Source: Sacculina carcini (taxonomy: Eukaryota > Arthropoda > Thecostraca > Sacculinidae). From it: 64,000 bases of DNA. Where the stretch lies: positions 3,676,349 through 3,740,348 of the forward strand of contig OU696584.1 of the NCBI GenBank assembly GCA_916048095.2, written 5' to 3'. A program made the position numbers and the translations under genes. Under the pieces are notes generated by a model. It was not told where the DNA came from. It ran no database searches and saw only the letters and a list, made by a program, of their open reading frames with translations. Shown here piece after piece: positions 1 to 64,000 of this stretch; the stretch's first letter is position 1; every line of letters begins with the position of its first letter.

Positions 1-467
1 AAGAAAACTCTGTAACCGTTCACATATATGTTTTTACATATATGTGTCGGACTATGATGTACATTGAAATATTTTTTAAAGAGTTCCCTGTACTAGTTAA
101 TTATTATTCAGTAGCATTTATAGTCTTTGTCATGCTTAGCAATTGTTCATTTAGATTAGTCATTTGCGTAATCTTTAGTACATCCAACTGTCGAGTAATG
201 ACGGCTGAATGCTGAGTGCTAGAGCTGGCGCGTGCCATGATGACGATGGGACGTCCACAATCTCGCTGCTATCCATCGCCATTCAACACCAGCTGTGGCA
301 AAAACCCGCATCATTTTGGCGATTTCTCCCAACGATCAACACGGGACGAAACTACACAAATTTTGTAACCTGTTGCGGATGACTACTGACAAACATCGCA
401 GCCACGGCATTACGAACCACCACTCGTCGGATGCAGCTCAGAAAAAACTTCAGGGACAACAGAAAAC
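1..467. other. No gene recognised
   Basis: AT-rich DNA with no recognisable coding region, repeat array or RNA gene. A 71-codon open frame at 295-510 has no recognisable domain and runs into the conserved repeat that starts at about 468, so I do not call it a gene. The segment may be internal sequence of the LTR-like element to its right, but no retroelement motif is visible. Confidence 0.4.
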
Positions 468-1205
468 ATGGCCGTGTATAAGCTCTAGTGGCTCACACTC
501 GCTCGAATGACCTCGCAGTTGTGATGTAACAATGTTTTATATTGTGCGGTGTTATATATAACTTTTATTCCTATTTTAGTAATCGTCTGTTAATCGTCGT
601 TGAGTCTTATTTTAGTAAAATGTTGTGCATTAAATATGGCATAGGATAGGATAGAAGTTAGGATAGAAAGTGGAGCATAAACACGTACATCACTGTCAAC
701 ACAGAAGGCTAGGCAACAAGGAACACAGCATTGGTTGCACACACGTAGACAGACACACATACACTGCAAGACATTAAGAGACAGCAGGGCAGCACGTGCA
801 CACGCATATATTACACCCACCAGTGTGTAAGACTATGGGCGTGCTGCATTGTGGTGACCTTGCGGTCCGTAAATAATGAGGTCGTGCACAAATAGGAGAT
901 AGAGAATGGTGTAGGCGACGCTAGCGAGAACTATATGAGCACAGACATTTTCACCAGAGACGGACAGACAGGAGAGACAGACTAGCAAAGATACAGGCAG
1001 AACGGGAGAACAGATAGGATAGAACACTGAACTTAACGTTAGGACCGATAGAGTTAGGAACTGCAACCTTCAGCGTAATATCACGACGAAATACATTGTT
1101 TCAACAAACAACTGTGTTTGGAATCGGACATCAAGCGTTATCGCGGCGCACAACGTTAAGAGGCCTGCTCCACTTGAACCATCACTGCAAGACAAAACTG
1201 TTACA
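468..1205 (+). repeat. LTR-like repeat, copy 1 (LTR proposed 525-1205)
   Basis: This segment matches 43345-44314 along nearly all its length, including the beginning (GGCCGTGTATAAGCTCTAG), the middle and the end. From 525 to 1205 it starts TGTAACA and ends TGTTACA, the inverted ends expected of a long terminal repeat, giving a length of 681 bp. Both copies carry the same roughly 57 bp just before the proposed LTR, so they may be 3' ends of a truncated retroelement rather than solo LTRs. No target duplication was found. Orientation is arbitrary. The open frames on both strands are shadows of the repeat. Confidence 0.55.
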
Positions 1206-2594
1206 CACGAAAATAAACCATATATGCGTACGTGGCGCAACGCGCACATTTACAATGGTTACAAATATAAGCAACGATAGACGTGAGTCGGCGTGAGACG
1301 TGAGGCGTACACAAAAACCTTCAACGCTACGAGCACCTTGCGAACACTAAGGAGAATTCCAAGCTAGCAAATACAATAGAAGACGCTTAAGCCCACACAT
1401 ACTGAAACGAATCTCACTACAGTGATATAACCGTACCGCAAGTGGTTCAAGTGAAACCTATAATATAAGCATTTCAAAAACGTCATCCAAATGTTATCCA
1501 GCTAGACGAAAATTGATACCCAAAAACTAAACTGTGCAAACATCAATTGACGTTAATATCAATATAGTGATACCTTATTTAATATTAACATTTAACTAAT
1601 ACAAAACTACATACATACGTACATAGATGTACATATTTTACTGAATATATCCACTTGACCGAAAACTCTGACCGCAGCAAAATGTCCAGGATGATATGCA
1701 GAATCATCCGAGTGATGAACACAAAATCGATGCGCAAATTACACTTGACACGAAATTTGACAAATTCGCACTTCACTCTAAACCACACTGAAGTGAAACT
1801 CACTAAACACGTCAATTATCGCCAAGAATAGCCAACGCCACCTAGATACAAGGCCGTTTCACGATTTTGTGACGTCACAGCGTTCGGCCAACGTTGGTGC
1901 AGTGTGTATGTGCTGCGGTGCACTGTTAGTTGATATTATGCGTACGCCGCTGCATTATTTTCACAAATACTCCCAGTTTTAGATGAAACCTTGCATTTAT
2001 AAGCTGTATAATGCTTAACAATTCTTTTTACAACCTAATACAAACAAAATTTAGGAGGTTTACGATCATGTATTGTACCAAGCGTGCGAATTAACAAGAA
2101 AACGGTCAAATATAGAAGCCAATATGACATGTTTCATTAATTGCTTGCCACAGTGAATTCAGACACGGGCACGCTATTTAATTCATCATTCACAACATGC
2201 TGCCGCTCATCAACATGTCAACAAAAACGTGTTTACACACTTCACGAATACAACATTGCGAAATACAAAGCCAATAACTGAGCATAAATTCCAGCATTGA
2301 CAAACGCACAACAATAAATGTGATGGTTAATGATGCTCAAATATCACATAGAACAGCGGTCCGAAACATGCGCTAATTATCCGCTCATAGATATTGTAAG
2401 TGTGTTTGTAAGTGTTGATTTGTCAATTGCAAGTGTCGCTAAGTGGGGAACTAAAGGTCGGATAGAAGGACAAATGCGTGTTTTCATCAATCCGAACTCT
2501 TTAATTTTTGCTTTTATCGCTTATATCCTGCCATTAAATTTGTTCGAACCACTGGATTCATAAGGTTTCTCAGTGGTGCCAAGAAATCAATTAA
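1206..2594. other. No gene recognised
   Basis: I see no coding region with a recognisable domain, no tandem repeat and no RNA gene here. Short open frames (for example 1585-1815 on the minus strand and 2330-2563 on the plus strand) look like chance frames in AT-rich sequence. The left part follows directly on the LTR-like repeat and could be its flank. The right edge abuts the 5'-truncated non-LTR element. Confidence 0.4.
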
Positions 2595-5228
2595 TTGACA
2601 CGCTTTCACATTTCGCTAATTCCTGATCTTAAATCTGCCTATTCTTCTTTTGAATTCATTGCCCTTGCATTGTCCGTACCTTCTCGTCCTAAGCTCTGCA
2701 TAATTGTTGTCTATCGACATAATCACCCAGGAACTACGTCTGCATTCTTTGATGAATTCTCTGATCTTCATGAATCTGTGACGAAATTATTCTCAAATAG
2801 ATATCTAATCGTTGGTGACTTCAACTTCCCTTCCTCTAATGTATACTTCTCTCAGTTTTGCTCCTTCGTTGACTCTCATGCGCTTTGCTCTCCGATATCT
2901 TCCCCCACTCATTTGTCGGGTCATATTCTTGACCTGCTTCTTTTTCCTGTGCCAACTCTCTCCACTGATTTAGCTGTACCGAAAGTTGAAGTTTTCCCTC
3001 CCGATCGCTCATTTTCGGATCATAGCTTATGCCTATTTGACATTCCGTTACCTTCTAAATCATCTAGTATGTTTCTTCATTCATTCAGATCGTATAGAAA
3101 CTTTGATCCTGGTGTATTCTTATCATTTCTTACATCTCGGCTACCTTCTCATGTGTTTTATTCACTACCAGCTGACGAAGTATATTCTTGTTTTTCCATG
3201 GTTCTTTCTGATATTAATGATACCCTTTTTCCTTTGAAAACTTGTTCCCGCACATACATGCCCATTCCATGGTTTAATGCTGAACTTCTCTCTTTGAAAC
3301 GCTTTCAACGCCGGTCTGAACGTTTGTGGCGTCGCTCAAGATCTGAGTCGAATTGGTCCGCCTACTGCTCGTCTCGTGCAGCTTATCTGGCCGCTCTCTC
3401 TGATGCTAAGTGCTCTTTCTACAAATCTAAACTGACCTCACTTTCGGTCTCACAGAAACTGCTCTGGTCGACTCTAAACACTATTTCTGGCCGTCGTTAC
3501 ACATCTACAACCTGTTCAACCACTGCTTCTGAATTCGCAACGTTCTTCTTGAACAAAGTGAAAACTACAGATGAAAGCATTCCAGCTACACATCACAAAA
3601 TCACACACTCTACTTCATCAACTACTCTCTCTTCCTTTACTCATGTCGTCCTCTCTGATATCCTAGCCTTACTTTCATCAATAAAAATATCTGCCTCTCC
3701 CGCCGATCCTATTAATTTTAAGGCCTTCTCTCACTCGATTACTCTATTCGCTCCCTACTTTTTGTATATAGTAAATCTCTCATTACTTCATGGTTCTTTT
3801 ATACCTGAAAAACATGCTATTGTCTACCCAATTTTGAAAAAACCAACACTTGATTCTTCCATCATCAAAAATTATCGTCCTGTTTCAATTATCAATCTCA
3901 CCTCCAAGTTGTTAGAATCCGTTATTTTCTCCCAACTTTCTCCTCTTATTAACGATGTTTTAGATCCTTACCAGTCTGGCTTCCGACCTTTCCATTCAAC
4001 TGAGTCTGTTCTCTCATCTGTTGTTGACGTTGTGTTATCTCATTTCTCCTTCCGCCATTCTGTCCTAATTGTTATGTTGGATATGTCATCAGCGTTTGAT
4101 TTAGTAAACCACAAAATCTTGCTTGATGATTTATCGCATCTTGGTCTCTCTTCCACGGCATTTTCGCTCATGCGCTCTTATCTTTCAGGCCGTTCTTACT
4201 CCGTTAAATTTAATTCTGTTGTTTCCGATCGTGTTCCTTTAAATTCAGGAGTTCCTCAAGGCTCAATTCTCGGTCCCACTCTTTTCAACCTGTATATGTC
4301 CTCACTGTGTCCTATTCTTAAACGTTATTTTGTGGCTTTTCATATCTATGCCGACGACATTCAACTGCTATGTCCACTTCCGTTTCCCTATTCATCATAT
4401 ATGTCTGAACTTCTATCGGATATTTCATCATGGGCTGCTTCTCGTCGTCTTCTCATAAATTCTTCTAAAACTGAATTCATGGTTTTTCACCCTCCTCGTC
4501 TAACTCCACCTACTCTTCCATTTCCTTTACGTTCGTCAGTGCGAAACTTGGGTGTAATTATGGATTCCTCTCTCATCTTTAGCAATAATATTAGTTCTGT
4601 CACACGTACATGCCGTCTTATTCTACGCGCGCTGTATCCCATACGTCCATTCCTCGACCAAGCGTCTGCCATCAAGCTCATCAAAACACTGGTATAGATT
4701 ATTGATTATTATAGATTATTGTATAGATTATTGATTAGACCTCGTATAGATTATTGTATTGTTTTATATTTCAACACTCCGCGATGCTATTTGAAACCAT
4801 TTCAGACGGTGATCAATCAATGTTGTAGATTTGTCCTCTCTCCCGTTGTTTGTGTTCATACATCTCATCATTTGTACAATCTTCGTTGGCTACCTATTAT
4901 TCCGCGAATTCATTTCCGTCTCTCCTGTATTATTTTCAAACTGCTGAACGGCATCAATCAGCCTGAATATCTTGTACGTTTGTTATCTCGTGTCTCAAAT
5001 CCCAACAGCCGTATTTCACGTCCTCTACAATGTCCTAGAGCGTTGTGTGAATCCCCCTGGTCAGCAAAATCATTTACCTTTTTTGCCCCTCGTTTCTATA
5101 ACTCACTTCCATCTCATGTCCTTCTATCTCCCTCTTTCTCTTCTTTCACTTCATCTCTGCGCACATACTTATTCTCTAAATCTTTTGATCGCTCATCTCA
5201 TTGCCTTACACCATATGCCAAGATTTAG
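2595..5228 (+). pseudogene. Non-LTR ORF2: AP endonuclease + reverse transcriptase
   Basis: The reading frame encodes an endonuclease that nicks target DNA and a reverse transcriptase that primes on the nick. In the N-terminal part, IVGDFNF (near 2813) and SDHSL (near 3018) are apurinic-type endonuclease motifs. The RT follows with NYRPVSI, AFDLVNHK (catalytic Asp), SGVPQGSILGP and YADDIQL (near 4350), then the C-terminal region typical of CR1/L2/Jockey elements. The start is not a real initiation site: the 5' end of the endonuclease is missing. A TAG at 4695-4697 interrupts the frame. It lies in a run of near-repeated TATAGATTATTG units (4690-4760), so a small tandem duplication probably created it; the same frame resumes at 4719 and ends at 5228. 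An inactive copy. Confidence 0.85.
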
Positions 5229-5535
5229 CTGCTCAAAGTGCACTCTCATCTTTTGCTTGCCTTTGTTTTTTTGCATTCACGTGTTTTTTTGTGTCCTGTA
5301 AGCAATTTTTCTATCTCCTATCTCTACCTGATTATCTTTGTACTGAAAATGTGTGTGGATTTCTTATTCTTACTGTGTGTGTATGTTTTGTTCTGATGAT
5401 TATTTATTGCGCTCAATGTTTGTTTCATATTGCGTCGACGTGTAGCTTTTGTTTTTTTTCTGTGCTATTTTTGTTCTTTTGTAATCGCGCCATTGTTGCT
5501 ATGTGCGCTAAATCAAATACATGTTGTTGTTGTTG
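2595..5535 (+). mobile_element. Non-LTR retrotransposon, 5'-truncated, (TTG)n tail
   Basis: A LINE-type element with an endonuclease-RT reading frame (2595-5228) and a pyrimidine-rich 3' untranslated region ending near 5535 with GTGCGCTAAATCAAATACAT followed by a short TTG run. The same 3' end (GTGCGCTATATCAAATACA then a TTG run) closes the element at 15536-16771, and an inverted version lies at 46227-46260, so three insertions of related 3' ends are present. The 5' boundary is uncertain because the frame opens inside the endonuclease domain. I did not find a convincing target duplication. CR1, L2 or Jockey-like is the likely group; the exact clade is not assigned. Confidence 0.8.
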
Positions 5536-5627
5536 AGAATATTGAATAATCGATCTTAAAGCAAATCCATGGGCAATATTCATTTTATATCAACGATAAT
5601 GACACACGCAGATATACACCATGCCAC

Positions 5628-5757
5628 ACCATATCACACATTACCACCATATTTAACATTAACACCATATCACATATTAACACCATATCACACATTAACA
5701 CCATATCACAAGTTACCACCATATCACAAATAAACACCATATCACATATTAACGCAC
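5628..5757. repeat. Minisatellite, about 18-bp unit (ACACCATATCACATATTA)
   Basis: About seven imperfect units of an 18-bp sequence lie in tandem; the best-preserved ones read ACACCATATCACATATTA or the same with ACACATTA. The minus-strand open frame here simply translates the repeat (CDMV steps) and is not a gene. Confidence 0.8.
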
Positions 5758-6407
5758 AATTTGCGCGCATCAACATTTACATAGATATTATTGGATATTG
5801 GCATATCTTGTTTGATAGCTATCATCCATTTCTTTCGGAGCACCTCCTCTTTCGGTGAACAGAAAACGCTCACTTTGGAGCCACTATTGTAGTGGTCTTT
5901 GCACCCGGACACATCACTTATCTGGCATGTTTCCTGAACAACATAATAACAAAATATTGATACACTAAACTTGGGTTTATCAACCTTTTAATGGTTCCAT
6001 ACCACCAATGTATTGTCAAATATGGTTCAATACCCGGAACTTACTTGACTGTTCAAATAATTATCACCAATCCTATCATAATTTGCCAGTTTGTCTTCCA
6101 GATCCACGAATATTTCAATCGCTTGAATTTACTGTAATTTAGATACGGATTACTAGAAAATAGCCAATGATATATTTGTTATTTTATTATTATTTGGTTT
6201 ATTTTATTAATTTTGTTACTTTTAATATTATTATAGCTATTGCTAATTTATAGCGGTATCCAGAAATTTAATCCCATACATCCGAACTTTGATTCCCATT
6301 CCACCAAGGGGTATGGATACTCCCGGCTAATAACCACTGGTCTAAACAATCACAACGCAATACCAGCTCTTCTCAAACAATGGGAGTAAGGAATCGTAAG
6401 ATGTAAT
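5758..6407. other. No gene recognised
   Basis: AT-rich sequence without a supported gene, RNA gene or array. It separates the minisatellite from the rearranged gag fragment. Confidence 0.4.
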
Positions 6408-6570
6408 AGAGAATGATATGATAAGGCCGATGCGGCGTAGTCCAGAGAATGATATGCTGCCGATGCGGCGTAGTCCAGACGGGCTGGTGGCTGACAATGA
6501 GCCATGGTGTGTGGGGCGACTGCAGGCGAGCTGGCGCTGCATTTCATTATTAAGATATGAAATGCAGCGC
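6408..6570 (-). repeat. Duplicated gag 5' segment and 14-bp-arm hairpin
   Basis: An 81-bp block at 6456-6536 is identical to 6979-7059 inside the gag fragment, in the same orientation. Two 36-bp units (from 6408 and from 6444) repeat part of the same sequence in tandem. Directly after the block, GCGCTGCATTTCAT (6535-6548) is followed by its exact reverse complement at 6557-6570, an 8-nt loop hairpin. This looks like local rearrangement or template switching at the broken end of the gypsy fragment. The two overlapping minus-strand frames here are copies of the gag 5' end, not separate genes. Confidence 0.8.
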
Positions 6571-6587
6571 ATAAAATGATCAAATAT

Positions 6588-7070
6588 TTAAAAAAGATTG
6601 AAACATATCTTAACTAATTCAACAAAATCAGGTTCAACGGAAGAGATAAATGAGTGAGCATTTATTGACTTACCTTTCACTCCGAAAGGTGAAATTCTCC
6701 GGAAATTATCCACATTCTCGCCGTCCCGCTGACGACGGGTGAAAAATCGCCGGCGTTTCACCAGAACATTTTGCCGCGACTGCTCATGCTCCTCCAATAG
6801 GCGGATATAGGCGGGCAAATCAGCCGTCGCCGGCAGCGTCAGTGAGTGGCGGATGACGCGGCACCACTCGTCGTCCAGCTGTGTCGTGAGCAGCGCTTGC
6901 TGCTGCGCAGGGCTCAGGCTTTCACTGCCTGACAGTGTGGTGTACGCCAGCACGCGCTCCTTCCAGGAGGTGAAGTCGGCTGCCGATGCGGCGTAGTCCA
7001 GACGGGCTGGTGGCTGACAATGAGCCATGGTGTGTGGGGCGACTGCAGGCGAGCTGGCGGGGGCTGCCAT
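6588..7070 (-). pseudogene. Ty3/gypsy Gag fragment
   Basis: A gypsy-type Gag (capsid) N-terminal half. The frame stays open upstream of the ATG at 7070, but that ATG is the first one in frame after the primer-binding site. The visible segment DFTSWKERVLAYTTLSG and the later RRRFFTRRQRDGENVDNF resemble the helical Gag region of Mag/K02A2.6-type elements, where the charged repeat precedes the C-terminal capsid domain. After about residue 130 the frame leaves recognisable Gag sequence and ends at 6588, so the C-terminal capsid, nucleocapsid and all of pol are missing. The gene lies just downstream of an LTR and a primer site on the same strand. It is the truncated 5' end of an LTR element, inactive. 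Confidence 0.65.
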
Positions 7071-7139
7071 TGCAAGCTGCTGGCGAGCGAGCTGAGTCAC
7101 CAACTCTGTGAGCTGATCCAGCTCTGCTGTTGGTCGTCT

Positions 7140-7155
7140 CGCAGCGGCTGCGCCA
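7140..7155 (-). promoter_or_regulatory. Putative primer-binding site, TGGCGCAGCCGCTGCG
   Basis: Read on the minus strand, TGGCGCAGCCGCTGCG begins directly after the LTR end (TACA). It has the leading TGG that pairs with the CCA end of a tRNA. The sequence looks like the TGGCGCAG-type sites of several gypsy groups; I did not identify the tRNA. Confidence 0.6.
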
Positions 7156-7327
7156 TGTACGATATATTAAATAGCACACAAAAGAACAATAACAATACAC
7201 CAACAATACAATAATATAAGGCCACGAAACTCACACCACCACTGCTGCTTACACACTGGCTGACGGCCGTTAGCGTCACTCACGCCTAATACCCTCGCGC
7301 CCTCTGGCGGTGTAGCCACACACTACA
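7156..7327 (-). repeat. Short gypsy LTR (172 bp)
   Basis: On the minus strand the segment begins TGTAGTGTGTGG at 7327 and ends GTACA at 7156, giving TG...CA ends, and it is followed at once by a primer-binding site and gag. The right boundary is supported independently: the dispersed repeat on that side resumes at 7328 (TATTCTGCTACG), as seen in the uninterrupted copy near 62420. No second LTR is present, so this is the 5' remnant of a truncated element. Confidence 0.7.
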
Positions 7328-8932
7328 TATTCTGCTACGTATTATTCCTAATACATATATCATCAGATCGCAAAATATTTTTAAAGGTTCACATCATTCT
7401 CCACCATCGTTTGCTTAAGAGCTTTTCTACTTTTATCGCGAGAATATTTACTGCTAGCAAAATATCATATACCTCGCTATCATTTAAACCCACTCTTTAT
7501 ACATACATTTAAGCCCGCCCGTCGTGCGGAACAGTTCATAAAATATAATTAATATTCAATTCATAAAAAATGATATTAGTGCAAATTGAAAAAGAAAAAC
7601 AAACCCATAGGAAAGTTTTAGCCAATATAAAAGTCTAAATGTGAAATTTATGTTTCAATTTAGAAAACATGTTTTTCCACAACCCGCCTCATATTTAAAA
7701 CTGCCCGTCGTGCGGAATAATTCAGAACTCAAACACGAAACACGAAACAAACACAAGAACACAAGAACTCAAACACGAAACAAACACACAGAAAATTGAT
7801 GAAAAACGACCAATAGAAAAAGCCAAATTTGTAAATTTTTGTTTTAATTATTGACGAAGTTTTTTCCCTCAACACTGCTCAAATTCACACCCGTCCTTCG
7901 TGTGTAGTAATTAAGAAGTGTAAAACTATCAAAACAATGAATCTTTTTGTCATCTCTTTAATTCCAGATTAATGCTTCCGCTAAAACAGCATATTCATAT
8001 AGTTGGCATTGCATGATATTACAACCCATATCCTTATGCAACTTAAGCTTATGCAACTTGAAATTAAACCAATTAAATTATACACTAAAATTCAGTAGTC
8101 AACTTTGTTCCCAGTAGTATTTTACCCGCCCGTCGGGCGGAACAATTCATGTGTCAATATTGAGGACAATAAAGCCTTTCTATTCAGTATAGTGTAGCAT
8201 TAATTAAACTGTACCCAATAAAACCACACCATCCATGCTTGGAGCTAATATGATGCATTCTTAATTGTGATTGGGCTTCAGTGAAATTTAATCGGTGTAT
8301 ATTCCTGTGTAATCGCAAGTGCGCATAATAACTGTCAAATTGGTAATATGTTCTTTTGACTTTACACCGCCGTAACTTCTTTCAGACACACTTTGGAAAA
8401 TTAAACATTATACCGCATTGTAGAAAACACAATATTCAGCACGATGGTATTATTTATTTAGATGTGTGATATTTATTTTATGATAAATAGAGAAAAAAGT
8501 AAATATAATCGCTCGCCTTAAGTTAAAATGAAATTATGAATGTTTATTGTAATTTTGTCTTTTTTACATATTTTATATTCAATTTAAGATTTTTAATTAT
8601 AGCTCAACATATAGAACAGAAAATTCTCTACACAGTGGTATAATTCTTATAGCTGTACCATTTATGGTTTATGAGGAGTAGATGGCGGAACATTGACAAA
8701 AAAAATCGTATTTTTCACGGTTCATTTTGTCTTTTCACCGCTATAAATTTTTTGGCTTTTGTTTTTAAAATTTAAAATTTAGCCTATCGTGTAGACAAGA
8801 GAATTTCTAACGTAATGGTATAAATTGTTAGCGAGTACACTAAATGGTTACCGAGTAGCAGCTTGCAGAATATGGACCAAGTAGGGTGGGACAGACAAAC
8901 ACACAGACAGACACTATATATATATATATATA
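7328..8932 (+). repeat. Hairpin-motif dispersed repeat, copy 1
   Basis: This stretch is collinear with 62418-63700, and from about 7860 with 13434-14040 and 19190-19800. It carries the GC-rich motif CCCGCCCGTCGTGCGG or its variant CCGCCCGTCGGGCGG (for example near 7510, 7700 and 8131), then a module with CCGCCGTAACTT and GCACGATGGTAT phrases. It ends in a GGACAGACAAACACACAGAC stretch and a (TA)n run at 8914-8940. No protein-coding capacity is visible. The layout resembles non-autonomous dispersed elements of unknown class. I do not assign a transposon superfamily. Confidence 0.7.
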
Positions 8933-8984
8933 TATATGATATAAGCTGAAGTTGAGCTTCTTCAGACACAAGTATGTATTTTTA

Positions 8985-9965
8985 TTACACCTCTTGGTTC
9001 TGTGGAAACGCTACATCGATGATATCGTTGTGTGGTACGACGACATTGATCCTCAACATCTTCTTGAAGTCGCCAATTCTGTCTGTTCCTCCATACAATT
9101 CACAATGGAAGTTTCATCAGACAAATCCCTCCCATTCTTGGACTGCAAAGTGAAATACGATGTTAATCAATTAACAAGTGAACTTTATATGAAGCCGTTT
9201 CACAGTGGCTCTATTATGAACTGGCATTCCCATGGACCTAGGTAAGCAAAACATTCAGTTGCACATGGTGAATTTGTGAGGGCTTGTAGGAGGTCGATAA
9301 CACCACAGGATATGAGCATATCGCTTGGCAAAGTAAAACAGCGTTTATAACAAAATAACTACCCCCATCATGCTATAAAACAAATTGAAAACCGAGCCAT
9401 CGAGTCAGAACGAAAACAAAAGAGAAATTCAGACAAGAATATCTATTATTTGATAATGCCATTTCTCGGGGAAGCGCACAAACGTCAATGTATGGCACTT
9501 CTTAGACGCACAGGATTGTCTGATAAGGTTCGGATATGGTTTGATGCTGGTCGACCTCTAAAAAGTATCTTTGGACCTCCAAAAGAAAAACTTGGTTGCC
9601 CAGAAAAATGTAACACATGCCATATCGCTAAAAAAGCAACAGTGTTGGAAAAAGTACTTGATCTACAGAATCGAATGTGGCATGTGTCATAGAATACACA
9701 TTGGGGAAACAGCCAGACCTATCAAAACTAGAATCATAGAGCACACTAATCCTAAACTTAATAGTGTAGTAGTACAACATTTCAGAGAGGAGCATCAGAC
9801 GAACCCCGCAAGGATCAAATAGTCAATAATACATGAAGGTCTGAGAGATCACATCCAGAGAAAATACGTTGAGGCTACATACATACACACATGTATATAC
9901 GGGAAATGGAACCCAGTACATTGATGAACGGCTGCAGAGGAGTGGATCTCAGCTGCAAGTTTTGA
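8985..9965 (+). pseudogene. PLE1a RT active site and GIY-YIG endonuclease
   Basis: The fragment starts directly with the RT catalytic box (RYIDDIVVWYDDID, near 9010) and the following LPFLDCKV and MKPFHSGSI blocks that are conserved in Penelope-like RTs, so most of the RT is absent. A stop follows at 9243. Further frames at 9450-9692 and 9571-9822 encode the linker (GRPLKSIFGPPKEKLGCPEKCNTC) and the GIY-YIG nuclease (YRIECGMC and IHIGETARPIKTRIIEH). They are in different frames, so there is at least one frameshift and there are internal stops. Compared with 40561-41249 the nucleotide sequence is very similar, so the copy is probably not old. Confidence 0.75.
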
Positions 9966-9994
9966 GACAACCGAGTATATCCATAAATTATATT

Positions 9995-9997
<3 letters not shown>

Positions 9998-10047
<50 letters not shown>
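9998..10047. repeat. (TA)n microsatellite
   Basis: A TA run of about 50 bp just 3' of the PLE1 endonuclease. The other PLE1 copy has a TA run of about 90 bp at the same place (41281-41371), after the shared AGTATATCCATAAATTATAT. Confidence 0.9.
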
Positions 10048-10053
<6 letters not shown>

Positions 10054-10159
10054 TTATATTTACATTTATGTCAGATATCCAATTAATCTATGATCACGTG
10101 TTTTAACATATTTTTTTGAATTTGGTTGCTTACAATGGTTGACAATGTGTTATCACTGC

Positions 10160-10185
10160 TTGATAAAGCCGTAAGGCGAAACGTT
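10160..10185 (+). ncRNA. Hammerhead-like motif with altered core (PLE1)
   Basis: TTGATAA, a 3-bp stem GCC/GGC with GTAA loop, then GAAAC lie in the order of the hammerhead ribozyme core (CUGANGA, stem II, GAAA). Penelope-like terminal repeats are known to carry hammerheads. Here two core positions differ (C3 to U and G8 to A), and one extra A precedes stem II, so self-cleavage is doubtful. The same altered core occurs in PLE2. Confidence 0.35.
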
Positions 10186-10319
10186 GTGGTGTAATAAAAA
10201 TACATACTTGTGTCTGAAGAAGCTCAACTTCAACTTATATCATATATCCACCAGACACGTGAGTACTCCATACATTTTGGATCCAAATATTCTACCTCGT
10301 ACTTAACAAATCGTCAACC

Positions 10320-10912
10320 ATGAAGTCATGTGACATCAACTTATTCAAAGCTAAAAAGCTGGAACAATGTCGGAGTAATATTCTTACGTTTATGTCGTGA
10401 AAATAAAATAATTCCGATGGGATTGAGAGCAAAAAATGTTCTAGGAAGTACATTTCCGTCGTTGGCAGCAGATCGACTGACCGAGAGACATAGCAAACAA
10501 TGGCTGCAGATGGCATTAGATGCGGAATACCAACGCTTAGAAAGATTGAAATGTGCCATATATCCACTGAAGGAAGAGGAACATCGTATCATGATAAAAT
10601 TCCGCTCAGAGCTGGAATCAAAAAAGAAACGAAAATTTCAGAACTTATACTCAAAGTCTTTGAATAAATGTGACAGGGTGGAAAATAAACAAAGTGTGTC
10701 TCACAACGATTCACTATTTGTCGACAAAACGGACCAGTTTCCACACTCAGAACTTCTGAAAAAAGACCTTCATATATACCGAATCAATACAGTCTCAATG
10801 ACAGTCAACGATTGAAGAAGGAATGTGGAGCTTTCATAGAAAAATGCTCAGATACTATGAAAAAATGGCATCGAAAGAGAAACTATACAAGAATTTTTAG
10901 GCGGCATGATGA
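10320..10912 (+). pseudogene. PLE1a N-terminal part of the Penelope ORF
   Basis: The frame begins at ATG 10320 (MKSCDINL) and shifts into the frame 10330-10815. It matches the N-terminal third of the PLE2 protein by pattern: KKLEQCRSNI, FLRLCRENKIIP, RLTERHSKQWLQMALDAEYQRLERL and DSLFVDKTDQFPHSELL. The sequence then breaks off near 10912, well before the RT. It is the 5' part of a tandem or permuted copy lying downstream of the terminal repeat. At least two frame breaks make it a remnant. Confidence 0.7.
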
Positions 10913-11250
10913 AGCTTCTTAAAATTACTACAATACTTCTACAATACTTTCTATACGGAAATAGTAATTTGTACGGATGCTGAATATGTTTACTGGTTAA
11001 TTTGTATGTATATTTGTTATTTGATGAAAAGTATAAAATATATGAAAACTACGCTGGTATTGACTTTCTCTTGTCAAGGAACCAATATACATGAAAATAA
11101 AAAATTAGATACACGTACGAAATATAAATAATTGCGAGATTTTTGCAGTTACGTATACTATTAAGTCTCAGGTTAAGTTAGGTTGTTTTCAGCCCCAGTA
11201 ATAGGTAGTACACGTTCTGTGCAAAACGAACTCTTCCTACAACAAATATA
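10913..11250. other. No gene recognised
   Basis: AT-rich sequence with no supported gene. Near 11164 it contains the phrase AGGTTAAGTTAGG, a degraded form of the TTAGG tract that follows. Confidence 0.4.
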
Positions 11251-11278
11251 GGTTAGGTTAGGTTAGCTTAGGTTAGGC
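11251..11278 (+). repeat. Interstitial TTAGG telomere-like tract
   Basis: Five consecutive units of TTAGG, with one G-to-C change in the third, lie here. TTAGG is the telomere unit of most arthropods. The tract is short, so it is weak evidence about the host and could be a chance or retroposed array. A shorter, inverted one (CCTAACCTAA) is near 44468. Confidence 0.7.
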
Positions 11279-11428
11279 AAAACACTGATGCGTATATTTC
11301 ATGTCCTCCATCACAAGTGTAACCTGTGTGCGCCTATGCTGCCTGCCGGATTAGGGCGGCAAAGAGAGAGAATGGGAGCGCAAGGAAATGTTGTCTCAAA
11401 TAGACTTTGTTCCAATTGGGGCGATGTC

Positions 11429-11593
11429 CGTTATTGCAATTATTTTATCATAGATATCCATGTATCCATCCATGTATCTAATTCTTCATTTCTTTATTTT
11501 TTGGTTGGACATGGACCCATTAAAATAATGAAATGAAGAATTAGATACATGGATGGATACATGGATATCTATGATAAAATTGATGCAATAACG
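11429..11593. repeat. Long palindrome (foldback or MITE-like)
   Basis: The left arm (about 11429-11500) and right arm (about 11521-11593) are reverse complements. A core of about 50 bp is exact, for example TCATAGATATCCATGTATCC against GGATACATGGATATCTATGA. The match continues outward (CGTTATTGCA) and inward after small mismatches, leaving a loop of about 20 nt around GGTTGGACATGGACCC. There is no coding potential. It could be a small foldback transposon or a single inverted duplication. Confidence 0.85.
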
Positions 11594-11786
11594 TGTAATA
11601 TTGTCATTGGATAGATTCGACTATTTTCAGTTCTGTGCAAAGCGAATTCGAGAAAAACACCGATATATCGTATATATCACGGTTTGACATTATACAGCCG
11701 CCATCAGTTGATTAATTTACTCATTCCCCAACCCATTAGAACGCCAAAACAAGTAAAATATCAATTGCATATTGTACTATCATTAC

Positions 11787-13433
11787 ATATATATGTATAT
11801 ATATATATATATATATACACTAGCATTAAAACCCGCCCGTTTTGCGGAGGAATTCATAAAATGGAATAAATATTCATAAAAATTAATATTCATAAAAAAT
11901 ATTCCAAATTAAAAAAGAAAATGAAAACTCATAAGTGTCTTACACAATAGAAAAGTCCAAGTGTGAATATTTTTATTTTTATTTTGACATAATATTTTCC
12001 CTCAAGCCGCCTCATATATAAACCCACCCATTGTGCGGAATAATTCATAAGTGTCTTACACAATAGAAAAGTCCAAGTGTGAATATTTTTATTTTTATTT
12101 TGACATAATTTTTTCCCTCAAGCCGCCTCATATATAAACCCACCCATTGTGCGGAATAATTCAGAACACAAACACGTAACAAACAATGAAAATTCTAGCA
12201 TGTAAACCCGCCCGTCGTGCGAAACAGTTCATACTATTATATTTGTATTCAATTCATAAGAGAAAAGGAATATGAATTAAAAAGAGTGGAGTAAACCAAT
12301 AAAAAAGTCTAAATTTTTATATTTTCATATTTATTTTCACAGAATAGTTTGCCTAAATCGCCTCATATTTATACATGCCCGTCGTGCTGAATTACTCAGA
12401 ACTCAGACACGAAACAATGAAAAATGACTACACTTTTCCATCATAATGTTTCCAAAATATTTTTATAACTTAACATCACCGTCTAGCATTGAAACCCGCC
12501 AGTTGTGCGGAGCAATTCACAAATGAAATGCATATTTAATTCATAAACATATTGCAAATTAAAAAAGAAAACAGATATACTCATTAAAATCTTACTCAAT
12601 TGAAAAGTATAAACCTAATTATTTTTATTTTTATTTTGACAACATATTTTCCTTCAACCCGCCTCATATTGAAACCCGCCCGTCGTGCTCAACAATTCAT
12701 AAAATAAAATGCATATTCAATCCATAGAATAAACCGTATAAAAATTAAAAATCAAAAAATTTAACCTGTAAATACGTTCACCAATAAAACTCTCAATGTG
12801 AATATATTAATTATAAATTTGACAAAATATTATCCCTTAATCCACCTCATATTTAAGCCTACCAGTCGTGCGGAATAATTCAGAACACTGACACGTGCAA
12901 AACAATGAAAATTCTAGCATGTAAACCCGCCCGTCGTGCGGAACAATTCATACTATTAGATTTGTATTCAATTCATAAGAGAAAGTAAATATGAATTTAT
13001 AAACAAAAGAGTAAACCCCCAAAATTTTTTTATTTAAACCTGCCCGTCGTGCTGAATAATTCAGAACTCTGACACAAAACAATGAAAAATGACTAATTTT
13101 TTTTATCATAATGTTTTCAAAATATATTTATAACTCAACATCACAATCTAGCATTAAAACCCGCCTTTGTGCAGAACAATAAATAAAGAAAAATGAATAT
13201 TGAATTAATAAAAAATGATTAGAAATTAAAAAAGAAAAAGTAAACCCATAAAAAGTCTTAACCAATAGAAATGCCTAAATGTGAATGTTTATATTTTAGA
13301 TGTGGCAAAATATTTTCCCTCGAACTGCGTCGTATTTAAACCCGCCCGTCGTGCGGAACTATTAATAGAATATATTGAATCAAAAAGCAAAAAGCTTATC
13401 CAATAGAAAAATATATATTTGTAAATTCTTGTT
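11787..13433 (+). repeat. Array of hairpin-motif repeat units
   Basis: After a (TA)n run (11787-11816) and CTAGCATTAAAACCCGCCCG, the motif CCCGCCCGTCGTGCGG and close variants recurs about a dozen times to 13340, at intervals of about 65 to 190 bp. Two unit types alternate. One continues AACAATTCATAAAAT, the other GGAATAATTCAGAACTC with ACACGAAACAAACAATGAAA. Between them lie CCAATAGAAAAGTC and TTTTGACA blocks and CCTCAACCCGCCTCATATTT. No open frame of note occurs. This is the densest array of the family in the window. Confidence 0.8.
11932..12163 (+). repeat. 116-bp tandem duplication within the array
   Basis: The unit beginning TAAGTGTCTTACACAATAG at 11932 is repeated at once from 12048 with almost no differences (one A/T difference near GACATAATATTTT). 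It therefore arose recently relative to the divergence of the surrounding units. Confidence 0.85.
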
Positions 13434-15347
13434 CTAAATATTGACTAAGTTTTTTTCCTCAACACTGCTCAAGTTCACACCCATCCTTCTTGTGTAGTAA
13501 TTCAGAAGTGTAACACTATCAAAACAATGAAACTTTCTGTCATCTCTATAATTCCAGATTAATGCTTCCGCTAAAACAGCATATTCATATAGTTGGCATT
13601 GCATGATATTACAACCCATATCCTTATGCAACTTAAGCTTATGCAACTTGAAATTAAACCAATTGAATTATACAGTAAAATTCCGTAGTTAACTTTGTTC
13701 CCAGTAGTATTTTACCCGCCCGTCGGGCGGAACAATTCATGTGTAAATATTGAGGACAATAAAGCCTTTCTATTCAGTACAGTGTAGTATTAATTAAACT
13801 GTACCCAATAAAACCACACCATCCATGCTTGGAGCTAATATGATGCATTCTTAATTGTGATTGGGCTTCAGTGAAATTTGATCGGTGTATATTCCTGTGT
13901 AATCGAAAGTGCGCATAATAGCTGTCAAATTGGTAATATGTGCTTTTGACTTTACACCGCCGTAACTTCCTTCAGATACATTTTGGAAAATTACAAATTA
14001 TACCGCATTGTAGAAAACAAGATTTCTAGCACGATGGTATAACTTATTTTTATGTATAACAAACAGTTACTGAGAAATAGTAGAAAAATTAATTAATTTT
14101 AGTCGCCCGGTGTTCAAGTGTAATTTTGGATGTATTTGAGAATTTTGTCAATTTTACACGTTTTTTGTATCATTTGTGGGTATAAATTATAACTTATCTT
14201 GTAGAACACAAAATTATCTACACATTAGTATATTCCTGTGTAATCGCAAGTGCGCATAATAGCTGTCAAATTGGCAACATGACATTTTGACTTTACACCG
14301 CCGTAACTTCCTTCAGATACACTTTGGAAAATTATAAATTATACCGTATTGTAGAAAACAAGATTTCTAGCACGATGGTATACTTTATTTTAACGTGTGA
14401 CAAACAGTTATTGAGAAATAGGTAGAAAAATGAATTAATATTAGTCACCCGGTGTTAAAGTGTAATTTTGGATGTATTTGAGAATTTTGCCAATTTTACA
14501 CGTTTTTTGTATAATTTGTGGGTATAAATTATAAATTTTCTGGTAGAACACAAAATTATCTACACAATAGTATAATTTTTATAGCTGTATCATTGCTGGT
14601 TTAAGAGGAATAGATAGTGGAATATTGACTAAAATATTCACGTTTTTTTGTGCTAATTTTGCCTTTTTGACTTTGTCATTTACGCTTCACACACGCCGTA
14701 ACTTTTTTTAATACACTTTGGAAAATTAAAAATTATACCGTGTTGTAGAAAACAAAATTCCCAGCATGATGGTATTCTTTATTTAGATGTGTGATAATTA
14801 GTTTTTGAGAAATAGAGAAAAAGGTATAGAAAATCGGACGTATGGAGTTTAAATATAATTTTGAATGTAGATTGAATTTGTTTCCATTTTACATGTTTTA
14901 TATTCAATTTTTGGGTATGAATTATAATTTGTTGAGTAGAACAAAAATTTCTACACAGTGGTATAATATTTATCCGTCCGTCGTGCGAAACAATTAATAA
15001 AACAAAGGATATCAATTGAAAAGTGTAAATGTAATGATTTTCAGTTTAATTTGGACAAAATTTGCCCTCATCCCGCCTCATATTTAAACCCACCCGTCGT
15101 GCGGGATAATTCAGAACTCGAACACGATTTGTTCTGGATATTGATGTCAACTCCGTTAGTTTTGTATATGAATTCATTATACACGGTGAAATTGAACGTT
15201 CTATTCTCTATAGTTGCTACCCGCGGGACATTTTTATTTCATAAAAATAATCCATCGTTTCGTTTACGTTTAAAACCCCTGATCTATATCATTGAACCCG
15301 CTCAGATATGTCACCTCGTATTCAAGCATACACACACACAGATGATT

Positions 15348-15348
<1 letters not shown>
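13434..15348 (+). repeat. Hairpin-motif dispersed repeat, copy 2
   Basis: This stretch is collinear with 7860-8560 and 19190-20260: a TCCTTCTTGTGTAGTAATTC block, the variant hairpin near 13716, CCATGCTTGGAGCTAATATG, and then repeated CCGCCGTAACTT modules (near 13960, 14300 and 14695) each followed by GCACGATGGTAT-like text. These modules recur about 320 bp apart, so the 3' half is itself internally repeated. From about 15060 a further hairpin unit and a GTTCTGGATATTGATGTCAA-type block lead to a (TA)n run. No gene is visible. Confidence 0.7.

Positions 15349-15425
<77 letters not shown>
15349..15425. repeat. (TA)n microsatellite
   Basis: A TA run of about 75 bp preceded by CACACACACAGATGATTTAT. 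It marks the end of one hairpin-repeat copy and the start of the next (the hairpin motif resumes at 15435). Long YIYIYI frames across it are artefacts. Confidence 0.9.
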
Positions 15426-15429
<4 letters not shown>

Positions 15430-15535
15430 TTAAAGTCGCCCGTCGTGCGGAAAAATTCATAAAATCTATTCATATTCAATCCATAAAAGAAAATGAATAC
15501 AAATTAAAAAGCAAACAGATTAAAGCTGTAAATAT

Positions 15536-16771
15536 CACACATCACAAACATCATAAACATCTATCACACATCGCTGCCTGGGCGTCCTCAAGAAATCTCC
15601 TTTTGAATCCTGAAAAAACTGAATATTTCTTATTTCACCCTCCCAGTATTGCTCCTTGTTCTGTCAACTTGCCTCTTTCATCTCATATTCGTAATCTGGG
15701 TGTTGTTCTTGATCCCTCTCTAACATTCTCTCAGCATCTTTTAAAAATTACCCGCCTCTGTCGTTTCACCTTGCGCCAATTCTACCCGATCCGCTCTCAT
15801 ATTGATATTGCGTCTGCTCTCCTCTTAGTGAACTCGTTTATTTTTTCTCGTCTCGACTATTGTAATTCCTTATTCTTTCATCTTCCTAAGAACTCCATTC
15901 GCTCTCTTCAATCTATCATCAATCTTTCTTGTCGCTTCGTTCTTCGCCTTCCTCCTAAGACACCCACCTCCGCTCATATCCGAGAACTCGGCTGGCTGCC
16001 AGCTCTTTCAAGGATACAATATAAGCTGTGTTGTATTGTATATAAACTCCTCCACTCATCTTCTCCTCCCTCGTACTTGCTCTCACTTCTTACCTTCTCT
16101 GATCGTCCTTTCAGCCGCCGTCCCGCACCTCTTGTTTGCCCTCCCGCCGACCACTTATCAAATTGGTCCGCGAAGTCTTTCTATTTTTCTGCCCCCCGAT
16201 CATACAACTCTCTTCCTCCTCATATCCTTCGTCATAAATCATATTCTTCCTTTTCCTCTGCGCTACATAAGTACCTGCTTTCTCTTCCGTCGCCGCTTAC
16301 ACCTCCTTATAGATTGCACTGACACTACCTTTGTATATATATCTCCATATTTTCGTATCTCCATATTATCGCCATGTATATACTCTTACTAACAATACTG
16401 CACTTTGTGTTTTGTTTTCCTGTTGTGTTTTTTATTCCGCTCACAGCCCCTGATCTTATGTTTGTGCTAATCGTGCTTGTATGTGACGTGCGCCAGTGTT
16501 CATATTTGTTTGTTCATGTCTTTGTAGTTGTTGTTGTTGTTGTTGTTGTTTTTGTTTTTGTTTTTGTTTTTTTTATTGTTTTTTTTTTAGCACAAAATAA
16601 TTCGGTGTTTATCTTCCCTGTTATATTTTTGTCCTTGCTAGCTCTTGTTTTCTTCTTTCTGAGCTCCCGTTTTGATGTAATTATTATCTTGTATATCTAT
16701 ATTTCATGTTTATCGCGCCTTTGTTGATTAGTGCGCTATATCAAATACACGCTTGTTGTTGTTGTTGTTGT
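15536..16771 (+). mobile_element. 5'-truncated non-LTR element with target duplication
   Basis: Both junctions are visible. TGTAAATAT at 15527-15535 is repeated at 16772-16780, directly after the (TTG)n tail, and together they match the uninterrupted repeat (for example CTGTAAATATGCTAACCAATAG near 45715). The insert therefore entered the hairpin repeat by target-primed reverse transcription with a 9-bp duplication. It contains only the 3' third of the RT frame and a pyrimidine-rich, TTGTTG-containing 3' region ending in GTGCGCTATATCAAATACA. It is the same superfamily as 2595-5535 by 3' end and protein. Confidence 0.85.
15560..16322 (+). pseudogene. Non-LTR RT, C-terminal fragment
   Basis: The frame encodes the region downstream of the RT catalytic box: AAWASSRNLLLNPEKTEYF, IRNLGVVLDPSLTFSQH, SRLDYCNSLFFHLP, CRFVLRLPPKTPTSAHI, LGWLPALSRIQYK and SAKSFYFSAPRSYNSLPPH. 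These match the same region of 2595-5228. The open frame extends left to 15051 only because flanking repeat and (TA)n happen to be open; that part is not protein. There is no catalytic core, so the fragment is dead on arrival through 5' truncation. Confidence 0.85.
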
Positions 16772-16780
16772 TGTAAATAT

Positions 16781-16883
16781 GCTAACTAATAGCAAAGTCC
16801 AAATATGGATGTTTTTATTATAATTTTGACAGAATATTATCCCTCAACCCGCTCCATATTTAAACCTGCCCGTCGTTCGGAAT
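16781..16883 (+). repeat. Hairpin-motif repeat between two LINE insertions
   Basis: This is the continuation of the repeat interrupted at 15535: GCTAACTAATAGCAAAGTCC, CCCTCAACCCGCTCCATATT, then CCTGCCCGTCGTTCGGAATA, where the next insertion begins. Confidence 0.75.
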
Positions 16884-18803
16884 AATTAAATTGGTAAACA
16901 GACTCGTATATCTCATTGGTAAACAGACTCGTATATCTCCCTCATTCACTGCGAAAGAGTTTGCAAATTTCCTCATATCTAAGGCTTCTTCTCTTTTGGG
17001 AATTAACTCGTCCCCAGCACCAGTACCTCACACAGTAGTTAAAAGTGCAGTGAATCCTTTACAGTCATTTGACCAATTAACTTTATTCGACACCTTACAA
17101 ATTCTAAGGAAAACAAGACCTTCGTCATGCCCTCGAAATCCCATTTGCTATGGAAAGATTTCAAAAAGTATCTACTTATTAGCCCCTTTTTATACCCACC
17201 TCATCAACAGTTCCTTCCTCCAAGGCTCATTCCTCGCTTCAAAACACGCGGTTGTCAAACCTATACTAAAAAAACCTAATTTAGACACGTTTTCTACAGC
17301 AAATTATCGCCCCATTTCCCTTCTAACATTCTCAGCCAAAATTATTGAAGCTGCAATTTACAAACAATTATCGCATTATATCATGGATAACAATTTTGTC
17401 GATCAATTTCAATCTGGTTTTATCAAACATAGATCCACCGAAACCGCTCTTCTCAAAATTCAAAATGACGTTCTCCAACAGTTTTCATCTAAAACTCCAA
17501 TTATCCTTATTTTAATCGACCTTTCCTCAGCTTTTGATTTAGTTGATCATTCTGTCCTCATCCAGGATCTTCGTTCATTTGGTATATCTGATTCTGCTCT
17601 TTCACTGTTCATTTCTTACCTATCCGACCGTAGCTTTTCTGTCCAAATTGATTCCGATGAGTCCCCTTCACATCCAATCACTTCTGGTGTCCCTCAAGGA
17701 TCTATCCTCGGTCCCATTCTGTTCAACATTTTCATGTACTCCATTTGTCCTCTCCTCCGATCCATGTCTCTATCTTATCACCTCTTTGCCGACGATATAC
17801 AAATATATTTACCTGCTTTTCGCGAGAACGATATTCCTAACATATTCAACGCTATCAATTCCTGGGCTTCCTCTAGATCACTTGTTATTAACCACTCTAA
17901 AACCCAATTCCTACTATTGCAAACCCCTTGTATGGATTTCCAAGTGAACCAACTGAAAATACTGCCACAAGTTAAAAGTCTTGGTGTATATATTGATGCC
18001 TCACTCAGCTTCTCTCACCACATTAAAATCACTTTACGAAAGTGTCGCTATATACTACGTAACCTCTATATGTCGCGTAAATACCTAGATCAACGTTCCT
18101 CCATTGCTCTAATTAATGCCTTTATTTTCCCCCATCTAAATTATTGTTCCTCTTTGTTTTATTCTCTACCAAAAAAAGACATTTCTTCCTTCCAATCTAT
18201 TCTCAACCAATCGTGCCGTTTTGTTTTCAGACTTCCTTCCCGTCATCCTACCTCTCGACACCTAAAAACATTGAGATGGCTTCCTTTTAAATATATGACC
18301 CAACACAAAATATGCTGTCTCACTTTCAAATTGATCAACTCCCCCTATCCTCCACCCTATCTGAAGGAGCTGGTAGTGCCAGTCTCACACAACACTAACA
18401 CTCGATCATCTAGCGCCCTTCTAGAACCCCGAGCAGTTTCCGAATCATCATGGTCTTCCAAATCCTTCCAATACATTGCCCCCCGTCTGTACAATAAACT
18501 TCCCCGTTCAATTAAATCTTCCAGCTCCTATAAATCTTTCAGCAGCAAATTATATAAACATCTTTTGGATGTGTACATAGATTCATGAGCCCACACCGAT
18601 ATCATTCGTTTTTCTGTTGTATACGTGTTTTTGTGTGACTCTTGTGTGTCTTATCCCGCTGTGAGCCCAAGTTTTTATTTTTTATTTTTTTATGATGCAT
18701 TTTCATTTGTGTGTACATTGTGTGATTTGTATGTATATTTTCATCCATGCCAATACTTTGTTGTATAAAGTGGCAATACATTTCTGATTTCTGATTTCTG
18801 ATT
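16884..18803 (+). mobile_element. 5'-truncated non-LTR element, TTTCTGA tail
   Basis: This LINE copy lies in the hairpin repeat: the left flank is CGTTCGGAATAATT and the repeat resumes at AATTCAGACACG near 18808. A possible duplication ATTAAA occurs at both edges. The 3' end carries about three units of TTTCTGA (18780-18802), a different tail from the TTG family, so it is a separate lineage. At the 5' end a 25-bp unit (ATTGGTAAACAGACTCGTAT plus ATCTC) is present twice in tandem (about 16890-16939). Confidence 0.8.
16891..18588 (+). pseudogene. Non-LTR reverse transcriptase, endonuclease missing
   Basis: 565 codons stay open from the truncated 5' edge to TGA at 18586. The RT blocks run in order: HAVVKPILKKPNLD, NYRPISLLTFSAKI, LIDLSSAFDLVDHSVL (catalytic Asp), SGVPQGSILGPILFN, FADDIQIYLP (catalytic DD), INSWASSRSLVINHSKTQF, LGVYIDASLSF, and the C-terminal LRWLPFKYMTQHK and APRLYNKLP. 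The endonuclease and the start of the gene are absent, so although the frame is clean the product would lack target nicking. The listed start at 16891 is not an ATG. A recent 5'-truncated insertion explains the lack of stops. Confidence 0.85.
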
Positions 18804-20260
18804 AAAAATTCAGACACGAAAAAATGAAAATTGTCTGAATTTTTTATCATAATGTTTCCAAAGTATATTTATAAATTAACATCATCTAGCATTGAAACCA
18901 TCCCGTATAGCGGAACAATTAGAACAAAAAGTAAAATAAATATTGAATTAATAAAATTAAACTAATACAAATTAAAAAATTAAAAAAGCCAACCCATAAA
19001 AAGTCTTAACCAATAGAAAAGTCTAAATATGAATGTGTTTATGTTAGATGTGGCAAAATATTTTCCCTCGAACTGCCTCGTATTTAAACCCGCCCGTCGT
19101 GCGGAACTATAAATAAAATATAATGAATCAAAAAGCAAAAAGCTTATCCAATATAAAATTATAAATGTGTATATTCTTGTTTTAATTATTGACGAATTTT
19201 TTTCCTCAACACTGCTCAAGTTCACACCCATCCTTCGTGTGTAGTAATTCAGAAGTGTAACACTATCAAAACAATGAAGCCTTCTGTCATCTCTATAATT
19301 CCAGATTTATGCGTCCGCTAAAACAGCATATTCATATAGTTGGCATTGCATGATATTACAACCCATATCCTTATGCAACTTAAGCTTATGCAACTTGAAA
19401 TTAAACCAATTAAATTATACAGTAAAATTCAGTAGTTAACTTTGTTCCCAGTAGTATTTTACCCGCCCGTCGGGCGGAACAATTCATGTGTAAATATTGA
19501 GGACAATAAAGCCTTTCTATTCAGTACAGTGTAGTATTAATTAAACTGTACCCAATAAAACCACACCATCCATGCTTGGAGCTAATATGATGCATTCTTA
19601 ATTGTGATTGGGCTTCAGTGAAATTTGATCGGTGTATATTCCTGTGTAATCGAAAGTGCGCATAATAGCTGTCAAATTGGTAATATGTGCTTTTGACTTT
19701 ACACCGCCGTAACTTCCTTCAGATACACTTTGGAAAATTACAAATTATACCGCATTGTAGAAAACAAGATTTCTAGCACGATGGTATAATTTATTTTTAT
19801 GTATAACAAATAGTTACTGAGAAATAGTAGAAAAATTAATTAATTTTAGTCGCCCGGTGTTCAAGTGTAATTTTGGATGTATTTGAGAATTTTGTCAATT
19901 TTACACGTTTTTTGTATCATTTGTGGGTATAAATTATAACTTATCTTGTAGAACACAAAATTATCTACACATTAGTATATTCCTGTGTAATCGCAAGTGC
20001 GCATAATAGCTGTCAAATTGGCAACATGACATTTTGACTTTACACCGCCGTAACTTCCTTCAGATACACTTTGGAAAATTAAACATTATACCGTATTGTA
20101 GAAATCAAAATTTCTAGCACGATGGTATAATTTATTGTAATGTGTAACAAATAGTTCCTGAGAAATAGGTAGAAAAATGAATTAATTTTAATCACCCGGT
20201 GTTCAAGTGTAATTTTGGATGTATTTGAGAAATTTGCCAATTTTACACGTTTTTTGTATC
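18804..20260 (+). repeat. Hairpin-motif dispersed repeat, copy 3
   Basis: Collinear with 13434-14540: a hairpin unit near 19095, the variant hairpin near 19466, CCATGCTTGGAGCTAATATG, and CCGCCGTAACTT modules near 19700 and 20045. It is cut at ATTTG 20261-20265 by the insertion of element A and resumes at 30862. The empty site GTATCATTTGTGGGTATAAA can be seen at about 14168. No gene. Confidence 0.75.
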
Positions 20261-20265
20261 ATTTG

Positions 20266-20595
20266 TGTAGGCTGAACAAAGGAACGAAACAAATGTATTC
20301 ACCAGCAACAACTCTATCACACCGTATTCACCGTACCACCTCTCACACTCGCAACACCCCAAGCTCCACTGACCCACGTCATTTTCCACATTGCAAAAGC
20401 GTCCTGCAAATTCTATTCCAAGCGATCCGATTGCACATACGCACACGCGCACAGGCTCGCACATACACACAAGCACATACACACACACATGCACACGACA
20501 GCGCGCAGACATTTGCAGAACCATTCATTCTAATTATATGCAACACTGAATGCAACTGAATGACGAAATCGGTCAACTATACACATCAAACTACA
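20266..20595 (-). repeat. LTR of element A (3' LTR)
   Basis: It starts TGTAGG and ends CTACA on the plus strand, so it has TG...CA ends in either reading. It matches 30532-30861 over its full length. A CACACA-rich stretch in the middle produces spurious frames on both strands. No polypurine tract of the usual strength abuts it; the nearest is GGGGTGTG on the minus strand near 20652. Confidence 0.92.
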
Positions 20596-21279
20596 CACCA
20601 TTGTGATTTAATAATCATTATCATTTCGAATTGAACACGAAACTTGACACACCCCAATAGAAACGACTTAAAAACAATTATATCCCTATAAACTACACTA
20701 GCTACTCACATAGTCATTCATCCAGATTGGCCGTCTCACCTCTCTCCTCGGTCGCTCTATGGTAGCTGCAGATTCTGAATGTGTGCTCTCGTTTTCACCG
20801 TTCGGAGGCGGACGAATCTCCTCGGGCCCTGGATCAATAACGGGCCGCAGGTCCAGCACATTGTTAGGCATACCGTCAACTGAGATGTTGTTGTTGGAGT
20901 TCACTCTCGTAACGACGCCCTTGCTCCAATGAGAAGTGCAGCGCGCGTTGGGGGGCTTCACCCACACTTCATCCCCCAATTTGACTGTCTTCATCTCCGC
21001 TTTGAGAAATATCTCTGTGACATCTCCAGTCGTAAGTGTGCACTGATCGTTGCGGTACGCTTTCGTCTTTTTGACCATTCCGCGGAGTACAATTATACCA
21101 GAACACGGCTTCAGTAGGGCAAATCTCCCCTCTCTCAGCGATAGCTTTAACAGTTCGGTGGTTTCTTTCAATTATGCCATTGCCTCCTGGCCGATATGCT
21201 GCACGAAATAACCTCTGAACTTTCCACCGTGTCAACATGTTTCCCAAATGCTGGGACCGGAATGCAGCACTGTTATCTA

Positions 21280-21447
21280 TACCATTTACAAATTGAATTG
21301 ATCCAAATGAAATCTGATTTGATCCAAATGAAATCTGATTTGATCCAAATGAAATCTGATTTGATCCAAACGAAATCTGATTTGATCCAAATGAAATCTG
21401 ATTTGATCCAAATGAAATCTGATTTGATCCAAATGAAATCTGATTGA
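21280..21447 (+). repeat. Left inverted repeat of T with 21-bp subrepeats
   Basis: After the 20-bp tip come about seven tandem copies of a 21-bp unit built on ATCCAAATGAAATCTGATTT. One unit differs (CAAACGAAATC). Tandem subterminal units are candidate transposase binding sites. The frame at 21196-21447 (IQMKSDL repeated) is only a translation of the repeat. Confidence 0.92.
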
Positions 21448-21876
21448 TAAAATTAAACCTTAATTGAAAAATGAAAACAAATTGTATCTAAATGTAATGA
21501 TTGGCTGTTAATTATGCAAGAAATAATTTGTATTTGTATATAATGATATATATTTTCATAACTTTTGATATTTCCTATTTACATCTTACATTTTGTATTA
21601 CTAATTTCAAACATCCCAAGTTATGAAGGGAGTACTGGATTGATTAATTAAAAGTAGGTGAAAATATTGAATATAACGAAATATAATGATGGAAAATTTA
21701 GTATAATACATGATGATGATGATATCGTGGCCTAGTTTGGTTTGGTACATTCTATTTTGCGAAGTAATCAGAGTAACAAGATTTGATGTGAATGAATCAA
21801 TTTTGATGCCAATTTATACAACAAACGGTCAAGACAAGAGACAAAGCACAGCAATGAACACAAGACAGTAAATTTT

Positions 21877-23097
21877 TCAAGATATCTCCACGAGATCCTC
21901 TTGTTTTATTGCTGCTGAGAAATACCGCTCCACCCTGTTGGTGAAACCGTGCAGCTGCGTCTGGTCAATTTGGCTGATGCAATCCAGCGCTATATTTTCC
22001 AGCAGCTGCATCCTCTGCTCGGCCAGTGAGAGGGTAGCGTTTTCTCTAGCAGTGAGGCTCGACAATCGAGGTATTTCTTCTCTCAGCCTTCTTTTGATGT
22101 GACTCTTCAGACAGCTCCACAGCAGCTCAATTGGATTCAACAGGTATGAATATGGAGCCATTCGGAGAAGCTGCACCTCATCATGCTGTCCAAATATCTC
22201 CTCAATGTTGCTGTGTGCTGGAGCATTGTCTATGATGATGGTGGGCTGGTGAATTTCGGCTTGGCGACATTCGTCTATGAGACAGCGAAACCATTCCGCA
22301 CAGTTTGGTTTCTTGAATGAGCCTCTTTGCGTGGATATCAATACGAGTCTGGAACTCGTCATTGCACCGATTATGTGCAAGTTTGCTCCTTTGCTAGATG
22401 GCTGCACTACAGACGCCCTTGTTCCCACTTTTGATCTTCCTTGGTTCCGCCTACAATACAGGTTGAAGTTGGTCTCATCGACCCATACGGGAGTGCGACC
22501 TTCGGACCGGATGCGAAAAAGTTCTTCTATATATGTCGCCCTCTTCCTTTTGTTAACTTCGCTGTTCATTGCGCTGACGACAGGCCGTACTGTTTTCAGA
22601 GAAAACATTTCTCCATCAAGCCAATTTTTTATGGTGTTTATGCACACCTGACATCCGTGCGCATCATTGATCTTAATTTGTAAGTCTGCCAATGTGATTG
22701 AAGGCGATTTCTCCACTTCGGTGATGAGAGTGTGTATCATTTCAGGAGTTTTTTTTGCGTAATTACCTCCCCGACGTTTCGGTAAGTCCTGATTCTTCCT
22801 CAACCAATGATACACAGTCTTGATTTTCACTCCTAAAGTATTAGCAACATTTTTCCAATCATTCTCATTGTGGTATGCTTCCATAATTCTTTTTCTATCA
22901 TTTTCACTGATTTTATTGTACTTCATTATTACTTTTGCACTATTAACACTAGCGAACTGATAAGTTGTAGTACTATTGTCAAATATAACATGGCGTGCCT
23001 GAGCAAATTTCTGCTCAATCGACATAAAGTTGCCAAATCTTCTTATTTTTAATATAAATACGCTTGTTTTCGATGTTTTATACCCAAAAAAAATCAT
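21877..23097 (-). CDS. Transposase of T, DDE type
   Basis: Catalyses cut-and-paste movement of T. The best start is the ATG at 22926 (MKYNKISENDRKRI), giving about 349 residues; the frame is open further upstream but that part has no family-like sequence. From that ATG: a helix-turn-helix DNA-binding region (residues about 5-45, WKNVANTLGVKIKTVYHWL), a second helical region (75-105), then the catalytic domain with WVDETNFNLY (Asp150), IIIDNAPAHS (Asp233) and NPIELLW (Glu267), a spacing of about 33 residues between the last two. The pattern belongs to the IS630-like branch of Tc1/mariner seen in arthropods, flatworms and oomycetes. No stop or frameshift is visible, so the gene could be functional. 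Confidence 0.88.
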   Translation of the reverse strand: MIFFGYKTSKTSVFILKIRRFGNFMSIEQKFAQARHVIFDNSTTTYQFASVNSAKVIMKYNKISENDRKRIMEAYHNENDWKNVANTLGVKIKTVYHWLRKNQDLPKRRGGNYAKKTPEMIHTLITEVEKSPSITLADLQIKINDAHGCQVCINTIKNWLDGEMFSLKTVRPVVSAMNSEVNKRKRATYIEELFRIRSEGRTPVWVDETNFNLYCRRNQGRSKVGTRASVVQPSSKGANLHIIGAMTSSRLVLISTQRGSFKKPNCAEWFRCLIDECRQAEIHQPTIIIDNAPAHSNIEEIFGQHDEVQLLRMAPYSYLLNPIELLWSCLKSHIKRRLREEIPRLSSLTARENATLSLAEQRMQLLENIALDCISQIDQTQLHGFTNRVERYFSAAIKQEDLVEIS

Positions 23098-23126
23098 TTT
23101 TCTGATTAAAGTTTAATTTTTTCACT

Positions 23127-23289
23127 TATGTTGAACTTGGATCAAATCAGATTTCGTTTGGATCAAATCAGATTTCATTTGGATCAAATCAGATTTCGTT
23201 TGGATCAAATCAGATTTCATTTGGATCAAATCAGATTTCGTTTGGATCAAATCAGATTTCATTTGGATCAATTCAATTTGTAAATGGTA
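23127..23289 (-). repeat. Right inverted repeat of T with 21-bp subrepeats
   Basis: Reverse-complement counterpart of the left repeat: tandem units built on TTGGATCAAATCAGATTTC with C/T alternation at one site (ATTTCG or ATTTCA), then the tip CAATTTGTAAATGGTA. In this arm the two unit variants alternate, whereas the left arm is almost uniform. Confidence 0.92.
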
Positions 23290-25499
23290 TAGAAGAAGTT
23301 CATCTACCGGTCCCCGCTCGAGAAATATGCTGTTCAACACCTCGGTCATCTCCTGTGTGTCTTCTCTTCTCAGCTTTCTACAGAGGGCGAAACGGCCTGG
23401 TCCACAATCGATGATGGTCAGAAAGGGTACTTGTCTATAGTGTGTGACATCCACAGCTAGTCGACTCCAAGTATGTCCACGCTTAATTCACCGCCTTGAT
23501 GTACGACAGGTGCGGGATCGATCGACTGACATCGAATACAGTTACGTACGACTTTTTTCACGGTTTCTCTCGAATCTGTGGGATCAACTTTTCTCGCTAG
23601 GGACAAAGTCCTTTTCACCCCCATATGATGTTGATCGTGCAAATCTCGGATATTTACAACAGCATTGACGCAATGCTGAGAAACTTCGCTTACGTATTTC
23701 ATCAACCATTGTTTATTCACCCTGGTGAGCACGTCGGCTCTATTACTTTTCGAAGGTACCAGGTGTACCACCACGCGCAAGTCAAATTCCTCTACGAGTT
23801 ATTTGAGATTTCCCAGTCGTCTTTTTATAATCATTTCTGCAGCTCCTTTGGTGTGAATCCGCTTCTCCGCGTATAGTGCAGACTGCAGCCAGGCGGCCAC
23901 GGTCGCGGAGTCGGTCATCAGGTCAATCGTCTTCATGTGCCATTTGAGTGCTAGGTTAACACCCTTGAGAACAGCCTCCAACTCTGCCACATTAGTATGT
24001 TTTTCATCATCCTTCTTACGCAACCACGCAGCATCTTCAACAATTTTTCCATCGACCGCTAAAACCACACCAGTTGCGATGCTGCTGGCATCACACCACA
24101 CCTCGCAATGCGCTCCACTCGTAACACTCCAAAGTCCTTTGACTGAATCATCGGTTTTGACTTTTTCATCCACCTGCTTTATCATATGCATTGCTGAGTC
24201 GCCGATAAAGTCATCCCAACGAGCCCCAGATGCACGTCGCTTGATATAGCTACACGCTACTCGCAGCCACCCAGCTACCGGGTAGTGCCCCACTAGCATG
24301 CCACAGCTGGAGAATAACTTCCTTCTGGTCAACACTTCAGGAACTTCAGGAACGATATTACCCCTCCGAAATACCAGCTGGTCACCGGAGCGCGTCAGCT
24401 GCAGCCCCAACACCGATCCACCATCGAGCGACTCCGCTGGTTTCGCAATCAAACCAAACGCCTTCAAGTGCTTGCTCACGTCCGCTGTAGAGACTATGGC
24501 TTCATTTACCAGTATGTCGTCAATATATGAACTTGTTCCGCGCCCGACAGCTTCGTTCTTGTTCAAGATTGTCTTCAAAATTTTCGACATGATTCGCGGA
24601 GCCGAACTTAAGCCGAAGCCAAGACGCGTCAGACAAAAAATTTTACCCTTGTACTCGACTAACTGGTATTTCCACAGCTCTTTGTGAATTCCCAGCTGTA
24701 AATATGCAGATTTCAGGTCTAATATCGCTGCTTTGTCTCCCACTCGTTGCCATTTTCTCAGCTTTTCCTCGCAAACATCGGTGAAATCGTCACCCGTATG
24801 ACACTCGATGTTTGCGTTCAATTCGCGAAAATCTAGCACTGGACGGATTTTACGCTTTTGTGGCTGATTTACGGCCATCAGCGGAATCACCCCTGAAACA
24901 GCACCATCCCATGGCAGTAAAATCCCCTCTGAAATCCATCCTGGCACTTCTTTGTCGAACTCTTCCTTGACTCGATCATCCTTTCCTGCACCATAGCTGC
25001 CCACTTGATTTTTCACCTCAGCTGGCATGTCATTCTTCCACCGCCACTTCACGGTCCACCTCTCACCATCAAAATCAGCACTGAAGTCAGCGTCATATAT
25101 AGTTAATCGTGCCAAGCTGCTGACATCTTCACGACTCATACACGACTCGCGTTGGCTACCACCGGCCACTGCAACTTTACTCAGCTTTTACAACTAACAC
25201 CTTGTTGAGTGATCGTAACGCCTCCCATCAAATTGATGACATCAAGCCCGACAATGACATCCACACCTTCAATCAGCCGATCAGCAACAACGACTCTCAG
25301 TCGGATACACCTTCCGTTCACAACTAGTGCCACATCATCAGCATATGTACACCTAATTTGACTCCCATCAAAAGCCTGCACGAACACCGTACCATCAGTC
25401 TGTGACACGTATTTCTCATGAACAACGCTTGTAGAGCACCCAGTGTCTATCAGACCTTTGGTGTGTGTATCCCCAAAAACAACATCAATGATGGGTAAC

Positions 25500-25503
25500 T
25501 GTA

Positions 25504-25594
<91 letters not shown>

Positions 25595-25820
25595 TTTTTA
25601 CATATTGCTTATCATGTTAATTGCATTGATGTTAATTGCTTGTTAATTTATAATTGTGAGAGTTCCTGAGCTGCCATGGCAACGCAACGGAAAAATGTAA
25701 CACGGGGGATTTTTGGGAGGGTGAGAGAATAGTGAGGGGAACGGAAGGAGTGTTTTACGTGTATTGGAGTTTGTTGAAAGTGTTGTTTCATTGTTAACTG
25801 TTTTATAATAAAAAACCACA
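25500..25820 (+). repeat. 5' LTR of B, contains (TA)n
   Basis: It begins TGTAGTATATAT, contains a TA run of about 85 bp (25504-25591), and ends AAAAAACCACA. The gag start codon follows only 12 bases later. The 3' LTR has a TA run about 30 bp shorter. Confidence 0.93.
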
Positions 25821-25832
25821 AGCTATTTCGGC
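25821..25832 (+). promoter_or_regulatory. Conserved leader AGCTATTTCGGC after the LTR
   Basis: AGCTATTTCGGC directly follows the 5' LTR of B and, on the minus strand, directly follows the 5' LTR of A (30531-30520), although the two LTRs are unrelated in sequence. That is the position of the primer-binding site, but it lacks the leading TGG of a site for an intact tRNA 3' end. It may pair with an internal tRNA segment or another primer. I did not find its complement in either LTR. Confidence 0.5.
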
Positions 25833-26573
25833 ATGGCAAAAATTTCCCAAGATATGATAAAGCCATTCAATGGAGACGGAGATGTTGTCGCATGGATAAA
25901 AAAAGTGCGACTTGTTGCCAAGCTCCAGAAAGTGGATGATGTGGCGAGGTTGCTCCCACTGTACTTGGAAGGCTCTGCCCTTGCAACATATTTAGAAATG
26001 GAGGAGAATGATCAGGAAGATGCTGACAGAATCGAAGAAAAACTAAAGGAAGTATTTTCAGACAGTGCCTTCATTGCGTATCATAAATTGACCAGAATGA
26101 GATGGACAGGTGAGCCCATTGATGTGTTTTCAAATGAAATAAGGCGGTTGGCTGGACTGTCAGGATTTGTTGGAGAAGGTCTTGATAATATTGTAAAGTT
26201 ATCATTCGTGAACGGATTTCCTGATGACATCAGCAAGCAGTTGCAGCAGATCAACAATGTGGGGCGTGTTCCATTGGGCGAAGTGCTTAGCAGGGCCAGA
26301 GTACTTGCTGTGAGAGGAGAGAGCTCCGTGAACGCAGTGGCGGCGAACAACACGCTGACTGACAGAAGAAAAACTGCAGTGCGCCGGAACTCATTCGAAG
26401 ACAAATGCGTCGTACGCGGAGAGCCTCATATAGCGCGAAGTGGCAGCCATAGAAAATCAGTGACGTGTTTTAGATGTGGCAAGGAAGGCCACATTGCAGT
26501 TCAGTGCACCGCTGATCCGGGAAACGAGCAAAGGGGAACTGGTGCGCCAGCAGTCACCCCTTTGACTCACTGA
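25833..26573 (+). CDS. Element B Gag
   Basis: 246 residues from the ATG at 25833 to TGA at 26571-26573. It is the structural protein that would form particles and bind the element RNA. The N-terminal and middle parts (MIKPFNGDGDVVAWIKKVRLVAK near residue 10, LPLYLEGSALATYLEM near 45, then the helical WTGEPIDVFSNEIRRLAGL) are the retrotransposon capsid region. One CCHC zinc knuckle, CFRCGKEGHIAVQC, lies near residue 210. The element A Gag is related but has two knuckles. The stop codon overlaps the pol start by one base (TGATG), in the +2 frame, which suggests coupled reinitiation or frameshifting. No defects seen. Confidence 0.9.
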   Translation: MAKISQDMIKPFNGDGDVVAWIKKVRLVAKLQKVDDVARLLPLYLEGSALATYLEMEENDQEDADRIEEKLKEVFSDSAFIAYHKLTRMRWTGEPIDVFSNEIRRLAGLSGFVGEGLDNIVKLSFVNGFPDDISKQLQQINNVGRVPLGEVLSRARVLAVRGESSVNAVAANNTLTDRRKTAVRRNSFEDKCVVRGEPHIARSGSHRKSVTCFRCGKEGHIAVQCTADPGNEQRGTGAPAVTPLTH

Positions 26574-29407
26574 TGGCGCAGCCTGGCAGACTGCCTCTGG
26601 TCAATGTTTTAGTTGCAGGCAGAAATGTTCGGGCATTAGTGGATACCGGCTGTTCAACAGTTGTCGTGACGACGAAGATTGTTAAGAATTATGAGGCAGG
26701 TGGTTTCATAAGTGCGTTTGACGGGAGGCAGGTGCAATGCCGAGGGAAGACCTGGGTCAACTTGACAGTGGAAGGCAGAAGCGTGAGAGCGCGTGCGATG
26801 GTAGTTGATAAGATAGTGAACGACATAGATTGTGTATTAGGGATGGATGTGATTGATTGTCTTGGTGGTGTATTTGTGACAAATAATGGTGTCAAATTTG
26901 GGGATTGCAGTTGTGTTGCTGTGGGTGCTGAGACACCAGTACCAGGCAATATAACATACCATGGTAAGAAAAATGAGAGTACACAATTGAGTATCAACGA
27001 TAAAGATTTTTTCGCGTCGTTCGATGGAGAAAAATGGGAGGTAGAATGGTTTGTGAAGGAAGACTCCCCAGTGTTAAATAACTCTATCGGCTGCTACAAT
27101 CAAACAATAAAGTCAGAAACACGTCACGAGTTTGACACCGAAGTGAAACGTTGGATAGCAGAAGGGATTCTGGTGCCGTGGACAGGCAACACAAAGTCGG
27201 GTGTATTACCGTTGCTTGCAGTGGTGCAACCGACGAAGAGAAAAGTTCGCCCAGTACTCGATTTTCGAGAATTAAATGAATATGTGAGTAGTCATACGGG
27301 TGATGAATTCATCGATATATGTAATGAAAAATTGAGGAAATGGAGGTGCATCGATGGTCCTGCGTCTGTGGTAGATTTGAAGACGGCATATCTGCAAATT
27401 CACATGTCAAAGAAATTATGGAAATATCAGTTGGTCAAATACCGCGGCAAAGTCTACACTCTGACGAGAATGGGTTTTGGGTTATGTTCAGCCCCTAGAG
27501 TAATGACAAAAATTGTGCGAACGGTGCTGCAGCAGTCAGATGTCATTGAGCGTGCTACCGACTCATACATCGACGATATTATCGTAAATGAGGCCATAAT
27601 TTCAGCGAAGGCAGTGGTGCAACATCTACAGAAATATGGATTGGTGGCAAAACAGCCAGTGCCTATTGAGGAAGGTGCTGTGCTGGGCTTGAAAGTGTTC
27701 AGAAACAGAAATGGTGCACTTGTGTACAAAAGAGGAAATGAAGTTCCACAGTCGGTTGATAAATTAACAAAAAGGGAATTGTTCTCGTTGTGCGGAAAAT
27801 TGGTAGGCCATTACCCGGTGGCGAGGTGGTTGAGACTGGCCTGCAGTTTCATTAAACGCAGAGCGCATGGCGGACATTGGGACAGACTGGTCGGTGACAA
27901 TGTTGTGAAAATGATTCGAGAAGTGTTAGATAGAGTAAAGCGTGGTGACCCTGTAGGGGGTGTGTGGAATGTGCCAAAAACAAAGAAGGGGGTGGTGTGG
28001 TGTGACGCTAGCAACTTGGCCGTTGGCGTGGCGCTGGAGATTGGTGGTCATATTGTTGAGGATGCAGCGTGGCAGCGGAAGGAGTCCGATGTTCACCACA
28101 TCAATGTGGCTGAACTGGAAGGGGTATTGAAAGGATTGAATTTGGCTGTCAAGTGGAATTTGACCGATGTGGAAGTACGCACTGATTCAGCAACGGTATT
28201 GGGCTGGGTCAACGCAGCCTTAAATAAGGAGAGAAGAATCAAGACAAAAGGTGCAGCTGAGCTTCTGATAAAGCGACGGTTGGGTATACTGTGTGACTTG
28301 GTGGAGGAGCTCGAGCTGAAATTAAAGATTGTGCGAGTTCCCACCACGGTAAATAAAGCAGACGAGCTGACCCGCGTCAAGAAAGAATGGCTGGCAATGC
28401 CCGTAGAAAGTGAAGAAGAGAATCATTGCACCGCGTCGAGTTCTAGTGTATGTGCTATGACATCGGAAAGACTCGCTGAACTCCATGAATTACATCATAT
28501 GGGTGTGGATAGAACACTCTATTTAGCGCGACAAGAGGATCCAAGAGTGACACGAGACCAAACACAACGTGTTGTTCAATGCTGTGTTCGATGCCAATCA
28601 ATCGATCCAGCACCAGTCCAGCACACGTCCGGACATCTGAATGTGAGCAAGTCATGGTCAAGATTGGCCATTGACGTGACTCATTACCGCCAGCAAACAT
28701 ATCTGTCAATTGTGGACTGCGGTCCAGGTCGGTTCGCCATCTGGCGAGAGTTGCGTGCTGAGAACGCAGAGCTGGTGTGTGCCATTCTCGATGAGATATT
28801 CAGGGAAAGAGGTCCAGTTCTCGAGCTGCTCATGGACAATGGTATGGTGTTTAGATCAGAGCAAATGAGAAGACTGATGGAAAGGTGGAAGATACAACCC
28901 TATTTCAGAGCTGCATATCGCCCAAGTGGTAACGGCATTGTAGAGCGTCACCATCGTACCATCAAAGCTTTGGCAGAGAGAGCTCAAGTGACACCGTTGT
29001 CGGCAGTGTTTTGGTACAATATGACGCCACGCGAGGGCTTGACTCACAATTCGGTACCACATAAACACGTCCATGCATACGAGTGGAGAAATCCATCGTT
29101 AGAAATGCCGCCGAGACGCGAGTCCACTCAGTCTTCCATCAGCGTAGGGGACGAAGTTTGGGTGAAGCCACCCGTTCCTAAATGTACAACGCAGTGGACG
29201 CGCGGTAGAGTAACAGACATCAATTCGCCAAACAACATTTCTGTAGACGGGATGCCGAGACATATATTGGATGTGCGGCCGGCAAGAGACGCTCATGACG
29301 AACGCCACGTTCCTACAGATGCAGAGCACGACGATGTGGAATTGCCTCGGCGCTCAACAAGACAACGGAAGACCCCGGCGTGGCTAGATGATTATGTTAC
29401 TGATTGA
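26573..29407 (+). CDS. Element B Pol: protease, RT, RNase H, integrase
   Basis: 944 residues. Aspartic protease: ALVDTGCST with Asp24. RT: VLDFRELN near 232, DLKTAYLQ near 267, SYIDDIIV with the YIDD box at 332-335. RNase H: WCDASNLAVGVAL near 479 and VRTDSATVLGW near 529. Integrase: HELHHMGVDRTL with CCVRCQ zinc site, catalytic core D701, D755 and E791 (35 residues between the last two), and a C-terminal domain with VGDEVWVKPPVPKC. The order PR-RT-RH-INT is that of Ty3/gypsy. The RT blocks are divergent from the common gypsy type, and I do not assign a clade. The frame is uninterrupted and all catalytic residues are in place. The start ATG overlaps the gag stop. Confidence 0.92.
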   Translation: MAQPGRLPLVNVLVAGRNVRALVDTGCSTVVVTTKIVKNYEAGGFISAFDGRQVQCRGKTWVNLTVEGRSVRARAMVVDKIVNDIDCVLGMDVIDCLGGVFVTNNGVKFGDCSCVAVGAETPVPGNITYHGKKNESTQLSINDKDFFASFDGEKWEVEWFVKEDSPVLNNSIGCYNQTIKSETRHEFDTEVKRWIAEGILVPWTGNTKSGVLPLLAVVQPTKRKVRPVLDFRELNEYVSSHTGDEFIDICNEKLRKWRCIDGPASVVDLKTAYLQIHMSKKLWKYQLVKYRGKVYTLTRMGFGLCSAPRVMTKIVRTVLQQSDVIERATDSYIDDIIVNEAIISAKAVVQHLQKYGLVAKQPVPIEEGAVLGLKVFRNRNGALVYKRGNEVPQSVDKLTKRELFSLCGKLVGHYPVARWLRLACSFIKRRAHGGHWDRLVGDNVVKMIREVLDRVKRGDPVGGVWNVPKTKKGVVWCDASNLAVGVALEIGGHIVEDAAWQRKESDVHHINVAELEGVLKGLNLAVKWNLTDVEVRTDSATVLGWVNAALNKERRIKTKGAAELLIKRRLGILCDLVEELELKLKIVRVPTTVNKADELTRVKKEWLAMPVESEEENHCTASSSSVCAMTSERLAELHELHHMGVDRTLYLARQEDPRVTRDQTQRVVQCCVRCQSIDPAPVQHTSGHLNVSKSWSRLAIDVTHYRQQTYLSIVDCGPGRFAIWRELRAENAELVCAILDEIFRERGPVLELLMDNGMVFRSEQMRRLMERWKIQPYFRAAYRPSGNGIVERHHRTIKALAERAQVTPLSAVFWYNMTPREGLTHNSVPHKHVHAYEWRNPSLEMPPRRESTQSSISVGDEVWVKPPVPKCTTQWTRGRVTDINSPNNISVDGMPRHILDVRPARDAHDERHVPTDAEHDDVELPRRSTRQRKTPAWLDDYVTD

Positions 29408-29426
29408 TCTTCAGATCAAGGGGGCA

Positions 29427-29430
29427 TGTA

Positions 29431-29491
<61 letters not shown>

Positions 29492-29717
29492 TTTTTACAT
29501 ATTGCTTATCATGTTAATTGCATTGATGTTAATTGCTTGTTAATTTATAATTGTGAGAGTTCCTGAGTTGCCATGGCAACGCAACGGAAAAATGTAACAC
29601 GGGGGATTTTTGGGAGGGTGAGAGAATAGTGAGGGGAACGGAAGGAGTGTTTTACGTGTATTGGAGTTTGTTGAAAGTGTTGTTTCATTGTTAACTGTTT
29701 TATAATAAAAAACCACA
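29427..29717 (+). repeat. 3' LTR of B
   Basis: Starts TGTAGTATATAT after the polypurine tract and ends AAAAAACCACA at 29717, followed by the duplicated GTAAC. The TA run is about 57 bp. The minus-strand frames in this stretch are shadows. Confidence 0.93.
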
Positions 29718-29777
29718 GTAACTGTGCATGAGGCGCCTGACGGTAAGAAGGGCGGTTGCTGGCGCACGCACCGCCCC

Positions 29778-30503
29778 CTAGGAGTTTTCCGAACTCTGGT
29801 TGGGACACTCACCTGAAATATGACGGCTCTGGCCACATTTAAAACACACCACCGTTTTCTCGGTACAGTCCCGGATGAAGTGCGCGCCACCACATCGAAA
29901 GCACCCGCCCACCTTCGGTCTTGACGGAATTCGGCTCCCTTTTCCACGTCCGCTACTTTGTGCACTCCTTCCGGCTTTCAGAGCAACAGCAGCATGTCCA
30001 CCATGAGAGGTATGTCCATTCGTAGTCAGCACTCTTGCGTGCCCTATCAGCACACTCATCGAGAGGCTCATGACATCATCAATGCGGCGCAAGATAGAAC
30101 TGACGTGGTCGGGAAACCCATTAACAAAACAGAGCTTCACAATATGCTCCAGCGCAGCTTTGTCGAAGCGAGCCAGTCCAGCCAGACGCCGCAGCTCATT
30201 GGCATAGGCGTCGACTGACTCGCCACCCCACTTCCTCTCGGATAGCTTCCCGAACGCCACGAACGCATCATCACTGAACGCCTCCTTCAATCGCGTTTGA
30301 ATCGCATCGACGTCATTCTGAGCTTGTTCATCCATCTCCAGATAGACCGCCAGAGCCTCATCCTCCAGATAGAGAGGCAAGAAGCTTGCCAAATCAGTGA
30401 CCTTCGTTAGCTTGGCTACCAAATTTACTTTTTTTAACCAAGCCACCACGTAGCCCTCGCCTGTGAAAGGCTTCACCATGTCGCTTTTCACAATTCCAGC
30501 CAT
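29778..30503 (-). CDS. Element A Gag
   Basis: About 241 residues from the ATG at 30503 (MAGIVKSDMVKPFTG); the frame is open further upstream but that reaches into the LTR. The capsid region matches the B Gag by pattern: GYVVAWLKKVNLVAKL, LPLYLEDEALAVYLEM, WGGESVDAYANELRRLAGL and CFVNGFPDHVSSILRRID. Two zinc knuckles lie near the C terminus, CFRCGGAHFIRDC and CFKCGQSRHISGEC, one more than in B. The frame ends in TAG at 29778. Pol of the same element continues on the far side of element B. The gag frame itself is intact. Confidence 0.88.
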   Translation of the reverse strand: MAGIVKSDMVKPFTGEGYVVAWLKKVNLVAKLTKVTDLASFLPLYLEDEALAVYLEMDEQAQNDVDAIQTRLKEAFSDDAFVAFGKLSERKWGGESVDAYANELRRLAGLARFDKAALEHIVKLCFVNGFPDHVSSILRRIDDVMSLSMSVLIGHARVLTTNGHTSHGGHAAVALKAGRSAQSSGRGKGSRIPSRPKVGGCFRCGGAHFIRDCTEKTVVCFKCGQSRHISGECPNQSSENS

Positions 30504-30531
30504 AGTCGAGTGCAAAATAGCCGAAATAGCT

Positions 30532-30861
30532 TGTAGGCTGAACAAAGGAACGAAACAAATGTATTCACCAGCAACAACTCTATCACACCGTATTCACCGT
30601 ACCACCTCTCACACTCGCAACACCCCAAGCTCCACTGACCCACGTCATTTTCCACATTGCAAAAGCGTCCTGCAAATTCTATTCCAAGCGATCCGATTGC
30701 ACATACGCACACGCGCACAGGCTCGCACATACACACAAGCACATACACACACACATGCACACGACAACGCGCAGACATTTGCAGAACCATTCATTCTAAT
30801 TATATGCAACACTGAATGCAACTGAATGACGAAATCGGTCAACTATACACATCAAACTACA
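30532..30861 (-). repeat. LTR of element A (5' LTR)
   Basis: Full-length match to 20266-20595. It is followed on the right by the duplicated ATTTG and then by the resumed host repeat (TGGGTATAAATTATAAC). Confidence 0.92.
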
Positions 30862-30866
30862 ATTTG

Positions 30867-31226
30867 TGGGTATAAATTATAACTTTTCTTGTAGAACAAA
30901 AAATTATCTACACAATAGTATAATTTTTATAGCTTTACCATTGCTGGTTTATGAGGAATAGATAGCGGAATATTGACCAAAATATTCACGTTTTTTGGTG
31001 CTATTTTTGCCTTTTTGACTTTGTCATTTACACTTCACACCGCCGTAACTTTTTTTAATACACTTTGGAAAATTAAAAAATATACCGTGCTGTATAAAAC
31101 AAAATTCCCAGCATGATGGTATTATTTATTTAGATGTGTGATAATCAGTTTTTGAGAAATAGAGAAAAAAATATAGAAAATTGGACGCGTTGAGTTTAAT
31201 TACAATTTTGAATGTAGATTGATTTT
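30867..31226 (+). repeat. Hairpin-motif dispersed repeat, continued
   Basis: Continuation of copy 3 across element A: GCTGGTTTATGAGGAATAGA, a CCGCCGTAACTT module near 31042, GCATGATGGTAT and GAGAAATAGAGAAAAAA. It matches 14560-14890 and 60070-60400. It ends where a gypsy pol fragment begins. Confidence 0.7.
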
Positions 31227-31826
31227 TTTGCGATTGAGAGGCCCTGGATTATCATCCCAGGAGATGTATTTTTCCCGTGATCAATTCTCTCATTCAACAT
31301 TCCTCTCGATGATCACAAGCTCATCATGCATCAACACATCAAACGCCTTTCGAACCATCCTCACAACTATTCTTCCAAATCGCGCCATCGCCGACCCATG
31401 CCGAGGCCCATCCATCTGAAGGTCGGAGACTTGGTATATCTTGCTGTTGACCGTGACACGGCCCAACCTCGTCCTCGATACTTGGTTGTATCCATCCAGG
31501 GTGATTTCTGCCAAATACGCAAATTTACCGAGTCACAACTTCGAGCCAAGTTGTACTCCGTCAGACTAAACGAATGTTATCATATTCCGACGATTGAACA
31601 ACAAACACATTTTGTGCGTGACACCGACGATGAGCAGAGCTCGGCAGAGGACGAGTTGGTAGCGACCGTACCACCAGAAATATCGTCTCCACCATCCGAG
31701 TTAGACGAGGCAAACTCACATCTGAACCATTTGAGTGACCCGGAGAGTAACACATTCACTCCCACCGCGAGACCTCAACGTGCTAGGAAAATGCCTAAGA
31801 GATTTGAGGAATTTGTGCTGTCATGA
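31227..31826 (+). pseudogene. Gypsy-like integrase C-terminal fragment
   Basis: The C-terminal part of a retroelement integrase. The first segment (GPGLSSQEMYFSRDQFS, 31240-31300) is the end of the catalytic domain, in a different frame from the rest, so there is a frameshift near 31320. The main frame (31326-31826) contains the small beta-barrel region VGDLVYLAVDRD, RYLVVSIQGDFCQIRKF and LRAKLYSVRLNEC, followed by an acidic tail and RPQRARKMPKRFEEF before TGA. This pattern is typical of K02A2.6/Mag-like gypsy pol ends. No LTR was identified on its right, where a (TA)n run and the Penelope cluster start. Confidence 0.7.
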
Positions 31827-31872
31827 GTTTTTTCATTTAATTTTGAGTCTGTAGGTATACTTGTATGTATGC

Positions 31873-31875
<3 letters not shown>

Positions 31876-31940
<65 letters not shown>
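31876..31940. repeat. (TA)n microsatellite
   Basis: TA run of about 65 bp directly abutting the left end of the PLE2 inverted pair. The other end of that pair also lies at a short ATATATAT (38773-38781), so the insertion probably entered a TA run. Confidence 0.9.
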
Positions 31941-31944
<4 letters not shown>

Positions 31945-32229
31945 CGCATAAAGAAGTTGCACTCACGCACCCGGTAATGTTATATGATGAAAAAGTATAC
32001 TTCATCGGGCACAATTATTTATGTATTAGTACGACGTTTCGCCTCAACAAGGCTTTATCAAGTACTGTTTTATAAAATACATCAAAAAGACGAGCCAAGA
32101 ACACAACATATTTAGTAGATAAAAATGAATATAAACATTAAGACACGCGTATATGATTTTGACACACTTTTAAGTAAATAATATATAACTAACAATCGAC
32201 AATTACATGCAATAAATATTACCATTAAA
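31941..32229 (-). repeat. PLE2 terminal repeat (pseudo-LTR), left outer
   Basis: About 289 bp, nearly identical to 34704-34991 and, inverted, to 35765-36055. It contains the hammerhead-like block (minus strand, about 32038-32068) and CGGGTGCGTGAGTGCAAC. In the two inner copies the same segment supplies the 5' end of the ORF. Confidence 0.88.
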
Positions 32230-34776
32230 TCAGAATTTGCAATTAAGTTCAATTCCTTTGCAGCCGTTCATGATGCAGCTGGAGTCATTTTCTTGAATGT
32301 ATGCTGCCTCTGCATATCTTCTAGTAGCATCGTCTAATATTCCGCTGTGTATAACTGTCCACTTTATCGATACTTCCATTTTGTAATGCTCTTCCATGAA
32401 ATGCTTTATAATTGGACCTCCCAGCTTATAGTTGGAGTGTTCCAGGATCCTCACACGTACTGGTCGCGAGGTCTCACCAATGTAGATTTTTTCACATACC
32501 GTGCACATTATCTTATATATGACATATTTCCTCCAACATAGTTTTCTGTCGGGACTCATGGATGTGGCACAGGTATCACATTGTGGTGCGCACCTGAAAC
32601 GCTCTCTTGGTGGAGCGAAAATCCGCTTCAGCGGTCGACCCGGGTCGAACCACACCCGTATTTTCCCTTGGAGACCTGTTCTCTTGATGAGGGAATAACA
32701 TTGTCGGCGACTGCTCTCACCCAGATACGGTAGTTTGATTAAATATTTGTCTTCCTTGCTTTCAGCTTGCTTGTCTACTCTGATATCTCTAATTGCTTTG
32801 TTCTTGCTCCTTTTGATCACATAGTCGGGGTAGCCATTTTGTCTAAATCGGTTCTCAATGGTCTTAATGGAAGTCTGAAGTGTCGCCGGTGTAGTGGCTC
32901 TTCTCGAAGCCCTCACAAATTCCCCATATGCTATTGCACACTTAGCACTTTTTGGACCATTAGACATCCAAGATATGATTGAGCCGCTGTGGTGAGGCTT
33001 CATGTATACCTCAGATACAAATTGTTCGCCGTTGTAGCTGATGTTGCAGTCCAAAAAAGCCAGTCTGCCATTCTTCGGCAGCTCAATAGTAAACTCAATA
33101 AAATTTGAGATGGAATTGGCGGTAGCTAGCAACACTGCGGTGTCAATGTCGTCATACCAAGCTACAAATATATCATCGATGTATCTCTTGTATTTGAGTG
33201 GCCGATGAAATGCCGTTTGAAATTGCTGGTCCAAATAGTCGGCGAATATGATGGCCAGTTGAGGAGCCAGTGGATTTCCCATTGATAATCCTTCGATCTG
33301 TTTATAGAGTTTAGCTCCCTGAATGACGACATCATTTGATATGGCCATATTGACCAAATCAACAATATCCTCAACCGCCATCTCATGAAACATATCGTCT
33401 TTGGACTTGTTGTTAATTAAAAAGTCACGTAACACTTCATCTAGGCCCTTATTGTTGTCATCTGAGCAGCGTGGAATAGTGCCATATAAGTTTTTTATGT
33501 CAAGAGAGGCAAACCCTTTTACTCCGCATTGTGGTAGTGTTTTAAGCCACTGCAAAAACTCATCTGAACTTCTAAGATGTGCGGGTACATTATTGAGAAG
33601 TCCATCCAATTTCTTCGAAAGGCATTTTGCTAGTTTTGTGGCTGGCCCGTCGACTGCAGCAACTATGGGTCGCCCTTTCAGTTCTCCGACCTTGTGGTCT
33701 TTGGGTAAGGTGTAAGCCGAACTAGGCATTGGGAAGCTACATTTGAGCTTAGAGAGGCAGCTCTGAACAGTTTTGTTCTTTCTATATTTTTGTATAGCGT
33801 AGTCGAGGTTTTTGTTGAATTGGGCTTGCCTGGTGGATGGAAGCACAGATTTAATTTCCTGAAAATTTCCTCCCTCGACTGTTGATTCAGTCAGCATCCT
33901 CTCATAGTGCTCAGTGCTGAGTGCCATTAGACGTCCGGTCTTGTCTGTAGGAGTGATGACGGTATTGCTTTGCATCTTAATCTCTTTGATCTTATGCAAT
34001 TCATCTGGCATTTTATTCGGTAAAAGTTTATGACTGTTTTTCAAAATCTTCATCGCCCCACCAGCAAATTCCTGTATTGCTTCATTTGGAATGCCATCTT
34101 TTTCCATTTTTGCGATGCTTTTTTGAATTGTGGCTCCACACTCTTTCGTAATTCGTCGACAATCTTTCCTGCAATATTGTTGAGGCACGTATGATGGACC
34201 ATTGTTTAGCAAATTTCTGTGAGGAAGACCATCGTTTGACTTGTCTACAAACATTATCCTGTCGCTTTGTTCCGTCGCATCAAAACCGCACTTTGTCACC
34301 TTCTTCTCGGCCGTCGACAGCAAGTTATTAAACTTTTTCATTTTCTTTGTGTGCAGCTCATTACTCCATTCCACCATCCTGTTATGTTCATTTTGTTCAA
34401 GTGGAAATACTGCACAATTAAGGCTTTGCAGGCGTTCATATTCACAATCCAGTGTGAGCTGTAGCCATTCCTTAGCTTGTTTAGCCACTAATCTTTCGGC
34501 TTTTTCCGAAGGAAGATTATTTTGTAGAATGTTCTTAACTCTGATACCTTTAGGAATAATCTTGTTTTTTCGGAAAAGTCGCAAAAATCTGATGTTGCTT
34601 CTGACTTGTTCCAATTTTTTGGCTTGGTGAAAGTTTGTCGAAATCATCTGTGATGTATGCATTCTTGGCTCGCTTTTGTCTGTATTTTGAGTATTTGAAT
34701 CAATTTCGCATAAAGAAATTGCACTCACGCACCCGGTAATGTTATATGATGAAAAAGTATACTTCATCGGGCACAA
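32230..34776 (-). CDS. PLE2 RT + GIY-YIG endonuclease, intact copy
   Basis: 848 codons without a break. The polymerase copies element RNA at a nick made by the endonuclease. The N-terminal region (residues 1-260) is family-specific; its first 25 residues come from the terminal repeat, and the first true ATG is at residue 4 (MKYTFSS), with MHTSQ at 39 as an alternative. RT: ITPTDKTGRLMAL (275), AYTLPKDHKVGELKGRP (354), FASLDIKNLYG with catalytic Asp426 (about), LSMGNPLAPQLA (497), RYIDDIFVAWYDD (531). Linker with a Cys cluster (CAPQCDTC and on). GIY-YIG nuclease from about 751: YVIYKIMC and IYIGETSRPVRVRILEH, ending NGCKGIELNCKF. All expected catalytic motifs are present. The second copy (35982-38529) has one frameshift. 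Confidence 0.9.
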   Translation of the reverse strand: MCPMKYTFSSYNITGCVSAISLCEIDSNTQNTDKSEPRMHTSQMISTNFHQAKKLEQVRSNIRFLRLFRKNKIIPKGIRVKNILQNNLPSEKAERLVAKQAKEWLQLTLDCEYERLQSLNCAVFPLEQNEHNRMVEWSNELHTKKMKKFNNLLSTAEKKVTKCGFDATEQSDRIMFVDKSNDGLPHRNLLNNGPSYVPQQYCRKDCRRITKECGATIQKSIAKMEKDGIPNEAIQEFAGGAMKILKNSHKLLPNKMPDELHKIKEIKMQSNTVITPTDKTGRLMALSTEHYERMLTESTVEGGNFQEIKSVLPSTRQAQFNKNLDYAIQKYRKNKTVQSCLSKLKCSFPMPSSAYTLPKDHKVGELKGRPIVAAVDGPATKLAKCLSKKLDGLLNNVPAHLRSSDEFLQWLKTLPQCGVKGFASLDIKNLYGTIPRCSDDNNKGLDEVLRDFLINNKSKDDMFHEMAVEDIVDLVNMAISNDVVIQGAKLYKQIEGLSMGNPLAPQLAIIFADYLDQQFQTAFHRPLKYKRYIDDIFVAWYDDIDTAVLLATANSISNFIEFTIELPKNGRLAFLDCNISYNGEQFVSEVYMKPHHSGSIISWMSNGPKSAKCAIAYGEFVRASRRATTPATLQTSIKTIENRFRQNGYPDYVIKRSKNKAIRDIRVDKQAESKEDKYLIKLPYLGESSRRQCYSLIKRTGLQGKIRVWFDPGRPLKRIFAPPRERFRCAPQCDTCATSMSPDRKLCWRKYVIYKIMCTVCEKIYIGETSRPVRVRILEHSNYKLGGPIIKHFMEEHYKMEVSIKWTVIHSGILDDATRRYAEAAYIQENDSSCIMNGCKGIELNCKF

Positions 34777-34991
34777 TTATTTATGTATTAGTACGACGTT
34801 TCGCCTCAACAAGGCTTTATCAAGTACTGTTTTATAAAATACATCAAAAAGACGAGCCAAGAACACAACATATTTAGTAGATAAAAATGAATATAAACAT
34901 TAAGACACGCGTATATGATTTTGATACACTTTTAAGTAAATAATATATAACTAACAATCGACAATTACATGCAATAAATATTACCATTAAA
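34704..34991 (-). repeat. PLE2 terminal repeat, left inner
   Basis: It overlaps the first part of the intact ORF on one side and the 3' end of the partial copy on the other. It differs from 31941-32229 at a few bases (for example GAAATTGCAC against GAAGTTGCAC). Confidence 0.88.
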
Positions 34992-35648
34992 TCAGAATTT
35001 GCAATTAAGTTCAATTCCTTTGCAGCCGTTCATGATGCAGCTGGAGTCATTTTCTTGAATGTATGCTGCCTCTGCATATCTTCTAGTAGCATCGTCTAAT
35101 ATTCCGCTGTGTATAACTGTCCACTTTATCGATACTTCCATTTTGTAATGCTCTTCCATGAAATGCTTTATAATTGGACCTCCCAGCTTATAGTTGGAGT
35201 GTTCCAGGATCCTCACACGTACTGGTCGCGAGGTCTCACCAATGTAGATTTTTTCACATACCGTGCACACTATCTTATATATGACATATTTCCTCCAACA
35301 TAGTTTTCTGTCGGGACTCATGGATGTGGCACAGGTATCACATTGTGGTGCGCACCTGAAACGCTCTCTTGGTGGAGCGAAAATCCGCTTCAGCGGTCGA
35401 CCCGGGTCGAACCACACCCGTATTTTCCCTTGGAGACCTGTTCTCTTGATGAGGGAATAACATTGTCGGCGACTGCTCTCACCCAGATACGGTAGTTTGA
35501 TGAAATATTTGTCTTCCTTGCTTTCAGCTTGCTTGTCTACTCTGATATCTCTAATTGCCTTGTTCTTGCTCCTTTTGAACACATAGTCGGGGTAGCCATT
35601 TTGTCTAAATCGGTTCTCAATGGTCTTAATGGAAGTCTGAAGTGTCGC
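34992..35648 (-). pseudogene. PLE2 partial copy, endonuclease half
   Basis: This is the C-terminal part of the PLE2 protein, from TLQTSIKTIENRFRQNGYP through the Cys cluster and GIY-YIG domain to the stop, with almost no change from the intact copy. It breaks at the central junction, so RT is missing. It is the 5' partner in a head-to-tail pair with the intact copy. Confidence 0.85.
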
Positions 35649-35764
35649 AGAGAAGATAGAAGAAGAAGATAGATAGAAGATATGCAGAGGCAGCATACAT
35701 TCAAGAAAATGACTCCAGCTGCATCATGAACGGCTGCAAAGGAATTGAACTTAATTGCAAATTA

Positions 35765-36055
35765 TGATTTAATGGTAATATTTAATGCATGTAATTGTCG
35801 ATTGTTAGTTATATATTATTTACTTAAAAGTGTGTCAAAATCATATACGCGTGTCTTAATGTTTATATTCATTTTATCTACTAAATATGTTGTGTTCTTG
35901 GCTCGTCTTTTTGATGTATTATATAAAACAGTACTTGATAAAGCCTTGTTGAGGCGAAACGTCGTACTAATACATAAGTAATTGTGCCCGATGAAGTATA
36001 CTTTTTCATCATATAACATTACCGGGTGCGTGAGTGCAACTTCTTTATGCGAAAT
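35765..36055 (+). repeat. PLE2 terminal repeat, right inner
   Basis: Plus-strand copy preceded by 92 bp of ORF 3' end (35673-35764, NDSSCIMNGCKG region). It carries the hammerhead-like block at 35934-35966 and runs into the ORF of the right arm. Confidence 0.88.
35934..35966 (+). ncRNA. Hammerhead-like motif with altered core (PLE2)
   Basis: TTGATAA, then a stem GCCT/AGGC with TGTTG loop, then GAAACG: the layout of a hammerhead core but with C3 to U and G8 to A, plus one extra A before stem II. The same block occurs at about 32038-32068 and 34801-34831 (minus) and 38697-38729 (plus). Stem pairing is kept, the catalytic G8 is not. Confidence 0.35.
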
Positions 36056-38529
36056 TGATTCAAATACTCAAAATACAGACAAAAGCGAGCCAAGAATGCA
36101 TACATCACAGAGGATTTCGACAAACTTTCACCAAGCCAAAAAATTGGAACAAGTCAGAAACAACATCAGATTTTTGCGACTTTGCCGAAAAAACAAGATT
36201 ATTCCTAAAGGTATCAGAGTTAAGAACATTCTACAAAATACTCTTCCTTCGGAAAAAGCCGAAAGATTAGTGGCTAAACAAGCTAAGGAATGGCTACAGC
36301 TCACACTGGATTGTGAATATGAACGCCTGCAAAGCCTTAATTGTGCAGTATTTCCACTTGAACAAAATGAACATAACAGGATGGTGGAATGGAGTAATGA
36401 GCTGCACACAAAGAAAATGAAAAAGTTTAATAACTTGCTGTCGACGGCCGAGAAGAAGGTGACAAAGTGCGGTATTGATGCGACGGAACAAAGCGACAGG
36501 ATAATGTTTGTAGACAAGTCAAACGATGGTCTTCCTCACAGAAATTTGCTAAACAATGGTCCATCATACGTGCCTCAACAATATTGCAGGAAAGATTGTC
36601 GACGAATTACGAAAGAGTGTGGAGCCACAATTCAAAAAAGCATCGCAAAAATGGAAAAAGATGGCATCCCAAATGAAGCAATACAGGAATTTGCTGGTGG
36701 GGCGATGAAGATTTTGAAAAACAGTCATAAACTTTTACCGAATAAAATGCCAGATGAATTGCATAAGATCAAAGAGATTAAGATGCAAAGCAATACCGTC
36801 ATCACTCCTACAGACAAGACCGGACGTCTAATGGCACTCAGCACTGAGCACTATGAGAGGATGCTGACTGAATCAACAGTCGAGGGAGGAAATTTTCAGG
36901 AAATTAAATCTGTGCTTCCATCCACCAGGCAAGCCCAATTCAACAAAAACCTCGACTACGCTATACAAAAATATAGAAAGAACAAAACTGTTCAGAGCTG
37001 CCTCTCTAAGCTCAAATGTAGCTTCCCAATGCCTAGTTCGGCTTACACCTTACCCAAAGACCACAAGGTCGGAGAACTGAAAGGGCGACCCATAGTTGCT
37101 GCAGTCGACGGGCCAGCCACAAAACTAGCAAAATGCCTTTCGAAGAAATTGGATGGACTTCTCAATAATGTACCCGCACATCTTAGAAGTTCAGATGAGT
37201 TTTTGCAGTGGCTTAAAACACTACCACAATGCGGAGTAAAAGGGTTTGCCTCTCTTGACATAAAAAACTTATATGGCACTATTCCACGCTGCTCAGATGA
37301 CAACAATAAGGGCCTAGATGAAGTGTTACGTGACTTTTTAATTAACAACAAGTCCAAAGACGATATGTTTCATGAGATGGCGGTTGAGGATATTGTTGAT
37401 TTGGTCAATATGGCCATATCAAATGATGTCGTCATTCAGGGAGCTAAACTCTATAAACAGATCGAAGGATTATCAATGGGAAATCCACTGGCTCCTCAAC
37501 TGGCCATCATATTCGCCGACTATTTGGACCAGCAATTTCAAACGGCATTTCATCGGCCACTCAAATACAAGAGATACATCGATGATATATTTGTAGCTTG
37601 GTATGACGACATTGACACCGCAGTGTTGCTAGCTACCGCCAATTCCATCTCAAATTTTATTGAGTTTACTATTGAGCTGCCGAAGAATGGCAGACTGGCT
37701 TTTTTGGACTGCAACATCAGCTACAACGGCGAACAATTTGTATCTGAGGTATACATGAAGCCTCACCACAGCGGCTCAATCACATCTTGGATGTCTAATG
37801 GTCCAAAAAGTGCTAAGTGTGCAATAGCATATGGGGAATTTGTGAGGGCTTCGAGAAGAGCCACTACACCGGCGACACTTCCGACTTCCATTAAGACCAT
37901 TGAGAACCGATTTAGACAAAATGGCTACCCCGACTATGTGATCAAGAGGAGCAAGAACAAGGCAATTAGAGATATCAGATTAGACAAGCAAGCTGAAAGT
38001 AAGGAAGACAAATATTTCATCAAACTACCGTATCTGGGTGAGAGCAGTCGCCGACAATGTTATTCCCTCATCAAGAGAACAGGTCTCCAAGGGAAAATAC
38101 GGGTGTGGTTCGACCCGGGTCGACCGCTGAAGCGGATTTTCGCTCCACCAAGAGAGCGTTTCAGGTGCGCACCAAAATGTGATACCTGTGCCACATCCAT
38201 GAGTCCCGACAGAAAACTATGTTGGAGGAAAAATGTCATATATAAGATAGTGTGCACGGTATGTGGAAAAAATCTACATTGGTGAGACCTCGCGACCAGT
38301 ACGTGTGAGGATCCTGGAACACTCCAACTATAAGCTGGGAGGTCCAATTATAAAGCATTCCATGGAAGAGCATAACAAAATGGAAGTATCGATAAAGTGG
38401 ACAGTTATACACAGCGGAATATTAGACGATGCTACTAGAAGATATGCAGAGGCAGCATACATTCAAGAAAATGACTCCAGCTGCATCATGAACGGCTGCA
38501 AAGGAATTGAACTTAATTGCAAATTCTGA
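35982..38529 (+). pseudogene. PLE2 RT + GIY-YIG endonuclease, frameshifted copy
   Basis: Nearly identical to the intact copy on the minus strand, with the same motifs: SLDIKNLYGTIP, LSMGNPLAPQLA, YIDDIFVAWYDD and the GIY-YIG domain. At about 38264-38270 it has one extra G (TGTGGAAAAAATC against TGTGAAAAAATC in the intact copy). This ends the first frame at 38285, and the rest of the endonuclease (IYIGETSRP to NGCKGIELNCKF) is in the frame 38263-38529. RT is unaffected, so only the nuclease is lost. A few substitutions occur elsewhere. Confidence 0.9.
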
Positions 38530-38777
38530 TTTAATGGTAATATTTATTGCATGTAATTGTCGATTGTTAGTTATATATTATTTACTTAAAAGTGTGTCAA
38601 AATCATATACGCGTGTCTTAATGTTTATATTCATTTTTATCTACTAAATATGTTGTGCTCTTGGCTCGTTTTTTTGATGTATATTATAAAACAGTACTTG
38701 ATAAAGCCTTGTTGAGGCGAAACGTCGTACTAATACATAAATAATTGTGCCCGATGAAGTATACTTTTTCATCATAT
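38530..38777 (+). repeat. PLE2 terminal repeat, right outer, truncated
   Basis: It matches the other terminal repeats up to TTTTTCATCATATA and stops there, lacking the last roughly 40 bp (ACATTACCGGGTGCGTGAGT and on). It is followed by ATATATC and by sequence of the next Penelope family. Confidence 0.85.
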
Positions 38778-38933
38778 ATATATCTTGGAAGTAGGCCATT
38801 TGTAATGCATGCTCTGTTAAATTCTACAGCATTTTATGTGTTGTTTCTTTTGTATGTACATTTCTCAATACGTCTCACCAGCTTCCTCTGGTTTTCAGGG
38901 AGCTTTCCCAGTAGTACCGAAAAACTCATTTTT

Positions 38934-38978
38934 GCCTGAGGCACCTTTCGACATATATTAATGTCATCTTCAGGGGCC
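38934..38978 (-). ncRNA. Hammerhead-like motif (PLE3)
   Basis: On the minus strand: CUGAAGA (all invariant core residues), one extra U, stem GACAU/AUGUC, GAAA, a 3-bp stem AGG/CCU with UG loop, then C at the cleavage position. Stem I is weak (first pair C against A, then three pairs). The same architecture, extra U included, occurs in PLE4 at 41494-41541. Confidence 0.45.
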
Positions 38979-39084
38979 TATATATTCACATAACAATCGT
39001 AAATAAATATACACTAAACTGAAAATCAAATTTGAATGAGACGTTAAATACTCTAGAAAATTCCAATATAAAAGTATATAAAAT

Positions 39085-40409
39085 TCATGCCGAGTGCGCA
39101 TTTGCACTGCCGTTTGATGTAGATAAATTCTGGCTAGGTGCAGGATGTTGTGATGCGCTTCTCTGTTGGTTGTTGATGTTGTTTTGCTGTCTAATAGATG
39201 GAAGAATTACGTCAGGCTGTTGTTGGACGTTTATAGTAGGTTTCTTCGTACAAATCAACACTGCCTCTATCATTTTGAGCTTTCTGATGTTATGCTCCTG
39301 GCAAATGACGGATGTATTGTCAGTGAGGATTGTCTTGTTGAGCTTGATGTTTTGCTCTTGCGCGTAGTGTCGAAAAATAGCGCCGTCGTGCAAGTGAGTA
39401 GTGAGTCGCTTGTGCAAAGTTGTTGTTGTGTGGCCGATGTATTCAGAATTACGGAGCTGCAGTCTCCAGTTTGGCATTTATGTGAATACACGACGTTCAC
39501 TTTTTGCGTCTCTTCGGTTCTTGGTAGGCAACTCTTCTTGACAATGGACTGATATGTTTTTCGAGTTTTGTAGTAAATGACTAGTTTGATTTTTGTTTCT
39601 GGTTGACATGGAGTTACGTGTTTCCTAATGATTTTCTGAAGTGCAGTCTCGTCTTGTTTGTTATTTGAGCTCATAGTGTTTTTGTAATATAATTTGAGTG
39701 TATCTTGGTCTCGGTCTCGGTTGTTTTCAGTCTTAATCATGAAGTCATGTAGTTTTTGTCTGACTACGTCATCGATGTCTTTTTGTGTGTAGCCGTTATT
39801 AGTCAATAATTTGCCGACTCTATTGATTTCCGCGTCTGTATTAGTCCATGTTGAACAATGAGTTAGCGCCCTCTTGATGTACGAGCTAATTACACCGCGT
39901 TTGTATTGCTCTGGGCATTCACTCTTTGCATTCATGCAAAAACCTAGACTTGTGGATTTCACTTGCACCGATGTTATAAATGATGTTACGTCTCTTTGAA
40001 TCAGTATGTCCAGAAATGGGAGTTGGTTGTTTGCTTCATTTTCGATAGTAAATTTTAAACCGGAGTTTTTTCCAAAGTAGTCCTTGATTGCATGCAAGCT
40101 CATTTCGTCTTCTGTGTTTACAAAAATGTCATCTATATACCGTACATATATAGATGGTTTCATGTCCGGATGGTTTTTAAAGCATTCTTCTTCTAGGTGA
40201 CCCATGTAGAAAATTGCAAAAGTAACTCCAAGGGGTGAGCCCATAGCTACTCCGTCACATTGTACGTACATGTCACCGTCAGGTGAGAGGAACGGTGATT
40301 CTTTGGTGCACGCACTTAATAACCTACGAAGATGATGCTCAGGAATGTCCAGTACTGCAGCATGTTTATGATATATATAATCACAAATGATATTAATCGT
40401 CTCATCCAC
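39085..40409 (-). pseudogene. PLE3 RT (C-terminal half) + GIY-YIG nuclease
   Basis: The frame starts past the first RT blocks. It shows LSPDGDMYVQCDGVAMGSPLG (RT motif B), IYVRYIDDIFVNTEDE (catalytic YIDD), NNQLPFLDILIQRD, then a linker and the nuclease start NVVYSHKCQTGDC. Soon after, near 39450, the frame shifts, and the nuclease continues in the frame 39085-39477 (EYIGHTTTTLHKRLTTHLHDGAI, with the conserved Arg, and NIRKLKMIEAVLI). The N-terminal half of the protein is missing. Truncated and frameshifted, hence inactive. Confidence 0.82.
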
Positions 40410-40560
40410 CGGAACATTCGTGAATAATAAATAAATGGTATATAAATAAATCGTGAATAAATGGTATATATATATATATATATATATATAGATATATGTT
40501 TACATTGCTCAAGTTACTTGGAACGAGCATCATACCGGTTGCAATGTTGTCAGTTGTACA
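40410..40560. repeat. TA-rich junction between Penelope copies
   Basis: Contains two near-copies of AATAAATGGTATATA, a TA run (40469-40492) and about 60 bp (ACATTGCTCAAGTTACTTGG and on) that I cannot assign. It separates PLE3 (minus strand) from PLE1 copy b (plus strand). Confidence 0.5.
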
Positions 40561-41249
40561 TTGGTGAATTTGTGAGGGCTTGTAGGAGGTCGATAACACC
40601 ACAGGATATGAGCATATCGCTTGGCAAAGTAAAACAGCGTTTGAAACAAAATAACTACCCCCATCATGCTATAAAACAAATTGAAAAACGAGCCATCGAG
40701 TCAGAACGAAAACAAAAGAGAAATTCAGACAATAATCTCTATTATTTGAAAATGCCATTTCTCGGGGAAGCGCACAAACGTAAATGTATGGCACTTCTTA
40801 GACGCACAGGATTGTCTGATAAGGTTCGGATATGGCTTGATGCTGGTCGACCTCTAAAAAGTATCTTTGGACCTCCAAAAGAAAAACTTGGTTGCCCAGA
40901 AAAATGTAACACATGCCATATGGCTAACAAAAAGCAACAGTGCTGGAAAAAGTACTTGATCTACAGAATCGAATGTGGCATGTGTCATAAAATACACATT
41001 GGGGAAACAGCCAGACCAATCAAAACTAGAATCATAGAGCACACTAATCCTAAACTTAATAGTGCAGTAGTACAACATTTCAGAGAGGAGCATCAGACGA
41101 ACCCCGCAAGGATCAAATGGTCAATAATACATGAAGGTCTGAGAGATCACATCCAGATAAAATACGTTGAGGCTACATATATACGGGAAATGGAACCCAG
41201 TACATTGATGAACGGCTGCAGAGGAGTGGATCTCAGCTGCAAGTTTTGA
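40561..41249 (+). pseudogene. PLE1b GIY-YIG endonuclease, 5'-truncated
   Basis: A second PLE1 copy with no RT. It begins in the region after RT (GEFVRACRRSITPQDM) and stays open through the linker (GRPLKSIFGPPKEKLGC, with the Cys cluster CPEKCNTC) and the nuclease (YLIYRIECGMC, IHIGETARPIKTRIIEH) to the stop at 41247-41249, ending [10 protein letters not shown]. It is nearly identical to 9260-9965 but lacks that copy's frame breaks, so the nuclease part is intact. It is followed by AGTATATCCATAAATTATAT and a TA run, as in copy a. Confidence 0.82.
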
Positions 41250-41278
41250 GCCAACAGAGTATATCCATAAATTATATT

Positions 41279-41280
<2 letters not shown>

Positions 41281-41371
<91 letters not shown>
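41281..41371. repeat. (TA)n microsatellite
   Basis: A TA run of about 90 bp between the 3' end of PLE1b and PLE4. The YIYIYI frames on the minus strand that run through it are artefacts. Confidence 0.9.
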
Positions 41372-41375
<4 letters not shown>

Positions 41376-41384
41376 GATTTGTTG

Positions 41385-41541
41385 AAATCAACAGCAATCT
41401 GGGCACTGTTGTGCTGGTACGATAGCTTCTCTATGCTGCGCACGATTTTTCTGTGTTCAGGAGACAACACACTCAGTTGTTCACTGAAGTTTATTCCTCG
41501 AGGTACCTTTCGGCTATCACTAGCCATCGTCAGGAGAAGTA
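41385..41541 (-). pseudogene. PLE4 ORF N-terminus (next tandem copy)
   Basis: Starting at ATG near 41528 on the minus strand, the frame reads MASDSRKVPRGINFSEQL and on to [19 protein letters not shown] before it runs into the TA repeat. Its place after the terminal repeat, and the VDFNKSC phrase common near the N terminus of Penelope proteins, indicate the beginning of a second tandem copy. Only about 50 codons remain. Confidence 0.6.
41494..41541 (-). ncRNA. Hammerhead ribozyme candidate (PLE4), overlaps ORF start
   Basis: On the minus strand: stem I strand UUCUC, core CUGACGA, one extra U, stem II GGCUA/UAGCC with GUGA loop, GAAA, stem III AGG/CCU with UA loop, C as cleavage residue, and stem I strand GAGGA (five pairs, one of them G-U). 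All invariant core residues are present. The extra U before stem II departs from the textbook form but recurs in PLE3. The ATG of the ORF lies inside the core-stem II segment. Penelope-like terminal repeats are known to carry hammerheads, which supports the reading. Cleavage would release RNA ends at the terminal repeat. Confidence 0.55.
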
Positions 41542-41689
41542 GATATAACACAATACAAAACAAAATACACAATACCAAACAGTCCACGATAAACGGTGTT
41601 TATATACAAGGTGAGACAATATATCACTCATGTGCCAATGTGGCACCTACATAATGACACCTATGCGGCAAACGGTCGTTACAAAATTA

Positions 41690-42300
41690 GCACCTATGTG
41701 CCAAGGTCGATTGGTGTCGCATGGATGGGAGGGCGACATCTGGCTGTTGTTGAATGTTAATTTCACATTTATTTTTATTAATAAATACAGCTTCAATTAT
41801 TTTGAGCCTACGGATATCATTTTCTCTGTAAATGATTTCGGTTTTCTCATCCATAGTCTTTCGGTCCACTTTGATTTGATGCTGCTGGCGGTAGTGCCTG
41901 GCAATGGCTCCGTCTTGAAGGTGTGCTGAAATTCGTTTGGACAGCGTTGTTGTTGTGTAGCCAATGTAGTGCGAGTTTCGGCGACTGCAGTCACCAGTTG
42001 TACATGTATGCTGGTACACTACATTGGTTTCTTGCAACATGCTGGTCTTGGGAAGGCAACTGTTCTTCATCACTAAGCTGCGTGTTTTGCGTGTCTTGAA
42101 ATAAATGACAAGCTGCAACTTGGTGCCTTCTTCTGTTTGCTGCACGTTTCTATCGACGATTCTTCTGATGGCAGAAGACATGATGTTCTTGTAGTACAAT
42201 TTGATGGTCATTGTCTCTTTGTGTTTTCTCTCTTCTTCGATATATTTCGACAATTTGTCGCGTATTACACGATCAATGGTCGTTTGTTCGTAGCCGTTGT
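41690..42300 (-). pseudogene. PLE4 linker and GIY-YIG nuclease fragment
   Basis: Open frame from NNGYEQTTIDRVIRDKLSKY through LYYKNIMSSAIRRIVDRNV, the nuclease start NVVYQHTCTTGDC, SHYIGYTTTTLSKRISAHL (with conserved Arg) and NDIRRLKIIEAVFI, ending near 41687. RT is missing. The frame upstream of 42300 enters the inverted copy and is not protein. Related to PLE3 by the shared linker and nuclease phrases. Confidence 0.78.
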
Positions 42301-42307
42301 TTAGTGA

Positions 42308-42600
42308 TGAAGAACAGTTGCCTTCCCAAGACCAGCATGTTGCAAGAAACCAATGTAGTGTACCAGCATACATGTACAACTGGTGACTGCAGTCGCCGAA
42401 ACTCGCACTACATTGGCTACACAACAACAACGCTGTCCAAACAAATTTCAGCACACCTTCAAGACGGAGCCATTGCCAGGCACTACCGCCAGCAGCATCA
42501 AATCAAAGTGGACCGAAAGACTATGGATGAGAAAACCGAAATCATTTACAGAGAAAATGATATCCGTAGGCTCAAAATAATTGAAGCTGTATTTATTAAT
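42308..42600 (+). pseudogene. PLE4 nuclease, inverted partial copy
   Basis: Plus-strand reverse complement of 41770-42070 with few differences (for example TLSKQISAHL against TLSKRISAHL). It encodes VMKNSCLPKTSMLQETNVVY to EAVFIN and then stops at 42610. The Arg-to-Gln change lies at a conserved nuclease position. Spacer between the arms is about 235 bp. Confidence 0.82.
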
Positions 42601-43344
42601 ACAGCTGTATGACTAGATGACTGACTTATTACAAGCTGTATGACTAGATGACTGAAAGTATGAACCGCTACTATGAAGGCCTTGAAACGTCCGTGTATAA
42701 GACATTACTAAACTGTAGACAAGACACCACTAGATAATTGAATGAGAATAATAGAATCAAAACGACAAGAGAATAAAATTAAGGTAAAATACAGAAGAGA
42801 AAACAGAGAAAAGAATTACGAAACAAGATTTATATGAAAAATAATATATGGCTCTGCGAATACTGCTCCTATTCCGAAGTAATCTTATTAATCCCACGGA
42901 ATCCTACTCCTTTCCTTGATACCACTCTGATAAACGACACTGAAAAGCAAGTGAAAATCGACCGATTGTCCAGAACTATAAAAACATCAACGATCGACGC
43001 AGTAAAGTTGCTCATTACCGTTGGGGGAGTGACATTAGAAGATGTACATGGTGCTCTACAATGTGAACAAGGAACTACCGTCAGCATTCATGCGTGACTC
43101 CGGCCAAGCCAAACTCCGAAGTGACAAAAGCTGACAACAGTATCCTGATTACGTATATCTGCGCGATGACATCTGTGAACAACATCAGCCGAAATCATCC
43201 ACCATGTACGAGGTACCAAGAAGCCAAGTACTCATCGGAACGCGTGCAAATATACAACAATCGCGGGGCTCAATTGTACAAATACTCGTCAGATGAAGAT
43301 CATCACACGTCTTCAATGAAAGCCCACTTCTGACCACACAATAG
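42601..43344. other. No gene recognised
   Basis: Contains a 16-bp direct repeat (AGCTGTATGACTAGAT at 42603 and 42635) and an 87-codon frame (42834-43097) without a recognisable domain. Since it directly precedes the LTR-like repeat it could be internal sequence of that retroelement, but no RT, protease or integrase motif is present. Confidence 0.35.
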
Positions 43345-44314
43345 AATGGCCGTGTATAAGCTCTAGTGGCTCGCATTCGCTCGATTGACCTCGCAGTTGT
43401 GGTGTAACAATGTTTATATTTCATGCGGTGTTGTATATAACTTGTATTCTTATATCTTTATTTAGTAATCGTTGATTGTTTTGTGCATTGTATATTGTAT
43501 GTTGTGCATTGAAAGTGACATAGGATAGAAGTTAGGACAGGAAGTGAAGCGTAAACACATGCATCACTGTCAACACAGTAGGTTAGAATACAGAACACAG
43601 CATTGGTTGCACACACGTAGACACACACACATACACTGTAAGACATTAAGAGAAAACCAGAGAAGCACGGGCACACGCATATATCACTCACACCAGTGTG
43701 TAAGACTATGTGCGTGTTGCATTGTGGTGACCTTGCGGTCCGTAAATAATGAGGTCGTGCACAAATAGGAGATGGAGAATTTTGTAGGCGGCGCTAGCTA
43801 GCACTATATAAGCACAGTGTTTTCACCATTCGGGATGGATATAGAGATAGAAGAGCAGCGGCAGTAGGAGGATATAGAGATAGAAGAGCAGCGGCAGTAT
43901 GGATATAGAGATAGAAGAGCAGCGGCAGTAGGATAATATAGGAATAGAAGAGCAGCGGCAGTAGAGATATGGAATAGATAGATAGAAGCGGCAGCGGGAG
44001 TAGATAGATTGAGCAGCAGCAGCAGTAGAGGAGATTCAGTAGAGAAGTGGAGTGGTTCAGAGGGAGAATGGAACGGAACAGAGTATAGCAACACCAGAGG
44101 ATAGAACGGGAGACCAGATAGGATAGAAAACTGGATATATCGTTAGGACACAAATATTTAGGAACAGCAACATTAGTTATGATATCACGACGAAATACAT
44201 TGTTTCTTCAACAAACAACTGTGTTTGGAATCGGACATCAAGCGTTATCGCGGCGCACAACGATAAGAGGCCTGCTCCACTAGAATTATCATCACTGAAG
44301 ACAAAATTGTTACA
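43345..44314 (+). repeat. LTR-like repeat, copy 2 (LTR proposed 43403-44314)
   Basis: Matches 468-1205. The proposed LTR begins TGTAACAATG and ends ATTGTTACA, perfect 9-bp inverted ends. It is 912 bp against 681 bp in copy 1, the difference being mostly a minisatellite at 43828-44040. A CA-rich stretch and the phrase GACCTTGCGGTCCGTAAATA are shared. Short frames on both strands follow the repeat and are not genes. Confidence 0.6.
43828..44040. repeat. Minisatellite, AGATAGAAGAGCAGCGGCAG units
   Basis: Four good units of about 33 bp containing GATAGAAGAGCAGCGGCAGT, then degraded units rich in GCAGCAGC. It is absent from copy 1 of the LTR-like repeat, where GATACAGGCAGAACGGGAGA stands in its place, so it expanded within this copy. 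Confidence 0.85.
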
Positions 44315-45605
44315 GCTCCTTATGATGAACAGATTCTATGATAAAAAAGTAGCATTTGCAACAAAAGGTCACCCTAGTTATAATGCTTTTATTGTCTAGT
44401 ACCTCACACACAAACTCAACCCGACACAAACTCAACCCCTAGTTAGTGATCATTTCTTGACGTAACCTAACCTAAATGTCTAGCATATATGCCCGCCCGT
44501 TGTGGATCGTGTCGATCCGTTCTGGATCTTGAAGACAAATCCGTTAGTTTTGTATGAGAATGCATTCTACACGGGGAAATTGAACGTTTTATTGTCTATA
44601 GCTGCTGTCTGCGGGACATATTTATTTCATAAAAATGATCCATCGCTTATTTTACGTTAAAAACCACTGATCTATATCATTGAGCCCGCGCAGTTATTTT
44701 AACCTCATATTCAAGCATACATACACACACAGACAGATACAGAATTTCTTATATAGTGTGGCGTGTCATGCATATTCTATTCATTGTATAAATGTGTGTA
44801 TATTTAAATGTGTATGCGTGCGCGTATGCGTATATATGTATGTGCCGCACGTGTTTGTATGTTTGTGTGGCATGCCCTCTAAAATGTTCGGTGTAGGTTA
44901 GGTGACGTGTGTCTGCGTACAACCAGCAAACACGCTTGTTGCATGTGTATACGTGTGCGTATTTGTCTCTATGTATGTGCCGAATGGGTCTGTATGTTTG
45001 TGTGGCATGCGTTCTAGAATATTCCATGTAGGTTAGGTGACGTGTGTGTGCGTGTTAGCTTGCGAAAATAGTTCAGCCAATCACAGTAGCCTACGTGCTG
45101 GCGTGATCACATAGCTACCAATCGGGTGGTTACATTTGTATTTTGCTATTGCCTGGCCAATTGTGTTCCAATGTTCATACGCGGTCGGGTCGATGCACAC
45201 GCACGGCCAAGTTTATTCAAGTAACGTCGCCTCGGTGCGCGGGCAGTTGGACTGGAACTTTGGCAATAGCTTGACTGACAGGGCTACTCCCTGTGTCTCG
45301 CTCGCCTTGTGTCAGTTCGACCCGAGCATCGTCCGACACATTGTGCTGGACAACGTGCTCGTTGCGATTGCCGCGCATTGGCCTAGGATATTACCTGTAT
45401 TACTTGTAACGGTGCAGTAGCTGTTTCAGTGGAGGACTCGCTACACCACTGTTACGGAATTGTGTGCCGCGGCCTTCGTGCCGAGGTTTTGCTCGTCTCC
45501 GGCCTTGTGATACTTTGTACTATTGTTACTGTGTATTTATAATATATCTGCTGTGCTACACCGCTCTTTGTTATGTGCGCGCTCTGAACGAGCTTCGCGT
45601 AACAA
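44315..45605. other. No supported gene; one diverged tandem duplication
   Basis: 44480-44740 is a diverged piece of the hairpin repeat's 3' block (CCGTTCTGGATCTTGAAGAC, CATAAAAATGATCCATCG). At about 44800-44915 and 44935-45060 two diverged copies of a roughly 130-bp unit lie in tandem (shared TTGTATGTTTGTGTGGCATG-like text and TGTAGGTTAGGTGACGTGTG). The next stretch is less AT-rich and holds a 94-codon frame (45136-45420) with no recognisable domain; I do not call it a gene. Confidence 0.5.
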
Positions 45606-46226
45606 TAGATATAGATTTGAACCCGCCCGTCGTGCGGAACAGTTCATAACATGAAATTCATATTCAATCTATACAATAAAATGAATACAAATTTAAAAGT
45701 AAAAAATTTAACCTGTAAATATGCTAACCAATAGAAATGTCTAAATGTGAATATTTTCATAATTATTTGGACAAAATATATCTCGATCCGTCTCATATAT
45801 GAACTTATATCTTATATGAACCTGCACGTCGTAAAAATGTCCTTCCCATGCAATGCTTATATTTTAGATTTTTAGCTAGATTTTGTCCTAAACGCTAGCG
45901 CTCTAGCGAATAATTCACGCGCTTTGCACATAAACTCAGATGTTGATTTCGCAGCAGCGAGAAATCATAGGCGGATGAAGTAAATATTTATAGTGGGGCT
46001 AAATATTTTATAATCGCTTGTTAAATAGATTTTTTAGAAGATATATCAAAATTATTGGACAACATTGCATGTGAAGGACATTTTATAAAACGTTTTTCAA
46101 GGAGGCTAACCCCCCTGCAAAATTCCTGGATCCGCCATTGTCTCCATTGATCGCTGTGGTAAATCTATCAGTCGTCGGTGGAAATGAAATGGTCTTGAAT
46201 AAAAGGTTATATCTTTTGGAATGTTA
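45606..46226 (+). repeat. Hairpin-motif repeat fragment and unassigned DNA
   Basis: 45606-45870 has two hairpin motifs (ACCCGCCCGTCGTGCGGAAC at 45620 and a degraded one near 45828) with the usual CCAATAGAAA block. From 45870 to 46226 I see no gene or recognisable repeat. Confidence 0.6.
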
Positions 46227-46560
46227 ACCACAACAACAACAACAACAACAACGTGTATTTGCTATAGCGCCGGTAAAACACAAGCGCAAAAAACGGAAAA
46301 CATCAATTGAGATAAAACGACAATTGTAAAGAATATGGGAGAAATGAGCAGGTAAAAGAGAGAGAAGTCACAAAACAACCAAAATGGGTAAATAGCAAGC
46401 ACAAGCACAAAGAGCACAGTTCCAAAAAATCAAGTGGTATGTTCGAACAATAAAATCGACAGAGAATTATTACAGAGAAAAAAATTGATTTTTTCTTACC
46501 TGTCCATAGTGGATCCAATAGTGTACGTACGGTGCTTTGCAGAAAAATGGACAACCTGGA
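46227..46560 (-). mobile_element. 3' end of a (TTG)n-tailed non-LTR element
   Basis: Read on the minus strand the segment ends GGCGCTATAGCAAATACACG and then a TTG run (the plus strand shows CAACAACAAC at 46229-46255). This matches the ends of the elements at 5535 and 16771. The body is a pyrimidine-rich 3' untranslated region without RT sequence, so the copy is strongly 5'-truncated. The open frame at 46303-46554 is a by-product of the low-complexity sequence. Confidence 0.65.
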
Positions 46561-46652
46561 CCCTGCGGCGTCAATTTTTAATACAATAAACAGTCCAGAC
46601 CATATGATTTATACAAATTGTGTGCATGTAATGTCCGTGTATCAGTGCTCAA
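46561..46652. other. Left flank of element C, possibly part of element F
   Basis: The plus strand has an open frame from ATG 46547 to the edge of element C. If C and one CTCAA are disregarded, this frame runs on into 52388 without a stop and joins the frame of element F. I cannot confirm that it is F protein; it has no diagnostic motif. Confidence 0.35.
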
Positions 46653-47117
46653 TGTAGAGTAGCGATTGGTTCAGCACGTAGTCAAAACGGTGGGCGCTAG
46701 AGGGCGCCAAGTGATAAGCGCCAGGGTCAAGGTGAGCGACCCTGACCAGTCGCTGTACAGTCATTACACAGTGCGTTTCACTAGTGGTGGTGTGCGGCAT
46801 TTTATTGCGAGTAATGTGTATGTAATTACATCATATGATATAAACGTAGTAATGAGTGTGTAATTGTATTATAGTATAACTCATGGCATGAATCCAATTT
46901 CAGATAGTTTGATTGCTGTGTAATCGAATCATTCACCCACTCGCTGTTTAAGGTCACGATTGGATGAATGGATAAGTTATGTATGGTCGTGCGTCACGAC
47001 CAGAGTTATCATCAATATGTGAGTCTAATACGCCGTTGCCGTTTACGTGTTTTTGTATTTCAGGAAATAACATTCGTGATGATAATATACTCGTGCCACG
47101 AATGTCGTTTTTGATCA
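46653..47117 (+). repeat. 5' LTR of C
   Basis: Begins TGTAGAGTAGCG and ends TTTTTGATCA. Contains GGGCGCTAGAGGGCGCCA, a GC-rich inverted sequence. Confidence 0.92.
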
Positions 47118-47152
47118 TGTTATTTCAATAAGTCACGTCGTACAACATCCCG

Positions 47153-48736
47153 ATGCCAAGAATGTCAGTCTCATTGCGATGTGAAGCGACCGGGTGTGGA
47201 GAGTTGAAGACAGCCGAGGACATGTCCACATGTATCGCACTCATGCAGCTGCATCAAAAGAACGTGCATGAATCCTGCGGATCCCGTCAGAAACCTCCAA
47301 AGATCTCTCGCCCCTCTGTTCAGCAGAGCATTGACCAAGAAGAATGGGCTGCATTCACCAGGAGGTGGCATATGTTCAAGAACGGGACAGACCTCACGTC
47401 AAATCAAGTCACTGCCCAGCTGCTGGCCTGCTGCGAACCAGAGCTTGAGTCGGCGTTGTTCAGGGAGGATCCAGAGATATCCAACAGAACGGAGACGGAG
47501 ATCTTGGAGGCTATCGAGCGTCTGTCAGTGATCAAGGTGGCGCTCAGTGTTCGGCGCTCGGCGTTGCTGCAAATGAAACAGGATCCCGGTGAGAACATCC
47601 GGCAATACGTGGCCAGACTCAGAGGCACCGCCAACGTTTGTGATTGGACAAAAACCAGTGTCTGTAGGGCTCCCGGGTGTTATGGTTCAAGTGTGTGTGA
47701 CTACACAGATGACGTTGTCAAACTTGTCATGCTGAACGGCCTCTCAAACGATGAGATCAAGAAAGAAATTTTGGGAACGGCTGGCATCGACAGTAAAACG
47801 CTTAGCGACACAATTGCACTGGTAGACAGCCGAGAGACAGCATGCAGAGCCATGGAGAGTGTACGCTCGGGAGTGGCAGCCAGTACCTACAAGAAAACAG
47901 CGCGCGGACTGACTACACCGGCCCCTGACACTGCAGTCAGTGAGAGTGAAGATGAACAGTGGAAGTTGAAGGTGAAGATGCGATGTCGTTGTGGACGCCT
48001 CACTCCGAAGTACGGCAAAATAAGGGGAAAACTCAAACAGTTTGACACATGCTTGGGCTGCTCGAAAAAGTCTCGCGCAACTGAGAACAAGAGCTCAGCA
48101 GACAGAAGCGGAAGTGCGGAGGTCACATTTCACCATGTAGCGACGTCAGAGCCGGACAGTAAAACGTTGACGTGGTCACTGTACTCTCGCCCACATCCGA
48201 CTGTGAATTTAAGCGTCATCGTCGACGCAGACGCGTACAGATCAAGAAGCATGACCCCACCGCCAACACAACCTCTACGTGTCGAAGTGGTGGCTGATTC
48301 AGGAGCGCAAACGTGTCTGATGGGAATACGAGTGCTCAAGCGAATGGGACTGCACCAAGGCCACCTCACAAAAGCACATAGATGCATCTTTGCCGCAAAC
48401 AACAACAAGATAAATGTGCTAGGTCAGCTCTTCGTCAGACTATCAGGCGTGAATGACAAAGGCAGAGAGCATGTCACATCAGCAATCGCGTATGTGACCA
48501 ATTCGTCTAAAAGGTTCTATTTGAGTCGAACTGCCATGGAGCAGCTGTGCATCATCGATCACAACTTTCCGAAGATCGGAGCTGCGTGTGACGTGACAGC
48601 AAGTCAGGGCGTTGCAGAGGTTAAACAGTACCATCAGGCCGAATGTGGTTGCCCACTGCGCACGGCACCGGCACCTCTACCTTTACGACTGCCGTTCACA
48701 CCATCTAGTACATCGACGGAGAAGATGAAGCGGTGA
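47153..48736 (+). CDS. Element C Gag-protease
   Basis: 527 codons from ATG 47153 to TGA 48734-48736. The N terminus carries a C2H2-like finger (residues about 9-41: CEATGC followed by HQKNVH) in place of the usual C-terminal CCHC knuckle. A helical Gag body follows (EEWAAFTRRWHMFKNG; PGENIRQYVARLRG; DDVVKLVMLNGLSNDEIKKEILG). A four-cysteine element (RCRCGRL and CLGCSKK, about 278-305) may be a second zinc site. The aspartic protease has VVADSGAQTCLMG with Asp382. The arrangement with protease in the Gag frame and an N-terminal finger is known from a gypsy group in cnidarians and other invertebrates. After the TGA the same frame stays open into RT, so the stop may be a mutation or a readthrough point. 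Confidence 0.85.
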   Translation: MPRMSVSLRCEATGCGELKTAEDMSTCIALMQLHQKNVHESCGSRQKPPKISRPSVQQSIDQEEWAAFTRRWHMFKNGTDLTSNQVTAQLLACCEPELESALFREDPEISNRTETEILEAIERLSVIKVALSVRRSALLQMKQDPGENIRQYVARLRGTANVCDWTKTSVCRAPGCYGSSVCDYTDDVVKLVMLNGLSNDEIKKEILGTAGIDSKTLSDTIALVDSRETACRAMESVRSGVAASTYKKTARGLTTPAPDTAVSESEDEQWKLKVKMRCRCGRLTPKYGKIRGKLKQFDTCLGCSKKSRATENKSSADRSGSAEVTFHHVATSEPDSKTLTWSLYSRPHPTVNLSVIVDADAYRSRSMTPPPTQPLRVEVVADSGAQTCLMGIRVLKRMGLHQGHLTKAHRCIFAANNNKINVLGQLFVRLSGVNDKGREHVTSAIAYVTNSSKRFYLSRTAMEQLCIIDHNFPKIGAACDVTASQGVAEVKQYHQAECGCPLRTAPAPLPLRLPFTPSSTSTEKMKR

Positions 48737-48796
48737 ATTCTGAACAGATATGCATCATCAACATTTAACGTCTGTCCTCATCAGCCCCGTCCTGCG

Positions 48797-50200
48797 ATGA
48801 CTGGTCCTCCGATGGAGATCCGCGTAGACAATTCGGTGCAGCCAGTGGTGACCAGAAGGCCTCCGAACGTACCAGTGCACTGGCAGAAAGAAACAGCGAA
48901 TCAGCTGCAGAGAGATGTCGCGATGGGTGTAATCGAGCCCGTACCGCCGAACACTCCGGTGACATGGCTACACAGTATGGTGCTGACTGCAAATTCCGAC
49001 GGCACCCCACGCCGCACGGTAGATTTGCAGCCGCTCAATCGCTATTGTGTGAGAGAAACGCACCACACGGTTCCTCCTGTGAAGCAGGCAAGAAGTGTAC
49101 CCTGTCACACGATAAAAACAGTGACGGACGCCTGGAATGGGTTTCACTCGATCGAGATTCGCCCAGAAGATAGACACTTAACGACATTTTTGACAGAGCA
49201 GGGTAGATTCCGCTACAAAAGAGCGCCTATGGGCTTCTTGGCGTGTCAGGATGCATACACCCAGCGGTATGACGCCATTATAGCCGACGGGACAAGGAAA
49301 ACTAAATGTGTCGACGACACTCTTCTGTGGGACGACGATATCCAAACACACTGGTGGCGTGTGTTAGAATACTTGTCGCTTGTCGGCAGCAACGGTGTGG
49401 TGTTGAATCCGTCAAAGTTTCAGTTTTCAAGCTCAAAGTTCGAGTTCGCCGGGTTCGAGATTGCTGAGAGCGAAGTCAAACCGATGACGAAGCACTTGAA
49501 GGAGATTGAAATGTTTCCAAGACCAACAAATATCACAGATATACGAGCATGGTTTGGTCTTATCAACCAGGTGTCTCACTACGGTCGACTGATAGAAATC
49601 ATGAGACCATTCAAGCATCTGCTGAGTACGAAATCGAAGTTCTACTGGAACGCAGACCTTGACGAAGCTTTTAAACGATCAAAACACCTCATTATCGAAG
49701 AGATACGACAAGGAGTAGAAATATTCGACCCCAAGAGGAAGACATGTTTGAGTACAGACTTTTCCAAGACCGGCGTGGGATACTGGCTCCGTCAAAAACA
49801 TTGCCGATGTAATTCTGTTATACCTGGGTGCTGTCGAAGCGGGTGGCGAATCACCATCGCAGGGTCAAGATTCCTTCGCGACGCAGAAACCCGCTACGCT
49901 CCAGTGGAGGGTGAAGCACTGGCAGTCGCGTGGGCATTGGAGGACAGCCGCTTTTTCACATTGGGTTGTAATGATTTGGTGATCACGACTGACCACAAGC
50001 CGTTGACAAAAATACTGGGAGATCAGGATCTGGGAGACATTACAAATCCGAGGTTATTCCGCATCAAGCAGAGAACTCTGCCGTGGAAATACACAATTGT
50101 GCATGTTTCAGGCAGGTGTAATCCAGCTGCAGACACTACGTCACGATACCCGGGAGACAGAACTCACACCACGGGCGAAGATGTGGCGACAGACCCCTAA
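48797..50200 (+). CDS. Element C reverse transcriptase-RNase H
   Basis: 467 codons from ATG 48797, but the frame is open from the gag-protease stop onward, so this is probably a segment of one polyprotein. RT: WLHSMVLTANSDGTPRRTVDL, NGFHSIEIRPEDRHLTTFL, RAPMGFLACQDAYTQRYD, CVDDTLLWDDD with the catalytic pair at residues 173-174, NPSKFQF and FAGFEI. Connection and RNase H: LSTDFSKTGVGYWL, RFLRDAETRYAPVEGEALAVAWAL, TTDHKPLTKIL. This is the usual Ty3/gypsy type. A TAA at 50198-50200 ends it, with the integrase following in the same frame. Confidence 0.85.
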   Translation: MTGPPMEIRVDNSVQPVVTRRPPNVPVHWQKETANQLQRDVAMGVIEPVPPNTPVTWLHSMVLTANSDGTPRRTVDLQPLNRYCVRETHHTVPPVKQARSVPCHTIKTVTDAWNGFHSIEIRPEDRHLTTFLTEQGRFRYKRAPMGFLACQDAYTQRYDAIIADGTRKTKCVDDTLLWDDDIQTHWWRVLEYLSLVGSNGVVLNPSKFQFSSSKFEFAGFEIAESEVKPMTKHLKEIEMFPRPTNITDIRAWFGLINQVSHYGRLIEIMRPFKHLLSTKSKFYWNADLDEAFKRSKHLIIEEIRQGVEIFDPKRKTCLSTDFSKTGVGYWLRQKHCRCNSVIPGCCRSGWRITIAGSRFLRDAETRYAPVEGEALAVAWALEDSRFFTLGCNDLVITTDHKPLTKILGDQDLGDITNPRLFRIKQRTLPWKYTIVHVSGRCNPAADTTSRYPGDRTHTTGEDVATDP

Positions 50201-50212
50201 GACAAAAACTAC

Positions 50213-51907
50213 TTGAATGTTATACGTGTGCATGGGGCAGACGACGACATGGAGGCGTCTGTGGTCGCATCGGCGCAATCAAAAATAAGTTCACTAGACG
50301 CCGTCACGTGGGATAGAGTAAAGAAATCGACCAATAAAGATGAAGTGCTCAGTTTGCTGTTGCCACTAATCGAACACGGTTTCCCGACAACAAGAGATTA
50401 CTTGCCAGAAATAGTACAACCGTATTGGCAATTTAGAAATCAATTGTCAATTGTCGACGGAGTTATCATGATGGGAAACCGCGTTGTGATTCCATCTGAT
50501 CTTCAGGACGAAATACTTCAAATTCTTCACGCAGCACATCAGGGAACCAGCAGAATGCAAAGTCGGGCAGCAGGAGCGGTGTTCTGGCCGCATATATCGA
50601 AGGACATAGAAGCTACAAGAGACAGGTGCTGTGACTGCTGTAGGATGTCTCCATCACATGCTCGCATGCCTCCAGTGGTCCCTGTGACACCAACACGCCC
50701 GTTCCGGGCTATTGCAGCGGATTTCTTCGAGGTCCGAGGCACTAGCTATTTGGTGATAGTGGATCGGTTTAGCGGATGGCCTCATGTTGTGGCCTCGTCA
50801 ACGGGAGCCAGAGGATTTGTCAAAGCCCTTCTCAATTACTTTGTCACGTTCGGGGTACCAGAGGAGATCAGCACGGTCGGAGGTGCAGAATTCACCGCTA
50901 AAGAGACGGAGGAGCTCATTCAACGATGGGGTGTTGCACACAGAATATCTTCGGCCTATCATTCTCAGTCGAATGGACGAGCAGAAGTTGCGGTGAAACC
51001 CATGAAGCGACTAATGACGTCGCAAACCAACGCACAGGGCGGTATAGACACAGAAGCGATGTTGGCTGCAGTCTTACAGTACAGAAATACGCCGGACACG
51101 GAGATTGGTATGTCACCGTCTCAAATCGTGCTCGGGAGAAATGTTCGTGACTTGCTTCCGGTGGCTCAAGGTACACAGGTGTTCGACAACCAAATGGTCC
51201 ATCCCATTTGGCGCGACAACTGGTCGAAGCAAGAAGAGGCCTTAAGAGTTCGGTTTGCCAAGCAGGTTGATCAGCTACAACAAGGCGTTCGTAAGCTGAA
51301 TCCACTCTCGACTGGCGACGTGGTGCTGCTCCAGAATCAGAACGGCCGGCACAAGCGCTGGGACAGATCCGGAGTTATCGTTGAGGTCAAGCCTCACGAC
51401 CAGTACGCGGTGAAGATTGACGGTTCTGGCCGGATAACTCTGAGAAATAGACGGTTTTTGTCAAAGATATCTAAAACAGTGTCACAAACGACAGCGCAGC
51501 CGGTCAGCGAAGGACCTGTTCCCATTGCGATATCTCCAGCTCCCGTCCGGCAGTACAGAACAAAGCGAAAGTCCGGAGATATCTACACAGATGAAACTAT
51601 CCACCGTGGATACGGTCAAGCAGACGGCGCTCTCGCTCAACCCGGAAATATCAGCCAGGAGACCAATGCGCCGACATCGGATGAGTCGCCAGGCCAGGAT
51701 GTACCGGCACAACCGCCACCGGTCGAACAGTCATCATCTGCGCCATCGCAACTGCTCGAACAGTCTCCACCACCTGTGCCATCTCCGCCGCCTGCGCAGT
51801 CTGCAGAGCGCTCTCGCCCCGCTCGCGCACGTCGACCACCAGCCTATCTGCGGGACTACGTGGTGTACTCAACGAGATACGGAAGTTCACGTCCTCCAAA
51901 ACTGTGA
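50213..51907 (+). pseudogene. Element C integrase, second catalytic Asp replaced by Val
   Basis: In the same frame as RT, after a single TAA. Zinc region: ILHAAHQGTSRMQSRA and DRCCDCCRMSPSH. Catalytic core: IAADFFEVRGTSYLVIVDRFSGW (first Asp present), EEISTVGGAEFTAKE where the family has Asp in place of Val (codon GTC at 50876-50878, one base from GAC), and SQSNGRAEVAVKPMKR (Glu present). The C-terminal domain follows (LSTGDVVLLQNQNGRHKRWDRSGVIVEV), then a Pro/Gln-rich tail ending near 51905. The missing Asp makes the integrase inactive as written. 564 codons. Confidence 0.85.
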
Positions 51908-51917
51908 ACTGGGGGGA

Positions 51918-52382
51918 TATAGAGTAGCGATTGGTTCAGCACGTAGTCCAAACGGTGGGCGCTAGAGGGCGCCAAGTGATAAGCGCCAGGGTCAAGGTGA
52001 GCGACCCTGACCAGTCGCTGTACAGTCATTACACAGTGCGTTTCACTAGTGGTGGTGTGCGGCATTTTATTGTGAGTAATGTGTATGTTATTACATCATA
52101 TGATATAAACGTAGTAATGAGTGTGTAATTGTATTACAGTATAACTCATGGCATTAATCCAATTTCAGATAGTTTGATTGCTGTGTAATCGAATCATTCA
52201 CCCACTCGCTGTTTAAGGTCACGATTGGATGAATGGATAAGTTATGTATGGTCGTGCGTCACGACCAGAGTTATCATCAATATGTGAGTCTAATACGCCG
52301 TTGCCGTTTACGTGTTTTTGTATTTCAGGAAATAACATTCGTGATGATAATATACTCGTGCCACGAATGTCGTTTTTGATCA
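51918..52382 (+). repeat. 3' LTR of C
   Basis: Starts TATAGAGTAGCG (TG mutated to TA) after GGGGGGA and ends TTTTTGATCA before the duplicated CTCAA. Confidence 0.92.
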
Positions 52383-52416
52383 CTCAACTTGTCTTTTAGG
52401 TAAGTTCAATGAGGTC

Positions 52417-54463
52417 GTGAAGCATGAATACAACTCACAGTGTCCTCAAGTCCACAGAAAAATTTTTGACAGACCATCAGCTCCCTGGTTCAACAAGGAG
52501 GTACTGCGGGCAAAGCGCTTGAAAAAAGGAAAAGTTTGGCGTAGATCACAGTCTGAAGACGCACACAGTGATTATCGTGTGGCACGTCTTCACTTAGAAA
52601 ACTAATCATGCAAGCAAAGAAAGAATATTATACCAGAAAAGTGAGTGAGGCAGGTGATGATATTGGAAAGGTATATAATATTCTGAAAAATATTTCAGGA
52701 ATGAAGAAAATTGCAAAATTACCTCAAGGATATAAGGAAAAAGAATTAGCGGATAAATTTGCAATATATTTTACTCAAAAAATAACAAAAATTGTAAATG
52801 AAATAGCATATATTGGAAATTATGCTCATGATGGGGTAACATATATAAGTACAAGACTGGAAACATTCTCTGCCAGAAATATTGTTGAGATGAAGAACAT
52901 ATTGAGATCAGTTAGGCGAACTTATTGCTTATTGGACCCAATTCCTATGGATCATCTGTATAATAACACCGATTTTGACAACTTATTATTAATATTCACC
53001 GCTATTATAAATGCAACCTTTGAGTCTGCGATTTTTCCTGAAGATGCGAAACAGGCTGTAATTAAGCCAATTCTCAAAAATGGAAAAGATCCTCAAGAAC
53101 TCAGCTCTTATAGACTGGTTTCAAACATAATGTTTTTGTCCAAGGTTATTGAGAGGGCTATGTTGAATCAGATTTCAGCGCATATCAATGAAGTTGGGGC
53201 GTTACCAGATGAACAATCAGCATTTCGGACATTCCATTCCACAGAAACCACCCTATGTTCAGTAACAAATGACTTACTCTGCATGATGGACAGTGGCAAG
53301 TGTGGCCTGATTCTTCTTCTAGACCTCAGCGCTGCATTTGACACGTTCGATCATCATTTACTTTTAAAGGATTGTTTCAATGTTGGAATAGAGGGGAACG
53401 CATTAGACTTAATTGCATCTTATTTAACAAACCCAAGTTACTGTGTGCAAATTGTAAATGAAAGCTCAGTCAAACACTATTTGCAGAGAGGAGTTCATCA
53501 GGGAAGTCTTCTTGGACCTTTACTTTTTTCTATTTATACTGTTGAGCTATCGAATATAATAACTAAACACGGCATAAAATTCAAATTATTTGCCGATGAC
53601 ACACAAGTTTACATGTCGTTTTCCAATATTGAGTCAACGCAATGCTTATTGGGTCAAGTTATAGATGACATAAAGCAGTGGATGTCGTATAAGAGACTGA
53701 AACTTAATGAAGAAAAAACTGAGTGTCTGATCATAGCAAAGAGGTGTACTCTTAGAACACTTCAAATTCCAAAGTTAAACTTGAATCAGATTGAGTTGGA
53801 AGTAGTGGATAATGCGAGAAATCTGGGTGTCATTATTGAATCATCACTATCACTTGAAAACCAAGTAGCAAATGTGGTCAGAAGAGCGAATTTTCCTCTG
53901 AAAAATATTCTGAAAAATACCTTGATGTAAAATCTGTGAGATTATTGGTGCAAAATCAAGTGATATCAAGATTAGATTACTGCAATGCTTTGTATTACGG
54001 ACTGCCCAATTACCTATTGAGAAAATTGCAGATTGTTATGAATAGAGCAGCTAGATTGATTAAGGGAGTATCACCTCGAGAACATGTCACACCAACTCTA
54101 ATAAAGCCGCATTGGTTGCCAATATAGGCTCGCTTGACATTCAAAATTTGTGCTTTGACCTATCAAGTACTGTGGACTGGAAAGCCGGAATATCTGAGAA
54201 GTTGCATCGAATTATATTATCCAGATACTGAAGTGCGTTTAAGATCTACATCGAACACGAATAATCTAGGCCATCAAAGAAGTCAGTCTTTACTCGGTTC
54301 AAGATCATTCAAATATTGTGCACCAGTGCTATACAATAAATTGCCAAACTATATCAAAAGCAGCTTGAATATTAAAATATACAAGAAAAGACTTGAGACA
54401 TTCATATTTAATAAGGCATATGATATGGTCAATCAGGTTATAAGAGATGACTTCAAATGTTGA
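52417..54463 (+). pseudogene. Non-LTR element F: reverse transcriptase
   Basis: A CR1/L2/Jockey-like RT, 5' part missing or beyond element C. The first frame (52417-52605) has the linker SAPWFNKEVLRAKRLKK after the endonuclease. The RT (52608-53930) shows FPEDAKQAVIKPILKNGKD, SSYRLVSNIMFLSKVIERA, LILLLDLSAAFDTFDHHLL (catalytic Asp), RGVHQGSLLGPLLFS (Val-His in place of the usual Val-Pro), KLFADDTQVYM (catalytic DD), and LGVIIESSLSLENQV. The C-terminal region continues in another frame (53936-54463: RLDYCNALYYGLPN, APVLYNKLPNYIKSS) with an in-frame TAG at 54125. Two frameshifts and a stop make it inactive. Element D sits just 3' of it. Confidence 0.83.
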
Positions 54464-54493
54464 TTCTTGACTTGGTCTGAATATTGAAATGTA

Positions 54494-54865
54494 TGTGGCG
54501 TCGTGAAGCCACATTGAAAACGAGGAAGACACGGCGAGAAAAGTCTATTGCAGGCGAGATCACAATACAAGATAATACCAGCGAATGCGAGCGAATCCGA
54601 GCGAATGGCTCTTTGACCGGCAGTGTGCCGTGTTATATAAGCTCGGTCATGTGACCTTTCACACGGTCACATGACCATTCCACGGTCACATTCCCACACA
54701 CACGCCTAACCGCGTTCACCAATACAGAAGGATACACACAGACATACACTTGACATGCATACACGCCAGACACGCATACAAACGAGCGAAACGCACACAC
54801 AAAGGATACACTTGGATACACACAGACATACAACCGCCCAACCACGCAACTTGCACGCCTCCACA
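54494..54865 (-). repeat. 3' LTR of D
   Basis: Starts TGTGGCGTCG and ends CCTCCACA on the plus strand. Contains TTATATAA (54633-54640), a likely TATA box, and a CACACA-rich stretch that yields spurious Cys-rich frames on the minus strand. Confidence 0.92.
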
Positions 54866-55075
54866 GTACTCCGCCGCCTGAGAACGGAGTTCATAACACG
54901 TCAAGGTCGGTCATACATATCACAAATCATACATACACATGTGCGCACACTCATACGTAGTCACACACACACCCACAATATAGACACAATATACTCACAC
55001 ATTCGAACATCCAAATGTGCAAATGACAGTTACCACGACGGGTAGAAGTGATACATGTCAAGATAGGCACACACA

Positions 55076-55078
<3 letters not shown>

Positions 55079-55152
<74 letters not shown>

Positions 55153-55156
55153 TATA
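55079..55156. repeat. (TA)n microsatellite in D 3' region
   Basis: A TA run of about 78 bp with two TATACATATA interruptions, between the pol stop and the 3' LTR of D. The stretch 54866-55230 holds no gene. Confidence 0.9.
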
Positions 55157-55230
55157 GCAGCAAAATGACCCGTTTCATGGACAAGTCCTGAATAAAAAAA
55201 AACACACGATAAATCAGTAGTACAAAATCA

Positions 55231-58200
55231 TCAAAAATAGTGAAAATCCGGTGTTGTCTTGAATCTAACCGTACGACCGCATCTGGTAGTGATTGTCTTT
55301 GGTAGCGATGCACGAGGAGCAGGTACAGGAACAGGCCGTGTCGTAGTGGTGCTGGCGGGCGTAACACGTGCACGTGGAACCGGACGAGGCTGCGACGAAG
55401 GGGCCTTGACCGGTGACGCAGCAGTGACGATGGCTGGCTTCAGACGATCTATCGAGACGGACTCTGACCCGCCAGTTGGCAGAGCGATGGTGAAAACCTT
55501 CGGCGTTCTGGATACGACGCGAAAAGGGCCCCGATAAGGTGCCTCGATTGGACGGCGGACACGATCAACACGCAACCACACATGCTCACATGTCATCAGC
55601 TGCGCTGGCACGTAGGATGTCGGAGTGCTGTGTGATGTGCCGGCTGACAAGCTGTGAAAGTCGATCTCCTGCATTCTCTTGTTGAGTTCGCCCACGAAGT
55701 CGTGCTGTGCTTTAATGGACACGTTTTCACCTGTTGGCACCCGAGGACACTGCAGATATCCGCCCGTAACAGCCGTGAACGGCGAAAAACCGGACTCCGC
55801 GGGCAGCAATCGGATCCCCAACATGACGACCGGAAGAGCCGAAAGCCAGCATTCTTTACGGGCTATGATAGCTGTTTTAATTACGCGATGAAGACGTTCT
55901 ACCATGCCGTTAGATTGGGGGTGATAGGCGGTCGTCCGAACACGATGAAAACCTACCAGTTTGGATAATTCCTCGAACAGTTCAGATTCAAACTGGGTTC
56001 CGCGATCCGTTACCACATGGAGTGGGACACCGAAACGCGAAATCCAGCCAGTGAAGAAGGCGTTGGCAACAGATGCTGCAGTGATGTCAGTGAGTGGCAT
56101 CGCCTCGGGCCAGCGGCTTGCACGATCGACGCATGTCAGTATGTATCTGAACGGCGTGGAAAATGAGTGACCAGCTGTAACCGCCGGCGGCAGAGGCCCG
56201 ACGAGATCTAAGTGAACCACCTCGAATCGTGCGCTAGGAAGATCAAACTGCGAAAGTGGCGACTTTGTGTGGCGCGTGATCTTTGATTGTTGGCAGGCAG
56301 TACAACTACGTACCCAATCTTTAATATCTTTGTCCATGTGAGGCCATACATACCTGGATTTAATCACGCGTGTGCTGGCGCGAACCCCAGGATGTGCAAT
56401 ATTGTGCAGCTGCTGGAACACGTGAAACCGGCATCTCTGCGGTAGAAACGGCCTAGGATGAGGCGTTGTTGTATCACACAGTAGCACGGTATCATCGGAC
56501 AAGTTGAACTTCTTCAGGCTGTCGGCGTGAATCATAACATCGCGATCATCCAGCTGAGCACGCGCAATGGCGGGCAGATCAAATGCTTCCAATTGGATGA
56601 CGTTCACATCTCTCGAAAGGCAATCTGCGACCACGTTCTCGGCGCCGCGAACATGCTGAACATCGGACACATATTCGGTAATATATGACCAATGCCGCTG
56701 CTGTCTGTCTGACTTAGCCATGCGAGGACTGCGAAAAGCCGAGACGAGCGGTTTGTGATCGGTTAGCAGCGTTACCGCTCGCCCCTCCAGGAAATGACGG
56801 AAATGTCCCACGGCGTAATAAGCGGCCAGCAACTCGCGGTCGTAGACAGAGTACTTCCGCTGCGCGGCAGAAAGCTTCTTTGAAAAAAACGAGATGGGCC
56901 TAGGCACCCCGTCCACCATCTGGTGAAGTGCAGCGCCAGCAGCCGTCGATGAGCAGTCGGTGACTAGCTGAAGCTGATCACAGTTAGCTTTGGGATGAGG
57001 TAGCGTGCATGCGTTACTCAGGGCTCGCTTGACGCCTTCAAACGCAGCTATCTCGTCTGCAGTGAGCGAAAGGCTTTTTGAATTTGGCTCTATTCTACTG
57101 CGTTCCGACAAAGGGTGAACAAGGGTCGCGAAACCAGGGATCATACGGCGGTAAAAACCTACCATGCCCAGGAATCTACGCAGTGAAGCAGAATCAGAAG
57201 GTGAAGGAAAATCATTAATGACACTCACTTTGGAATTCGGCGGGCAAACACCGTCGGCAGTGATCTTGTGACCAAGGAAATCAATCTCTGACCTGTAAAA
57301 ACAACACTTGTCCAGAGATAATCGGAGACCATGCTTTTCATGACCGAATGTGCACGACAGGTGGGCAAGTATCGTACTCATCATGCGCTGAAAGGTGGCT
57401 CCGGCGTTTTTGAGACCCAACGGCATAAACAAATATTCAAATAAACCGAAAGGAGTCACTACAGCGGTTTTCGGTATGTCGGCTTCACTCATCGGAACCT
57501 GATGATATGCCTGTAGTAGGTCCAATTTGGAAAATACTGTCATGCCGTCTAAATGTGCTGACAGATCCTGGATATGTGGGATCGGAAATCTGTCATGCAC
57601 AGTCTTGACATTGAGCGCCCGATAATCTCCCGTGATGCGCCACTCGCCGGGTGCTTTCTTAGCAACCATATGAAGCGGAGAAGCCCACGGCGAGTTGGAG
57701 CGACGGACGACACCGGACGCTAAGAGATCTTCGAAAGCAGATCGAGCGGCATTATCTTTATCGGGCGTCAGTCGGCGAGGCCGAGCAAAGACCGGTGCGG
57801 CACTGCCCGTGTCAATGCTGTGCTGAACAGGCATAGAAATCATATTGTTTGACCGTGGTGCAAGTAGCGATGGATGATCAGACATCAACGTGCGCACAGT
57901 ATGAGGAAAATTACTCAAGTCGTTGACGACAAGGCCAACTGGTTGTGAACCACTTACCTTAGCCGGCGCTCGCAGCGAGGTTGTGGTGTCACGAATGCAG
58001 TTGTGATGACAATCGACTATGAGTTTAAAGTGGCGCAAAAAATCGTGGCCAAGCAATGGAGACACTGCGTCGGATACTACAAATGTCCATGTGAACTTCC
58101 GACGCAGCTTCTGCAGCACAATGTCGACACAAACTTCACCGTGTACTGTCATGGGCTGGCCATTGGCTGCGGATAACCGCACTGATGTTGGCAGGAGCGA

Positions 58201-58629
58201 CAGTGTGCTTACCTCGGTCCGCGGAAGGACGGAGACACCTGCTCCGGTGTCAACAATGAAGGACAACCATTTGGTGCCGACACGAGCTGCTACTGTGAGG
58301 AGCGGCAGGCCACCTGATGCAGCTACCATGGCCTGCCGATCTAGTTTTCCGGGGTCGACGGACGGGAACGATCGGCAGGCACCGGCGAGGAGCCCCTGGA
58401 TGATGGTTGCATCGCTAGATTTGCTGGTTTCCGTGGCCACTGACACCATGGCTTGCACGTGCGTGCAGCGGCGCCAAAAAATATATGACCACGACACACT
58501 TTCGGGCGTTGGTCGGAATGAAAAGGCTGCAGTCCTATGCCGGGTCTGGCGTTTGATACTCTCTCCTGCTGTCGTCCGCGGCGATGAGTGGTCGCTGCTT
58601 GGGTAAACATACCGGGCGCGGCCAAGCAC
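55231..58629 (-). pseudogene. Element D Pol, RT lacking the YxDD box
   Basis: 1132 codons open on the minus strand. It overlaps gag in another frame; protease sequence begins around residue 100. Protease: FIVDTGAGVSVLP (Asp127). RT: WRITGDYRALN, FSKLDLLQAYHQVP (first catalytic Asp), MPLGLKNAGATFQRMM, then LSCTF joins directly to GHEKHGLRLSLDKCCF at about 57340-57354. The Y-x-D-D segment and the following roughly 25-30 residues expected there are missing without loss of frame. RNase H: LVTDCSSTAAGAAL, YDRELLAAYYAV. Integrase: zinc region HPGVRASTRVI and CTACQQSK, core Asp in VHLDLVGP, Asp in VVTDRGTQFES, Glu in SNGMVERLHR. A long open frame that nevertheless cannot encode a working polymerase. 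Confidence 0.88.
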
Positions 58630-59183
58630 TGCGACCGCACCAGCGGCATCAACTCGTCTGCCAGCTTGCCGAGCTGTTCCAGCGGCGTCTGCTGTTGTGC
58701 AGCCAAGACCGGGTCGAGAGCTGGTGGTAACGCCTGAGTAAACTTGTGACGAACTAAATCTTCCGTCACTTTTACTTTGCGTGCACGCGCCATCAGCTCA
58801 CTAAGATAAACAGATGGTCGACCAGTCATGACAGTGCTAGAAATGAGCTCCTCAAATAGCTCCGTTTTGGATTTCTCGAGAGTCTGAAGAACCTCGGATT
58901 TGAGCTGTGAGTATGACTCTTGCTCCATTGTAGCAGGACTGACTTTGCACACCACGTTCGGGGGCAGAGCTGCGATGACGTGGTAGAATTTTGTGGACTC
59001 TACCGACACTCGCTGGAGGCGAAATTGTGCCTCCATGATTGCGAACCAGCCCTCCATGCAATTCTCCATGAAAGGCGGTGGCTTAATAGTCACGCCATGC
59101 ACAGGAGAAGCGGAAACGTCGACCACTGGTGTACTTTCGGCCCCTTTTTTAGTTGGAAATGAGGCGGCGTTATCGCTCGCCAT
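58341..59183 (-). CDS. Element D Gag, CHCC zinc motif
   Basis: About 280 residues from ATG 59183 (MASDNAASFPTKKG); the frame is open further upstream but that stretch has no Gag-like sequence. The Gag core has VTIKPPPFMENCMEGWFAI, FYHVIAALPPNVV, YSQLKSEVLQTLEKSK and FEELISSTVMTGRPSVYLSEL, patterns known from CsRn1-like Gags. The C-terminal motif CRGHIFFGAAARTCKPWC has the order Cys-His-Cys-Cys characteristic of that group instead of CCHC. It overlaps the start of the pol frame by about 290 bp, so Pol is probably made by frameshifting. No internal stop. Confidence 0.87.
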   Translation of the reverse strand: MASDNAASFPTKKGAESTPVVDVSASPVHGVTIKPPPFMENCMEGWFAIMEAQFRLQRVSVESTKFYHVIAALPPNVVCKVSPATMEQESYSQLKSEVLQTLEKSKTELFEELISSTVMTGRPSVYLSELMARARKVKVTEDLVRHKFTQALPPALDPVLAAQQQTPLEQLGKLADELMPLVRSQCLAAPGMFTQAATTHRRGRQQERVSNARPGIGLQPFHSDQRPKVCRGHIFFGAAARTCKPWCQWPRKPANLAMQPSSRGSSPVPADRSRPSTPEN

Positions 59184-59326
59184 AATGAAAGTTAAATTTG
59201 TGAACAAATTGAACAGAGAAGAATGAAATGGTAAATTAAATGAAGAAAGAAATTTAAAGGAAAAAGATGAAATGAAGAAATCAAAACTCACGGAAGATGT
59301 GAACCACGTAGGCGTCGAAGAATGAT

Positions 59327-59342
59327 CACGTCAGGGTCACCA
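59327..59342 (-). promoter_or_regulatory. Primer-binding site of D, tRNA-Trp-like
   Basis: On the minus strand TGGTGACCCTGACGTG starts three bases (TAC) after the LTR. It matches the complement of the tRNA-Trp 3' end, ending CCA, with one change (CCCT for CCCC). This primer type is the one described for CsRn1 and Kabuki. Confidence 0.75.
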
Positions 59343-59345
59343 GTA

Positions 59346-59717
59346 TGTGGCGTCGTGAAGCCACATTGAAAACGAGGAAGACACGGCGAGAAAAGTCTAT
59401 TGCAGGCGAGATCACAATACAAGATAATACCAGCGAATGCGAGCGAATCCGAGCGAATGGCTCTTTGACCGGCAGTGTGCCGTGTTATATAAGCTCGGTC
59501 ATGTGACCTTTCACACGGTCACATGACCATTCCACGGTCACATTCCCACACACACGCCTAACCGCGTTCACCAATACAGAAGTATACACACAGACATACA
59601 CTTGACATGCATACACGCCAGACACGCATACAAACGAGCGAAACGCACACACAAAGGATACACTTGGATACACACAGACATACAACCGCCCAACCACGCA
59701 ACTTGCACGCCTCCACA
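59346..59717 (-). repeat. 5' LTR of D
   Basis: Full-length match to 54494-54865 with about one difference. TTATATAA lies at 59485-59492. Confidence 0.92.
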
Positions 59718-60070
59718 TGTACGTCTTATTATTGCCGACTGATGATTGTTTCAAGCCTGTCTGTTTAACCTGTCATTATTGCTCTGTTTGGGATCTACTT
59801 TATATATTGATTGTGTTGATTGTTGTTGCGTATGTGTGTTGCTTATTTTGTTTAAATGTATGTGTGTATGCGTGTGATAGTTTTGCTTGTATGCTCGTAC
59901 TTGTGTGCAATCTTGCGTACATGTCAATTTGTCAATTTCAGTTCAGTGATGTGTATGTATGTATAGGTACATGCATGTGTGTGTATGTGTGCACGAGTGA
60001 GTGTATATCTAAATGTTGTGAAGTTTGTTACTGCTGCTGCAAATTATTGCTACCTTGGTGCTCTAACTTT
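59718..60070 (+). other. Probable 3' untranslated end of element F
   Basis: Pyrimidine- and GT-rich sequence without a gene, between element D and the resumed hairpin repeat (TTGCTGGTTTATGAGGAATA at about 60068). Since element F ends abruptly at D on the left, this stretch is most simply its 3' region displaced by D. A 121-codon frame (59717-60082) is low-complexity Cys/Val-rich translation and not a gene. Confidence 0.5.
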
Positions 60071-60800
60071 GCTGGTTTATGAGGAATAGATAGCGGAATA
60101 TTGACCAAAATATTCGCGTTTTTCAGTGCTAATCTTGCCTTTTTGACTTTGTCATATTGAGTTCCCACCGCCGTAACTTTTTTTTAATACACTCTGGAAA
60201 ATTAAAATTTATACACTGCTGTAGAACACAATATTCCCAGCATGATGGTATTATTTATTTAGATGTGTGATAATTAGTTTTTGAGAAATAGAGAAAAAAG
60301 TAAAAAAAATTGGACGCGTGGAGTATAAATATAGTTTTGAATGAAGATTGAAATTTTGTCATTTTTAGATATTTTATATTCGATTTTCGTATATAAATTA
60401 TAATCTATCTGGTAGAACGGAAAATTCTCTACACAGTGGTGTACTCTGTAGGTATACAGGTGGTATACTCTGTTTTTGTACCATTTCTGATTGAGGAGAT
60501 CTCGATGGCAGAATATTGACCAAAATTTTCGCATTTTTCAGGGTTCATTTTGTCTGTTCACCGCTATAACTTTTTTCGGTTTCATTTTTAAAATTAAATC
60601 TAAAGTGTAGACAAGAAAATTTCCAACGTGATGGTATAAATTGTTAGCAGGTACGTCAAGTAGTGGCCGAGTATTAGCTGGTAGAAAATGGACCAAGGAG
60701 GGTGGGACACAGACACACACACACACACACCCACACACACACACACACACACATACACACACACACACACAGAGGATCTCTTTTATATATATAGATATAC
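60071..60800 (+). repeat. Hairpin-motif dispersed repeat, 3' module
   Basis: Contains the CCGCCGTAACTT module (60170), GCATGATGGTAT, and the end block GGACCAAGGAGGGTGGGACA followed by an AC run (60711-60771) and TATATATAGATATACTAGC. It is the same end block as at 8870-8940. The next copy begins at CTAGCATTAAAACCGCCCG. Confidence 0.72.
60711..60771. repeat. (AC)n microsatellite
   Basis: An AC run of about 60 bp, broken by CCCACAC and CATACAC. Confidence 0.9.
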
Positions 60801-63708
60801 TAGCATTAAAACCGCCCGTTGTGCGGAGCAATTCATAACATGAAATTCATATTCAATCCATAAAAATATAGAAAATTAAAAATGAAATAGGGTACACTCA
60901 TAAAAATATTAACCAATTGAAAATTTAAGTTTAATTATTTGTATTTCGACAAAATATTTCACCTCAGTCCGCCTTAGTCATTTTTACACCCGCCCGTCGT
61001 GCTGAATAATTCAGAGCTCGAACACGATCCGTTCTGGATCTTAAAGTCAAATCCATTGGTGTTGTTATCCATCCATTGGTTATGGATTTAATCCATTGGT
61101 CCATTAGTTATCAAATCCATTGGTTATAATCCATTGGTTATGGATTAATTCTACAGGGGAAATTGAACGTTCTATTGTCTATAGCTGCTGCCCGTGGAGC
61201 ATTTTTATTTTAAAAAATACCTTTTTCAAATGAACCATTTGAAAAATGATCTGAAAAACACTTTTTTTCAACCCGCCCGTCGTGCGGAGCAATTCATACA
61301 ATAAAATTCATATTAAATCCATAAAAATAAGGAATACAAATTGAAAGCAAAAAATGTAACCTATAAATATCTTAACCAATAGAAAAGTCTAAATATGAGT
61401 ATTTTTGTTTTTATTTTGACAGATATTATCCCTCAACCCGCCTGATATATAAATCTGCCCGTCGTGTGGTATAATTCAGAACACAAACACGAAACAAACA
61501 ATGAAAGATGATGAAATCTTTTCATCAGAATGTTTCCAAACTATATTTATTACTTAACATCATTCCCCAACATCATTTGCTTAAGTACTATTTTACATTT
61601 ACCGCTATAATATTTATTGCTGAGATTTATATATTTTCCACTATCATTAAAACCCAATATAACCTGAGTCAAACCTACCCAACTCAACCCAACCCTTCAA
61701 TCTTGACCGCACTCAGCCTAGTCTGAGGTGATTCCACTTATTAGTTTGTTATCACAAAATATACTGATTCGATCATAATTTGTAATCAGAAGACTGAGAT
61801 TATATACCCCAGGGGTCCCAAACACGCGGCCCACCAATAGTTCTCTCTCAACCCGCCAATATAGTATCGGAACCAAACTGTAAGGCAGCTAAATTCACAT
61901 TTGTTGCATAATGCGATATATTTATACACCCTTTAAGTCAAATTTACATTAGTGAGTCTGGATCTTGAAGTCAAGCCCGTGAGTTTTGTATATGGATTCA
62001 TTCCACACGGTAAAATTGAATGTTTGAACCCACCCGTCGTGCGGAACAATTAATAAAACAAAAGTAATACATATTTAAATGCAAACAGCCAGTCTAAAAT
62101 AAAACTCTAAATTATAAAATCTATACCAATAGAAAATTCCTGTTCTGAATTCGCATATTCTTATTCTAATAATTGACGGCATATTATTCAGTCAACCCGC
62201 ATCATACTTAAGCCCGCCCGTCGTCAGTAATAATTTCGAAATGTAAACACAAAATAACAACGAATTTTTTTAGTATATAAATGAATTTTTTTCCATAATA
62301 TTATCTCATAATTCCCGGTTGATGCTTCCACTAATGCATCATATTCATACCGTTGTTATTTTTTGGATTACACCGATATTACAGCCCTTGATATTACAGC
62401 CGATAATATATTATGCAATCTATATTCTGCTACGTATTATTCCTAATACATATATCATCAGATCGCAAAATATATTTAAAGGTTCACATCATTCTCCAAA
62501 ATCATTTGCTTAAGAGCTATTCTACTTTTATCGCTAGAATATTTACTGCTAGCAAAATATCATATACCTCGCTATCATTTAAACCCACTCTTTATAGATA
62601 CATTTAATTCGCCCGTCGTGCGGAACAGTTCATAAAATATAATTAATATTCAATTCATAAAAAAATTAGTGCAAATTGAAAAAGAAAAACAAACCCACAG
62701 GAAAGTTTTAGCTAATATAAAAGTCTAAATGTAAAATTTATGTTTCAATTTAGAAAACATGTTTTTCCACAACCCGCCTCATATTTAAAGCTGCCCGTCG
62801 TGCGGAATAATTCAGAACTCAAACACGAAACAAACACAAAGAAAATTGATGAAAAACGACCAATAGAAAAGTCAAATTTGTAAATTCTTGTTTTAATTAT
62901 TGACGATGTTTTTCCCTCAACACTACTCAAATTCACACCCGTCCTTCGTGTGTAGTAATTCAGAGGTGTAACACTATCAAAACAATGAAACATCTCTATA
63001 ATTCCAGATTAATGCTTCCTCTAAAACAGCATATGCATATTCTTGGCATTGCATGATATTACAACCCGTATCCTTATGCAACTTAAGCGTATGCAACTTG
63101 AAATTAAACCAATTAAATCACACAGTAAAATTCAGTAGTATACTTTGTTCCCAGTAGCATTTTACCCGCCCGTCGTGCGGAACAATTCATGTGTAAATAT
63201 TGAGAACAATAAAGCCTTTCTATTCAGTATAGTGTATAGTTAATTAAACTGTACACAATAAAACCATACCATCCATGCTTGGAGCTAATATGATGCATTC
63301 TTAATTGTGATTGGGCTTCAGTGACATTCGGTGTATATTCCTGTGTAATCGCAAGTGCGCATAATAGCTGTCAAATTGGCAATATGTCCTTTTGACTTTA
63401 AACCGCCGTGACTTCCTTCAAATACACTTTGGAAAATTAAAAATTATACTGAATTGTAGAAAACTAAATTTTCAGCACGATGTTATAATTTATTTTTATG
63501 TGTAACAAATAGTTACTGAGAAATAGTATAAAAATGAATTAATTTTAGTCGCCCGGTGTTTAAGTATAATTTTGGATGTATTTGAGAATTTTGCCAATTT
63601 TACACGTTTGTTGTATCATTTGTGGGTAAAAATTATAGCTTATCTTGTAGAACGGAAAATTTTTCTACACAATAGTATAATATTTATAGCTGTGACTTTG
63701 CTGGTTTA
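60801..63708 (+). repeat. Hairpin-motif dispersed repeat, several copies
   Basis: Hairpin motifs occur near 60812, 60985, 61272, 61455, 62035, 62215, 62610, 62790 and 63165, in the same two alternating contexts as in the 12-kb array. From 62418 the sequence is collinear with 7328-8560. Around 61040-61150 the phrase AATCCATTGGTTAT is repeated several times in tandem. Near 61800-61960 is a segment without the motif (CCCCAGGGGTCCCAAACACG). No gene is supported; the frame at 62745-62993 is shared by other copies only because the repeat is. Confidence 0.72.
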
Positions 63709-64000
63709 TGTAACACGCAGCTTGCAATGGATGAACTCGATTATATTTCACTACAACCGGTAACACTCACAAGAACACACCAAACACTCCCACTCGCACA
63801 GCACACATATCTCGACTCCCCCTCACTTCATGATACAGTACGCGAAACCACATCAGGTGTCATCTTGCACGCACACACTCAACAACTCTCATACTCATAC
63901 ACACACGCTCTGCATATCACTGACATACATATATATACACAGCATATAACAAGTTATAAACGAACAATATAACTACATCCCCCCTTGATCTCAAGATCAG
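63709..64000 (-). mobile_element. LTR retrotransposon E, 3' LTR only, runs off the window
   Basis: On the minus strand the polypurine tract GATCAAGGGGGGA (63978-63990) is followed by an LTR that begins TGTAGTTATATTG at 63977 and ends GTGTTACA at 63709 (269 bp). The sequence before the tract matches that of element B (GATCTTCAGATCAAGGGGG), so E belongs to the same lineage although the LTRs differ. The host repeat stops at GCTGGTTTA, 63708. The gag-pol part lies beyond 64000. The open frame at 63727-63972 is inside the LTR. Confidence 0.8.

What the first reader, a model, noticed from the sequence alone, without database searches (positions are those of the whole stretch)
20261..30866. Three elements nested with all target duplications readable
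Element A carries ATTTG at both ends, B inside it carries GTAAC, and T inside it carries TA. The host repeat reads through A, and A's integrase reads through T. A and B both have LTRs that differ at about one site, so three insertions happened within a short time at one locus. This gives relative ages and exact boundaries without any database.
Basis: seen in the sequence. Interest (0 to 1): 0.8.

Follow-up and report, generated by a model that had tools for sequence, protein, structure and literature searches.

The report
Nested retroelements with unusual tRNA primer site

Summary
A (20266-30861, minus strand) is an LTR retrotransposon with ATTTG duplications. B (25500-29717, plus strand), a relative, lies at the start of A's protease region with GTAAC duplications. 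T (21280-23289), Tc1/mariner-like, lies in A's integrase with a TA duplication. LTR pairs differ by one substitution each (A 1/330; B 1/235 outside a (TA)n tract of 43 versus 28 units). A host-repeat copy at 14219-14617 aligns gap-free across A's empty site. Corrections: B and T lie side by side in A, in unknown order; T has no clock; one substitution allows a wide age range.

Nesting is ordinary. Directly after the 5' LTR both A and B carry AGCTATTTCGGC, the exact complement of nucleotides 1-12 of animal tRNA-Phe, not of a tRNA 3' end. Of 18 relatives with at least 28 residues before the Gag core, 13 (12 distinct) show peptides compatible with AGCTATYTCGGC, over all three frames. I infer a lineage primed by a short 5' fragment of tRNA-Phe. 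Complementarity is shown; cleavage and priming are inferred. Eight literature searches listed no such case; subscription papers and repeat databases were not searchable.

The parts
20266..30861 (-). Element A, LTR retrotransposon, interrupted by T and B; pol decayed
   Evidence: LTR pair 329/330 identical, TSD ATTTG; gag/pol matches to B, A kept in three separate stretches
20261..20265 (.). ATTTG target duplication of A, left
30862..30866 (.). ATTTG target duplication of A, right
20266..20595 (-). A 3' LTR
30532..30861 (-). A 5' LTR
30520..30531 (-). A primer-binding site AGCTATTTCGGC, directly after the 5' LTR; complement of tRNA-Phe nt 1-12
   Evidence: tRNA-Phe 5' end from PMC10505166 and PMC7038984
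29778..30503 (-). A gag ORF (from the ATG), zinc knuckle PF00098
   Evidence: 44% identical to B gag
23802..25187 (-). A pol piece with RVT_1, DUF7047, RVT_3; ended by an in-frame stop at 23799-23801
23460..23798 (-). A pol piece with integrase zinc-binding domain PF17921
25500..29717 (+). Element B, LTR retrotransposon with open gag and pol
25495..25499 (.). GTAAC target duplication of B, left
29718..29722 (.). GTAAC target duplication of B, right
25500..25820 (+). B 5' LTR, begins TGTAG(TA)43
29427..29717 (+). B 3' LTR, begins TGTAG(TA)28
25821..25832 (+). B primer-binding site AGCTATTTCGGC, directly after the 5' LTR; complement of tRNA-Phe nt 1-12
25833..26573 (+). B gag (ATG directly after the primer-binding site), zinc knuckle
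26519..26525 (+). GGGAAAC, candidate -1 ribosomal frameshift heptamer, in register with the gag frame
   Evidence: starts at third codon position; stem after it not exceptional, z -1.09, 28 of 200 shuffles fold as well
26516..29407 (+). B pol ORF in the -1 frame: protease, RT, DUF7047, RNase H, integrase; 963 aa
   Evidence: fold of RT-RNase H
21280..23289 (-). Element T, Tc1/mariner-like DNA transposon inserted in A's integrase
   Evidence: TIRs, TA duplication
21278..21279 (.). TA target duplication of T, left
23290..23291 (.). TA target duplication of T, right
21877..22926 (-). T transposase, DDE_3 (PF13358), 33 residues between second D and E
21290..21445 (+). 21-bp tandem array in T's left TIR (7.5 copies)
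23137..23279 (+). 21-bp tandem array in T's right TIR (6.9 copies, inverted)

Best explanation
Shown: an LTR retrotransposon (A) inserted into a host repeat; later a related element (B) inserted in the opposite orientation at the start of A's protease region, and independently a Tc1/mariner-like element (T) inserted into A's integrase. A and B belong to a lineage found in several invertebrates; in both, the primer-binding site directly after the 5' LTR is the exact complement of the first 12 nucleotides of tRNA-Phe, and peptides of relatives point to the same word. Inferred mechanism: the primer for minus-strand DNA is not the 3'-CCA end of an intact tRNA but a short 5' fragment of tRNA-Phe whose 3'-OH lies at nucleotide 12, next to the LTR edge. 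In ordinary elements plus-strand synthesis copies about 18 nt of the tRNA until a modified base stops it (recalled). Here the copied tag would end where the fragment ends, at tRNA nucleotide 1, which explains why the shared word stops exactly there. Gag-Pol is probably made by -1 frameshifting at GGGAAAC. My confidence: nesting 0.97; site truly matches the tRNA-Phe 5' end 0.85; 5' fragment as the working primer about 0.55.
For: Boundaries, duplications and empty sites. Both PBS words are identical although A and B gag share about 44% of residues, and the sequence diverges right after the word. A Phe(GAA)-tRNA forward primer reads GCCGAAATAGCTCAGTTGGGAG (PMC10505166; that it is the human tRNA's first nucleotides is my recall), and a Drosophila tRNA-Phe 5' probe ends in AGCTATTTCGGC (PMC7038984). 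Of 240 listed relatives, 127 hold a recognisable gag core and 18 have at least 28 residues before it; 13 of these 18 (13 of 40 at a 20-residue threshold) contain a peptide compatible with AGCTATYTCGGC: 3 in frame 0 (SYLG), 7 in frame 1 (KLFRQ / KLSRP), 3 in frame 2 (AISA). 3000 shuffles of the word gave a mean of 0.044 and a maximum of 7; for the T form alone 6 of 18 against a maximum of 3. 11 of 13 are compatible with the LTR-like end ACA just before the word; 0 of 13 with TG there, as pairing beyond nucleotide 12 would need. The 14 gag cores compared have a median identity of 54%. Self-priming is not supported: longest complementary stretch in either LTR is 5 nt, and the best wobble match is no better than in shuffled LTRs.
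Against: DNA was seen only for A and B; for relatives the word is deduced from peptides, which do not fix every base: another one-base variant, AGCTATTTAGGC, fits 6 of the 40 longer extensions, as many as the T form itself. The C form was defined after looking, and shuffling does not allow for relatedness of the proteins. 5 of 18 extensions lack the word (P0071, P0107, P0239, P0251, P0256); some of these may simply be natural Gag N-termini. Seven of the 13 (SYLG or KLSR) fit only the C form, which mispairs once with GCCGAAATAGCT unless their hosts' tRNA-Phe has G at position 6; this was not checked. The host's own tRNA-Phe was not seen (no tRNA in the window; the genome tool did not complete). 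No evidence of a 12-nt tRNA-Phe fragment: the Drosophila 5' fragments reported are about 35 nt (PMC7038984), and such a half would put its 3'-OH in the wrong place.
Confidence: 0.6

Rival explanations
1. Ordinary nested transposons only: the 12-nt word is a chance resemblance to tRNA-Phe, conserved for another reason (packaging or translation signal).
For: Only 12 nt; the primer was not observed. Nested insertions of this kind are commonplace (general knowledge). For relatives only peptides were seen.
Against: Position (directly after the 5' LTR, where the primer site lies), exact register with tRNA nucleotide 1, identity in A and B, and recurrence in three frames in distant relatives. A chance 12-nt match to the 5' end of one of about 50 tRNAs is about 3 in a million (my arithmetic).
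Confidence: 0.15
2. The primer is another small host RNA whose 3' end is GCCGAAAUAGCU, for instance a tRNA-Phe-related or SINE-derived RNA, not a 5' fragment of tRNA-Phe itself.
For: A normal 3' end would then prime, without the need for a cut at nucleotide 12. The host's small RNAs were not available (no call).
Against: The word shared by A and B ends exactly at the tRNA's first nucleotide. No search of host RNAs was possible; Rfam on the window alone gave 0 matches at gathering thresholds, which does not test this.
Confidence: 0.15
3. Tf1-type self-priming: the 5' end of the element's own RNA folds back onto the site.
For: Known for elements such as Tf1 and proposed for Tj1 (PMC4600332 passages).
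Against: Longest complementary stretch in either LTR 5 nt; wobble-tolerant best matches 10 of 12 (B) and 9 of 12 (A), at chance level.
Confidence: 0.03

Closest known systems
Cut-tRNA-primed elements (Drosophila copia half-tRNA; fungal FunCo1 with a site complementary to an internal region of tRNA-Lys)
   Same: Primer site complementary to a part of a tRNA other than its 3' end, so a cut tRNA would be needed (copia half-tRNA: PMC5371799 passage; FunCo1 site: PMC5445492 passage)
   Different: FunCo1's site matches an internal region, and copia's too (recalled); here the complement is the extreme 5' end, nucleotides 1-12 of tRNA-Phe, in a pol with protease-RT-RNase H-integrase order
Ty3/gypsy elements, e.g. 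GyRex2 (similar to Boudicca)
   Same: LTR structure, 5-bp duplication, gene order protease-RT-RNase H-integrase
   Different: GyRex2 has TGGTGACCCTGAAGTA, complement of a tRNA-Trp 3' end (PMC3587641 passage); element D of this window has the similar TGGTGACCCTGACGTG. A/B lack the RNase H profiles PF17917/PF17919 found in C and D and carry PF23088 instead
Tf1/Tj1 self-priming elements
   Same: No tRNA 3'-end site
   Different: No complement of the site in the LTR
Tc1/mariner transposons (for T)
   Same: TA duplication, TIRs, DDE_3 transposase
   Different: 33 residues between second D and E, as in 30 of the 39 relatives that could be parsed out of 55, and TIRs built of 21-bp tandem arrays

Membership tests
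LTR retrotransposon (order) | Paired LTRs with TG...CA ends and a 4-6 bp target duplication | tested here: met
   for A and B
LTR retrotransposon (order) | gag and pol with protease, RT, RNase H, integrase | tested here: met
   B; RT-RNase H fold, mean pLDDT 89
Ty3/gypsy | Order protease-RT-RNase H-integrase | tested here: met
   protease 29-113, RT 283-359, RNase H 493-606, integrase 716-803 of B pol
Ty3/gypsy | Typical RNase H profiles PF17917/PF17919 | tested here: not met
   not listed for B, P0061 and P0073 at E up to 5; present in window elements C and D
Ty3/gypsy | RT placed inside the Ty3/gypsy tree | not tested
Ty1/copia | Integrase before RT | tested here: not met
Elements primed by a tRNA 3' end | Site beginning TGG, complement of CCA | tested here: not met
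   AGCTATTTCGGC in A and B
Cut-tRNA (half-tRNA) priming | Site complementary to a non-3' part of a host tRNA | tested here: met
   complement of tRNA-Phe nt 1-12, judged on a published Phe(GAA) primer and the Drosophila tRNA; the host's own tRNA not seen
Cut-tRNA (half-tRNA) priming | A tRNA fragment with 3'-OH at the LTR-side end of the site is used | not testable with these tools
   needs small-RNA and strong-stop DNA sequencing
Self-priming (Tf1 type) | Site complementary to the 5' part of the element's own RNA | tested here: not met
   (whole LTRs of A and B searched; transcript start not known)
Tc1/mariner (T) | TA duplication, TIRs, DDE transposase | tested here: met
Tc1/mariner (T) | A named subgroup such as DD34E | tested here: inconclusive
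   33 residues between second D and E; no tree made

The most novel reading that the evidence does not exclude
A large lineage of animal LTR retrotransposons starts reverse transcription from a 12-nt 5'-terminal fragment of tRNA-Phe, so that the length and end of the primer-binding site are set by the fragment's own ends and not by a blocking modification; the T/C change at position 7 would then record host tRNA-Phe variants with A or G at position 6.
Probability: 0.45. Interest if true: 0.75.

Novelty: new variant of a known kind. Interest (0 to 1): 0.5.

Why it matters
The nesting itself teaches little that is new. If the primer reading holds, it gives 5' tRNA fragments, now studied mostly as regulators, a direct role in starting retrotransposon DNA synthesis, the reverse of the 3' fragments reported to block such elements (PMC7773854 and PMC7515703 passages). 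It would also mean that software looking for complements of tRNA 3' ends misses the site in this lineage (inference). It is directly testable in any host animal with small-RNA libraries.

Tried and rejected
Rejected: self-priming; a coding explanation for the conserved word, since it appears in three frames; filing A/B as Ty3/gypsy, since the usual RNase H profiles were not listed and no tree was made; 'three elements nested one in another', since B and T lie apart in A.

Led nowhere: DNA of relatives in viral contigs (no relative) and genome contigs (none); the 33 viral loci holding ACAAGCTATTTCGGC gave no tblastn match to B pol at E up to 1e-3; tRNA scan of the window (0) and Rfam at gathering thresholds (0); PDB by sequence for the T transposase (0 at E up to 0.01); fold comparison gives many RTs of similar score and places nothing; the stem after GGGAAAC is not exceptional. 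Papers naming DUF7047 or PF23088: 0. Papers on a tRNA-Phe, tRNA-fragment or 5'-end primer site, or holding the words themselves; no such case among the listed titles and abstract starts. From ten papers I read passages only, none in full. I claim nothing about print outside this open-licence library.

Caution on counting: the pol list shows 120 of 576 hits and the gag list 120 of 171; 113 of the 240 lacked the gag core pattern; the 28-residue threshold and the C form were chosen after looking; P0091 and P0291 have identical gag cores and P0268/P0287 are 81% alike.
Full report
What is there. Element A (20266-30861, minus strand) has two 330-bp LTRs that differ at one base (20501 G, 30767 A) and is flanked by ATTTG on both sides. 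Its host DNA is a repeat present in many copies in the window. When the two host flanks are joined (300 + 100 nt), seven of nine non-self matches in the window run across the junction; the best, 14219-14617, aligns over 399 nt, 94.5% identical and without a gap, the other six at 74-93% with gaps. This is the empty site, read from within the window.

Element B (25500-29717, plus strand) lies at the start of A's protease region and is flanked by GTAAC. Its LTRs are 321 and 291 bp; the length difference is a (TA)n tract right at the LTR start, 43 against 28 units, and outside it there is one substitution in 235 bp. B has an open gag (25833-26573) and an open pol (26516-29407, 963 aa) in the -1 frame relative to gag. 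The heptamer GGGAAAC at 26519-26525 is in the register that -1 frameshifting needs. The RNA after it folds into a firm stem, but 28 of 200 shuffles fold as well (z -1.09).

Element T (21280-23289) lies in A's integrase with a TA duplication. Its TIRs are about 196 nt and consist mostly of 21-bp tandem units, 7.5 on the left and 6.9 on the right. Its transposase is a DDE_3 protein with 33 residues between the second D and the E; of 55 relatives 39 could be parsed and 30 have the same spacing.

Order and ages. A preceded B and T. B and T sit at separate places in A, so their order is open. One substitution per LTR pair fits recent insertion, but the Poisson 95% range for one event is 0.025-5.6, so A's divergence could be 0.01-1.7%. 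A's pol has an in-frame stop at 23799-23801 and three changes of frame (near 25112-25145, 23473-23478 and 20988-21023) when its stretches are compared one by one with B. By a rough estimate of mine this is more damage than the LTR divergence predicts. Insertion of an already defective copy, indel errors of the assembly, or LTR homogenisation could each explain it; the data do not choose. A also lacks an evident polypurine tract before its 3' LTR, while B has AAGGGGG.

The primer-binding site. In both elements the twelve nucleotides directly after the 5' LTR are AGCTATTTCGGC, preceded by CTACA (A) or CCACA (B), after which the two sequences diverge at once. These are the only two places in the window with this word, even allowing one mismatch. 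It does not begin with TGG, so it is not the complement of a tRNA 3' end. Its complement GCCGAAATAGCT is the first twelve nucleotides of tRNA-Phe: a published Phe(GAA)-tRNA forward primer is GCCGAAATAGCTCAGTTGGGAG (PMC10505166, passage; that this is the 5' end of the human tRNA is recall), and a Drosophila tRNA-Phe 5' probe ends AGCTATTTCGGC (PMC7038984, passage). Nucleotide 13 would need a G before the word; both LTRs have A.

Is it conserved? No DNA of relatives could be had. But some predicted Gag proteins start upstream of the usual ATG, and their extra residues translate the region between LTR and gag. I noticed KLFRQ and AISA there, ran a gag search to enlarge the sample and counted. Of the 240 listed relatives (120 pol, 120 gag), 127 have a recognisable gag core; 18 of them have at least 28 residues before it. 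Six are compatible with AGCTATTTCGGC, and 13 with AGCTATYTCGGC: SYLG three times, KLFRQ three and KLSRP four times, AISA three times, which are the three frames of one DNA word. At a 20-residue threshold it is 13 of 40. In 3000 shuffles of the Y word the mean was 0.044 and the maximum 7; in those of the T word the maximum was 3. Two of the 13 have identical gag cores (P0091, P0291). Residues just before the word fit an LTR end ACA in 11 of 13; none fits TG there. Five of 18 do not show the word. Peptides do not fix each base: the variant AGCTATTTAGGC fits six extensions too (KLFR and SYLG), though not the KLSR or AISA ones (for the count; the codon reading is mine). The 14 gag cores compared (12 distinct relatives, A and B) have a median identity of 54%, so twelve shared nucleotides just before the start codon are hard to explain by recent common descent. 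T and C forms are mixed in the small, weakly supported gag tree.

How it most likely works. For the site to serve as primer site, the primer's 3'-OH must lie at its LTR side, which is nucleotide 12 of tRNA-Phe, in the D stem. The primer would thus be a short 5' fragment of tRNA-Phe. When plus-strand synthesis copies the primer it would run off at nucleotide 1, which accounts for the sharp end of the shared word. The complementarity in A and B is shown and conservation is supported from peptides; the fragment, its cut and its use are inferred. Self-priming is not supported. Known relatives of the idea are copia's half-tRNA (PMC5371799, passage) and FunCo1, whose site matches an internal part of tRNA-Lys (PMC5445492, passage). 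A difficulty is that the tRNA-Phe 5' fragments reported in Drosophila are about 35 nt (PMC7038984, passages). The C form mispairs once with the standard tRNA-Phe and should occur in hosts with G at position 6; this is a prediction, not a result.

Verdict. The primer-binding site shared by A and B is the part worth following: a new variant of cut-tRNA priming, strong in sequence pattern and untested in mechanism.

Noticed in passing
21290-21445 and 23137-23279: T's inverted repeats are built of 21-bp tandem units (7.5 and 6.9 copies), perhaps multiplied transposase-binding sites.
   Followed up: partly
25505-25590 and 29432-29487: B's LTR begins with TGTAG followed at once by (TA)n, 43 against 28 units, so slippage outran substitution.
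   Followed up: partly
54491-59722 (minus) and 46652-52382 (plus): Two further LTR elements with Ty3/gypsy-type RNase H profiles; the first has a site TGGTGACCCTGACGTG similar to the tRNA-Trp site of GyRex2, the second has no TGG directly after its 5' LTR.
   Followed up: partly
31981-38778: A 99% identical inverted pair of 3.1 kb with RT frames, one with a GIY-YIG match below the curated cut-off (Penelope-like, name recalled), plus a further 946-bp direct copy and a (TA)n tract at the outer edge.
   Followed up: no
7764-8914, 13059-14973, 18801-20267, 30862-31229, 60060-63710: Many diverged copies of a host repeat family, some in tandem with an offset of about 341 bp; A inserted into one of them.
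   Followed up: partly
20596-20608: A has no evident polypurine tract before its 3' LTR although its LTRs are nearly identical.
   Followed up: no
26516-26573: Gag and pol of B overlap with a GGGAAAC heptamer in register; by coordinate arithmetic of mine A's pol is also in the -1 frame relative to its gag.
   Followed up: partly
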